DNA of 64,000 nt, from assembly GCA_033065855.1 (NCBI GenBank), contig JAVXUO010001662.1:62001-126000 (forward strand), in the 5' to 3' direction. This DNA is from Escallonia rubra. Taxonomy: Eukaryota > Streptophyta > Magnoliopsida > Escalloniales > Escalloniaceae. Below, piece after piece: positions 1-64,000 of the stretch. Positions within the stretch are counted from its first letter, which is position 1. Each line of letters starts with the position of its first letter. The notes below the pieces were generated by a model. The model saw only the letters and a program-made list of their open reading frames with translations. It had not been told where the DNA came from and made no database searches. A program made the translations under genes and the position numbers.

Positions 1-377
1 AAATCCGTCGCTAAAAGACTTTCTACGGATCAATAAGTCTGTTTAGATATACACTGTAGCGACGAAATTAATGTTGTAAAGAATTTTGTGATAAAAATTA
101 TGGCGCTAAATTTTTTTCTGAAAAATCAGATATTAGACAGAAATATAGAAAATACTTTTAGCGACGGAATATTCTGTGGCTAAAAGTAATTAATTCCGTC
201 GGTAAAGTGACATTTTTAGCGACGGATCAAATAATTCTGTCGCCAATCTTTTAGTGACGGGGTATTTAACAACGGACTTTTAGCGACGGACAGTCCATCA
301 CTAAACGTCTTTAACGATGAAAAATGGACTTTTAGCGAGGGACTTTTCCGTCGCTAAAAGTCCTTAATCTTGTAGTG
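1..377. mobile_element. CACTA (En/Spm) transposon, right end only
   Basis: The stretch is filled with direct and inverted copies of the subterminal motif TTAGCGACGG / CCGTCGCTAA and ends in CTTGTAGTG at 377, the reverse complement of the CACTACAAG terminus. The element starts outside the window and no coding sequence is visible here. Base 378 onward (atc) matches an uninterrupted copy of the same flanking repeat near 12510 (ggcatcatcggg), which serves as an empty site and fits a 3-bp target duplication atc. The motif dialect matches the elements at 20620, 29606 and 34775. Confidence 0.88.
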
Positions 378-1691
378 ATCATCGGGCATTGCCGTGGCGA
401 TCGTTATGTCAGGGGCACGTGACTCAGGAAAAGCCCAGGGGGCATTGGGCATCACAGCGCTATCGTTAAACCAATGAAGTAATGAGTAGGTGGTTAAGGC
501 CACTTGAGCACCACCTACATGTCCTTGGATGCCTAATGAGGAGTTTATGAAGTTATGTGAGAAAATAAAATTATTTTTTTGAGTGTAGAAAAGAGATGAT
601 ATGGGTTAGGGATCCGAGAAGTGTCACCCTAGAGCATATTATGAGACTTCAATTTCAGTAAAAATGATAGTGGGTATGAAGCGTAAATTCATGTTTTTTT
701 TGTTGGTCGAAAAAGTACAGGAGTGAAAGAGAGGGAGTGTGAAAGACTGTGGTGGAAAGAGATGGCATGAGAGTGTCGGGACTGGTGAAGGGAAGAAGAA
801 GAAGAAGGGGAATTAGTAAGGGGTGGGGGTAGGGTAAAGTGGTGGCAGAGGGGGGAATGGCTTAGGGTTGAGGTGTGAAAATGAGTTAGGGTCACAATCG
901 GACTAAGGGGGTGGGATCGATTGGTGAGAGAATAGGAGAAGATGAATAGATCCTATTTTTTCTTTCTTTCTCTCCAAAACTGCCCAGGTGATCGCCCTTA
1001 TCCACTATCTTTTTTTTTAGGGGTGGGGGTAGGTGGGGGAGAGGGGGGGGGGGGGGGAGGTGGTCTTGGTAGGTTACCTTGCATGGCCAACCCCTCTTCC
1101 TCTTTTGTTTTTCTTTTTTTTTTTTGGTTTTCTTTTGCTAACCTTAATACTTGGCCACCAAAGGTGTTATGGGGTATGAAATTTTTTTGAAAACTTTTCT
1201 AAGTCTTAGAAAGGGGATAAATAGGCTTAGGTAAACGTGCTGAGAGAGGAGCCTGGGATTTTTCACACGACAGCGAGAGGTCAAGGTTAGTGGCGGAGCT
1301 AGAAACTTAGTTCAAGGTGGGCACATAATAGCCAAAACATTTTGACCTAAAATACTGTTGTCAATAAATTAGACCTAACAAAATGAAAACTTAAGTGAAC
1401 GTGGTCCAAAGGGGCAAGGAATAAGAACTCAAGTTCGGCAATTCGAACGTCCTAATTCGTTCAAGTGAAGCAATATATTCAACTTGATCATGAATGCTCA
1501 AAATTCTCAAATCTCAATTGTCAAATTGAATGCTAAAAATTCTCCCCAAATGCCAGATTTCCACTTCCTAATTGCAACCACAATCAGCTATTGCCAAACC
1601 CTCAATCAAAAATTAAAAATCCCAACAAACCTCAATGTGAAACATATACACCCACCAACAACGAGCAACAATTGCAATCTAAAAATAAATA
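378..1691. repeat. Dispersed repeat, copy A (non-LTR part)
   Basis: This segment is closely similar to 12510-13788, with small indels throughout. It opens with one unit of a tandem repeat that is multiplied at 12100-12680, then runs through a G-rich tract near 1021-1065 into a part beginning tggcggagctagaaactt. It has no plausible coding sequence; short reading frames are not preserved in the other copy. The nature of the parent element is not clear. Both copies are followed by the same gypsy LTR, so the two sequences were joined before they were duplicated. Confidence 0.7.
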
Positions 1692-3120
1692 TATAATATC
1701 CCGTACTTTCGAGCGGTGTAAAATAATACATGTGACCCAAAAAATAAATGGGCGATAATTTGAGCAATACTCGGGGATTAGCAGAGTATGAAAATTTATA
1801 ATGATTTTGGGGCAAAAATATAAATTTAAAAATTTTTGAGATCATTTTGTAAGTTGGGGAAACTTCGGGGAGGAAAGTGAAAATAAAGGAAAAATAGAAG
1901 AAACAGAGCAGAGAAGGGAAAAGAAGAACTGAGCACAGTGCTCGGACAATAACAGAGAAGAAAACAGAAGAAGAAGGAAAGTGGGAGAGAATTAAAAAAC
2001 CTTCTTTGGCGGTAATCTTTCTCTTTCTTAGTTTAGTGGGTGAATTTAGTGTGTTTGGGTGTTTTCTGTGTGCAAAGTGTGTGTGTGTGTGTGCGCGCAC
2101 GCGCGCGCGCATTTTCTTGTGGGTTTAGGTGTGTGGTATACTGTGTAGCTCATGTGCGTGTCCGTGAAAAAAAAAGATGAAGGGGAATGGGAGACACAGC
2201 AGCAGCTTTGGTGCTGTGCTGTGTGAAGTGGGTGTTCTTGTGTGAGTTTGGGCGTAATTTTGGTGTACTCGTGTGTGTTAAATATGTGTGTGTGTAGTAT
2301 AAAGTTTACAAGTGCATGTATGAAGAAAATTGCGTGGGGTTGGTGTGTGTTTCACAGCATGTCGTATGTGTGTGTGTGTGTAACAGAGCTTCAGGTGTGT
2401 GTGCGGGTGTGGTATGTGGGTGTGTGTGAGTGTGATTATGTGTATTAGTGTGTGTATTTAGGTGTAGTTATAGATAGGTAGGTGTTTTGGGTGTGTTTGG
2501 AAAGTAATCGTGTGTGTAAAATGAGTGTACAAGAGAGAGAGAGAGAGTTCAAGGTGGTTTAAGGGTGTTTTAATTTAAACAGTAAGTGTAATTTTCACTA
2601 AAGATAGGGAAGTTTTAGGCATTTTATTTCATGAATTTGTTAAAATAGTTCTATTTAGATTTTGACAAAGTTCAAAAAAGTAACTCCCTATTATTTTTAC
2701 GAGACGTACTCTGTAAAAAATTTTGGAATTTTTCAGTGTCTGCAATGGATGTTAAATTAGGATATCAATTAAAAGGAATTCCTTAATTATTTGACATAGG
2801 AAACTAAGTTGTTTTAATCTAAAAATTTTAGAAAAACCTTATATTATTGATATATTTCAATACCTAAAATTTCGTGTCATTCCGAGGTCAATAGGTATTT
2901 TTAGAGGAATCGGCTTCTGAGCTTTTATCTGGACACCAGTTTGGAATTTTCTAGCAAAAATTTTCCAAAACCTTTTTAACCCAAAATGACTTCGGAATGA
3001 TTAAAATAGTGTTATAATCTGTTTTTTGAGATTTTTTCGATGCAGTAATCTCCATGAGATATTTTGGTAATTTACCACCTAGAGGGGATATTTTGTAATT
3101 TAACCTACAAAAGGTATTTG
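1692..3120 (+). mobile_element. Truncated gypsy LTR, copy A
   Basis: It begins TATAATATCCCG, a decayed TGTAACATCCC-type gypsy LTR start, and parallels 13789-15372. It includes a purine-rich leader (about 1870-1990), a GT-rich microsatellite belt (2075-2540) with a GCGCGC tract near 2095-2110, and an AT-rich tail. Similarity stops near 3120, about 1.7 kb before the LTR end present in the other copy. No primer-binding site or internal domain follows. Confidence 0.75.
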
Positions 3121-4116
3121 CTAGTAAAGAATGCAAAAAATGCAAGGCTAACCACATGAAAGGCATTGACTAAAAAAGCAAAAAGTTGATTATTGGTGCA
3201 GCTTGATTAAGATAAGAGAAAATACCAATAAACGCGTGACACTATGGGGAGCTATATTAGTGACAAAAAAGGAAAACGAGAAATGGATATATGGATCGTA
3301 GTAACTATAAATTGGAAGCTTACTACTTCCATGTCACCACTTTATCTTATATACCATTAAAGTGCAAGTCAAAACAGTTCTGCTTTGCGAAAGAAGGTCA
3401 CAAAGTCAAAGAAAACATTAAAGTCAATCCCGATATACTGATGTTTGCTTCATTCAGTTTTTCTGTTCTACTTTGGTTTATTCAGGAAGCACCAATGGGA
3501 ACTGTAGTGCGGTCTACCCTCACTACAAGTAAAAATTTAGGTGATGGGCTACAAAATAAGTACTAAAAATTACTCAAATCGAAAGATCTTTATCTTAATT
3601 CACAAAACGAACAATCGATTTCGTCTTTCTTTTTCTATATGCTCCTTCTGTCCAAGAAACAGTCAGTGTTCCTTTTCATAACAGAGAACAAAAAGTTGAT
3701 TTTCTTATACGTACCTACACTTTGTATCAAACTAACGCGAAGACACTTAAACTATGCGTATTGGGGTGCCACTTTCTCTTTCAACTTCTTTGGGTGTACC
3801 ATGAAAGAAAAAAGAAAACAGCCAAGCATAAGAAACACACTTTCCAAAAGCAGAATATGTTGGTATCACTTGCTATATTGGAACAAGACCTGCTTGTGTT
3901 TAAGTGACGAATCCAAGCGCCGGAAACATACGCAGACGTTTCCTTCAACTTGATAGCGTGTGGGTCACTTGCCATTAGTCCCCCCTCACTTTCCACATGC
4001 TCTATATTATGCTGAATTTTATAACCCTTCGCAGTAATTATCAATTAACTTTCCATCAATCAGCCTATTATATTATATATTCATAATAATGCGTAAGAAT
4101 CAACCCAAAACAGTAT
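3121..4116. other. Upstream region of the peptidase gene, no gene seen
   Basis: AT-rich, with only short reading frames that lack recognisable motifs. It probably contains the distal promoter of the gene at 4280. No transposon ends were recognised. Confidence 0.5.
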
Positions 4117-4124
4117 CCACGTGG
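4117..4124. promoter_or_regulatory. G-box palindrome CCACGTGG
   Basis: A perfect 8-bp palindrome with a CACGTG core about 55 bp upstream of a TATA box. In plants such sites are bound by bZIP and bHLH factors. Its position suggests a real promoter element of the peptidase gene; function is inferred. Confidence 0.5.
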
Positions 4125-4170
4125 AAATTTCCATTGCGCTAGTGGGATCCCATATCCTTGTCTTTGCTGC

Positions 4171-4177
4171 TATATAA
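4171..4177 (+). promoter_or_regulatory. TATA box of the peptidase gene
   Basis: TATATAAGG lies about 109 bp upstream of the ATG at 4280. Transcription would start near 4200, leaving a short CT-rich 5' leader. Confidence 0.65.
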
Positions 4178-4279
4178 GGCTCATCCCCTCCCCTAACACT
4201 CCACACTTCAAGCCACTGATCCACTTCTCTCTCTGATTCTCAAAGTAATCACTTTACTCTTATATAACTTGATTCGAAG

Positions 4280-7200
4280 ATGAGAATTGAAGGAGAAAAG
4301 AGATATGAACTATTACTAGCAGCAAGAGATTCTGACTATGTGAAGAATGTGTATGGTGGGTACTTCAATGTGTTTGTCGCAGCCTTTGGAGAAGAAGGAG
4401 AAAGATGGGACTTGTTTAGGGTTGTTGATGGAGAGTTCCCAAGTATGAATGAGCTCCACAACTATGATGGGTTTGTGGTTAGTGGTAGCCCTTATGATGC
4501 TTATGGAGATGACTCTTGGATTCTTGAGCTTTGCTTTCTTCTGCAAACCCTGGATGCTATGCAAAAGAAGGTGCTTGGTATTTGCTTTGGTCACCAGGTA
4601 ACTTGAGATGATGAACATCAGTTTCTATATTTCTTTCCGCACCATTTTGGCAATCTCTACAATCTGCTTCATGGTAAGTATGCATAAACAAGTTAATAGT
4701 TCTTCAGCAAACAAGACATGTTGGAAAATAAACTTGATTTAGTTTTTTAGAGTGGTGATTAATGTGACATGTTAGTGGGTTATTAAGTTATGTCTTAGTG
4801 GGTGCATAAGTTACAAGTGCATTATTGTTATGTGTTAGTGGAAGTAGTGGCTATTATATTGTTGAAATAGTGGGTTAGTGGTATATTTATTACATGTCTA
4901 AGAGTTACTTAGAAATACTATAAAAATGTGTAAGATGATGCAAGTGAAAGGAGAGGAAGAACTATGAGATAAATTTTTTAAGGTATATTATGTGTTCTCT
5001 TCAAGTTCTCTCCATGTCCTCCTCATATAAGTGAGTGTATGAGTTTGAGTGCAACAAAGTGTGAGCTTGAGTGATCCATTTGTCTCCAACAAAGTGGTAT
5101 CAGAGCCACAACGGTCCTAGTGGATGTTGTGGCGTTAATGTTTTAGTCACTACGGTTGTAGAAAAAAGTATCCGAAATGGATATTTGCTGTGAGAAACTG
5201 TTGTTCTCAAATTATGTGAGAATGCGGAGTGTCCTTTCGTTGTATCTCAAATCATGTGATTTGTGGGATGTGGTCAGTGAAGAACTACATGGTAGCTTGT
5301 CAAAAGGAGTTCGACAAAAGAAGGAAGAAAAGGCACTCCGAGTATTGCAGAAGGCCGTCCATACAGAGATATGGATGTGCATTGGAGATGTAAGATCTCC
5401 AAGTGATGTTTGGCAAATGATCGAGGTCATTGCTTCCAACCGTAGACGTGACTTCTTACCCAAGGAGTATTGGGTACAAAGCTGGGAAGAAGATGAGTTC
5501 ACAAATGAAGATGGTGAACATCTCGAGGAAGAAACTCTAATGCAGGATGAAAACGAGTTTCCCACATCCGAAGCTAAAGAAATAGAGGAGACAAAGGCTG
5601 AACAAGAGTTCAAGGCTTTTAAAGCCAGTGAGAACGACAAGTTGACAAATGGAGAAGAGCCAGTTGAAAAGATAAAGGAGAGCGAGAACACAGATGGTGA
5701 TGATAATGCTCAATATGAAGAGATGGAAGATGAGAGCATTGACAAAGATGTAAGAGTTCACGGAGGTCAAAACGTGAACAACTCAGGTATGACCTTTGAT
5801 GTTTCTTTAAGAGAAGAAAATGTGGTTGGGTCATTTCCACTATACAGCCTCTCAAATTTTGAAGAAGAGAGTAATGATTACTTTCTCATGGCTAAGAATG
5901 ATGTGATAGTGCCACAAGAATATGCAGCTAAGGTTGATGTTTTGAAAACTTATTTCATTGAAAATCATCCTAGGGAGTTGTTTTTTATGACTAGGAAGGA
6001 CAATGATTTTGTTGAAAGTCGAACGAGTTATTATCCTCAACTTGGTGTGGAGAATTTGTTGAGTGACACAGGTTGGGTAAACATGGAGATGTTTTTTGAC
6101 CTAGAGGAGTTACTTGAAATGTCCAGAGAAAATGGACAAGATCCAATATGCACACAAGTGACGAAGAAATGCCAGAGGTGCAACAAAAAGATGTGCCACA
6201 TACGATACACGTCAAAAGAAATGGCAAAGAAGATTGTTGCTGTTGATGGAATTGGAGATGAAGACCATTATTGGCACTTATCAAGCCCCTCAATCAAGAA
6301 GAATAATTGAAGACACAAATCAAGTTTAAAGGGGAGTGTTGGAAAATAAACTTGATTTAGTTTTTTAGAGTGGTGATTAATGTGACATGTTAGTGGGTTA
6401 TTAAGTTATGTCTTAGTGGGTGCATAAGTTACAAGTGCATTATTGTTATGTGTTAGTGGAAGTAGTGGCTATTATATTGTTGAAATAGTGGGTTAGTGGT
6501 ATATTTATTACATGTCTAGGAGTTACTTAGAAATACTATAAAAATGTGTAAGATGATGCAAGTGAAAGGAGAGGAAGAACTATGAGATAAATTTTTTAAG
6601 GTATATTATGTGTTCTCTTCAAGTTCTCTCCATGTCCTCCTCATATAAGTGAGTGTATGAGTTTGAGTGCAACAAAGTGTGAGCTTGAGTGATTCATTTG
6701 TCTCCAACAAGACATGCAAAAATAGACTCATTCTATCCTATGATCATCTAGTTAAATGAGAAGTAACCAAGAGTTTACCTCCTTGTTTCTTCTTCTTAGG
6801 TTTTGTGCAGAGCTTTTGGCGGAAAAGTTGGAAAAGCTTATAGCGGATGGGATATTGGTTTAAGAAAAGTGAAGATTGTGAAAGATTCCTCCCCTTGTAG
6901 CTTCCTTGATGGCTTGGATGAATTCCCACCAGCCCTTTCGATCATTGAGTGCCACCAAGATGAGGTTTGGGAGGTCCCTATGGGAGCGGAAGTGATTGCG
7001 TTCTCCGAGAAAACAGGTGTCGAGATGTTCTCAATTGGGGACAACATTCTTGGAATTCAAGGGCATCCTGAGTACACCAAAGATATTCTAAATAATCTCA
7101 TTGATCGTCTTCTCACAAACGATGCTATAGAGGTAATAGCCTAGTAAAATAATTTAGTAGTTTTTGATAATCCATCAAGTATTACACTGTTCCCAAATTT

Positions 7201-7365
7201 GATAACTTTTTAGCAATTTGATATGTTACTTTGTTTTTCAATCTGATCATCTTACAGAAAGGTTTTGCTGAAGATGCTAGATTGAAATTGCAAGTTGCTG
7301 AACCAGATAGGAAATGCTGGGAAAGGATTTGTAGAGCATTTCTGAAGGGAATTTGGAATCAATGA
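4280..7365 (+). CDS. GGP-like: Gamma-glutamyl peptidase-like class I glutamine amidotransferase
   Basis: Three exons with GT-AG borders (4280-4597, 6800-7132, 7258-7365) encode 252 residues, the usual length for plant GGP proteins. The nucleophile elbow GICFGHQ (Cys102) ends exon 1, and the catalytic His-Glu pair is in GIQGHPEYT of exon 2. The plant GGP signature ([16 protein letters not shown]) follows the elbow. In Arabidopsis the family hydrolyses gamma-glutamyl bonds of glutathione conjugates during glucosinolate and camalexin synthesis; the substrate here is unknown. The protein lacks a signal peptide and is probably cytosolic. All three exons are open, so the gene looks functional. Intron 1 is about 2.2 kb because it holds the LTR retrotransposon at 4719-6709 in sense orientation. 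A TATA box and a G-box lie upstream. Confidence 0.93.
4719..5091 (+). repeat. 5' LTR of the intronic retrotransposon
   Basis: It begins TGTTGGAAAA and ends GTCTCCAACA, and is 373 bp long, equal to the copy at 6337. A possible TATA-like ACTATAAAAA motif lies near 4918-4927. Confidence 0.95.
5095..5107 (+). other. Primer-binding site, initiator-Met tRNA type
   Basis: TGGTATCAGAGCC begins four bases after the 5' LTR end, the standard position and sequence for a plant LTR retrotransposon primer-binding site. Confidence 0.9.
5177..6310 (+). CDS. gag-like protein of the intronic retrotransposon
   Basis: A single 377-residue uninterrupted ORF between the LTRs. Residues about 10-95 resemble the Ty1/copia capsid region (DUF4219/UBN2 type), with [22 protein letters not shown] followed by an LWDVV-style helix and SPSDVWQMI. 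Residues about 103-195 are very rich in Glu, Asp and Lys, unlike a normal gag. A cysteine cluster [10 protein letters not shown] near residues 330-345 sits where a zinc knuckle might be expected but does not fit CX2CX4HX4C. No DTG protease motif or polymerase motifs are present. The long open frame in an otherwise non-coding element suggests selection on a structural protein, as in TR-GAG elements. The C-terminal part was not recognised. Confidence 0.75.
   Translation: MDICCEKLLFSNYVRMRSVLSLYLKSCDLWDVVSEELHGSLSKGVRQKKEEKALRVLQKAVHTEIWMCIGDVRSPSDVWQMIEVIASNRRRDFLPKEYWVQSWEEDEFTNEDGEHLEEETLMQDENEFPTSEAKEIEETKAEQEFKAFKASENDKLTNGEEPVEKIKESENTDGDDNAQYEEMEDESIDKDVRVHGGQNVNNSGMTFDVSLREENVVGSFPLYSLSNFEEESNDYFLMAKNDVIVPQEYAAKVDVLKTYFIENHPRELFFMTRKDNDFVESRTSYYPQLGVENLLSDTGWVNMEMFFDLEELLEMSRENGQDPICTQVTKKCQRCNKKMCHIRYTSKEMAKKIVAVDGIGDEDHYWHLSSPSIKKNN
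6337..6709 (+). repeat. 3' LTR of the intronic retrotransposon
   Basis: It matches the 5' LTR except at two positions and is directly preceded by the polypurine tract at 6328-6336. Confidence 0.95.
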
Positions 7366-8589
7366 CCTACTTATTCTTTTGACAAGTTGGGTCCCTTTAA
7401 CTGTATACTTTTGTGGTGAGGTGTACGTTGAAACCTATATACGGTTGGCATCTAACAAGTGTTAAATACAATATGTATTCTTCAGTACAATAGTGGAGCA
7501 ACAAAGTTTTGGAGGAACTTAAAATTTTCTATTCAGTTCATTATGTATGTAGGCTTTTAGACAGTCATTGAAGTTCCCACTCCCAACACCTAGTAGGAGC
7601 AGTATCATGGAAGCAATTACAAGTATTTGCCGAAGCAATGTAGAGCTACAAAAGTAGGTGCCGCGGTTGTCCATTACAGCATTTCGTACAACAGCATTAG
7701 TCAACGTTTGAATCCAGCACTTCACATTCTAAGGCAGAAAATATACTGTCCGCTAAAGACAAAAATGAGGGGGAAAAAGTTTACTACTCGGTTCGTCCCT
7801 AAAAGATATGTCTTTGAGACAATGTATATCCCTTTTCACACAATAACGAATGTGCTAGTGATACTTAAGCAACTGGCTCAACTATACACACTTTGCAAAT
7901 TCCTGATCTTTGAAAGAACGTTTGCTCTTCGAAATATGCTTAGACCTTTGTATTATGGATGAAAGCAAAGGGCATTCATTTTGATTTTTATTTGAGCTAG
8001 TAATAATGTTAGTTCACTAGGTGGAATGCTGAAATGGACTCGACCACATTGCACCTCGTGTAAATGCTTTGAAACAAGAATGAGCTTGGGAATGCCAGGA
8101 ATTTTGCCTGTGGTAACGCCAGGAATTTTGCCTATGGTAACAAAAAAACACGGTATCAATGGGAAAATTAACATAACAAAATGACTACCTGGAGGGGTGA
8201 ACATTCTTTGATCCTTTTTGTTCCAACAAAAGCTTCTATATAGCCAGCTCTGTTCAATTGTAATTACCTCTGCCTTTTTAGCTTGACTAATCGTGCAGCA
8301 AGGAGGAAGGCTTAGCGCTCCGTGGATCCCGTACGCTTCCCAATCAAGTCTCTTTGGCTAGAGGCTTCTAATGAACAAAAAAACAAAACAACTATTATAG
8401 AAGAGAGAGAAAGAACTCTGACATGTGATGTACCTTAGCGAGGTGGCACCTTTAGAGAGTGCCACTTGTTACCGATGATGTAATGCTTTCTGTGTCTGAC
8501 TTGAGAATTCATTTCCAATACCATTTCTGAAGCTGTTCTTCTCATTCTAAATCTTCAGAACTGAAAAAAAAAATAATAATAACCTAAGC
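7366..8589. other. 3' flank of the peptidase gene, no gene seen
   Basis: The first 150-200 bp probably hold the 3' UTR. A short direct repeat, gccaggaattttgcc, occurs twice near 8094-8131. Reading frames here are short and without recognisable motifs. Confidence 0.45.
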
Positions 8590-9221
8590 ACTAGTGGTGA
8601 CATCAACCGTTCAAATTGATCTGAACCACTCAAACCAATCCAATCCGAATCATTTAAAGATCTTAACGGTTTGGTTTCATATTTTTCAAACCGACGTTGG
8701 TTCGGTTTGATTCACGATTCACATTTTTTAAACCGATTCTAAACCAAAGCAAACCAACCTATGATATATTAATATATTTTTAATAACACTCCGTTGATAA
8801 TTGCACATATAGGGTATTAAGCAAATTCAAATAAACAAATCTTGAAAGTTAAAAGAAACGAAAATATTGACAACACTTCTAAAACAATTTTTTTGTGACC
8901 AATAACTAGTTTATCTTTACTCACTCTTTTCATTCATCAATGGGAACTTATATATTGAACGAAACGAGATTATATGCAATTTAGAAAATTATAACTTCAA
9001 TTTGTAATGTGCAACCGAACAACGTCTTTAAGTGGGCGCAAACCGATCCAAACCGACTAAGCCGAACCGTTTAAACCGACCAAGCCGAACCGTTTAAACC
9101 AAACCAAACCGAACCATCAAAACCGATGGTGTTTGGTTTAGTTCGGTTCACAATTTTTCAAACCGAATGGTAACGATTCGGTTTGCAGTTTGACCCCCAA
9201 ACCGAACCATGCTCACCCCTA
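8590..9221. mobile_element. hAT-like non-autonomous element or MITE
   Basis: The right edge reads AACCGAACCATGCTCACCCC, whose complement starts GGGGTGAGCATGGTTCGG, a terminal sequence seen on many plant hAT-derived MITEs. The left edge (CACTAGTGGTGACATCAACCG) looks like a decayed inverted counterpart. Both ends are rich in AAACCGAACC-type motifs that point inward, around an AT-rich core. No clear 8-bp target duplication was found and there is no coding potential. Confidence 0.55.
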
Positions 9222-10160
9222 CTAAGCAATGGATCCTGACATTGGAGCTTAGTATTGAATGTTGGACTTGTGACGATCGGCCCATTCTCTGTTCGTGCCT
9301 ATGCCCCTTCAACACTATCATTCCTCCAGCTCGGTTTGGGTTGCCTCGGTTCCTGTCCTTGCTCTGTCCCAAATCATTATACTTGTTATCTAGACACAAA
9401 AATACTCTTTGTGGCACATCCACGTGTAGTGCGAACCCACGTCCTTGTTATCGTGTACAACTCGCTAACTTCTCTTTCTCGTAAAAGCCAGGGGCATACA
9501 TGATAAACTATATTTATCATAGTTTGCCCCATGGAACATTATATCATTATCTCCTCTCTGGTGTCTATCGTAGCTAAACCCTTTTTATCAAATGAATTTT
9601 TGCATCGCTTGTCCCTAAGAACAAGATTAGGGTTGATAAACTCGTGACATGAAGGAAGTGGGTTAGCCATATAATTGGATGTCCCACATAGAATCCAGCC
9701 AAAGTCAAAAGCCAAATATGCTAATGTATGGGACTGAGCAAAGGCAAAACAAGGGCAGAGGCAGAGGATTCTAAGATAGAGCCTGAGAAGTGGCAGTGCT
9801 GCAAAGGCACAGTCATTGAGTGAATACACGACAACAGCCACAGTCCAAGGCTTAGGTCCAAAGTGTTTCTTTCTCTAGAATTCATGAGCTTTAAGATTCT
9901 AGAGTGAGAAAGTAAAATGTGAAAATGCGTTCGGATCTCCTTGAAATGAATTATTGAGTCCCATATTATAACAGTTCAGAAGGTGATGTTATCAAGCGAC
10001 ACCTTGGGAATGACACCTTACTGAGGAGGCCACACACGTTTATGCTCCACATACTGTCGGATTTCATATTTACTTGGCCCACCCTAGACAGTTTTGTTTG
10101 TCGATCTGGAAGACCTAGCTCACACAACAATAGTGTGGCTAGAGAACCCCTTGATCCAAC
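9222..10160. other. Unassigned intergenic sequence
   Basis: No recognisable gene, transposon end or RNA gene. Short overlapping frames on both strands are not supported by motifs or splice structure. Confidence 0.4.
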
Positions 10161-10980
10161 CACCAATTCAAGCCCATACTGAGTCCCATAGGGCCCTCAA
10201 GAGATGCAAAGGAACTAGCAGCAATAGAGAAGGCCCGGCGCTCAACTAATCCCCTCTGAGCCCAGGGAGTCATAGTCCACACGGGGTGCGGATAAAGAAA
10301 CCCAATGCCGGAGCATGTAAACTTGTCATGCAGACACCTTAGTGGAGACAGTGTCCAAATGATTCATATATCCCACAGGTTATTATCGTGCCAAACCACA
10401 GAGCGCACCAACGTAGTATCCCGGAGGAGTCGCCTACCTAATGGATCGAGGTAGTATCTAGAAGGAGCTACCTATCCGACATGCTAAGGTAGTATCCCCA
10501 AGGATTCCCCTCATGCATTACGACTTGGAGCTCTCTGGCGGCAATAGTGTCCCAAAGGAGTTGCATGTACCCACAATGAGTCCTTGTGCCAGACTCGGAA
10601 GTGCCAGTGTAGTTTCCCAGATGAGTTGCCTACCCGAAGGGCCGAGGTAGTGTATCCGAGGAATCGCCAATCTAGCGGTTAGGGAATCCTCATGTTGGAG
10701 CACTTGGAGCTCCCTTGGGAGATAGTGTCCAGGATGAGTCATTTATCCCTATGATGAGTCCTTATGCCAGAGCACTAAGAGATCACCAAGGTAGTATCCT
10801 GGATGAGTTACCTACTGCATGGGTTGAGGTATGGAGGAGTCGGTTATGTGACAGAAGGGGAGTCCTCGTGCTTGAAAACTTAGACCTCCCTGAGGTAGTG
10901 TTGGGAAGGATTGGACCAAAATTTGGGGCGTGCTCTCTGACAGAGTGTCGGGTGAAGTGTTATATGTGGTGACAGGGGTC
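10161..10980. repeat. Degenerate short-period repeat with GTAGTATCC motif
   Basis: Variants of the motif ggtagtatccNNaggagtcgcctacc recur every roughly 45-60 bp (for example near 10413, 10450, 10493, 10630 and 10790). The unit is too degenerate to be coding. It looks like a decayed minisatellite, possibly inside an old retroelement LTR. Confidence 0.5.
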
Positions 10981-11359
10981 GCTTAATAGTTACGATGCTC
11001 CAGATGAGCACTATATGTGTAGTTGGTTCCTTACCTTATGACATGATTCTCAGCTTCTTACTGAAACTCTAGAGCACGAGAGGGTCATGGTCACCAAGTG
11101 TGCAGCCACATAACATGACGATATGGCATAGGCGTGCTTGAGGAAAAAGTGCAGGCGAAACGTGGCAAGGGGTGGCACTCAAGCACGATCATATCTCACA
11201 GAAGCTGGCCACGATGACGGGTTTGTACCAGGGGCAAGTGACATGGTGAAAACACAAGGGCATGGTCAGGGGCCGCAGTGGGGGCATCGTGCTGAGGACA
11301 CGTGATATGGAGACACGGTCGGGCATTATAGTGATCAGGCATGGCGATAGGATTCGTGG

Positions 11360-11830
11360 AGCATACAACTCCCAAGGGAAAGAGAGAGCGAGGAGTAGGC
11401 AAGGAGCCCCCAAAGGATGGGAGCCCTCTGAAAAGGTGAGCATATAGTCCATAGAGAGAATGGAAACCAAGAGGGATGCAAGGGTGAACTCCAAGAAGCC
11501 AGGGCATCCAAGGGGTGAGGAGGCCTCAAGGAGAGGAAACCAGAGATAGGGAAACCCCAAGAGGCAAGAAGAGGGAGACCTCAAAGGAAGGGAGCCCCCT
11601 AAGTGATGAGTAGAGGAGGCACCAAAGTGGGGAGACCAAGGATTGGGAGGCGCCGAGGGGCAAGGAGAGAGAGCCCCCAAAGAGGAAGGAGGGAAGACCC
11701 CCAAAAGGGCTCAAGCCAACTCCCAAAAGAGAGAAAAAATTGACCCCTAAAGAACGGCGCAGGCCAATAATCAAAAGGGGCCACAAGACGACCTCTAAAG
11801 GGAGGCTTGGGCCGAACCCCTTTGTCAGGT
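11360..11830. repeat. Purine-rich degenerate minisatellite
   Basis: A strongly strand-asymmetric tract with recurring motifs such as GAGGCAAGGAGGGAGCCCCC and CCCAAAGGA. The pyrimidine-strand frames translate to Pro/Leu/Ser-rich low-complexity peptides, typical of repeat translation rather than a gene. Confidence 0.5.
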
Positions 11831-12099
11831 AGCTCGCCGTTGATCACGTGACTTGAGCTTGCGCGTCAGGTTAGTCGATTTAAAAGCGTTGAACCTTGAC
11901 TGTTGAACACTCGTTCACGTGTCATGAAAGTGGGACCCAAGAGTAATCAAAAGTTCATAGCCCTGATAGGCTAGCAACATAAGCTGCCAGCAAGTGATAT
12001 GTAGGGTTAGGCAACTCAAGCGCCTAGCGCATGCATACCATATTCCATACTCAGAAAAAATTTGATACGTTAGCACGGGTGTCGCTTGCGTTCTCATTA

Positions 12100-12680
12100 A
12101 ACAATAAGAATAATGAATAGGTTGTTTGAGCCACCTCGCAGACCACCTAATGCTTCATTTTGGATCTTTGGACTTCGTTGGGCATCGTAGTGATAGGCGT
12201 AATGCCGAGGACCTGTGATGTGGAAAAGTCATTAGGGCGCGTCGGGTGCTTTATTAAATCAATGAAAGCAATGAGTAGGTGGTTTGAGCTACCTCATGCA
12301 ACACCTACTGAGTCCTTTGTATGCTTGGACATAGTCAGGGGCATAAGCGCGTGGGTATGGCAACGGGCACAGTGCTAGGGGCACATGACGTGAAAAAGTT
12401 ACTAGGTCACGTAGGCTACCATGGGCACTATCGTTGAATCAATGATAGTAATGATTAGGTAGTTCAAGCCATATCGTGCACCACCTACTAATTCCTTGGG
12501 ATGTTTAGGCATCATCGGGCATCGCTATGGCAGTCGCCGTGCCGGGGGCTTATGACTCAGGAAAAGCCCAGGGGGGGCATTGGGCATCACAATGCTATCG
12601 TTGAACTAAGGAAAGTAATGAGTACATTTTTAAGGCCACCTTGAGCACCACCTACATGTCCTTGGATGCCTAATGAGGAG
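12100..12680. repeat. Tandem repeat, about 150-180 bp unit
   Basis: About three to four degenerate units each contain a GGCATCGT.GTG block, a TCGTTGAATCAATGAAAGTA block and a GAGCACCACCTA block (for example near 12105, 12280, 12460 and 12625). One further unit lies at 380-535 next to the first CACTA end. Each unit is bounded by TTGGATGCTTGGGCATC-like sequence. Confidence 0.65.
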
Positions 12681-13788
12681 TTTATGAAGTTATGTGAGAA
12701 AATAAAATTATTTTTGTAAGTGTAGAAAAGAGATGATATGGGTAAGGGATCCGAGAAGTGGCACCCTAGAGCATATTATGAAACTTCAATTTCAGTAAAA
12801 ATGATAGTGGGTATGAAGCATAAATTCATGTTTTTCTGTTGGTTGAAAAAGTACAGGAGTGAAAGAGAAAGAGCATGTAAGATTGTGGTGGAAAGAGAGG
12901 GCGTGAGAGTGTCGAGACTGGTGAAGGGGAGAAGAAGAAGGGGAATTGGTGAAGGGTGAGGGTGGGCTAAGGTAGTGGGGGAGGGTGGGGGGAATGGCTT
13001 GGGGTTTAGGTGTGAAGAGGAGTTAGGGTCGCAATCAGACTAAGAGGGTGGGATCGATTGGTGAGAAAATAGGATAAGATGAATAGATCTTTTTTTTCTT
13101 TCTTTCTTTCTATCCAAAACTGCCCAGGTGATCGCCTTTATCCACTTTCTCCTTTTTTTTAGGGGGGTTGGAAGGAGGGGATGGTCTTGATGGGCTACCT
13201 TGCATGGCCAACCCTTTTTTTTGTATTTTCTTTTGCTAACTTTAATGCTTGGCCTCTAAAGGTGTTGTGGGGTATGATAAATTTTTAAAAGCTTTTCTAG
13301 GTCTTAGAAAGGGGATAAATAGGCATATGTAAGCGTGCTGAGAGAGGTGTCTGGGGTTGTTCACATGACCATGAGAGGTAAAGGTTAGTGGTGGAGCCAG
13401 AAACTTAGTTCAAGGTGGGCACATAATAGCCAAAAAAATTTGACCTAAAATACTGTCCTCACTAAGTTAGACCTAACAAAATGAAAACCTAAATGAACGT
13501 GGTCCAAAGGGGCAAGGAACAAGAACTCAAGTTCGGCTATTCGAACGTCCTAATTCGTTCAAGTGAAGCAATATATTCAACTTGATCATGAATGCTTGAA
13601 ATTCTCAAATCTCAATTGTCAAATTCAATGCTAAAAATTCTCCCAAATGCCAGATTTCCACTTCCGAATTGCAACCCCAATCTGCAATTGCCAAACCCTT
13701 AATCAAAAACTAAAAATCCCAACAAACTTTAATGTGAAACATATACGCCCACCACCAACGAGCAACAATTGCAATCTGAAAATAAATA
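12490..13788. repeat. Dispersed repeat, copy B (non-LTR part)
   Basis: This is the partner of 378-1691 in the same orientation. It retains the uninterrupted sequence ggcatcatcggg at the site where copy A carries the CACTA end, so it acts as the empty site. No coding capacity is shared between the copies. Confidence 0.7.
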
Positions 13789-16700
13789 TATAATATCCCG
13801 TACTTTCGAGCGGTGTAAAATAATTACCTGTGACCCAAAAAATAAATGGGCGATAATTTGAGCAATACTCGGGGATTAGTAGAGTGTGAAACTTTATAAT
13901 GATTTTGGGGCAAAAATGTAATTTTTAAAATTTTTGAGATCATTTTGTAAGATGGGGAAACTTCGGGGAGGAAAGTGAAAATAAGGAAAAAATAGAAGAA
14001 ACAGAATAGATAAGGGAAGAGAAGAACTGATCATAGTGCTCGGACAAAAATAGAGAAGAAAACAGACAGGAGAAGAAGAAGAAGGAATGAGGGAGAGAAT
14101 TAAAAAACCTTCTTCGGGGGTAATCTTTCTCTTTCTTACTTTAGTGGGTGAATTTAGTGTGTGTTTGAATGTTTTCTGTGTGCACAATATGTGGTATGTG
14201 CTCGCGCGTGTGTGTTCTTGTGGGTTTAGGTGTGTGTTTTCATCCTATGTTCGGGTATGTTAGGTGGTATACTGTGTAGCTCATGTGCGTGTGCGTGAAA
14301 AAAAAAGATGAAAGGGAAGGGGAGACACAGCAGCAGCTTTGCTGCTCTGCTGTGTGCAGTGGGTGTTCTTGTGTGAGTTTGGTGTACTTATGTGTGTTAA
14401 ATATGTGTATGTGCGGTATGAAGTCTACAAGTGCATGTATGAGGAAAATTACATGGGGTTGGTGTGTGTTGCAGGGTGTGCCATATGTGTTCACAGTGTG
14501 TAACAGAGCTTCGGGTGTGTGTGACGGTGTGATGGGGATGTGTGTGTGTGTGTGCGCGAGCGCGTGCGCGTGTGTGATTATGTGTGTAATATGTGTAATT
14601 GTGTATTAGTGTGTGTATTTAGGTGTAATTATAGATATGTAGGTGTTTTGGGTGTGTTTGGAAAGTGATCGTGTGTGTAAAATAAGTGTGTGTGTGTGTG
14701 TGTAGGTGTTTGCGCGGACGTGTGTGTCTCGGCAGTGAGAGGAAGGAGAGAGAGAGTGAGTGTGTGAGAAAGAAAGAGAGAGAGTGTGCGCGTGTGTGTT
14801 CAAGATGTTTTAGCGGGTGTTTTAATTTGAACAGTAAGTGTAATTTTCACTAAAGATAGGGAATTTTTAGGCATTTTATTTCATGAATTTTTTAAAAATA
14901 GTTCTATTTAGATTTTGACAAAGTTCAAAAGAGTAACACCCTATTATTTTTACGAGACGTACTTCGTGACAAATTTTGGGATTTTTCAGTGTCTGCAATG
15001 GACGTTAAATTAGGGTATCGATTAAAAGGAATTCCTGAATTATTTGACATTGGAAATCAAGTTATTTTAATCTGAAATTTTAGAAACAACTTATATTACG
15101 GATATATTTCAATATCTAAAATTTCGTATCGTTTCGAGGTCGATAGGTATTTTTAGAAGAATCGGCTTCTAAGCTTCGATCTGGACACTAGTTCGGAATT
15201 TTCTAGCAAAAATTTTCTAAAACCTTTTTAGCCCAAAATGATTTCAGAATGCTTAAAATAGTGTTTTAATGTGTTTTCTGAGATTTTTTCGGTGCAATAA
15301 TCCCCAGGAGGTATTTTGGTAATTTACCACCTAGAGGGGGTATTTTGTAATTTAACCTATAAAAGGTATTTTTGAGTAAATTCACACTTGGTAGGGATAT
15401 GCTAGTATTTTACTTACGGGAAGGCTGTTTTGGGGATTTAAGTATGAGATGGGTGTTAGTGGTAATTTTACACATAATGGGCATTTTGGTAATTTTACAT
15501 ACTCGGTATGCGGGCCATTCTGGGAGTATGCGTGAGTCAGTATTGAATTTATAAAATCATAGTATATACTAGTGTACTAATAATTGGATTGTTCTGTTTA
15601 GGTCAAAACAAAAGGCAATCCGGTTAGGTTAGCTTAACTTCGGATCTAAATAAGGGTTCCTATTAGAACACCCTGGGTAAGAACTTATGTCCGAACCCTA
15701 ATTTCAAAAACTTGTGTTCATAAGTATTATTTCGGTTTGCTTATGGCTATTGCTGAACACTGAGTTTTGCATTGGTATCAGCATGTAATTGCCAAGAAAA
15801 CCCCAACATTGAACTTGAATCGGTTATTTAGGAATATTATCGATGCTCACCTGTTATTGCATGCTGAGCAAATTCCATAATTTTTTACATTCTTTCTTCT
15901 GAATTATTGTGCCTAAATTCGATAATTGTTCGTATATGTTCTTGCTATTTGTTTGAGGCTGTTCTTGAATCCTGAATGATGAATTGATATCAGCATCTTT
16001 AAATGTCATCGAAACCCTAATTGATTTCGCTTAATTGAATTCATGTTGATGCTCATTTTTATTGCATGTCAAGCATTGAATTTCTTGTTGATTCTATGAT
16101 TGTTGTTTTCTATTTAACCTTGGAATCTGTTCTGTGGGGAAGCGTTATAAGGGGTCTAAACCTGCATAATTACGCAAGGCTAATTCCTTGATCGATGGAA
16201 AGGGCTAGTTATTGTACATCATGCATGTGTACTCTGGGCATTGCCTGAATGACATTTCCTCTACCCAGGATCAATGCCTTTGAATTTTCTTACATTGTAT
16301 CTTACATTAATGATTAATTTGAAATATGATGTTCAAATGAATGTCTTACTATCGGATTTTAGGAGATTGAGTTGAAACTCTTCCAGATATTATGATCAAA
16401 TTGTTCGTGATTGTACGAGATCTTCCACTACTGCCCTTTAAAGAATCTGTCTTTGTTTTGAAATCCTTTGGAAATTCATCATTTTATTTTAAAATGATGG
16501 CTTTGAAAATGATGTTTTAATGATCATTTTGGAACCTGTTGTGATTGTTAATGTTTGTGTTGGTATCTATTTATGATTGATTATGATCGTTTTAGAGATC
16601 ATCAAACTATTTATGATCATTTGAAATATTTTGAAAAAATTATCATCAGATTGACTCTTGAGTCATTTGTAATTCCTTCTGTTGTCTTTTAATGAGCTCT

Positions 16701-17068
16701 CAAAACCTCACCCTTCGTTTGATTTCCTTCTACAGGTAATGATCAGCTGTAGAATGCTCGGGAATAGTTTTACAGCCTGTGTTAGATTCTGAAGAGCCCA
16801 CCACTACTGCATAGTAAGATCCGGGCGTGGGTTGGTACTGTTAATTCATTCTATAAGAGCTTGAGTTTGTAAAGAACCTAAGTTTTATTAGTTTAAGTTT
16901 AAGCAGTTTTTCTGTAATCTTGTATATTTTTAGGAATTTGAGTTTATGTCTAGTTAGATACTCTGATGTATGTATCAATAAACAAGATTTGACAGGTTTG
17001 ATGTGATGTGGTAGTTTAATGCTTCAAGAGTTCAGGGCGATGGAGCTCTGGATTTTTGGGATGTTACA
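13789..17068 (+). mobile_element. Ty3/gypsy 5' LTR
   Basis: About 3.3 kb, from TATAATATCCC to GGGATGTTACA (imperfect inverted ends of a TGTAACATCCC type), followed after two bases by a primer-binding site. It carries a purine-rich leader, GT/GC-rich microsatellites (about 14160-14800) and several short near-repeats of the form TATTTTGGTAATTTACCACC. The first 520 bp match 51134-51656, the proposed truncated 3' LTR of the same element, and the first 1.6 kb match copy A at 1692. Confidence 0.82.
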
Positions 17069-17070
17069 AT

Positions 17071-17082
17071 TGGTATCCGAGC
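17071..17082 (+). other. Gypsy primer-binding site
   Basis: TGGTATCCGAGC, one base different from the initiator-Met tRNA complement TGGTATCAGAGC, two bases after the LTR end. It shows that the LTR at 13789 is a 5' LTR. Confidence 0.85.
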
Positions 17083-20000
17083 AGTTCGGTCTTGTGGTAT
17101 TAAGAATATAGGTATATGATTCTGTAGGCATGGAATCACAGGAGTATAAGTGACCTAATTTTGTAGAATCGTATTTCGGTCAAAGAAAGTAGGATGATGG
17201 TAGAGTTAAAAAAACCGCCTTTAACTTGTAACTGTAATGTTCTTTAGACACGTGTTAGTATAAACTCTGATAATTGTTCATTGTATCAGTATGGATCACA
17301 CTCATAGCACTGGCAGTGGAGATAGTACGGAAGATCAGTGTGATACCCCGGAAAATACCGGAGATTAATCTAACCGCGAGTTTGATTAATTAATGGGGGA
17401 TTATTTTATCAAGTAGCATTATGTTGGTGATAATTAAGTGTTAGGGAGCTAAATATGGGGTTAGTGTGGTTTTGGGGGTCACAATGTAATTTTAGAAAGT
17501 TAAGGGGGCAAAAATGTAATTTTGAAAAATATGGTGAACGGGATGTATATTTTATTAAACAGTGTCATTTCGATGATAATGAGGTGCTAGGGGGCGAAAG
17601 GAGGGATTAGGGTGATTTTGGGGTGAAATTGTAATTTTCTAAAGTCGAGGGGTCAAAATGCAATTTTGAAAACTTTAGAGGCTATTTTGCAAATTCCAAA
17701 AATTGGGCCTTATGTGTCAATTTTTCAGGAATTTTGGTGTAAGGAGATGCCACCTCATATGGTGACTGATCTCACATTTTTATATGATTTTAATTGGTTT
17801 TATCCTAATTGGAAAGAAAAAAAAAACAAAACAAAAGGGGAAGGGAAAGAAATAAGAACAAGAGAAAGAAGCAGAAAATAAGAACAGGAAAAGAACAGAG
17901 AGAAACAGAGAACAGAAGGAGAAAGGTAGAACTTCGGGAGAGAAACTGGAGAAGTTAGGGGGGACTTCTTCGAAGGTAACCCTTTGTTTTTCAAGTTGTA
18001 ATTCCATTGCGTGAATCAGTGTAGGTGTCGGGCGCACTGTAAACGGATGTGGAGCAGTGAAGGCTTCGTGGGTGTGTGTAGGTGTGAGTTCATGTGTTTT
18101 AGGGTGTTCCACGTGGGGATTAGGGGGAATAAAAGCTTGGGTCTTAGAGTGTAATGTGAAAATCAGTGTGTTTTGGGGTCGTGAGTGTGTTTGTGTGCAC
18201 TTCAGTGTGTGTCGTGTGTGTGTGTGAATGTGTGTGTGTCTTGAGTTTGTGGGCTACGGGTGAGATGGTTTGTGTGAATTAAGTGTTAAAATGTGTGTTT
18301 AAGTGTGTGTAAAGTGTAATTAAGGTGATATAATGCATTCATAACAACTTGGAATGGATTGGAGATGAATTAGTTAGTGGCTATGAAGTGGATGTGGGAT
18401 GAACACCACGACTGAAGGAAGAAGAAAGTGTGTGTGGAAAAAGGTGCAGTAGTGTGTGCCTTTGATTTGAATAGTGACTGTAATTGTCACTAAAGATAGA
18501 ATTTTTTTAGGCAGTTTCGTCACGAAGTTTTATAAATGATTCGGGACATAATTGGACAAAGTGCCAAACTGTAACCCCAGTTATTTTTGAGAGACCTACA
18601 TCGTGGGACAATTTCAGATTTTTTCGAGGTCGGGAAGGTGGGTTAATTGCTACGGGAACTTTGAAACCTTGCAGTGAAAATTAAAATATTAAAAGAGCAC
18701 AGTTTCATGTGAAACTTTTATGAGAAACTTAGGATGTTGGGAAGTTCCATTTCCCAGGATTTCGGGCCATTCCGAAGTCGTTAGCTATTTTTGGCCGAAC
18801 AACCTTTTAAGCGCTCGGTCCAGACACCGATTCAGGATTTTTGGGCAAAAATTTTGTAAAATTCTGTTGAGCTCAAAAATGATTTCAGAATGCTTAAAAT
18901 AGCGTTTCAAAATACTTTTGAGATTTTTCTGATGTCAGGAACCCTCAGGGGGCATTTTGGTAAATTGCCACCCAGATGGGTATTTTGGTAATTTTCCCGG
19001 TAAAATTTTTCAAAGGAATTTTTAGTCCGGGAAGGGTTGTAAAACACCTGAAAGGTTATTTTGAAGCTGATTAAAAGGCATTGGGGTGATAGTGAACCCC
19101 CGGGGGCATTTCAGTAATTTGCCGCTTATCGGGGGGCTATTTTGGTAATTTTTCCTATAAATTTTTCTGAATGACTTTTAGTTATGGAAGGGGTGTAAGA
19201 CACCCAAAAATTTGTTTTAAAGTTGTTTTGAGATGTTTGTTAGGGCGATGGCAGCTAGGGGATATTTTGGTAAATTGCCACGTTGGCGCTAAATTTTAGG
19301 GAACGTACGTAATTAAGCGTTTGGAGTGGTGGGAATGGTGTTAATACGTTAAATAATGGAAGTGATTACTGTGGAGGCGTCGATAAGGTTGGATTAATGA
19401 TCCAGTTAATTATTGGACCGGATTAACAAGCTGTCATAAGACGCTATAGACGATTAAATAGGAAGGGGTAGAATAAGGAGTGTGTATATGTTAAATGATG
19501 ACTAACGAGCAGGGTATGATTTGACTAGGTGATGCAACTCATTGTGATCAAAGATTGTGAGTTACTTCGGCTATAAACCAATCAGGTAAGGACAATGCGG
19601 TTCTGATATGCTAATTCATTGTTCGATTAGCATGCCATGTTGATGACGTGTTGTTGAATTCTTGTCTCTATGATTAGACATTGGTAGTCATTGTGACCGG
19701 TATATGCATATTTGAATTATGATGTTGAGGACTTCGGGTAAAATAAATTTTCCTTGGTCCGCCCTGTTGATAGAATTTAATGAGGATGATGCGTGTCCTA
19801 GTATGTTATTATTCGATTCGATTAGCATACCTGAAGTCGATGATGATATTGTGTAGGAGTTGTTGTGTGGTGGTTGTGAGATGCCGGCAATTATTGATAG
19901 CCGATATCTCTTCTCTTTGAGAACACTATTGAGGACTTGTGGCAACTTCTCCCGAGTCCGCCCTATCGTTGATGATGATGCTGTAGAGATCATTGCATTG

Positions 20001-20619
20001 TTGTTGTGAAATGTCGGCACTTATTGATAACCGACATTTCTCTTATGTAAGAACGTTGTTGAGGGCTTGCGGTAATCTTCACCCAAGTCCGCCATGTTGA
20101 TGATGTCACGTTGAACTCTTGTGGTTAGGTCTGAACACCGGTTGATCTTCTGATCCGATATTCCTTGTTGAGGACATAAGGTGGAATAAACTTTCCCTTA
20201 GTCCGCCCTGTTGATGAAGTCTTGTTGTTTGGCTGTAACGTGGTTAGGGAAAGCACTCTAAATGAGTTCCCTGCTTGTTGACAGTGTCTCTTCTATTTAC
20301 TTGAGACTGAGATGAACATCCCATAAAATGGGACATCAATATGAGGAGGATGGCCTGTGAAACATGATCACTGGCAAAGAGGATGTAGGGTGCGCGAGTT
20401 GAGTCTATCATGTCTGGTCAAGTCTAGTCTGTCGTGTCTGAGTTGCATTGCATTTGATTTTCTTTTGATGTTAATGATTTTAATGACTTGTATTTCGTTG
20501 ATGTTTATCTTTTCAATTTCCTATTTTAGTGTTCACTTGCATAGTCAGTCAGTCTGTCTGTTGGTCAGTCAGTCTTGTCCACGAGGAGGTGGCAGTAATG
20601 CTGTTCTATTGGGCCTTAA

Positions 20620-22880
20620 CACTACAAGAAATAGGACTTTTAGCGACGGACATTTCCGTCGCTAAAAGTCATAAATCCGTTGAAAAAGACTTTTAGCGAC
20701 AGGCTGTCTGTCGCTAAAAGTCCGTGGGTGTAAAGACTGTCGCTAAAAGATCGGCGACAGAAATTAGTGATCCGTCGGCAAAAGTTCAACTTTTAGCGAC
20801 GGAATTAATTACGTTTAGCGACGGAACATTCCGTCGCTAAAAGTAATTTTTGTAATTTTCATAAATTTTTTATTTTCTCAAAATTTATTTTTTAAAATAC
20901 TTTTAGCGACAGAACTTGCGTCGCTAAAACTGACAACACAGGTCCTTCCTTTGTACTTTTAGCAACGAAATTTTTGTCACTAAAAATTATTTTTTCAATA
21001 CCCAAATCTACTTCTCATTCGCACTGAAAAATATTCATTCGCAGGCCAATTGCTTATAGCAATTAATTTTTTTCCATGAGATATCTCTTTTTACAAGATC
21101 TTCTTTATCTATAGCAGAAACATAAACAATCAGAGACTATCCAACAAGGAAAGAAGAAGGAAACAAAAGAAAAAACATTCTAGTCATCTGAAAAGAATAA
21201 ATTGTAAATGGTACAAAAAGCATAGGTTTTCTCTTTCAGCGAACTCCTGGGCATCTTCAGTTGGTACCGCTGGAAGACTTCCCAAGTCACACTTGAGAAT
21301 AATGGCAATATTCAACAAATTGGAAGGAATGCAGAGCAGAGATGTAGTGCCACCTTCTGTATCCTTCGTTCTAGCGAGAAATTCTGTCAAGAAGTAAATG
21401 CACATGTCTATAATCTAAAATGGACTGGCTCAATAATAAGAAAGAAAAGAGAACGAACTGATGCCAAAGGGGAATGCAAAGTGCATATGTGATGTATCTC
21501 TAAATTTTCACCATAGTGGTTTGAGACAGATTAACTACAATAACGCCTAAGACATTATGATTCCTAGAAATGTCTCTAAATGAGTGCACTACAATTACTC
21601 CTGAAACTTTATTCCCTGAAAGACCTTCAGAAGGTGAGTCTTAAAATCCAAGAGAACCCGTAATACATCTTATCAATGATATCCAGACAAAGGGGAAAAA
21701 ACGGAAAAGAAGATAACATAGAGCACATCAAATAATGCAAATACGACGATCATATACTGAAGACACAAGCTCAAAGCAAAGGGACGGAGACATGTTTGAG
21801 AAAGTATAAAGTTGACCCAGATAAGCTCATAACAGGCACTGTTTCAGTTACTATATATCAAGGGCCTGTTTGGATACATTCTCTTATTCTTATTTTCACT
21901 AAACAGTACCCAGTTCCGGGAATTTGTTCTTGTTTTCATCATAGTCATCTTTACTTTTCTTTCAAAGCTTGCTAACACCTTAATTTCATTCTCTTTTACT
22001 TGCACCACTTGCAAGTGCATCAAAAACACCATCAGAATATAAAAGGATCGCTAAGATGAATCCTATGGGCAACTATATCTTATCAATCATACTCTTACAA
22101 TATAAAAGGATGGCTAAGATGAATCCTAATTCACATGATCAATCTCGTACATCATATAAGTTTTTACTGTAAGTTCATGTATCAATTTTCAGAGAATGTG
22201 GCAAAGAAGGCAAACCTTTCTTGGCCAGCAGTATCCCAAATCTATGCCTTGACCACCTCATAGTCGATTAGGAGCCTTTAAATCCACACTAAATTCGTTC
22301 CTTGCAAGGTTTGCAAGGAAAAGAGAGGTGGCCGGATTATGGTGGCCGGTAGGCGGAGGAGATGGTCGGAGAAGGACAGAAGAGAGAGATCACCAGGCTG
22401 CCGACAGGAAGTGAGAGGAGAGAGAAAAGAGAGAGAAAGGAGAAGCGGCGGGGAGAGAAAGAGAAAGAAAACTAGGTGTATAACAATTTAATGACTTTTA
22501 GCGACGGATTATGACCGTCACTAAAAGTCCGTCGTTAAAAGTCATAAAATTTTTTGAAATTTTTTACTTTTACCGACGAAATATGGTCTGTCGGTAATAA
22601 TCCGTCGCTAAATCAATTCTAAAATATTTTCTTGCGAGCCAAAGAATTCATCGAAAAAATCAAAATTTTAAAAATACCTTTAGCGACGGATATTCCGTCG
22701 GTAAAAGTCTGTCGGTAAAGATCCGTCACTAAAGTTATTTTAAACGGAACATTCTGTCGGTAAATAGATTTAGCAACAGACCTTTACTAACGTATCCATC
22801 CGTCGCTAAATGTCACTTTTAGCGACGCTATTTGGTCCGTCGTTAAAAGTCCATCAATAAAACCAGTTTTTCTTGTAGTG
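20620..22880 (+). mobile_element. Non-autonomous CACTA carrying a RABA GTPase fragment
   Basis: 2,261 bp, CACTACAAGAAATAGG to TTTTTCTTGTAGTG, with perfect 3-bp target duplication taa (20617-20619 and 22881-22883). Both subterminal zones (about 20635-20990 and 22495-22860) are packed with TTAGCGACGG repeats in both orientations. The middle is derived from a host Rab gene on the minus strand. There is no transposase, so it depends on an element such as that at 29606. It lies inside the solo LTR. Confidence 0.95.
21220..22320 (-). pseudogene. Captured RABA-type small GTPase fragment
   Basis: Read on the minus strand, 22315-22209 gives a decayed stretch with the switch I region (ARNEFSVDLKA) and the G3 motif WDTAGQE, with internal stops. 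After an intron-like interval, 21310-21220 gives [20 protein letters not shown], the G4 region typical of plant RABA (Rab11-like) proteins; the preceding N of NKCD is lost. The P-loop and the C-terminal geranylgeranylation cysteines are absent. The piece lies entirely inside the CACTA at 20620 and cannot encode a working GTPase. Upstream, a CCGGCGG-rich leader-like stretch (22320-22460) may be the captured 5' UTR. Confidence 0.8.
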
Positions 22881-23464
22881 TAAAGCCGCTCAGTCTAACG
22901 AAAGAAAAAAATTATCGTTTGACAATTATGCTGATGTCGAAAGTTTATTGGAACTCTTGATTCATTTCTATCGTTGGGATGATTATTATTCCTCCGAGTC
23001 TCTTGAATCATTTGTACACGATACTCCTCGTGTTGTCTTTACTGGGTGATTTGCGCTCATTCCTTATGTTGTATTGTGCAGGCTATAAGGTTGATCATGG
23101 AGAACCTTCTAGAAAGGAAAAAGACACAAGTTAGAAAAGTTGAGTAAGGGGATCAGTTGTGTGAGGTAAGAACAGCTAGGAATGGTGGAATAAAGAATGT
23201 GTTGCGAGATAGGTTGATAAGAGTCCCATGACTACAGTCGTATATTAGGTTGTAACCATTCATGTTGTTTAAAGACCTGAAGGTCTTCCGCTGCAGTATG
23301 ATGTATGTTTGTAAGAAAAAAATTTGTAAGGATGTATTTTGGAGCGTCTATTAACGATGTATGAGTACGAGGATGTAGTTGCTCTGTATTCAGCACGACG
23401 TTTTGAATGTGATTATGGGTGATAACTCAGCCCGGTGATGTCACCTGGGTTTTAGGGTGTCACA

Positions 23465-25135
23465 GTTAGGATGTCCCCGATAGAGAGGTAGCTCGACCTA
23501 ATAAGGAGGAACAATAGAATCCATAACCAATGTCTACATTGTTAAACATTATGAACCAGATTTTGACCTTGATGACACATAATATGACTAACTAGCAGCA
23601 AGGAATACCAAATCCAGTCCAACCACAGCCACCACCTCAAGAAGGGAGTACCTTAGGTGAATTTAAAAAACAAAATGTGACTAGCTTTAGGGGGTCGTTA
23701 GACCATATGGACGTAGAGAAGTGGATTAACGAAATGGAGAATTTTTTTTGAGCCATTCATTGCAGTGAGAGACAAAAGGTTGAATTTGCTATCTATAAAC
23801 TGAGAGGAGAGGCCAATCAGTGGTGGAAAATGGTAGAGAAGAGTCTGACTCATCAGCAACTGATTAATATCACTTGGGAACAGTTTAGGGAATTATATTT
23901 TTGACTTACGAGATTTCATGAACAGATGTTAAGGGAGTTTACTAATGTGACGCAAGCTGAATGAGAGTCGGTAAACGAGTTTGAGATAAGGTTTTCTAGT
24001 CTTGCGAGATTTGCAATAAGAATGTTACCTGCGGAGGCAAATAGATGCTAGAAGTCTACGTGAGGGCTTAGGTTTGGACTGATAGACAGAGTGATCTTAG
24101 CTCGATTGACGAGCTATATGGAACGTCCTTACTTGGCACGTGCTTTGGAGCAGTCCAAGTCTGACAATTGAAGAAGGTATAAGCAAAGTCAGGGTGGACA
24201 AAAGAGAGGCAGGCAAGAATTTTTCTAGGAGATATCCACAGGGGTTGACAAACGTCAGCAATTTCACAGTCGGCACATCAGGGTGCCCAAGGCCCTAGGA
24301 TGGGGCAGAATCAGGGATTCAGGCCCGTATCAGTTCACGGATTTAAACCTGGGCAGAGTATGGGATTTGAAAGCACACAGGGTATAGAAACTCGATCAGC
24401 TCAGAGTATGAGGTTTGGACTATCACAAAGTTCTGGAGTTTAACCTGCATAGAGCACTGGTCAGGGTGGCGGATCAGCTTTTCCGTCCATCCCATGTGTC
24501 ATGTGTGGGAGAATTCATAGTGGTAAGTCATGCTATAGATTTACCGAAGGATGTTTTAGGTGTGGCAGTGTGGAGCATCGGGTTCGAGACTGTCCAACTA
24601 TTAGAGATATTCAGTCAACTTTCCATCTTGCACCTATAGCTAATGCATCAACAAGCAGTGGTCCTCGTCAGGAAGAGGACAAGGTCAACAAAGCCAGACT
24701 CAGCAATCTCAGTCTTAATAAGAGTAGAGGCCCAGATCATCAGCTAGACTTTATTCTATGTCTGCTCCGGACGCTACTACATTCAATGACGTGGTGCCAT
24801 GTACACTACATGTTAACCCACTAGGTGTTCGTATATTGTTTGATTATGGAGCATCAAATTCCTTTTTATCCATTACTTTGGCATAAAGATTGAGGGTGGA
24901 AACCCATCCTTTAAAAACTGATCTTGTGAAAGGCACTCCGTTGGGAAAGTCTGGGAGAGTCTTTGACTGTTTCTACAGTTATCTATAATTGTATTGTCTA
25001 TGTAAGGGATAGTGATCTTCTTGTGGATCTCATCCTATTGTTGTGCAGGATTTCGATATCGTACTAGGTATGGGTAGGTTATACTCTAATCATGCATTCG
25101 TTGATTGTCAGGGAAAACCCTAGTAGTGTTTGCAA
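23465..25135 (+). pseudogene. Decayed gypsy gag-protease region
   Basis: Translation across frameshifts and stops recovers a Ty3/gypsy gag (TSFRGSLDHMDVEKWINEME, then a QWWKM region near 23820), a pair of zinc knuckles (CVMCGRIHSGKSC and CFRCGSVEHRVRDCP at about 24500-24600) and an aspartic protease active-site stretch LFDYGASNSF near 24836-24865, where the usual Ser of D-S-G is Tyr. A later fragment reads DIVLGMGRLYSNHAFVDC. In-frame stops interrupt gag near 23750, 23900 and 23960. No reverse transcriptase or integrase follows. I assign it to the element whose 5' LTR is at 13789. Confidence 0.85.
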
Positions 25136-25553
25136 AGTTCATAAGGTATGAGTAGTAGTTAAGTTACTGATTTGATTTATGAGTGAGAATATTGCTTTTG
25201 GAGAATGAATGGTGTTATGTTTGAAAATTGGTTTGAGAATACGATAGGAAATGTGGGATCTTACTTTGTCATCTCGTTCATTCCTTTGTATGTTGAATTC
25301 AATTGTTACTTAATTGAATGTCAACTTGCTCTGAGACGTCAGGGAAGATGTTATTCTTATTGAGTTGTCTTAATCCTTTTTTTTAGAATATTCAGCTACT
25401 TCTTTCTAATCTATTTGGGCTTGGTGGGATAGTATCTGACCCACTGGCCATGAGAAAGTTACGAATTTTATTAAGGACCAACAGCTCTTATTGATCGTAT
25501 TTACTTCGAGTCATTAGGTTGACTTTGCTTTGTCATACCTCTACCATTGTTTC
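25136..25553 (+). other. Gypsy internal remnant
   Basis: Follows the protease region with no recognisable polymerase motifs; presumably decayed internal sequence of the gypsy element up to the insertion at 25554. Confidence 0.4.
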
Positions 25554-28500
25554 TGTAACATCCCAGAATTTTCAAAATATTAACACTCACTCGATCATTT
25601 ACACTAAGACAATAATACCCTCAAACTAAACCAAATTAGAACCACCAGCCAGTCAGAGCAACTAAGACATCGAATAAGACAATATTCTAAATTTACTGTC
25701 ATAATTTAAACATAAATTCTAAGTCAAAAAATTTAAATAGCAATATTGACCCACGCAGAGGTTCTAATGACCAAGACCAAAACTGCAATTCTCTTTCCCT
25801 CACTCAGTTCTAATCCATACTCAATGCAATCTATTGTTGGTTATTGCCTGTCGAAGGGAACAAAAAATGAGGGTGAGCTTTTGAGAGCTCAGTAAGGTCG
25901 CTCAAAATTCAGAAGACGAATTTCAAATGATTAACGGATTTATTTCAAAGGCAATGAGGAAGAGATTTGACTCTCTCCCTTAAATCAGATATCAACGAAA
26001 ATAATTCAATTACACTGTAAACAATGCAGATGATATTGAACATGAGTGGATGCAAAGCCACACAGGCTGTATAGGGAAACACTCACCAAAGCCACACAGG
26101 CAGTACTAGGTAATCATTCAGCAAAGCCACAAAGGCGACGCTCACTAACACTGTGGCTACATATGCATATGAACACTAGCTAGACCATTAAGGTACTAGC
26201 ATCTCTCGACAATAACAGACAATCCTTATGTCACCCTCGATATAGACCATCATTATAACTCCTCAATACACTAACTCATGTCAATATGTAGAATGCAATA
26301 ATCGATAATACAATGATTAAATCGATGCACAACGAGAAATAAATACTGAGCATCGAATAAGATTTTCAATAAACGCTTAAGGCTCAAAATAGGTTTTAAA
26401 GGCAAAATAATACACAATTGTATCAACACAACAGAGTCCAAATAAGTAACAATGACAAACTAGAATAACATACGAAATCAATGAGTTTGGTTCGGATAAA
26501 AATTCCTTACCTCGATCCAAGTGAGCTGAAGCTAAAACGCTCTCAATAAAATCTTCGGAATTAACCTAAGTTGACAAATCACTTATCAGAACAATGTCCA
26601 CACTAATATATTATAAACCTAATGTAATTATCCACAGCGTACCCATTTCTCCACCCGGAACTACGAAATTTGAAGCGGGTTCCACACACAGTCAACCTAT
26701 CCTGATACTCGTCACACTCCTCGAGGTTCAGAAATATCCCAGAAATGTTTTTAATTTTCATTCAGCATTCTTTATAGCTTAATATAGCATATGGAATAAA
26801 AATATAATTTTTAAAATAATTCTTTAAATACACTAAAAACCCATAAATAGCCAAAATTGCTTCTAGCTAGAAATAATGACTCATAATTTTTGTAAAAGCC
26901 TAATATATGTATAAAAGTTATAGAAATAAAAGTGAAAATTTAAAAACCACTAAAACTATTTCTTTATTTTTATCGTTTTGCTAAATTCAATACGATATGG
27001 AAATTATAGCAAATCAACTCTAAAAATCACCAAACTTGATCTAGGACTTCTTTATACTATAAAAACGTTACTCTAATTTTTTCAAAATATTTTCGTGGGT
27101 CTAAAGGCTCAAAAAAAATTATAAGTTTATAATTGCCGAAAATATTAAAAATACATACGATATCCGAAACATATGAAAATTTAACAGTAATTCTAATATT
27201 ATCCTACGACTCTTCCTATAAAGTTTTAAAATTTTACAATAATTGCACGATACCCCATAGCCACGTGGTACAACTATTCATGCACAGTGTACCTCCTTTG
27301 CTGGTTAGACTCATCACTGTTGAACCACCTTCTTCTTCTTCTTCTCTGTTGTCCATACTCTGAACACTCACACACTGTTGGCAGTCATGCTGCTCTTAAA
27401 TACCCACACACTTCACGGCTATACACCTATACATTTGTGTTTAGTCCACAAAATAATGTGCCCAACACCAGAGACTCCACCGCCTCAAAGCCCTATTGTT
27501 CAGAGAAACCAAAAGATACACAAAGGTGTGGCTTTCAAAAAGCTTAGTCTTCTTCTATTTTGACCTTGGCATCCCAAGAAATCCAGAATAGTGACAAGTT
27601 CCCTAGCAAAGAGCTATTTATCAACCAATGATCCATGTTTACCCCGTCTAATTTGTATGAAAGCATAAAATCTGTTGAGATTCAACGAGATTATCTGATT
27701 AAAGTGGCCTCCTAAGTGAAAAAGCCACCTTAAGTGGTTTCGTGGTTACTGTTGCGCACCAACACACGTACTACACCCTTTTTCCCTTCTCCCTTCACGA
27801 TTTCACACACACACAGTTGCAAACTACCAACTCCGTACACTAAAACATAAAGAGAAAATGAGATCGAAACTTACCGGAATTGAAACCTTTTTTCTCGAAA
27901 TCTGACACCAATCCCACGATCAGCCCTCCTCTCTTTCTTTCTCTCTTTTTCCATCTCTTCCTCTTTCCTGTAACTCTCTCTATTTCTCTGTTTCTCTCTT
28001 CAACCGAGCCTTCTCTTACTCTTCATCTTTTTCTCTCTATCTCTCTCTTTCCTTCTTCTTTTTCCGTAACCGAAACCTATCCCCTTTCTTCTTTTCTCTC
28101 TTTATTTCCATTGCTGTGTTATCTCTTTCTCTAACTCCCTCTGTCACTCTCTTCATTCGCATCTCTCTCTGTAACCGAAATGGGATTAATCCCATTACAC
28201 GATTCCCTCCTAATTCCTCTCCTATTTTCCTTTCTAAATTTATCTTTTCCAAGAATAAAGGGTTGACCAGTTAAAAAGATTTTCCCCACGACAATTTAAA
28301 TTTTTACGTAACACCCTTTGAGTTTTATTTTTATTTGTCTCTTGTACCCTGCTTCAAAATTATAAGTAAAAGTTGTGATAAAAATTCGGTTACACTAATC
28401 GTCACTAAATACTTCAATCAATATTAGGTGTAACTGTTGTTAGCGTTAATTTATAACTTATATTTTCTTAAATAACTTGGCACTAAGGGTCATAAACTAT

Positions 28501-28681
28501 AACGCTCAGCTCCACTAATCTACAACATTTCGCTTAAAAAAAATGTCGCTAAAGTTGTCAAAATTATTGCTTACTAAATTGTCACTAAAGGTCAATAACT
28601 AAATTTTTTTTAACTGTAAAACAAGCCTAAGATTTTTGGGTGTTAAAGTTTCTGTACTCATCATTTTTTTGGGATGTTATA
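25554..28681 (-). mobile_element. Gypsy-type LTR in opposite orientation
   Basis: Ends TGTAACATCCC and GGGATGTTATA are imperfectly inverted. On the minus strand it shows the order seen in the other LTRs: a purine-rich leader (plus-strand CT-rich 27900-28170), an AT-rich middle and a tail with GAGCTCTCAAAAGCTCACCC (plus 25870-25895) matching 16694-16712 of the 5' LTR. No primer-binding site or polypurine tract flanks it, so it is a solo LTR or remnant. Flanks gtttc and aaaat do not match, so no target duplication is evident. A stretch near 28380-28600 has gtcactaaag-like motifs, perhaps a relic of a CACTA. Confidence 0.68.
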
Positions 28682-29593
28682 AAAATTATATTGTGAATCT
28701 TAAGAACCAGTAAGTATGATTTTGTTAAAGATTTTCGTGTTTTGATCACACAGTTGTGATTATTGTTATCATTTGGTCCTTAAGTGCTTGATTAAGATCA
28801 TTATTTGTTGTGATTAACCTCAGATGCTTCTTCTTCTTCTTCTTCTTCTTCTTCTTTTTGTGATTGGTGTGTGTTTAATGTGTTCCAAAATATTAACTGG
28901 TTATGATTGTTATTCATAAAGTAGAAATTTGATTATCAGAGTTCTACTGTGTTTTATTCCTAAGTTCTTTTGGAATTGATAGTATGTTATGTACGTGTAT
29001 CTTTACCTAATTTAGGATTTGCATAGTTCACTTGCTTTATATGAGATTATGTAGACTCCTAAGCCTCATATCAGCTGTGAGTGAGAGTAGACTCTCAGAA
29101 CATGGATTAGACTTTGAGAATATGGTTGAACATATGATGGTAGACCCCATGTTACTTGCCTTTAGAACTGAAATATCTTAAATGTTTAACTGAAACGGAT
29201 GATCAAAGGATAAGGCTATAAGATTTTTATAAATAACGTGATTGTGAATTAGAAGGGATAAAAAACTTAGAGCCTTGAACTCTAGTGAAAGTGTAAGACA
29301 TGCAAGTGCATGATCATATTTCGTGCTATGATAAGGTAACACATCTCTCCATAATGAATTCAGTAACAGTTTGGACTCGTTTGATTCAAGACATCAGAGT
29401 GCGCATCAAAATAGTAGTGGTTACAATTTTTCAGTCTTTTTGTGAGGTGTAAGTGCTTATAAGAATTGGTTATCTTATCCGTGTTAGCTTTGGCAGAGTG
29501 CAAGTCATGTGTGACCATAGCTTAGTACTTTAGTATCCCATGGGCTTGAAATTAAGCTCGTTAATATTAAGTAGATGATGTAGATAACATAGT
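28682..29593 (+). other. Gypsy internal remnant or unassigned sequence, with a (TTC)n tract
   Basis: No coding motif was recognised. A (CTT)n/(TTC)n microsatellite occupies 28826-28856. The segment ends in agt, which is duplicated at 50747-50749, so it was contiguous with 50750 onward before the CACTA nest arrived. Confidence 0.5.
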
Positions 29594-30479
29594 CACTACA
29601 ACAAACACTACAAGAAAAGAGGGAATTAGCGACGAACTTTTAGCGACGGAATTTAAAAGTCCTTTCAGCGACGGATACAACCGTCGATGAAACATCCGTC
29701 GTAAAAATGTTTTAACGACGGAAACAGCCGTAGTTAAAACATCTTACGGACATATTTTCAGTGACGGTGTTTTACCGACAAAGTATACCGCCGTTAAATA
29801 GTTTATAGGTTTTTTTTCATTTTCATTTATTTTAAAAGAATATATAGGCGACGGAATCATTCCGGCAGTAAAAGAAACCGTCGGGGAAAGGAGAGTTTTG
29901 CCGCCGAACTTTCACCGACGGCTGTGTTCCGTCGGTAAAGGTCTTAAAAAGACCAAATCCACCTGCTTTTCTTTCTCCCGTTTCTCTCTCTCTCTCTCTC
30001 TCTCTATTAACGCTCACCAGCGATATCTCCTCCGTTGCCACCTCAGTCGCCATCCCCGGCAACCCAGCCCCCGACGTATAGCCTGCCACCGACGCCACCA
30101 CTGCCACCCATCTTAAAAACCGGAGCACCACCGTCGCCACCGCCGCGCCGCCCATCTTCAAAACCTAGAGGTATGTGGGTTGTTTTTCGCTTCATGAAAA
30201 TTGTAATGATCTTAATAATGAGTAATTGGGTTATTTGAGCGATTGTGGGTTATTTGAGCGATTGTATTACCTTAGAAGGGATCCCAATCAGAATATGGGA
30301 TCATGAAGGGTGGTGATTTGTGAGGTTCAGTTTGGCTTAGTTTAGTAAACTATGAACTACAAACCACAATTTTTAGTGTAGCACAAAATTTTTAGTTTAG
30401 TAAACTATGCACTTGTATTGTTGGTTGAAGCTGTAGACTAGAGGTGGTTTGTTTGGTCTGTCAATTTGGTTTGGTTTTG

Positions 30480-31800
30480 GACAAAGGTTTATTGTTTGCT
30501 AGTATTAGTTGATGCCCTAATCAAACCAAACCCTAAACCCTAAATTAAACTAATTGAATCCCTAATTAAACCCTAAATTGATTGCCCCAATCTAACCGAA
30601 CCCTAATTGAACCCTAAATTGAATGCCCTAATCCAACCGAACCCTAAATTGAACTAATTGAACCCTAAATTGAATGCCTCAAATCAACCGAACCCTAAAT
30701 TGAATCAATAGAACCCCCTAATTGAACCCTAAATTAAAGTAATTGAACCCTAAATTGAATGCCCTAATTGACTCGAACCCTAAATTAAACTAATTGAACC
30801 CCTAATTAAACCCTAAATTGATTGCCCCAATCTAACCGAACCCTAAATTGAATGCCCTAATCTAACCGAACCCTAAATTGAACTAATTGAACCCTAAATT
30901 GAATGCCTCAAATCAACCGAACCCTAAATTGAATCAATAGAACCCCTTAATTGAACCCTAAATTGAAGTAATTGAACCCTAAATTGAATGCCCTAATTGA
31001 ATCGAACCCTAAATTAAACTAATTGAACCCCTAATTAAACCCTAAATTGATTGCCCCAATCTAACCGAACCCTAATTCAACCCTAAATTGAATGCTCTAA
31101 TCCAACTGAACCCTAAATTGAACTAATTGAACCCTAAATTGAATGCCTCAAATCAACCGAACCCTAAATTGAATCAATAGGACCCCTTAATTGAACGCTA
31201 AATTGAAGTAATTGAATCCTAAATTGAATTCCATAATTCAATCGAACCCTAAATTAAACTAATTGAATTCCTAATTAAACATTAAATTGATTGCCCCAAT
31301 CTAACCGAACCCTAATTGAACCCTAAATTGAATGCCCTAATCCAATCGAACCCTAAATTGAATTGAACACTAAATTCAATGCCTCAATTCAAGTCAACAG
31401 TATATTAAATGAATAGAACCCCCTAATTGAACCCTAAATTGAAGTAATTGAACCCTAAATTGAATGCCCTAATTGAATCGAACCCTAAATTAAACTAATT
31501 GAACCCCTAATTAAACCCTAAATTGATTGCCCCAATCTAATCGAACCCTAATTGAACCCTAAATTGAATGCCCTAATCCAACCGAACCCTAAATTGAACC
31601 CTAAATTGAATGCCTCAAATCAACTGAACCCTAAATTGAATCAATAGAACCCCCTAATTGAACCCTAAATTGAAGTAATTGAACCCTAAATTGAACCCTA
31701 AATTGAATGCCCTAATCGAACCGAACCCTAAATAAAACTAATTGAACCCTAAATTGAATGCCCTAATACAATCGAACCCTAAATTGAAATAATTCAAGCG
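30480..31800. repeat. AACCCTAAATTGAA minisatellite with about 235-bp higher-order period
   Basis: The basic motif AACCCTAAATTGAAT recurs dozens of times. A longer block containing attgccccaatctaaccg recurs at 30581, 30821, 31050, 31290 and 31526, spacings of 240, 229, 240 and 236 bp. CCCTAAA is the plant telomere unit, but every copy is interrupted by TTGAA, so this is telomere-like rather than telomeric. It is non-coding and lies in the 5' part of the transposase-coding CACTA. Confidence 0.88.
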
Positions 31801-32103
31801 CATCGGATATGTGAATTTTGAACAATTTTTTCCCATTTGAACATTGATCATTTGTTTGATAATTTTAGGTTGTTAATTGTGCGTTTTAGAATTGTGATTA
31901 TTGATCAATGATTTTAGGTTATTAGCTGTGCATTTGAAGTAATTGCGATTATTAATTGATGATTTTAGGTTGTTAATTGATGATTTTAGATTGTTAATTG
32001 TGCATTGAGCATTTGAGATATTGAGATTATTGACGGAAGATGGGACCCAATTGGATTGAATGTGTGATTTTTGTTAATTTTTATTGCATTGAGCATTTGA
32101 GAA

Positions 32104-32690
32104 TTGAGAATTGAGATTGTTGACGGAGGATGGGACCCAATTGGATTGAGATACTTGTTATCTAGCGCAGACACGGACACCACGTCTGACCGACGGTATC
32201 CGACATTTAAAAAACAAATTAACGTATGCCGATGTGTCTGGAGGTGCGTGTCGGTGGGCGTCGGACACGTGTCCGGAGGCGTCGGACACGTGTCCAAAGG
32301 CGTCGGACACGTGTCGGTATGTGTCGGACACGTGTCCGGAGGTGTCAGACACGTATCGGACACCATATCGACACCCTATATGAGGTGTCGGAATTGAGGT
32401 TGTTGACGGAGGATGAGACCCAATTGGATTGAGATACATGTTAGTTAGCGCAGACACGGACACCACGTTTGATCGACGGTGTCCAGCATTTAAAAAACAA
32501 ATTAACGTATGCCGATGTGTCTGGAGGTGCGTGTCGGTAGGCGTCGGACACGTGTCCGGAGGCGTCGGACACGTGTCCAGAGGCGTCGGACACATGTCGG
32601 TATGTGTCGGACACGTGTCCGGAGGTGTCAGACACGTATCGGACACCATATCGACACCCTATATGAGGTGTCGGAATTGGGGTTGTTGAA
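32104..32690. repeat. 282-bp tandem duplication built of CACGTG-centred palindromes
   Basis: Two copies (about 32118-32400 and 32400-32682) of a unit starting gttgacggagg and containing about five consecutive GTCGGACACGTGTCCGGAGGC-type subunits. The 12-mer GGACACGTGTCC is a perfect palindrome with a G-box core. Spacing of the palindromes is about 20-24 bp. Frames across it translate to repetitive GHVSGGVGHVS peptides and are not genes. Confidence 0.88.
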
Positions 32691-32699
32691 TGTGCATTA

Positions 32700-33610
32700 A
32701 ATTTAGGTTAGTTAGGTTAATGCGACATTTTTAGCATGCACCCCCTGGAATCTAATTGTGACTCCAGCACTGGCTATAATTAGCCCTAATTAGTCATGAT
32801 TAACAATATTTTAGTAAATCAATTAACCCTAATTAGCTCTAACGAGCCTAATTAGTTTTAATTAACCCTAAGAACCTGATGAAATTCAAATTAGCTGTAA
32901 TTACCCCAAATTAGCCCAAATGAACCCAATTATGCGCATATTGATTGTAGTTAGCCTAATTAGTCATAATTTGCACTAACATAACCCAATTACGCCTAAT
33001 TAGCGCTAGTTAGGACTAATCAACACTACTCGGCACCATCAAAACCCTAATTAGGACTAAATAACCCTAATTAGTCCTAATCAACCCTAATTAGCTATAA
33101 TTATTCGAAAGTAGCCCTCGTTAACATTAATTAGCTCTAACATAACCCAATTATGCCTAATTAGCCCTAATTAGGACTAATCATCACTACTCGGCACAAT
33201 TAAACCCTAATTAGTCATAATCAACCCTAATTAGCTATAATTATCCGAAACTAGCCCTCATTAACATTAATTAGCCCTAACATAACCCAATTAAGCCTAA
33301 TTAGCCCTAATTAGGACTAATCAGCACTACTCGGCACAATTAAACCCTAATTAGGACTAAATAACTCTAATTAGTCCTAATCAACCCTAGTCAGCTATAA
33401 TTATCCGATACTATCCCTCATTAACATTAATTAGCCCTAACATAACCCAATTAAGCCCAATTAGCCCTAATTAGGACTAATCATCACTACTCGGCACAAT
33501 TAAACCCTAATTAGGACTAAATAACCCTAATCAGTCATAATCAACCCTAATCAGCTATAATTAATAATCATAATTAACCCTAATAACCCAGTTAGCCCTA
33601 ATTAGCCCTT
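32700..33610. repeat. CCCTAATTAG minisatellite with 140-160 bp period
   Basis: Dense CCCTAATTAG, GGACTAATCA and CTAATTAGC motifs. The landmark actactcggcac recurs near 33025, 33186, 33326 and 33486. Non-coding; third of the tandem blocks upstream of the transposase gene. Confidence 0.82.
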
Positions 33611-34774
33611 GTACATCCCATAATTACTCCATGTTGCCTAGAGATGGTTCAATTACTCGTTGTTTACAAACCCTGCCTTCTTTATATTAATTGTTGTTTT
33701 GAGAAGTCCATTGGCAACGAGATGGTTCAACTCGTTGCCAACGAGTTCTATTTAATGTGGAATTGGTAACATATGGAACGATCTTTCTGCAGTTTTGATA
33801 TTTCGGAAAGATTCTTGCATATCTTATCAATTTCTGAACACATGCATGCATAGAAACCCTTAGTTCCCGTTCAAAGGTACTCATTACAAAGTAATGCCTT
33901 GTAATGAGCCTTTGGATGTCCAGTTTGGACAGTTTGGAAAAGCTAATTGTTTATAAAACAGTGTTTTGACTCATGCTTTATGTTCCATGTTATGGATATT
34001 TGGTACACGTTCTTGTGTGTTTCTCCGGGTGCATACAGATCTGGTGTTCTAACATCCGTCAAACCTTCATGAGCAAGGTTAGATGAATGTTAGAACACCT
34101 AATCGATGTGGTGTACTTGGAGAAATGCGGGGAGGTGCTGCCGAATTTTCCACAGACATGGGACTAAGCATGAGTTATTCACTGTTTTATAAACATGTGC
34201 TTTTCTGAATGGGATAGGACCACTACCTGTTCAAGAGTGGAGGGAAAATATGTAGACATGTTGTAACATTCATGCATTGATATTTACATCGGCAATGCCT
34301 AATCACTGGTCATTATTGAAGGTGGTATACAGTACGATAATTCAGTCGTCATGTCAGTCGATCGAAGTTGGATGAAAAGGAAGAATGCTGAAGATTTTGA
34401 GTGTCGCGTTGACGAATTTCTCGACTTCGCTTATGCGCATCCTGCACATGTTGACCTTGATAAGATAAGGTGTCCGTGCGGTAGATGTGAGTTGTTGCAC
34501 TGGAGAAAAAGAATTGAAGTAAAATGGCATTTTCGTCGGTACGGTTTTATGGGTGGATACACAAGGTGGACGCAGCACGGGGAAACGATAGTATTGTCGT
34601 CCAACCTGGCTAGTCAAACTGAAGTTAGGGATGAGGCACGATATGATTTCCGAGATATGATTATGGATGCTGGGCATGCTAATGTTGACTGGGGTAACGA
34701 CAATCCACAACTGTCGAACGAGGGGGCTCATCAGTTTTATGAGTTGTTGAGAGCTGCGGACGAGCCGCGGTGGG

Positions 34775-36525
34775 CACTACAAGAAAAAGTGTTTTTAGCG
34801 ACGGATTTTTAGCGAAGGATCAATTTCCGTCGCTAAAAAGCACTTTAGCGACGGATATTTCCGTCGGTAAACGTCTGTCGCTAAAGATAGTTACCGACGG
34901 AAGTTTTCGTCGGTAAATATTTTCAGCGACGGACTTTTACCGACGGTAAATCCGTCGCTAATTTGAATTTGAAAAATTCTACCTTCTTTAAAAAGCTTTT
35001 TTAAAAAAAAATAATATTTAAATAACTTTTACTGACGGACTTTTACCGACGGTGAAAATCCGTCGCTAAAAGTTATATAAATAGACACAAACCCTAGTTG
35101 CTTTCTTTTCTCCCAGCCGCAGTTTCTCTTCTTCTCTTCTGTTTTCTCTATGCATCTCTCTTCTCTCTACAGCCCCCCCACCTCACCCCCGTGCCACACC
35201 TGCCACCGCATCCCCGCCGGCGGCAGCAGCTAGGCACGCGGCGCACACCCCGCGGGTGAAACAGCCACGCACACCCGGTGCTACAGTCCCGCACGCATCT
35301 TCCCCGCTGAACTCCATTGTCGCCGGCCACCGTATGGTGGCTATTTTGACGGTGTTAAACAAGGTAAATTTTCTGATCCAATGTTTGATTCTTAGTTTTT
35401 TGAACCCTTTCTTTTTATTTTTTTGCAATTTTAGAAGTAGGGTTTGGTATACAATTGGGAATTGGGAATTAGTTGATGCTGTAATCATTTAGAACAAAGA
35501 CCATGCATGGGATGACGATTTAAGTTCCAATTTGAATCCATAAATGAGCTCTAACTTTTGTTTTTCATCCTGCCTTTCAGTGGATCTTCTGGGTTGGTGT
35601 TGGTCAGTTCATCGGGGCCGCTCTTGTTGCTTTGTACCATTAGATAATTATCAGAGGCATTCCTTTCAAGAGAAGGGCTTTGTACCCAACTGTTGTCTTT
35701 TTTCCTTTTCATGTATCGTGGGATCAAGTGTTAATTAGTGGTTAATTATGGTGTGTATATTACCATTGTCCTTGTTTTTTAAGAAGGGGGATACAGGAAG
35801 GGGATACTGGAAGGTGTGAAGTCATTCCTGTAGCCATTATTTTGCAATGTGTTGTTTTTTAGCAGGTTTTTTAGTTTCATATTGAGATTTTGAATTTTGA
35901 GATACGTATTGACATCTAGCTTAAATCTTTTGTTTCACTTGGAATTTGGTAAAGATGAGTGCTAGTTTAAATAATTCAATTATTGTTGGATTAGTTGATT
36001 AGAAGTAACGGTCTAAAAAAGATTTGGCACTGTAAAAATTAATAAAAATAAAAAACAGCCTTTTGGGTTTTAGCGACGGAATTCCGTCGCTAAAAGTCCT
36101 TCTGCAAAATGGTAAATATTTTTAGATATAGACTTTTAGTAATGAAATTGTCGTTACAAATCTGTTGGTAAATGATTTAAAGACTTTTAGCGACAGAATT
36201 AATGTTACTAAATACTTTTACAATGGACTTTTAGCGACGGAATTTTAGCCACTAAAAGATTTTTTATTCAGAAATTAAAATATTAGAAAAATATAGAAAA
36301 TACCTTTAGCGACGGAATTTTCGGTCGCTAAAAGTAATTATTTCCGTCGGTAAAAGTAAACATTTGCCGACGGATCACCAAAATCCGTCGCTAATCTTTT
36401 AGCAACAGGGTTTTTAACAACGGACTTTTAGCGACGGACAGTCCGTCGCTAAAAGTCTTTACCAACGGATTACCCACTATTAGCGACGGAATTGTCCGTC
36501 GCTAAAAGTGGATTTTCTTGCAGTG
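34775..36525 (+). mobile_element. Non-autonomous CACTA inserted in a TNP2 exon, PIP-carrying
   Basis: 1,751 bp, CACTACAAGAAAAAGTG to ATTTTCTTGCAGTG, target duplication ggg at 34772-34774 and 36526-36528. Subterminal zones carry TTAGCGACGG arrays (34795-35070 and 36065-36510), the same dialect as the host element. Retaining one ggg joins the TNP2 frame exactly (tgg gat gga gct). The interior contains a GC-rich leader-like stretch (35100-35360) and a PIP aquaporin exon fragment. The last T of the usual CTTGTAGTG end has become C. Confidence 0.94.
35581..35690 (+). pseudogene. Captured C-terminal exon of a PIP aquaporin
   Basis: A splice-acceptor-like TGCCTTTCAG at 35571-35580 precedes a frame reading WIFWVGVGQFIGAALVALYH, a stop, then IIIRGIPFK. 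This is the last transmembrane segment and cytosolic tail of plasma-membrane intrinsic proteins, and exon borders of PIP genes fall just before WIFWVG. A small insertion (VGQ) and the TAG at 35641 show it is not functional. The retained acceptor indicates capture from genomic DNA. It is in the same direction as TNP2. The GC-rich segment at 35160-35360 may be another piece of captured DNA. Confidence 0.82.
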
Positions 36526-38389
36526 GGGATGGAGCTCCGAAACACACACGGCTGTCTGCGGTTAGTAGGTTATTACAGTTGAAATCAGACCACGGGCTGA
36601 GTGAGAAAGATTTTAACGAGTTTGTTACCTTCATCAAAGAAATACTGCCCGAAAGTGAAAAGCTACCGCCGTCGTACTATGACGCGAAGAAGATGATGAG
36701 GAAACTTGGGTTGAGCTATGACCGGATAGATGCGTGCAATAACGATTGTGTATTATTCTGGAAAGAGAATAAGGATTTGTCATTATGTCCAGTATGTGAT
36801 CATTTGAGGTACAAACCGGACAAAGGGGAGAAGAAAAACATTGCATGGAAGATATTGCGATATTTCCCGGTCACACCACGGCTTCAGAGAATGTACTACT
36901 CCTCCAGTACGGCTGAACATATGAGGGCTCACCGTGAGACTCGCAGCAACGATGCCGATGTGTTGACACACCCAGCTGATGGAGAGGCGTGGAGGGAGTT
37001 TGACCGCAGGCATTCAAGCTTTGCTGAGGAAGTTCGGAATGTTAGACTCGGTTTGGAAACCGACGGGTTCAATCCTTTTAGGCAGTCTACCACGCCTTAC
37101 TCCTGTTGGCCTGTTATTATTGTCCCTTACAACCTTCCACTAGGCATGTGCATGAAGAAGCCGTATATGTTCTTGTCGTTGCTTATTCCGGGGCCGAAGA
37201 GTCTCGGTAAGGACATAGATGTGTATTTAAGGCCGTTGATTGATGAGTTAAAACAATTATGGAATCATGGAGTTGAAACATATGATGCATCCCTTAAACA
37301 AAATTTTCAGATGAGGGCTGCTTTGATGTGGACTATACATGATTTCCCCGCATTGGGAATGACGTGTGGCTGGAGCACACATGGGAAGCTAGCATGCCCT
37401 GCTTGTATGGGCATGAACCCCGGTCATACGTTAAAGCACGGTGGAAAGGCCTCGTGGTTCGGATGTCACCGTAAGCTTTTGCCACCGGGCCATCAGTTTC
37501 GTAGGCAGAAGGATAAATTTGACGGGACAATCGAGCGTGAGGTTGTCACACTGGACTACCCATCTGGTGAAGAAGTACTCTCACACCTGGAGGCACTTGA
37601 TACTGACATACCACACGGTAAGGGTGTGCCGGATCGGAATATTGCAGGGTTCGGGAAAGAGCACAACTGGAGAAAATTTTGTATCTTCTGGGAGTTAGCC
37701 TACTGGAGGACGCTCGTTATCCGAAACAACATGGATGTGATGCATATTGAGAAGAACGTTTTTGATAATGTGTTCAACACAGTGATGAATGTCAAGGGCA
37801 AATCGAAAGATCACCTTAAAGCGAGAAGGGATCTACAACAGTTGGGTGTACACCGTGAATTGCATCCTCGGACAGTCAGTGGGAGGACCATACTTCCGAA
37901 AGCACCTTACTGTCTAGACAAGAAACAAGTGGAGAAGGTCTATCAGTGGGTTAAGAATTTGAAGCTTCCGGATGGGTTTGCGTCCAACATATCTCGTTGT
38001 TGCAATGTATCGGAATGCAAGTTCCAAGGGATGAAGAGTCACGACTGCCACGTATTCATGGAGAGATTCATTCCTATTGCCTTCCGGGGACTATTGCCAC
38101 GGGTTGTTTGCGAGACTTTGACTGAATTATCTCATTTCTTTCGAGATATATGCTCTTCTACGATCCGGGTGAGTAACATGGAAATGCTTGAGAAGAACAT
38201 TGTGGTGACGATTTGCAAGCTGGAGAAAATCTTCCCACCTTCGTTCTTTGATTCAATGGAGCATCTGCCTGTTCACTTGGCATATGAAGTTAAGATGGGT
38301 GGACCCGTGCAATATCGGTGGATGTATCCCTTCGAGAGGTAATCCTTAAATTGTTATAGTTGTTCGTTTACACTTAATGCGACATATGT

Positions 38390-41300
38390 CACTACAAAAA
38401 AAAAGGGTTTAGACGACACTAAAAAAGTGTCGCAAATGATAGTAAAAGTGTCGCAAAGTAGTTTCCCGACACTTTTTTAACACTTTTTACAAGTGTCGCA
38501 AATTCGTCCGTCGGGAATTTTCCGACACTTCTTAGACACGTCGGCATTAGACTTACGACACTTTTGTGCGACACTTTTAAGTGTCACTTATGAGGTTAAT
38601 AGTCAACTTAGGTATGCGACACTTTGAAAAAAAATGTCGCTAAGTTAGCGACGCTTCCATTAAAGTGCCAGTTTTTATTTGGCGGCATTATCTTTGAAAT
38701 GCTGCTAAATTAGCGACACTTGTATTATGTGCCAGTTTTTGTTTTTGCAGCATTATCTTTGAAATGTCGTTTTATTTACGGCACTTTTAAGCAATTGTCA
38801 CTAATTTTGCCTAACATATTCTGAAATTTGTCAAGAAAACATTAACCTAAAACGTGAAAGTGAAGTATTTAAGTAATCACTGCTCCAATCCAACACGAAT
38901 AATGAACAACCAAGTCAATTTAATAAGATTATAAACTCATCATTATAGAAATAAGCTAATGTCATTCAACTATACGATATCCAAAATTCGCATCTTAATT
39001 ATATAACCATCCAGAACTTCTCAATTTCAAAAACATACAATTGTAATTTCATTGAACAACTAAACCTAAAGATATATACATGTCATCCAAAATGTCATCA
39101 TAGTGCATATCGGTTCTTCTACGTCCAACAAAAGCATTGATGTATCTCTTCCCAAGATATAAACCTGAAAATAAAAAAGTTAAAAACGAAGGTTATAAAT
39201 TTTAACCTTAATAACACAAGTCCAATTAAACCGAAAAACTAGTCGACAAACAGAATGCATTAAGAAAGATGAAGACTCGTCTACGTACCCCATTTCATTC
39301 TTGCATCTTATTTTGCAAATCTTTTAAAGTGATGAAATTCTTCTTTATTCTTTTAGGTTGAAAATCTGAACAATTAGATCATATGTAATCATTAGTTACA
39401 CAAAAGAAAGGGACAATCATCTGAAAAACAGCCATGCACTCTAAGTAAACATTTAGGTTAATGTAAACAGCCATGCACTCAACCAAGATCCGCAATGCCC
39501 ATGCTTTCACCTATCCCTTGATTCTTAGGCATAACCCCTACAATCCTTTGATAAAAGAGGAATCATGGTGGAATCATTTATGTGAATATTGTAATATTGC
39601 AAAATCGACCACTCTTAGTAGGTAGCTTTTCATGTTTCTGTTTTCAAGCATTTAACTGACTCAAACAATATATGGTGGCTCAAGTAAAAAAAGACTAACA
39701 AAAATGTCAGACATGCCCACTCAACATATATTCTTAGCAGAACTAGCTTGTTTAGGCTAGCTTCTCATCACGTACCAGCCTACCAGGTAAAAGAAAAGAG
39801 AGAATCCTTTCAGGCCTTGTTGTTTCTGCCATCATCTTCTTTTCGAGCTGCGTAAGCGAAAGCTTCAGCTGATGATATTCAGCAACTTCAGCCTACAAAT
39901 TAACAAACAAAGTTGAGAGAGAGAAACAGACACGCAGAGAGAGAGATTGATTAGGCTGCAGTTCCAAGCGTGGCTACTTCCTCTTCTAGCTTCGAAACCT
40001 TGTTCCTTATGTCAGGCAAGGCCTAAAGAAGGGAGAAATCATACGGTGTTGTACATTGAGCACAGGGGGAGTTAGAAACAATAGAGGTTGTTCAGAACAG
40101 ACCTTCTCATACTGAAACTGGTGAAATGAATGCCTAATAACATTCTTAGCAGTGAATTGGCCCTCAGCACGGCTCATCAAATTCAAAATTGAGTAGTAGC
40201 TCAGCCTAAAAGTACTGACCAATGGAGCTGGTATACCAAGCACCATGACAATAGTACAAAACCTTGTATAAGTTTAAGAACTGCTCATAATATCTTCAAG
40301 AATTGTTGCATCGAACACTTGCAGTGGTGACTCCAAATCATGAGTTGCCATAATTATCATTGCCAAGGTTGAACGAAAAAAAGATTTAGCAACAGAGTAA
40401 AACAACGTCAAATTATGAGCAGTAGATAAAAACAGTTTGCTGTATCAAATACCTGAAGGGCTAGAATGAGAAAGCTCCACATTCTGTCAAAGCTTCTGAA
40501 AATATGGCAAAATGAACGAATATTTACAAAATTTGTCTTTCCCAACCATTTTGGCTCTGGCCTTTCTTCCGTATTAACCTGGAAAAGAAAAAAAGAACTC
40601 TGAAAGCAAAAATTTAATGAGAAAACAGAAACATGAGACATGAAATGGTCAATGTGCGTGTGTTTTTTGTGGGAACTGATCAATCAGTCTGGGAGCAATT
40701 TTGGCACGCAGAGGATCAAGTCATGACTGTAAACTGTAATTCCTGCTTTTTGACTACCAAGTGTAAAGTCTTATGACAAACTTATGCTCTTTAGCAGTAT
40801 AGATATCAAGAAAGAAGAGAAAGAAAGGCAGGACATATATTACACGACTTTAAGCGGGCAAAACAAATAAGCTGCACTTGATTCTAACCAACTTTTGGAT
40901 CAACAGGAAAATTTAAACTAAAATTCTTTTACATTACGCAATTCACACTTCTCAAACATGACATATTTATGTACCCATAAACATTTGCCAAAGACGAATT
41001 TAATTAGCTTGACTTCCAATATTTAAACTTCATTCAACATCGCATTGTACAATGAAAAGAGGAGAAAGAAAAACAAAACTGATGATACATTGGATACTGA
41101 TGATGATGCCTGAGTCATCCCAGCCATATTTACTTCCACATTAACAGTACATTACTTAATCATTCATTCATATAGCTACCTAATTCAAGGAAGAGAACTA
41201 CACTTAGATTGCTAAAAACATTGACCAACTCCAAGTATCCAACGAAAGGCAAGGGCGCATCTCCCGAAGATAGCAAATCATGTGTAGAAACAAGTTAGCT

Positions 41301-42349
41301 AATTCAGCCTTGCATTTCAAGTTCGATTTTGACTAATCACTTTGTTTCAACTGATGCGGCACTATGCTCAATGAAAAAGGTAAAAATAAAGGGATGCAGA
41401 CTAGGAATTATCTTGTATCTAGCAGCTCACACACGCTCGCAACAACTGCAGACAGACACTAACACACAAACATTAAGTGAGGTGCATAAATTGTAAAGGA
41501 AACCAGTGACAAAAGATTAGAACTAAGCAAAATAGAAACTGAATAGAGCACCTTGACAATTTTGTATATATCAGAACCTCTGGAAGCATTTCCACCTTTT
41601 GTAAATGATTCCACATCAGAAATAAAATAGATCTTAGAAAAGTGAACTAATTGAGCAATGAAGTAACATAATCTCAATCGTCAGATGTTACATGAAACCT
41701 GTGAAGTACCAAAAGTGACATACCTCTTACAAATTGCAAGTCCGTGACCACTGCCATCAGAATTTTTTGTTGCTAGTGAGAGAAACAAAGGGACAGATCA
41801 GACTGGTGAGAGAGAGAGAAGAAATTAGGGGTACGAAGGGGCATCTAGGGTTCATACCTCTGATTGAAAGTCAAGAGTCCATGAAGGGTAATCGCAGGCA
41901 AGATCCAGCTTAGAGAGAGAGAGAGAGAGAGAGAGAGGGCGAGATTGGTGTGTGTCTAGGTGTGTGGGTGAGGGGGGTGGGGCGGTTTCCATTGTTCAGC
42001 AATCGAAGTAGAGCTATTCATTTTTTTTGAGTTTCCGACGTTTGACCCTACGCCTCATAGGTGCGGTTCATGATACGTAGTCGTTTAGTAACTAATGTTG
42101 ATGACGTTTTATTTTAAGTGTCGCTATTTAGTGACACATGGATGAATGTCGCATACTTAATGTCGCAAACATCAAAAGCGACACTAAGTTTGCAACACAT
42201 AAAAAAGCGTCGGCAAGTTTGCGACACAAATATAATTATGTCGGTAAATTTGCGACATTACGGTGAAAGTGTCGCAACTTACAATTTATTTATGACATTT
42301 TCTAAAGCGTCGGGAATTTAGCGTCGCCGAAACCCCTTTTTTCGTAGTG
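38390..42349 (+). mobile_element. Non-autonomous CACTA in a TNP2 intron, MTR4/HEN2-carrying
   Basis: 3,960 bp, CACTACAAAAAAAAAGGG to CCCCTTTTTTCGTAGTG, with target duplication tgt at 38387-38389 and 42350-42352. The ends are full of a different subterminal motif (GTGTCGCAAA / AAAAGTGTCG; 38405-38800 and 42110-42330), so it belongs to another CACTA group than its host. It lies within the TNP2 intron 38339-42394 and would not itself disrupt coding. The middle holds minus-strand pieces of an RNA helicase gene. Confidence 0.93.
39770..41625 (-). pseudogene. Captured MTR4/HEN2-type RNA helicase gene segment with introns
   Basis: On the minus strand, in gene order: 41610-41552 reads GGNASRGSDIYKIVK and ends at a GT donor. 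40246-40103 reads PAPLVSTFRLSYYSILNLMS then RAEGQFTAKNVIRHSFHQFQ and ends at GT. 40022-39955 starts after an AG and reads ALPDIRNKVSKLEEEVATLG. 39892-39785 starts after an AG and reads AEVAEYHQLKLSLTQLEKK and TRPERILSFLLPGRLV. These are consecutive conserved stretches of the SKI2-like helicase that drives nuclear exosome decay, including the start of the arch region. The DExD core exons between the first two pieces are missing. Retained introns show DNA-level capture. It is a relic with no full-length frame. Confidence 0.9.
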
Positions 42350-43806
42350 TGTTATCATTGATATTCCACCTAACTCGATTAGCTAAACTTCTAGGTTCAT
42401 GTTCCATTTAAAGAAAAAAGTCCGTAATAAGGCTCGGGTTGAGGGCTAAATTGCGGAGGCTTACGTAATGGAAGAACTTGTAAACTTTTGTAGTCAATAT
42501 TTCGGGCCTAATGTTGGTACGAGGTTAAATCAACTAGGCCGAAATGATCCCGGAGCAAGCACAAATTTGGAAGGGCAATTGTCAATATTCAAGCAGTCAG
42601 GTAGTCCGTTCGGCCGAACGTATACTCGATGGCTAACAGATGAAGAGTACAGTGTTGCAACAATATATGCCCTTCTAAATTGCGATGAAGTTTCGGCATT
42701 CGTTGAGTAAGTTAAAGTCTTAATTCACTTACATTGCTGTACATAATTGAAAGTGTGTGTTAAGCGAGTCAAATGCATATTGGTTTGCAGTGAGTTCGAT
42801 GCAGAATCTTTAATCACTGATCCCGCTGGACTTGAATCTCATCGAAAATCACAATTTGTACAGTGGTTCAAAATCCGTGTAAGATTATTTAACGAAATTA
42901 TATTATGTGTTATATACAGTTCTGTGGCCAATTAGTATACTGATTTATCCTTAATTTTTACCATCATCTACAATAGGTTCAGTCAATGGATAGACCAGTG
43001 GCCTCCTGCTTGAAATTACTAGCCGAAGGCCCTAACAAACAAACATCCTGTTACGGAGGCTATATCATCAACAGGTTTAGGTTTAACGTAAAAGATGATG
43101 ACCGAACAAAACAAACCCAAAACAGTGGAGTCTTGGTCAACTGCGACTGTTATGCCGAGAATTGCATGGATTTTTACGGAGAGCTAGATGAGATTGTTGA
43201 GCTAACATATCTGGGTTCTCAAAACCGCCTGGTAATGTTCAAGTGTACGTGGTTCGATGTCACATGCAGTAGAGAAATCCGTGTTAGCTCTCAAGGGATT
43301 GTAGATGTCAATGTCAAGTCAAGACTTGCATCAGACGAGCCCTTTGTGTTTGCTAGTCAAGCTGTACAAGTCCTTTACGCGGAGGACGTCGCCAATCCCA
43401 AATCTCATTGGTATACAACTATCAAGTCCAAGAAATTGCCAGTGACATATGACAGTGAGCTAGACTCCTTTCAAGCCGACCAACCACGTGTCTTGTTCCC
43501 TGTTGAGGTCAACAACGAGGAGGACGATCTTCCTCTTCCAACAACACTTCTTGTGGGAGAAGAAGTCGTAGATGATGGCGCGGAAGATGTTGAAAGTGTT
43601 GGAGATGATGTGACCGAGTCTACTGATGAAGAGGATGAATTAGAAGATGAAGAGGACGACGAGTCCCACGAAGAAGAGGGCGACGAGGAAAGTGATGAAG
43701 ATGATTCGCAAACTAAAAATGATTGACTTGTAATGTTGTAACATCACGGGAAAAATGTAGTAACATTTTAGAACTTGGTGTTTATTGATGTGTTTTTGCA
43801 CATCCG

Positions 43807-43809
<3 letters not shown>

Positions 43810-43846
<37 letters not shown>
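43810..43846. repeat. (AT)n microsatellite
   Basis: About 18 AT repeats between the TNP2 stop and the second gene of the CACTA element. Confidence 0.95.
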
Positions 43847-43849
<3 letters not shown>

Positions 43850-43912
43850 CCGATGATGATTTATGCCTAAATTATTGTTTTTCACGTGTTAATGTCTTTG
43901 TATATAATCTAT

Positions 43913-45574
43913 ATGAAGTCAGCTATGGATAGGATATGGGCTATTCGTGGCCGGGCTGGACGCCGAGCTGCTTCCTCCCCGGTTGGTCCCACCTCGTCAT
44001 TGCTTACTGATGACGAGGCACAGAGTGATCACGGACAGCCATCGGGGGCCCAACCCCAGCCGTCGTCGTCACCATCGCCCCAGCCCCAGCCCCAGCCCCA
44101 GCCATCGCCGTCGCCCCAGCCCCAGCCGTCGCCCCAGCCCCAGCTCGAGCCGTCGCCCCAGCCCGACGCAGATTCATCCCACACGCGCGTGCATTCTCCA
44201 TCTTCAGTGGGTTCTACCTCAGGTATAGTTGATAACGGTGTTTCGTACATTTTCGCTAGCCTTATATTTGAACTGTATTAATGTCTGTGTTTTGTAGGAT
44301 CTCGACGAGGCCGTGGTCCGACACGCGGGGTACACATCGACCCCCAGCGTAAACAGAGAGTTACGCTCACGCATGAGGGCCTGTAAGTACTAAAAATATC
44401 ACCTCATGCCTTATGTTTAAAATTTTGGGGTGTTAATTTATATTTGAACTGTATTAATTAATTTAATTACTTCTTTGGCAGGATCCTGGAGAATATGGCG
44501 AGGACGAAGATCGGCGTTCTTGTGAAGGGCCGATTCTTCGAGCCACGCCTGTATTGGAAGGACTGGGATGCCGCTGCGAGGGAGGCCCTATGGGAGGAGT
44601 GGCTGGTACGGTGAAGTATTTTTTTTAGCGTTAGTAAATGTTAAATTACAGTTTGTTTTATGTTGTTAATTTGTGTTATTGAATGCCTTACAGGAGGGGT
44701 TCACGTTTGACACGCCTCAGCAGCAAGTACTGGGGCAGCAGGCTTTCTTTGCCTACATCGGCAAGAATTACCGCCGATGGCTCCACGATGCACGGGACCG
44801 GGCGAAGAAGGCGCTGCCCGTAGGTGCCCCGATGACGGACATGACGAGATATCCCCCACATTGGATATCTCACCGTGTATGGGGGGAGATGATAGATCGG
44901 TGGGCTGCGGATCCAGGTTGGGACGCCAAGAGTAAGAGCGGGGCTGAGAACAGACATAACAGAGATCCGACGCACACGGGGGGGTCGGTGCCACACGACA
45001 TCGTCCGACACATGAACGCGGTTGAGCACCCGGATCTGGAGGAGGATGAGGTCATAGCTCTGACCTATACTCAGACGCACGTGCGGAAGAAGGACAAGGA
45101 CGAGACGCACCGGGCGGGCGACTATATTTTAGATATTGCCCGGCGGATCGATGTGAGTCAATTTATTTAAGTTAATGTTTTTTCTTTCTATCCTCAATGT
45201 CTGTTTCGTTAATTAATGCCCTAACATATCATTAAACCACTATTTTTGCAGGCCTCGTATGAACAGCTAAGGGGGTCCGAGCAGCAGTCCGGACAGCCAT
45301 CAACGTCCACTAGTACGGCTGCGAGTACGGGGGGTTGAGGCGATGGCCGGCTACGCCGGAGGTCGTGAACCGGCCGAAAGGCCGCATACGCGGCCTGCCT
45401 AGCACGACTGCTCGTGTCGTGATAGGAACATCCTCACCCCCTGCTGCCCCTCCACAGACACCGGCTCCTCGTCCTCAGTTGGACGACGAGGAGATCCAGC
45501 GCATTGCTACAGTGGTGGTGAGGATGATCAGGGAGCAGGGCACTGCTGGACAGGCCGAGCCGGCTCCGGATTAG
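43913..45574 (+). pseudogene. TNPA-like: TNPA-like second CACTA gene (plant transposase, Ptta/En/Spm family)
   Basis: Five exons can be joined: 43913-44222, 44298-44382, 44482-44605, 44694-45152 and 45252 onward, all GT-AG. The N-terminus is a Pro/Gln/Ser-rich linker (PQPQPSPSPQ repeats, 44050-44160). The central part (KGRFFEPRLYWKDWDAAARE, YPPHWISHRVWGEMIDRW, GAENRHNRDPTHTGGSVPHD, TYTQTHVRKKDK) matches the Transposase_24 type. In En/Spm this product binds the subterminal repeats. The frame hits TGA at 45336-45338 after a G6 run; a one-base loss there would explain the still conserved continuation GRIRGLPSTTARVVIGTSSP to 45574 in the next frame. The start among several in-frame ATGs (43892, 43913, 43925) is uncertain. 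Confidence 0.82.
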
Positions 45575-45637
45575 CAGGATCCAGATCCGGGACTCGGGAA
45601 CCTCTGATGAGCCCCTTCCCGTGCCCGTTCCTAGATT

Positions 45638-45656
45638 CCCCCCCCCCCCCCCCCCC
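45638..45656. repeat. Poly-C tract
   Basis: A run of about 19 C between the TNPA-like gene and the right subterminal array. Its length may be unreliable in sequencing. Confidence 0.9.
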
Positions 45657-46683
45657 TGCGCCCGGCTTGTACTATTCTCCCCTTTCCTAACCGGCTCTAT
45701 TCGGTTCCCGGCTTTTACATATATGAGTTTTTTTATAATAAATATTTTTTATAATTGATTATATATATTTCTTTCTGTATTGATTATTGCGCATTGTTGT
45801 TGAGAATTGAAAATTATATTACAGGTCTGGGTAATTGAAATATCAAAAAAAAAAATTGACTTTTGGCGACGGATTAATTCCGTCGCTAAAGTATTCCTAC
45901 AATCAGTTATTTAGCGACGGAATATTCCGTCGCTAAATAAGTTGTTTAGCGACGGAATATTCCGTCTCTACAATATTTAATCCGTCGCTAATTTGACAAA
46001 AAAGAAAATAAATTAAAATTCTAAAAATATAATTAGCGTCGGAATATCCGTCACTAATGAAAAATAAATCCGTCGGTAAAAATGACATATTTAGCGACGG
46101 ATTTAAAAATTCCGTCGCTAAACTATTAGTGACGGGCTTTTATACGAGAGATTTTTAGCGACGGTGAATCCGTCGCTAATTCTTTTAGCGACGGAATTTG
46201 GGCTTTTAGCGACGGATTTCCCCGTCGCTAAAAGCCTGTTTTCTTGTAGTGAAAATATGGTTGTAAGGACGCCTATAAAGGGACGCTTTACTGAAAGCGT
46301 CCTAAAAAGTGGAATATGAGGCGCTAACTATCAAGCGTCCCATATTCTGGTTAGCTGTAAGGACGCTATACTCAAAACGGCGGCGTTTTGACTTAGCAAG
46401 ATCCCAAATTTTTCAGTGGCGCGCAACAAAAAAGAGAGAGGATGAAAAACGCGGCCAATTGGGTTTGTCAATACTACACCGTTTCAGCTCATTGCTTTTG
46501 GGTTTCTACTTCTCTTTTGTACTTCATTTCTGTTTCAGTCTCTCTCTCACAACTCGTCTTCCATCCATTACAACATCCATGGCCAATATGATGAAGACCT
46601 AAAGGTAACTTGCTCCTCCCTTTCTCTATCATAACTTCTAGGGATAGAGGACACCCATTTTCTGCCTCTCTCTCCTTTTTCTC

Positions 46684-47100
46684 CTTGACGCCGGCGGTGC
46701 TCAAACGTCAACCTATGAAGCTCTGCAGCAATACAATTTCCCGTTGGAAACCTCTCGAAGGGCGTGACCAATTATGATTTTGAACCATGCCACTGGCGAG
46801 TTCTTGGTTCATAAGAACAGCACTTGCGAGTTGCAGCTTCAAACTAGAGAATAATGACGAACTCAGCTACGAGTCCACCATAAAGGGGGTGATATCCAGG
46901 GACAAGCTGGAGAATCTGAATGGCGTCACCACTAAGGTGATGTTGCTGTGGTTGAACAGCATGGAGGTAAGACGAAACGGTGGAGAGCTCAAATTCTCTG
47001 TTGGGATTGCGTAGACAAAATTTTTGGTCAGTAATTTGAGGAGTGTCCACGGTGTGGGTGTGGCCTGGATTGTGGTAATGGGGATAATGGCGAAGGAAGG
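46684..47100 (+). pseudogene. Captured DUF538 gene fragment
   Basis: Across frameshifts the sequence reads an apparent secretory leader (FCLSLLFLLDAGGA, starting near 46655), then TSTYEALQQYNFP, KGVTNYDF-like, HATGEFLVHKNSTCELQL, LSYESTIKGVISRDKLENLN, GVTTKVMLLWLNSMEVRRNG, FSVGIA and EECPRCGCGLDC. This is the full order of conserved blocks of the plant DUF538 family, small secreted or membrane-associated proteins. Stops and at least three frame changes break it. No intron is apparent. It lies inside the outer CACTA near its left subterminal array. Confidence 0.85.
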
Positions 47101-48096
47101 AAGGTTAGGTTGAATAGGTTCGTATCTTCTTCTTAGAAAACTTTTACTTCTTACACTTGATAGAAAAGTTTGGAAGTGCCAAATTCTGGGATTGATAACA
47201 AGTCTAGGCCAAGAGGAGTTCCCAGAAATAAACCAACTGGGAAGGTTTAGGTGTTTGAATGATGGGACTGTCAGATTTGAAGAAATTCACAAATGTCTCA
47301 TTCTACGGTAGGAGATAAATGACAATCCTTTGATTTTGGTACTGTTTGCTTTGTTTTGTTCAATCTATTGGCAAGCATGATGATTCAATTAGATGTATGA
47401 AAGGGTGAATTCCTTTTTTGAACTCAAACTTTGAGGCTATTTGTTGACTTGCCCCCATTCCCTTCTTTAAATTTTTTTTAATTACCATGCCATTGATAAC
47501 CTGTTGGGTTCAAAGTTTTCATTTGAAATTAGCACAATGGTTTTTGAGTGATTCTGAGGTAAGGGTTTGACAAGGATGATGAGACAATTATATGAGTGAA
47601 AGAGGTTATGCATATAATCCTTGGTGAACTCAACAGCGAGGCTTATTGATACTCTGACTTGCCCAGCCTTCCATTTGCAAAGAGAGTTTTCTCCTGGATA
47701 AAGTTTACCTCATACTGCATCTTGTTTTGCCAATCCTTTTCAGAGATTTGTTTGCAGCAATCTAATTACCCTATTTGCAACTTGAAATGTGGACATAATG
47801 GTGATTGTTTACAAGTTTTTGTTTGTGTCTTAGTGCCAGCATCCAGTCAGTCTTGTTGGCGTTTGCATTGGGTTTGCGAGACCCAGTTGAAGCTGCTACG
47901 TGATTACACCGCCAGACGCCTGATTAGAGCCTTTCACGCAATTGTTTTCTTATTTGGATACTTCGGTTTGCATGCATTCCTCTTGCTTTATGATGTTGTT
48001 CCATTCTTAGTGAGCTTTGACAACAAAAGTACTTTTGTTGTAGTTCAATGTTGATTAGTTTCTTTCTTTCAATTTCTAATCGTCTTTTTTTTTTGG
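47101..48096. other. Unassigned interior of the outer CACTA
   Basis: AT-rich with no recognised motif. A 131-codon frame at 47659-48054 has no family resemblance and is not counted as a gene. Confidence 0.4.
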
Positions 48097-49314
48097 ATCA
48101 GTTGCACATAGGACCCTATAGTTTGAAGGTATGTGCGCATTTCACCTTCGGGTTTTAATTTTGGCTCAATTCACCTCATTATTTCTTAATTTGTGTTTAA
48201 TTTACCAATTGACGGGCAGAACTCCAATTTCTTGTATGCCCGTCAAATTTTCAGGGATTAAATTGTAACTTCCCCTTTTTTCCATCATGGCAGCCACGTC
48301 ATAAGCATTTGCCAATAATGGGTTGACACGTGGGAACCACGTCAAGATTTGACCATCTTCATCTTCGCCTTCATGTTTCAGTAGATCCACCGCCCAACAC
48401 CAGCACTACCATACTTACTGCTGGCAGCGCCACCAACAACGCCACCATACCCATGTTTTCTGCCGCCACCACCACCATCACCATGCGTACCTGATTCTGC
48501 CACCACCACAGTACCATTACCTTTGCCGCTCGTTACACATAATACTATCAACCTTTCATACACAACCACCGCCACAACCACACTACACAGCCGAAACAAC
48601 AAAGTCACAACCCTAAAGCTCTTCCCTTTCCATTATCTTTCAAATCTAGCCCCTCCCTCACAGATCTACAAATGCTTAACATCAAACCTGGTGCCTCCAC
48701 CGTGATGTAGAGGGGACTGGCCAGTAGCACCAGGCTGGGCCATGAACTGGCAGTCTATTGCCCGATGCCGGTGGGGTTTGTAGTCGTGGATGAAGTATTG
48801 CTGTAGTGTGCCATGGGCTTCGCGACGATTATGGTGACTTTTTGGTGTGGTAGATCTGGCGGATCTAGATGTAATTAAAGGTATTAAAGGGATAGTGGCA
48901 GTTGGGAAAGATGAGAGATTGGCTTTTTAGTGTGTGCGGTGATTGTGATGGTGATGGTGTATGCGGTGATGGTGGATAGAGAGTGGGTGTTGAGACTTGA
49001 GAGTGGTGGTTCGGTTTAGATGGTGGTGGTGCTCTCTGGGCAGGCAAGGCAGGGGCTGGGGGTTGAAGGTAGGGTGTCGGGTGGGGGGGTTGAGAGATAC
49101 TGAAATGACATGGCTGCCATGATAGGAAAAAAGGGCAAAGTTACAATTTTATCCTTTAAAAAATTGACGGGCATCCAAGAAATTGGAGTTCAGCCGTCAA
49201 TTGGTAAATTAAACACAAATTGAGAAACGATGAGGTGAATTGAGCCAAAATTGAAATAGTAAGGTGAAATGCGCACATACTCTCAAACTATAGGGTTTTA
49301 TGTGTAAATGATCC
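48097..49314. mobile_element. TIR transposon (MULE-like) nested in the outer CACTA
   Basis: Long terminal inverted repeats of about 190 bp: the left GGATCAGTTGCACATAGGAC pairs with the right end, whose complement is GGATCATTTACACATAAAAC, and similarity continues through GACGGGC...AACTCCAATTTCTTG to about 48290 and 49125. It is flanked by T-runs on both sides, so a 9-bp all-T target duplication is possible but cannot be proven. The 0.8-kb interior contains a GC-richer, glycine-rich-coding stretch (minus strand 48378-48608) that could be captured DNA. No transposase. Confidence 0.82.
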
Positions 49315-50370
49315 TTTTTTTTTTTTTTTTGTAGGTGGATCTCTAGATTTTAATCAAAGTTGAGGTGCACACATGTAATAAAATGTAAAGGAATGGACTA
49401 ACTTCTTACATTCGGTTTTGCTAATTTTGTTTCTCCTTTCGAATAAAGCAGTTAGCCATTTTGAAGGTAGTCGCTACTTTCACCTATAGATGATTAGTAC
49501 TACAGTTTTATTAGATATTATGCAAGCAAAACCTCTATTCCTAACAAAATCTGTATACACTCCTGCAAATTTCTTCTTTATGGAGTGTTTGTTGATTAAG
49601 CGTTACCTTTATACTCGAGTCATCATCTTTGGTCTGATCACTTTGAGGCAAATAAGTTGCAGGCTCTGGGCGGGCTTGGCATAGTTACAGTGGGCATTTA
49701 GTATCTTCTGTGAAGCCAATAGTAAGTAATAAAGATCCTGAGGTCTTGAGTTACTACAGTGTCCATGTTGGCTATTTACCATTGATTGCCAGTTCTTCTG
49801 TAGAGCTAAAAATTAGGTAATGTCGAATTTATTTGCTCATTTCTGTTTGTTTTACTTGGTGTGGCTGTCTGCAGATTGAAGAAAGGGCATGGGGGCTATC
49901 AACAGTGAAGGGCTTGTAAGAATGCACCAAAAGTATTCATGTGCTAATGTTAGAATTCATGTGGTTTTGTGACTTCACACTGCTCCCAGTTCAGTAACCA
50001 TCTCCTTTTTGCAACTGTGGATGGCATGTGATATCTTTGCCCCCCTTAGCAATACAGATTATATAATGCCATTAAGGTTCGATTGCCTTGTATTAGGAAA
50101 TGTTAGGACAAACCCATTCCCAAGAGGTTTCTGGGCTGATTCAATGTGTTAGTCACAAGGCCTTAATGTAATTCTTCACTTGAGACATTTGGATAATATG
50201 AAGACTTTGAATGTTATCCTTCAATCAACTTGATTTTTTACTTATTATGGTGCAATGTGTATGAACTAAATTGGGCTACATTGATGTTTTGATGTGGTAC
50301 ATATTGGAATTGGTGAAGAAGGTATTACGGTATATAAATATTTGTAATTTAGTAAAATGAAAATGGGAAC
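49315..50370. other. Unassigned interior of the outer CACTA
   Basis: No gene or repeat recognised before the right subterminal array that starts near 50375. Confidence 0.4.
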
Positions 50371-50746
50371 ATGTTACAACGCTAAGAAGCGTGCCAAAAG
50401 ACTTATTAGAACACACTTAAGCGTCGCTATAGGGAATATTAAGTCTTCTGGTTGAGCACTTTATAGGACGCTAATAAGCGTTCCAACAGAGTTATTGGGG
50501 CGCTCCTTAGCGTCGCTATAGGACATATTAGAGTCTTGTAACTGAGCACTTTATAGGACACGTATTCGCGTCTTGTTAGGCCCTACCCTTGTTGAGGCGC
50601 TTATGTCACCCGCATAACTTATTGTGACGCCCTCTAATGGGGCGGGGTTACGACGCAATTCAAAGCGACCTTATGTCAAAAGCGTCCCTATATGTTACTT
50701 GTAAGGACGCTAAGATGCGTCCTTACAGCCTAGTTTTGTTGTAGTG

Positions 50747-51133
50747 AGTCTTTGATATACTATCAGTATAACACAGTGAAAACATGACAAATTAGAACTC
50801 GATTTAATTTGCTCTATGTGCATTGAATTTGCGATGGTGTAAGGTTAGTTCATTGAGTTTTGTAATAGCTAATTCATCGTTCGTGAAGTTCTTGAACAGT
50901 TAAAGTGAAGTGATTGCCAAATAGGATTTCAATTTTGCATTATGATTTAAACTTTAATTGCTGCGTTTGAGTATTCGTCGGAAGGAATTGGGTAAAAAGG
51001 TTCGATGTAGCTCAGCTAGCTATTATGTGGTAGTTATTAGAATTACAAAATGAAAGTGTAGTGCCTAAATGTTACAGGTAATATGAACCCCAGATCAAAT
51101 TTTGAGGACGAAATTTTTATAAGGTGGGGAGAT
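50747..51133 (+). mobile_element. 3' end of gypsy internal domain with polypurine tract
   Basis: The last codons read NFEDEIFIRWGD, the stereotyped end of Ty3/gypsy (Tekay/Del-like) pol, and the purine-rich aaggtggggagat lies just before an LTR start. It is the right-hand continuation of 28682-29593 across the CACTA nest. Confidence 0.8.
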
Positions 51134-51656
51134 TGTAATATCCCAAATTTTTTGAGCAGTTTAAAATAATTATCCGTGACCCAAAAAATAAACGGGTAAT
51201 AATTTGAGCAAAGTTCAGAGATTAGTAGAGCATGAAATGTTAAAATGATTTTGGGACAACAATGTAAATTTTAAAACTTTTGGGGTCATTTCGTAATTTT
51301 GGAAAACTTTGGGGGGCTAAATTGCAATTTGAAACGTAGGCATTATGTGTCAAATTTTAGAGAAATTGGTCACAATGTGGCCACCTCCTACTTCCTAGTT
51401 GATGACTAATGTAATTATATTATAAACAACTAAGTGGATAAAGTCTTAAGGGAGATTAAAAAAAACTAGAAAATTTAGGGAGGAAAGTGAAAATAAGGAA
51501 AAAAATATAGAACAAAACAGAACAGAAAAGGGAAGAGAAGAACGGAGCATAGTGCTCAGACAAAAACAGAGAAGAAAACGAGGGAAGAAGAAGAAAAAGA
51601 AAGGAGAAAGGGAGAGAATTAAAAACCTTCTTCAGGGGTAATCTTTCTCTCTCTTA
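51134..51656 (+). mobile_element. Truncated gypsy 3' LTR
   Basis: It starts TGTAATATCCC and follows 13789-14145 through the motifs GTGACCCAAAAAATAAA, ATAATTTGAGCAA and CATAGTGCTC, then ACCTTCTTC.GGGGTAATC. It contains an extra 130 bp (about 51310-51460) absent from the 5' LTR. Similarity stops at 51656, about 2.7 kb short of a full LTR. Confidence 0.82.
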
Positions 51657-52399
51657 GCCCAATTTATATGTACTAAGTCCTCTTACAAATCCTATAAAGC
51701 CTCCAGTCAAGCCATGCTTAACTCACAGTTTTTTTTTTTTTTGAAAGTCTATTTCAACACTCACAGGTGACTTGAACTTGCCACCATATGATTACCAAAT
51801 ACATGGCATATCTTATCAGTGGCCTAACACCCAACTATAGCATAGGGTCCTACTTAATTTGATGACCACAACCAATGGAAACTAAGTTGTCTAACCATCT
51901 TCTCCTTCGCGACTTTCTTCTCATAAATGGAATTACGATCCAACCTTAAAAGAGTCCCTGACATACCACCGTGTCATTACCATTTTCTCCGTTCCATACT
52001 ACTGTTGACCTTTAGTGGGGTTTTGATATAAAGAAATAGTGCCACATAGTTTCTGAAGGTAGATGTGAAATCAAGAGTGAGTTTACGAACTATGGTACTA
52101 ATCAATGTATAAGGTAATTTTGGATGTCTCTAGATACCTGAAAAGATGCATCTTCCAATGTGATTTTCATTTTTACCAGGATCTTTAAGCCTTTTCCCAC
52201 ATTTTTTTAGTTCTCACTTGTTCTCCAATTAATCATCAAACCGAAAAGTTAGGCTACGAAGGGAAAGAATTGTCGTTTTTAGGTTCAGATTGGTAATCCA
52301 TATATAGAACTATACTCATAAGATGAGTACCCTTAATTTCTACGTAGCATATGCATGTAGAGTGCTCAGTTACGCTAAAATCCCTTAAGACTGAAATGC
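51657..52399. other. Unassigned sequence
   Basis: No transposon end, gene or RNA was recognised. Sequence near 52300-52399 may include the decayed downstream part of the LRR relic. Confidence 0.4.
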
Positions 52400-54062
52400 A
52401 TTGCATATCATAAAAAAATTGCTAATGCAAAGGTAGAGTGCAAAGTTGTGAGAAAGGTTTAGATAAGTTAATGAATCCCCCCATCTGGAGACTGCCCATT
52501 TAGGAAATTCACCATGAATATTGTTGTAGGAGGTCCAACAATGTCGAGATTCCTATTGGCTCTTAACATATGTGGGAACTCCTTTAACTTGCAAGAGGAC
52601 AGTTGCAACTAAGTAAGACTGGGCAAATTTGTGTTGCTTTTGTTAGTGGTGCTCACTGTCATATTGTTGTTTAACAACCCAAGTTACTGAAGATTTATGA
52701 CATTTGAATACATGTCTAGCTCTACAGTGCCTTTAAGTTGTTCCCTGAGCGGTAGAGAGAAGTCAAATTCTCACGTTCTGCAATTGATAGTGGAATTGGA
52801 CCTGTTAGCTCATCCTTACTCAAAATGATGAACTCCAGTGACTTGTACTGGAACTCGTGCATTGGCCCGGGGAGTTAATTACTACAGAGGTCCAATTGAT
52901 CGAGTGACGGAATAGAAAACAACCAAGTTGTACCCTTGAGTGAGTTATTCGATAAATACAGAGTAGTCAAGCTCGAAAGCTGAAAAATGATGGAGGTAAG
53001 GGTACCTGTAGTGAATTAGATGACATATCTAGTAGCACAACTTGTGTAAGGTTTGCAACTGGGGATGAAATGGACCAATGAAATTGTTACCTTTAAGTGC
53101 CAGAGGATTAGCTATCTGAGATAAGCGAAAAGGTATGGAATTTGGCCTTTGCGATTGTGGTTGTATTAAACGTCTAATCGAGTCAGTTTCTTTAGATTTG
53201 AGAATAAAGATGGGAGATTTCCACCGAAACTGTTTTCTAAGGGGTCCAGAAAGGTAATGAGAGAGGTTTTCCATAAAGTAAGGAATGGATCCAAAAAGTA
53301 GCACCCTCGAGGTTGCAAGTGATTCAAAAACTTCAGAAAGGCCAATTGAATCTGGTAATTCTCCAAGTAAACTTGTTGTTGAAAGATCCAACCACCTAAA
53401 AGCATTGCTCATGTTCGCTTTTGGTAAAATAACAGTGAGACCCTTGTTGAAACTTCAATAAAGTGTGTGCAAATATGGCAGTTGGAAAACTTTATTACGT
53501 AGTATCCCATGCAATCTAGTACTCTTAAGCCTGATATAGAACACAAAGAAGAAGCCAAGCTCATGAGCAAATAACTGAATTGATGTTGATAATTGAAAGA
53601 GAAGCTTCACTAAACCGGGTTAAGTTTTGAAGGACCGTTTTAGAACTGTTAGGCTCAAGTTTGAAACTTTGATCATTGTTAGAGAGGTCAAGCGAAAAAA
53701 GATTCAAAAGACGCAGAATTTCTGGGGGTATTAGGCCTGAAAATTTTGAGTAAGAGAGGTTTAGATGTGTCAAACTTGCAAACCTGAAAATTTCATGGTG
53801 AACCCCAGAGATATAGAAACCATTATGAGCAAGACATTGTCTACATTTGAAAATATTGCTCGTCATGCTCATAGTCGGCAGAAGCAAAACTGACTGCGGT
53901 GAAGTCTAGAATGAATTTGTATGGGTTTGGTCGGAAAGTAGGCTGATTATTTGCAGTTGAAGGAAGTGACGGTGAGGAATAAGCGAGCTGATGCTACAAG
54001 TGCAAGATAAATAAAAGGAAGAGATCAAGCAACACTGACAGCCTCGTGTTTCCTAATCAAAG
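52400..54062 (-). pseudogene. LRR receptor-like protein relic
   Basis: Minus-strand translation over several frames recovers the layout of an RLP: a hydrophobic leader RLSVLLDLFLLFILHL (near 54050), SLTHLNLSYSKFSGLIPPEI and LFSLDLSNND (53750-53680), LPDSIGLSEVFE (53370), ELTGPIPLSIAERENLTSLP (52830), VELDMYSNV, LQLSSCKLKEFPHMLRANRN (52600) and WGDSLTYLNLSHNF (52440). These xLxxLxLxxN repeats match the Cf-9/RLP12 group of cell-surface immune receptors. Stops and frameshifts are frequent, and the C-terminal LRRs, transmembrane segment and tail are not visible. It is non-functional and separate from the NAC gene upstream. Confidence 0.85.
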
Positions 54063-56279
54063 CATTTCAAAGAAAACAATTGTCTTAATTCAATGGCAGA
54101 GTAGTTCAATTTTGAACAATTAGCCTGTCAAGGCAAGCTTTATTGCAACCTCAGTATGAAGTAGAAGAAGAAAATCCAATGCAAAAACTACGTAGTCAAA
54201 GACATAACATGTGAAATGTTTGGCAGTAGATGTCAGTGGTGTAGTCTCTAACAATAACCAAGTCTGACAATGATGAATCTAGAATATACTCTCTTGCAGA
54301 CCCATCATAGGACTTTCTCACCAATAAAACTCGACTTTATTGTGATTTAGTACGTAATATAGTTCCTTTTTTGACTAAGTGAACGCAATATTTTGCCACC
54401 AAAAGTAAACAAATAAATATATCAAGCACTTGAATAATTTTTCAAATTTGTGCGCAACTCTTGTATAGCATCCCGTCCTATGCCTTCCCTCGTACAAGAG
54501 TTACCTCTTTCATGTTTTTACTTATACATGTACTTTATTACCTTGTGATTTTCAATTTCTCCCCAGGAGCACTAGGTAAGACAGTTTGGAATGGTTCTTA
54601 AATTCTCTTTTTCCTATGGCTATCCTAAGAACGAAAACTAATCAGCAAAGCTCCTCTATTCTGTCCACCCAAGTTGTAGTTGGAAACAACACATTTCCAT
54701 ATGCCCATGTAATTTTTTAAATGGTTCTTAAATCCTCTTTTTCTGCATTAATGCTAAGAAAAAAAAGTAATCAGCAAATCGCCTATATTTTGTCCACCCA
54801 AGGCATAGTCGGAAAAAAAAAACATTTTCTATGCTTTTAAAGGTTCTTCAATCCTCTTTTCCTAGGTCAATCCTATACGTATTTGAGGGAATGAGGGTGA
54901 TAAAAAAAAAAGGAGGCAATACCATGTGCAATAGATTGATCTGATACGTCGTCGATAAATATCAAAGAACAGAATGCATGTCCAGAAGCAAGAATCAAAA
55001 GCGAACCAAAATAAGATTCAGTTAAATCGAAAACTGACCTGCAGGTGTAGATGAATTATTGAAGTACCAATCTGCAGATGACTTGAAGTTTGACCTCCAA
55101 TTCATCGTTTAATAGCCTGGTATTTTTTCTGACAGTGTCCATAAAGGATCAGAAACTGTATTACAGATGAATTCTTGAAGTACCAATCTGCAGGTGGCCT
55201 GCGATTTCTGTTTCAGAGCTTGGTAGTTCTTATGTGAGGATGTTTTCAGCATTTCCTTGTTGAGGCAGGCTGCCTTTGAGAAGGGAGGTTGACTGACATA
55301 AGAGGAGCAGGAGTTTGTTCATGGTGTCGTTCGGAGTTGCCGTCAGCGGGTCGCACGCATTTGCATTGTTTCAAAAATAGGCGAGTAGATGGTAATATGG
55401 AATATATCGGAGGGCATTTTAGGGTTGAAAATATGTAGAAGCATGTCTAAACCCATTAGACTTTGAAGATAGAGAGGTAGTGAGGAAAATGTTATAAAGG
55501 CATTGATCGATATAATAGCACCTAGATTTCCTATTTAGTCTTTATATGGTCAATTCACTAACTTGCACAATAAAATTTGTAATATTTACATTTACAAAGG
55601 AATCAGAACAAAGCACTTTATCTTGATTGGTATATAGTACTCGGTCGATATGATATGTACCGGCTTATATAACTGGTACGAAGTGATATTTTGATGGGTA
55701 CGAAATGTAAAAAAATAATGTACTAGTTAAAAACGAAGGTGGTACGTACAGGCTGATACCCGTAGATTATTAATATTAATAACTATGTTATAACATACGC
55801 TAAACTATGTTATAACATACGCATAACTATTAATATCAACTGGATAAGTTTTGGATGCCACTTGGGTTGAAAGAATCTTCCTCACATCCCGGATGCCACT
55901 TGGGTTGTAAGAATCTTCCTCACATCCCGTATTTAGTGACAATTGATACTCGCTAAATATTTCTACTGATTTTTCTGCTAACACTTTCAAGGACAATTCT
56001 TAGCAGCCAAAAATAATTTCAACCCAGGTAGCGGCCAAAACTTTTTTCAAACTATTATGGTTAGATTTGAGCTAATAACGTGGAGATGCACGAAGCAAAA
56101 AAATGTTAAAGTAACGCGGAAAGCGAAAATGAAATTATGATTGACGAGTAAATAACCACTGCAGGGTAGGATTAGGCAACCATTAACATAATGTAGGCGA
56201 CCATTCAGAACTGAAAGAGCAAAATCTGAATCAAAGACTTCACAAAACTGAAACACAAAAACGCATTCTCTAATTTGAT
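54063..56279. other. Intergenic region with two short direct duplications
   Basis: No gene was recognised. AACTATGTTATAACATACGC is repeated at about 55781-55800 and 55803-55822. A 38-40 bp unit (gatgccacttgggttg..agaatcttcctcacatccc) is repeated at about 55853-55890 and 55892-55929. An inverted-looking pair of taccaatctgcag segments lies near 55065 and 55180. Confidence 0.5.
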
Positions 56280-57772
56280 TCATGGCGATGGGCTCAGATC
56301 TTCAATACCATCGCCGTCGGCGCCAGATTCCTTCTTCCTAACGTGATAATACACAGTACAGAGCACTGGTTCGCGGTCCTGCATACAATTTGCAAAGCAT
56401 ATCTAGTTAATACAATGAAAGAAAAGTACGCTCTTCCTAACGGTGAAATGACCAAAATAACAAAGGTACCTTCTTGGGCTTGAAACGTGCGATCAAGTCA
56501 TCGGTCAGTCTGTGTTCTGTCATGAGCCACGGTGTTTTGACAGCATCTTTGTTATAGTAGGTGAGGGGCGTTGTGGTGCCAACGGTGGTTCCGGTACAGC
56601 CCTTGACGTCCTTTCTTGCTTGCGTCGCCTTCCAGTACCCGCGATTACCCTTGATATCCCTCTTCACTTTGTTGCCATTTGCAAACTTCTTACGCAAACT
56701 GGTAAAGAAGTACATCTTTTCGCCATCATGTTCAAAAGCCCTCTCTGCGCGAATAGACATCGAGGACAATGTTTAGTTGCTCAGGAAACTATCACTACAA
56801 GCTGAGATGGACCCAAGAAGCGTAATAATAGAATTCGAAAAGTTCAAGTTCCCGAAAAAAAAAATTAATGGCTAACATAAAAGAATTTAAAAGTGTATTT
56901 TAAATATAATTAGAAAATTATATGAGGACAATAATGCATATATAGATAGATATATTATAAGAATGTAAACTAAATAAGAATTAACATTTGATCTATTATT
57001 ATTATTATTTCTTTGTAATATAGAGATTTACAGTTCGGAACTTTAATTTGGAAGAACGAAAACGGAGTAAGGAAAGATAAAGATTGTGACGGCCGGTAGC
57101 ACAAAATTTCAAAAACACCACAAAAAAGAAATTCTAATACATCGATATTACAATATAGTGGTGATTTCGTAAATATGTTAAATATAATTACCAATATTAA
57201 AAAAATTCCAAAATTTGTGGGGTGACCCCTCCCTGCACCCCCCACCCCGGACGGTCATGTTTGTGGCTTGCCACTGACTTCAGGGTTTCAAAGGATGCTT
57301 GATAAACTTTCCACAAATTATAGAAATTGCTGAATTTTGCCAGAAAAATAGTCTGCTACTTCACTTATCTAAGAACGGAGAGAATGTATGGCAAGAAATA
57401 GAGAAAGTATAACGGACCTGGTAGTTCATGGGGCTCATAGTCATAGATATCGTCAACAGAGCTCACAATGCCTGGCGGAATTTGAATCGGAAGGAACTTA
57501 GAGTACAAGTAAAAGCAGATAAGTTCGTATCGAGTAGGTTGAAACCTCTGACCGGGGGGAAGATGCTTCTTCCAACAATAACTATCACTGTCAGAACCAT
57601 TCTTCTCACAACTTATTAGAGCTAATGAAGAACCGGAAGCCATTGGCATCTTACTGTTCCTCTCGGGACTTATTGCAGGTAATGAAGAACCGGAAGCCAT
57701 TGGTATCTTACTGTTCGTCTCGCGACTTATTACGGCTAATGAAGAAATGGAAGCCATTGGTATCTTATTCAA
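56280..57772 (-). CDS. Short NAC-domain protein with triplicated N-terminal repeat
   Basis: Three exons (57772-57418, 56744-56470, 56378-56280) with GT-AG borders give 242 residues. Residues 3-21, 22-40 and 41-59 are three near-identical 19-residue repeats (K-I/M-PMASxSSLxxIS). The NAC domain starts at residue 71: LPPGQRFQPTRYELICFYL (subdomain A; the usual TDEEL is TRYEL), VDDIYDYEPHELPERAF (B), GEKMYFFTSLRKKFANGNK (C), RGYWKATQARKDVKG (D) and PWLMTEHRL (E, usual WVMHEYRL). The protein ends just after the domain with an acidic tail, so the large C-terminal activation region of typical NACs is missing. All exons are open. It may be a DNA-binding-only NAC or a divergent copy on its way to decay. 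The start is the first ATG of the repeat exon; no upstream support was checked. Confidence 0.82.
57605..57772 (-). repeat. 57-bp tandem triplication in NAC exon 1
   Basis: Three 57-bp units encode residues 3-59 of the NAC protein. On the plus strand gaagccattgg recurs at 57-bp spacing (near 57638, 57695 and 57752). Unit length is a multiple of three, so the frame is kept. Confidence 0.88.
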
Positions 57773-58134
57773 ATCTTGAAGAGACTGGTGGGGCGGTGCT
57801 CTTCATATAGCCATGTTGAGCGGTTACCAAATATTACTTGGACTGGGAACTAAGCTAGCTTCCCAGAAGCCATAGGTATATTAACATGCATGGGTGGTCT
57901 GGTCATATATTTACAAGAAAGGCCCACAGGATTTAGTAGATAACTCACGTAGTTAGTGGCACTATCTTGTGTTTCCTTTTTCCGAAAGGCTTTACTAACC
58001 GACTTACTATTTTTGAGTTATTACGTAAGATAAAACCCAATACGTAAAGCGTGAGAAGTTCAAAATTATTCCTGTGTCAGTGTGTGGGGATAAAGAATTT
58101 AGATAAGAGAACTTCTATGACCAATCAGGAATTC
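57773..58134. other. Upstream region of the NAC gene
   Basis: Probable promoter region, about 360 bp, ending at the CACTA insertion at 58135. TCATATAG-like sequence near 57805 could be part of a core promoter; no firm TATA assignment. Confidence 0.4.
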
Positions 58135-59462
58135 CACTACAAGAAATTGCCTGTTTAGCAACCGCTGTTTGCGGTCGCTAAATGGTGTTTGGCGATCGCT
58201 AATTGTGTTTAGCGACCGCAAACGGCGGTCACTAACGCTGTCGCTAGAGGCTGGGTCGCTAAATTTTAGCGACCGTAATTTTTTCGCGGTCGTTAAATTT
58301 AGCGACCACCTTGGCGGTCTCTAAATCTTTTTGATAATTAAAAAAAAATTTGATTAGCAACCATGTTTACCAGATTAGCGACTACTGTAGTGGTCGCTAA
58401 TTTTTTTTAGCAATTAATTTTGCGGTCGTATATGATTTTTGAGTTTTAATATTTTGTAACGGATTTGCATTTTTATTTGGTAATGAAACTAATGACACAT
58501 AAATCATTCCAAACTCACACAATAAGGTTGTACACAACTTTTTCATTTCATTAGCAATCATATCCAAAATTATAATCAACAACTTTAACTCTCAATCAGA
58601 CATTGTCTCGAACCAAACTAAAGAAACATCTTAAACACCTAGACTAGGACCAAGGTAACTACTCTTGAGACCATACAAATTCATCAACGTAAGAATTCAT
58701 CATCGTGAGTAGCATTTTTAGGCAAGGAAGCGCCCATACTGTCATTTTCTTCACGGGTTGTTTAAGGCACACAAGGTCCAACATCTTACTCATCACCTTG
58801 AGAATCGCAAACATTAGGCACAAGTCGACGCTGCATGAAACAAAAGAATTTAATCAAAGAAACAACCAATGCATTTTTATTTTTATTTTTAAAAAGTAAC
58901 CTTTAGCATTATTCATACAAAAATCTGCAACCCCACGAATCACACTATGTATTCATTTCAAAGAAACGTAGTGCACTTGGCTCTCACACTCTATTAACCG
59001 AAGAAAAATATCATTTTTCTCAACGAGACGCTCCACATTTTATATAACTGTCAAGCTATAAATGAATCATGACAAGCAAAAATAACACCACAACTGCCAA
59101 GTTAAGAAAAATGGTCTCATGAAAGTTTGTCAAATCTGAAGCAAACCACACTCAGCTAAAATGAATTGCATGTAACTGTTTATGCAAGCTAGCTAGGTTG
59201 TCCTGTAGCAAGCCATCGCTGAAGTTCTAAACTCGTCACAATCTTTGTGCTGTAGAAGAACATTACGTGACACTAGCAAATTACCGACTAAGATCCCTAT
59301 GCAAGTTGAAAAAGAAAAATAATGATATATTTGAGACCCTAGTAGAAGAAAATCATCTAATAATCATCTAATGCAGATACTATGTAACACTCCGAACAAA
59401 AAAACACATGAACAGGGTGCACTTGCTAGACAAATCAAACAATTCAATGATTCCGTCTCATA

Positions 59463-59632
59463 AACCAGGCTAAACAGAACTTACTACAGGCCAACCACAA
59501 AAGGTAACCCTTCAAAAATACCTCCAAAGTACACCACCCCACCCTACCAGAAAAGGCTAAACAGAACTTACTACAGGCCAACCACAAAAGGTAAACCTTC
59601 AAAAATACTACCTTTAAAGTACACCACCCCAC
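59463..59632. repeat. About 86-bp tandem duplication inside the CACTA
   Basis: The unit aggctaaacagaacttacta...aagtacaccacccca occurs twice, at about 59467-59543 and 59554-59632, with minor differences. Confidence 0.85.
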
Positions 59633-59989
59633 AATCCTCCCCAATTACTCTACATCTCTTCTCCAAAAAAGACCCTTTTGAAGGGAACAATCTGTTGAGC
59701 AATGACCGATACTGATTTCTTTTAGGGGATTGAGTTATGTAAGGGATTGAGCCAGTGATTAAGGGACAACATGATTTGTGGTTTAGTTTTTTGGCTTACC
59801 CACTAAAATTCCAAGTACTCAAGTTCCAACTGGTATCAGGATATGTATACTGGATTGCAGAATTACTTAAATATGCCGAGCTCATTTGGTTGATAAATCT
59901 TCAAAATATAGAAGGGAGAGATGGAAAGAGATGAAGTACCAATGGGATTCTGCATTGGTTTATAAATTTGGTATCAACGTGATCTCGCC

Positions 59990-60480
59990 CACTCCAGTCA
60001 GATTAGTTTCACATGAGGAACTCATTGTCATACTTGCACAAGTCAGACCTAAACCATTCTTCTCAACAAAGTCCTCGAAGCGCATTTTTTGCACACCCTG
60101 AAAGATTTTTGAAAAAAACAAACTCATAAAATAGATGCAAATGCATTTCTCGTACCAGATTTGGCAATCCATCATGCAACTAGCATGTAACGTAACTACG
60201 CTAAGAACTGTATATTGATAAACAAGAAATTGTCATAAGAAACAAAAAACTGAATAGCAATATAGCTTAATTTAGCTTATTTTAGTACAAAGTGTGACTC
60301 ACCAAATAAGAGTGTATCATCAAATGAAGGCATTTTCTTGAACAGCTGAGCATTCTTAGAGGAACGCTTTTCCAAAAGACATAAAGTCTCTGTTTCCATG
60401 TCAATCCGACTAACACCGACTCTGGCACAAAAACTCCCATGTACACCACGGCAATCACCGCCACTGATGCAACAAACTAT
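59990..60480 (-). pseudogene. Unidentified captured exons in the CACTA
   Basis: On the minus strand 60470-60300 reads VGVSRIDMETETLCLLEKRS and NAQLFKKMPSFDDTLLFG, ending at a GTGAGT donor. 60105-59990 reads GVQKMRFEDFVEKNGLGLTC and SSSCETNLTGVGEI after an acceptor-like tttcag-type context. Codon-like composition and splice-like borders suggest captured host exons, by analogy with the other CACTAs in the window. I do not recognise the family. Confidence 0.45.
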
Positions 60481-60656
60481 AAGCAATTAAGAATGGCTTC
60501 CATCAGTGAATAACTCACACATACAGCATATGTTAGCCCCAAAAATACCTAAAAATGTTTGATAACTCCATATGGTAGCAAACCGCAATTACAGATATGG
60601 GTTCCTCTCTCTCTATAAATAGAAAATTACAATTTGGCTCTTAAAAAAGTAAAAAC

Positions 60657-61020
60657 ATGAGTAGAGAAGCAAGAGATAAGAAAATTACAGACTCAAAAGA
60701 CGCAGAAAATTGCAGATCCAAAAGTAACAGATCAAAGAGGCAGAAAAGGCGGAAGAATTACGTGCGTTGGGGCGAGAGACGATGTGTGCTGGGCTGCAAC
60801 GTGGGCTTGGCTGCGCCATGGGCTACGTGGCCTGCTTCGCGCTAGCATGGTCTTTGGCAGTGGCGGCAAGGAAGGCGATGAAAGAGACACGGTGGCGGAA
60901 GGTTACGTCCGTGGTTAGGAAGGGGGAAGAGAGGGAGAGGCAGTGGATGTGTGGTGAGGGGGAAGTGAAAAACAAAAATGAGAGAAAGATGAGTTTAAAG
61001 AGTAGGAAAGTTAAAATTAG
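60657..61020 (+). other. Coding-like stretch in the CACTA, not recognised
   Basis: A 62-codon frame (60657-60845), rich in Arg, Lys and Ser, overlaps another at 60767-61075. The composition is GC-richer than the surroundings, as in captured leader or exon DNA. No domain was recognised and there is no evidence for expression. Confidence 0.3.
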
Positions 61021-61311
61021 GGCAATTAAAAAAAAAATTGCTAACTACTATAGCGACTGCTATGGTAGTCGCTAACGCAGTCTCTAAAATTAGCGACTGC
61101 GGTGCAGTCGCTAAATACTAGTCGCTAAATTTAGCGACTGCCTCGCGGTCTCTAAGTAGCGGTCACTAAATTTTGTGCCAACAGTTTTATTGACCCGCCT
61201 GGATTTGCGTATGCTTAGCGACCCGCTAATGATAACAGTCACAAAAGCGGTCACTAACCGCCATTATGGCGGTCGCTAACTGCGGTTCCTAAAACCCTGT
61301 TTCTTGTAGTG

Positions 61312-64000
61312 TTATAAATCCTTGTTGGAACTTGGATTGCTTGCCCAGTACTAATCAGGATTTCCTTTGTCAAATTTTGGTAATCAGGATTTTATGAGTA
61401 AATAGGATTTCTAAATGGTAAAATTGGACTATCCGAGTTGTAAAGAGATAGTTAAAATCCTCTATATAGCGACAACTAATGGTCATATATACTTTTAGAG
61501 TGATTTTTATTCAGTGATGTTAAAACAGTTAAGCTAAAAATTTTCACTGAAAGTGCTAGCAAAATGCCACTAAAGGTTAATCGTCACTATACAAGAGGTT
61601 GTACATATCTTCTTACAACAAAAATAGCAGCAAATATATATCCTTTTCAAATCCTTGTCGAAACTTGGATTGCTTGTCCAATACTAGTAAAAAAAATATT
61701 GAAGCCACGAAATGGATTATGTAAATTGTCCAACATTAATGAGTCTTTTAACTTGTACTCACATGTATTAGCTATTCTATAATGCGTACTTTTTGGTGGA
61801 CCTGAACAGATTCGAGTGTTCGGTGAGATTTTCGTCATCCGATCGGTGACTCCAACGATGGTGTGCTTGTACCCTCAGGTGGTGAAATCCACTTCCAAAT
61901 CCCAATACCATTTGTGGAACCAGAGTTTCATTAGTTCAAAGAACAACTTTGGCAACAACATGAGACGGTATTTTGTTGTAGCCGTCAATAAGGAGGGGAA
62001 GAGGAGGTTGTATATGCAAAAGCTGTTGTACTACCCAACTTGAGTAATTACGTGGTTGTTTGTACCAAGACAAATCTAGAATGACTGGACCTAGCAAGGT
62101 TGCTTCGTTCTAAGACCTCAGCAGAGACCATGTCATCGATGAAGCAAAGACCGGCCTAAAGATAAGACTTCACTCAAGCCGAATTCATCCTAGGATATAG
62201 GTTGGTGACTGTTTTGAACGTGGAAGTGGCACATGACTCACTCACACGAAGCCTGAAAATTTAGCGAGATGTAAAAGACGTGATAAAGGGTGGATAAAAA
62301 AATTAGGCAAAAAAGGTAAATAAGGCATTATTCATTATCAACTTGTGGCAAAGTCAAATCAAATCAAGGAAGCTTAACATGAGTAAAGAGATAGAACAAG
62401 CACGCTTGAACACATGCCAACTCCAATTAGATGGAATCATTGAAGGCTAATGATTGAGAGCCCTAGTGTAAAAGCCATATAAGTTGTGTTAATAGTCGTG
62501 GAAATACGGTTATTGTTCTCGTGTCTCATCCCATATCTTATCTTATCTTATCTTATCTTATCTTAAATCTTAAAAGGCTAAAGTGTTTAGACATGTTTAT
62601 GTGTTTCTACACATTCTCATCCCCAAAATACCCTCTAAAATATCACATAACATCAATAATAACACGAATAACCTGCCAGATTTCAAAAACGTTGCAACAA
62701 CAAACCTCTTCCGCCAGGCTCTCTCACTCCCCACCCGCTCAAGACACCTCTAAGCGGTGCCGTGGTTTCCATACAAACGGAACTTCTCTTCCACCAGGCT
62801 TTCTCAGTCCCCGCGCACACTCCGGCGTAGCCTCTACAAGGATTCCTTCGTTCTGTACTTCAAAGTTCTTCCTACAATAATTCATCCAATTCTTCATTTG
62901 CAGGTCAGTGCTTGCATAACACGATCGCATTTCGTGAATCAATGAACGGAAACGCTCTATTTACGCTTCTGATTATTCTACATTATACATTCTGTTGTTC
63001 AATGACGTTTATCTCTCATTCATCCGATGACTACACACACATGAGATTGCATGCTCTGCGTCTCTACAGCCACCTCCACTTCTTCCTTATGTGTCCCCTA
63101 CATGTTTTCGTCCTCTTTCACCATTGCATGCAAGGTGTTTGAAGATATGCAAATTGCCTTGTTGTGTTACCAATCACATAGGAAAGAGCAGATACGAATG
63201 ACTGGCAAAGTTTAAAGCTTTGCTTATGGTAGAAGGATATTAAGCATTTCAAGACTCAAAATAAGAACTCACCCCAGTAACAGTAATGGAGACCCCATCC
63301 TAGATGCCAGTGTTCCTATCCCTGCCTCAATAAAATGATAATCATAGAATGTCTATTCTGAAAGTTCTTCACTTTCATTCTGACCCATGTCCTACTTCCA
63401 CATACCAATTTTCACATCCTTGCTGTTTCCATGTCCTGCTGTTTCTACATAGGCCATGTTGATGAGGTTGTTGTTGTATCTGTGAGCTTTCAGTCTAAAT
63501 TCAGACAATTCAAAGATTGAGGGCCTAGAGTTGAGCAGGTTTAGTTATACTTATCAGAAAAAGGAAAACCATTAAGGGCCTAAATAGCGCATGATGTGGC
63601 ATACAACCCATCACATCGTCAGAAATATACCACAAGTGGTTACACTATATTTTACTGAATGTAAGGCTTGGGTTGAACGATTAAAGTTAACTGATTATAT
63701 GCGTGAGAAATTACGAATTAACTAAGGTATAATTATCTTTTATAATGGTTTCACCGATAGAGATTATTATACCTGGAAGCATGCGAGTTCTAATCGATCA
63801 TTGACGGGATGTCCATGCCCATTTTGGATGTGAAGCAATTCTTGCTCAGGTTTTTATGTTCTTAGATAGAAACACTTTGGCTGAGTGGCGACGTGTTACA
63901 CTACTTGATGCATAGATTAGTAGATATACCAATTCATAAACAGCATAGTGATTATGTTACAACAGAAAAAAGATGCTGTTGGCACTACACTCCTAATTTG
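61312..64000. other. Unassigned intergenic sequence
   Basis: A (TCTTA)n microsatellite lies at about 62535-62565. The phrase GAAACTTGGATTGCTTG.CCA is repeated near 61326 and 61659. A 75-codon frame at 61816-62043 and a segment at 62700-62900 look slightly coding-like but no family was recognised. No transposon termini were seen. Confidence 0.4.

Follow-up and report, generated by a model that had tools for sequence, protein, structure and literature searches.

Four CACTA transposons lie stacked in a 64,000-nucleotide stretch of Escallonia rubra DNA (contig JAVXUO010001662.1; the window), and the nest is best read as a stack of ordinary cut-and-paste insertions (probability about 0.95). The outer element, non-autonomous (family 1) and with a DUF538 fragment, would have landed in an older dispersed repeat; it houses a 1.2-kb element with inverted repeats. 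Later, an autonomous-type element (family 2) would have inserted 12 bp inside one end of the outer element. Element A, a non-autonomous relative of family 2 that probably carries a gene fragment, would have landed in an exon of the tnp2 gene of this inner element, and element B, likewise non-autonomous but of an unrelated third CACTA family, in a tnp2 intron, each before or after the inner element's jump. The inner copy is now in neutral decay and may have been silenced by methylation, and A was presumably mobilised by the family 2 transposase.

Features of the CACTA nest, with positions in the window and the basis of each assignment
Feature	Position	Strand	Basis
Outer TSD AGT, left copy	29591..29593		boundary reading
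Outer CACTA, own DNA	29594..29605 and 46255..50746	+	tips, agt TSD, subterminal repeats, paralogue C1331, empty sites
Inner autonomous-type CACTA	29606..46251	+	tips, aaa TSD, tnp2 domains, left end common to 29/39 other copies scored
tnp2, first coding part, Transpos_assoc	34351..34774	+	PF13963 E 8e-18; interrupted by A; start codon by eye
Element A, non-autonomous CACTA in tnp2 exon	34775..36525	+	tips CACTACAAG / CTTGCAGTG, asymmetric; ggg TSD
Degenerate aquaporin-gene fragment (probable) in A	35493..35688	+	weak protein match and NKDHAWDD reading
tnp2, Transposase_21 and first half of DUF4218	36529..38339	+	PF02992 E 1.8e-81; PF13960 profile 1-64
tnp2 intron holding B	38340..42394	+	splice sites by eye; DUF4218 profile resumes 63-113 beyond B
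Element B, non-autonomous CACTA, third family	38390..42349		AGTGTCG subterminal repeats; tgt TSD; in tnp2 intron
tnp2, remaining exons (second half of DUF4218, small exon, DUF4216)	42395..43723	+	domain scan, sequence reading
DUF538 host-gene fragment in outer element	46826..47035	+	Pfam PF04398, E 9e-14, frame 2 residues 191-260
Further insert in outer element	48095..49314		inverted terminal repeats of about 210 bp, GGATCA...TGATCC, in T tract; self-comparison
Outer TSD AGT, right copy	50747..50749		boundary reading

Tips, duplications and unbroken relatives

The boundaries were read directly from the sequence. The outer element (29594-50746) is flanked by agt/agt, the inner element by aaa/aaa, A by ggg/ggg and B by tgt/tgt; all four duplications are perfect, and every tip and duplication was re-read where the first-pass annotation had placed it. 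All four elements carry CACTA-type terminal inverted repeats (CACTA/CACTG ... TAGTG/CAGTG), the ends used to define the CACTA (En/Spm) superfamily (PMC10741241), together with the 3-bp duplication of this superfamily and subterminal repeat motifs at both ends. A chance 3-mer match has p=0.019 in the window, and four by chance, with the boundaries fixed beforehand, come to about 1e-7. Over the first 13 bases the paired tips agree at 13/13 in the inner element and at 12/13 in both A and B, the right tip of A being CAGTG and not TAGTG. The outer terminal repeat had been said to appear only after removal of the insert; the joined left tip indeed agrees with the right tip at 26 of its first 30 nt. 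The 18 nt past the insertion point agree at 14, a score reached at two plus-strand positions of the window, one of which is the insertion site itself.

All 43 window copies of the subterminal motif AGCGACGG fall in the inner element, in A, in 20620-22880 and at an end at 377; in the first and last 400 bp there are 2 and 12 copies in the inner element and 6 and 7 in A. The outer element has AGCGTC (4 and 5 copies in its first and last 400 bp) and GGACGC (5 and 4), and B has AGTGTCG (10 and 3). These motifs are less exclusive than AGCGACGG, with 9/22 and 9/15 window copies, respectively, in the outer element and 13/17 in B. Judged by their repeats, A belongs to the family of the inner element and B is unrelated to it.

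The first-pass annotation had proposed a search for empty sites among paralogues. This was carried out in the E. rubra assembly itself (566 Mb), with the best 40 candidates scored per search; the sites are paralogous and not allelic, and two haplotypes of a single locus are likely to be included among the relatives. Of 38 other places that match the outer site, 37 are unbroken across the join (among the best 40 of 416 candidates), the single exception being C205, which carries the outer element. With joined sites as queries for the outer tip, A and B, hence a bias toward empty copies, 38 of 39 other places begin at query base 1-4 and continue through the insertion point in the outer tip (best 40 of 96 candidates), 40/40 places are unbroken at site A (best 40 of 1332), and all nine copies retrieved for site B are without B. 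At the left end of the inner element 29 of 39 other copies begin within 2 bases, 7 begin 4-16 bases earlier and 3 later (best 40 of 1380 candidates). These unbroken related copies lend support to each of the four insertion points, and the related outer tips, running on without a break, bear out the earlier claim that the inner element entered 12 bp from the outer tip.

The stack could in principle be a chimaera of repeats misjoined by the assembler, which we consider extremely improbable. The repeats are of high copy number, and C205, probably a contig of the second haplotype, stops near the inner element; four perfect duplications at exact tips, each with an empty-site counterpart, are however unexpected from misjoins. 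C205 is about 97% identical and backs the right side of the outer element, ending about 190 bp before the inner one. As a candidate allele without the inner element it was rejected, since the contig ends too early.

Unlikely, too, is the view that CACTA tips are a favoured CACTA target and that a hot spot accounts for the 12-bp position. Ten genome matches to the tip-in-tip pattern were found, against zero for the reversed control pattern; the spacing is exactly 22 bp in four of the ten, and CACTACAAGAAA in CACTACAAGAAA was observed 4 times versus 1.23 expected. The excess is slight (P 0.037 under one of several possible counts, with haplotypes kept in), and in some of the ten, e.g. C207 and C2570, the CACTACAA word may have arisen by chance and not mark a tip. 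Moreover, the genome has 7327 CACTACAAGAAA against 423 control words, so a few tip-in-tip matches are expected by chance. With so weak an excess, no hot spot is claimed.

The own DNA of the outer element amounts to 4504 bp, the 1.2-kb insert counted in. It holds a host-gene fragment (DUF538) between its CACTA tips and no transposase domain; the six-frame Pfam scan of 46255-50746 gave DUF538 only. The further insert is missing from paralogue C1331, where the alignment skips from 48092 to 49315, and is also present in C205. The nest had been described as three levels deep. This is an undercount, since the outer element sits within an older dispersed repeat, as its unbroken relatives show, the 1.2-kb insert was added to it, and A and B lie within tnp2.

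The interrupted transposase gene and the order of insertion

The inner element is 10.9 kb after subtraction of A and B, and carries a tnp2-type transposase gene with Transpos_assoc, Transposase_21, DUF4218 and DUF4216 domains. That A and B lie inside the inner element had been seen before; that both sit in its transposase gene, A in an exon and B in an intron, had been missed. The reading frame stays in phase across A, and the exon upstream of B ends, by eye, in GAGAG followed by GTAATC. The coding sequence is not intact. Its exon is broken by A, and a private stop codon lies at 42447-42449, where nine of nine copies have a sense codon; the element is therefore labelled autonomous-type and not autonomous. 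The open frames at 43871-45170 contain no recognised tnpA-like DNA-binding domain (Pfam scan). In B, the six-frame Pfam scan gave nothing beyond one sub-threshold match.

Twelve related copies were compared over about 2172 coding nt. Eleven differ from their majority at 0-9 positions (0-0.4%); the twelfth (L054) was left out, with 290 differences, an internal deletion and a poor alignment. The inner copy differs from the majority by 36 substitutions, 22 of them C>T or G>A, and 26 are nonsynonymous and 10 synonymous. Its divergence is about 1.5-1.7% (two stretches overlapping by about 90 nt; one indel counted). Substitution rates are 7e-9 to 1.3e-8 per site per year, and at these rates the divergence would correspond to about 1.1-2.4 million years since common ancestry, which is not the age of the insertion. 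Exact dating was rejected as unreliable because of the C>T bias.

The order of insertion had been called certain. That the outer element entered before the inner one is well supported. A and B are neighbours within the inner element, and either may have been the earlier; a cut-and-paste element can jump with its passengers, so either of them may precede the arrival of the inner element here. Somewhat less favoured, but a possibility to be taken seriously, is that both were already inside and that the 16.6-kb composite came in one event. Insertions stay within a cut-and-paste element when it is moved, the inner element's two tips match over all 13 bases, and a 20.5-kb CACTA element has been described (PMC2613891). 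The A junction, on the other hand, occurs once genome-wide at <=3 mismatches, which is not decisive, since a cut-and-paste donor leaves no copy, and neither A nor B was found at these sites in the 40 and 9 copies examined, the joined queries favouring empty copies.

Element A and its 3' tip

There are 17 other genome copies of 34850-36525. Within A, a stretch of 36 residues (35581-35688) is similar to aquaporins (best E 0.0015, above the default cut-off of 0.001; PIP2-4 E 0.013), and upstream of the match, from 35493, the sequence reads NKDHAWDD, which we take to be an aquaporin motif. A thus probably carries an aquaporin-gene remnant; the Pfam scan of its three forward frames was empty.

In the lineage of A the 3' tip reads TTTTCTTGCAG followed by TG, whereas more distant relatives mostly have TTTTCTTGTAG followed by TG. 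Right tips were tallied in 33 other relatives, i.e. 13 of the 17 long copies and 20 of 22 shorter right-end matches, three contig pairs sharing flanks: 16 read CAGTG, 12 TAGTG, one TGGTG and four others CGGTG (2), CAATG or CATTG. With CAGTG in 16 of the 33, the CAG tip is not a mutation private to A. Nor is it new to science, CAGTG being listed among typical CACTA ends (PMC10741241).

A GT lies 5 bp upstream of the A insertion. Paired with the 3' tip of A, it would excise exactly 1754 nt, that is, A plus one duplication, and the excision would return the tnp2 exon to its proper length and phase. The lineage of A might accordingly be imagined as a mobile, spliceable, introner-like transposon that blunts the damage it does, its TTTTCTTGCAG tip looking better than TTTTCTTGTAG as a plant 3' splice site; we regard this as very unlikely. 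As Menssen is said to have described in 1990, dSpm acts as an intron in maize A2, with splice sites at the CACTA termini. In A the corresponding splice sites are putative, the likeness being one of frame and splice-signal compatibility. If the idea were true, the sense insertion of A in an exon would spare even the gene of its presumed helper. Introners were not found in land plants in one survey (PMC9860276), which would lend interest to a plant lineage that can be spliced. Relatives of A with the canonical 3' tip and with the altered one occur together in one genome, and the effect of the terminal base on mobility or splicing is thus directly testable.

Relation to known CACTA systems

En/Spm and the soybean Tgm-type elements have 13-bp CACTA tips, a 3-bp duplication, subterminal repeats and tnp2 (PMC2613891). 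The inner element is like them in its CACTA tips, 3-bp duplication, subterminal repeats and tnp2 transposase; unlike them, this copy is dead, with tnp2 broken by A and by the private stop, and its subterminal motif is AGCGACGG. Examples of CACTA elements that carry genes are Tgm-Express in soybean and 140 gene-capture events on wheat chromosome 3B (PMC1947982; PMC4290129). The outer element resembles these as a non-autonomous CACTA element with a host-gene fragment, and A is a candidate for another, but the fragments in this nest are short (DUF538 for the outer element, the weakly matching aquaporin remnant for A). Compared with nested plant transposons, the four stacked elements here are all CACTA, each with its tips readable. 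Among open-licence PMC papers, a phrase search for CACTA elements nested in one another gave a single paper (PMC7139988). CACTA nesting, gene capture and CAGTG tips are already known, and the nest is a very clean but ordinary genome fossil, a new example of its kind. Since empty-site relatives occur in the same genome for all four insertion points, it can serve to calibrate annotation tools for nested DNA transposons.

Boundaries and depth of the nest

The nest of CACTA elements in C1976:62001-126000 of the 566-Mb genome is confirmed. All four elements were recovered at exactly the positions given by the first-pass annotation, and each is flanked by a perfect 3-bp target duplication (the chance of a match between two random 3-mers from the window is 0.019). 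Tip-to-tip agreement is 13/13 bases in the inner element and 12/13 in both A and B. Paralogous empty sites, proposed there as a check, were found for the outer element, the inner element, A and B among relatives in the same genome, with 40 candidates scored per search. Such a nest is ordinary in kind and its value lies in cleanness rather than surprise; nested transposons are very common in many repeat-rich plants (PMC10741241).

Features in and around the nest
Feature	Position	Observation
Outer CACTA element	29594-50746	
Inner CACTA element	29606-46251	12 bp from outer tip
Element A	34775-36525	inside inner tnp2 gene
Element B	38390-42349	inside inner tnp2 gene
Inverted-end segment	48093-49314	in outer element
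Tandem arrays	30536-31708; 32108-32689; 32967-33563	5' of inner transposase gene; units 240-bp, 283-bp, 140-300-bp
Extra stretch in old repeat hosting outer element	25558-28647	GTTTCTGTA at both edges (25549-25557, 28648-28656); several relatives skip ~25557 to 28649
Another CACTA	20620-22880	duplication taa/taa; AGCGACGG subterminal repeats; resembles A
Right end of CACTA, inner element's family	1-377	left end beyond window
CACTA-like tip pair	58135-61311	3177 bp; flanks ttc/tta (imperfect duplication); without AGCGACGG
Direct repeats	4719-5092; 6337-6710	374 bp, 99.5% identical, ~1.25 kb between; resembles young short LTR element
Duplicated stretch	378-3128; 12511-15380	84-90% identical; partial kinship with 18461-18994, 51136-51657

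A query joining the two flanks of the outer element matched 38 other places among the 40 candidates scored, and 37 of these run unbroken across the join at 74-83% identity. The outer element thus sits in an old dispersed repeat, so the stacking described earlier stands while its depth of three levels has to be increased by one. The sole exception, contig C205, matches at ~97% identity both the right flank and the right part of the outer element and probably represents the second haplotype. It stops at the position corresponding to 46441, ~190 bp before reaching the inner element, and is therefore uninformative on the latter. A six-frame Pfam scan of the outer element detected DUF538 as its sole domain and no transposase. 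The inverted-end segment is absent from the paralogue on contig C1331, and its ~210-bp inverted ends and location in a T tract mark it as a further transposon-like insert.

Order of insertion and position in the outer tip

The query for the outer tip omitted the inner element (12 + 246 bases). Among the 40 candidates scored, 39 other places were matched, of which 38 begin at base 1-4 and continue past the insertion point. The best match, on C1331, has 89% identity, and its own tip is CACTACAATAAAATT. In an exact-string look at 12 outer-tip copies, the 7 that matched all carry CACTACAACAAAATT uninterrupted. The left boundary of the inner element was likewise compared among 40 candidates scored: 29 of 39 other copies start within 2 bases of it, 7 start 4-16 bases earlier and 3 later. 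The tip that is continuous in 38/39 relatives is split in the window, and insertion of the outer element before the inner one is well supported. The order of insertion had been called certain; this holds for outer and inner, and does not extend to A versus B, either of which may predate or postdate the jump of the inner element.

The pattern CACTACAA N0-25 CACTACAAGAAA occurs 10 times genome-wide (reversed control, 0), though chance words may be among the ten. CACTACAAGAAA is present 7327 times (control, 423), and this 12-mer lies near itself 4 times against 1.23 expected (P 0.037). The 12-bp position is eye-catching, yet not far from expectation for a CACTA-rich genome. Four tip-in-tip CACTA arrangements in the same genome (contigs C414, C512, C1005 and C1011; loci L107-L110) have an identical 22-bp spacing, maybe reflecting a small target preference.

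The inner transposase gene and its insertions

The tnp2 gene of the inner element encodes Transpos_assoc (E 8e-18), Transposase_21 (E 1.8e-81), DUF4218 and DUF4216. Over ~2172 coding bases, 12 relatives were compared with their majority, which has no stop codon within the compared part. Eleven are 0-9 bases off it; the twelfth, locus L054, was left out of this range (290 differences, internal deletion, poor alignment). This near-identity suggests that the family was recently active, although some relatives may be haplotype copies. The inner copy differs from the majority by 36 substitutions (26 nonsynonymous, 10 synonymous), 22 being C>T or G>A (8 CpG, 9 CHG, 5 CHH), a pattern consistent with neutral decay of a methylated element. 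Its DUF4218 exon has a private stop codon where 9/9 copies have a sense codon. The copy in the window is a dead side member of its family.

Site A is unbroken in all 40 scored matches (98%), and site B in 9/9 fetched copies, with a single TGT. A is placed in a predicted tnp2 exon, as the reading frames on its two sides agree in phase when A plus one duplication (1754 nt) is subtracted. B falls in a predicted intron splitting DUF4218 (profile positions 1-64 before B, 63-113 after), with splice signals judged by eye. No transposase was detected by Pfam scan in A (three forward frames) or B (six frames). A contains 36 residues weakly matching aquaporin (best E 0.0015; PIP2-4, 0.013), preceded by the motif-like reading NKDHAWDD. 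Some CACTA elements carry host genes (PMC10741241).

All 43 copies of AGCGACGG in the window lie within the inner element, A, the element at 20620-22880 and the end at 377. The outer element holds 9/22 AGCGTC and 9/15 GGACGC, and B 13/17 AGTGTCG; these motifs are enriched there, not exclusive. Such subterminal motifs suggest three CACTA families. A shares AGCGACGG with the inner element and is thus a likely client of that family, whose transposase gene it has disrupted. Genome-wide, the junction of A is present at a single place (≤3 mismatches), which fits a late insertion but would also follow from movement of a cut-and-paste composite.

The 3' tip of A

The right tip of A is CAGTG, not TAGTG. 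Judged by eye, its 3' end, TTTTCTTGCAG, makes a good plant 3' splice site; used with a GT located 5 bases upstream of where A inserted, it would excise exactly 1754 nt. Splice signals at CACTA termini are reportedly known in maize. Introners that carry their own 3' site and borrow the 5' site from the flank are known (PMC9860276). Removal of A as an intron is nevertheless improbable: GCG|GTGGGC looks by eye like a weak donor, the tnp2 gene is dead anyway and CAGTG is counted among typical CACTA ends (PMC10741241). Further GTs could serve as donors, three in the 60 nt upstream and three in the first 65 nt of A; the three upstream also keep phase, so the 1754-nt fit is less special than it appears.

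A search with 34850-36525 gave 17 other full-length matches (88-98%). Right tips were read in 33 relatives, 13 of these 17 and 20 of the 22 shorter matches reaching the right end: CAGTG 16, CGGTG 2, CAATG 1, CATTG 1, TAGTG 12 and TGGTG 1. The long matches have CAGTG in 11 and CGGTG in 2 (one locus by flanks), with no TAGTG; all 12 TAGTG tips are in the shorter, more distant relatives. From this distribution we infer that the CAG tip is derived in A's lineage. That lineage stayed mobile, with duplications at two other loci (ATT and AAT) and left tips that are CACTACAAG in 3/3 relatives read, two of which share flanks.
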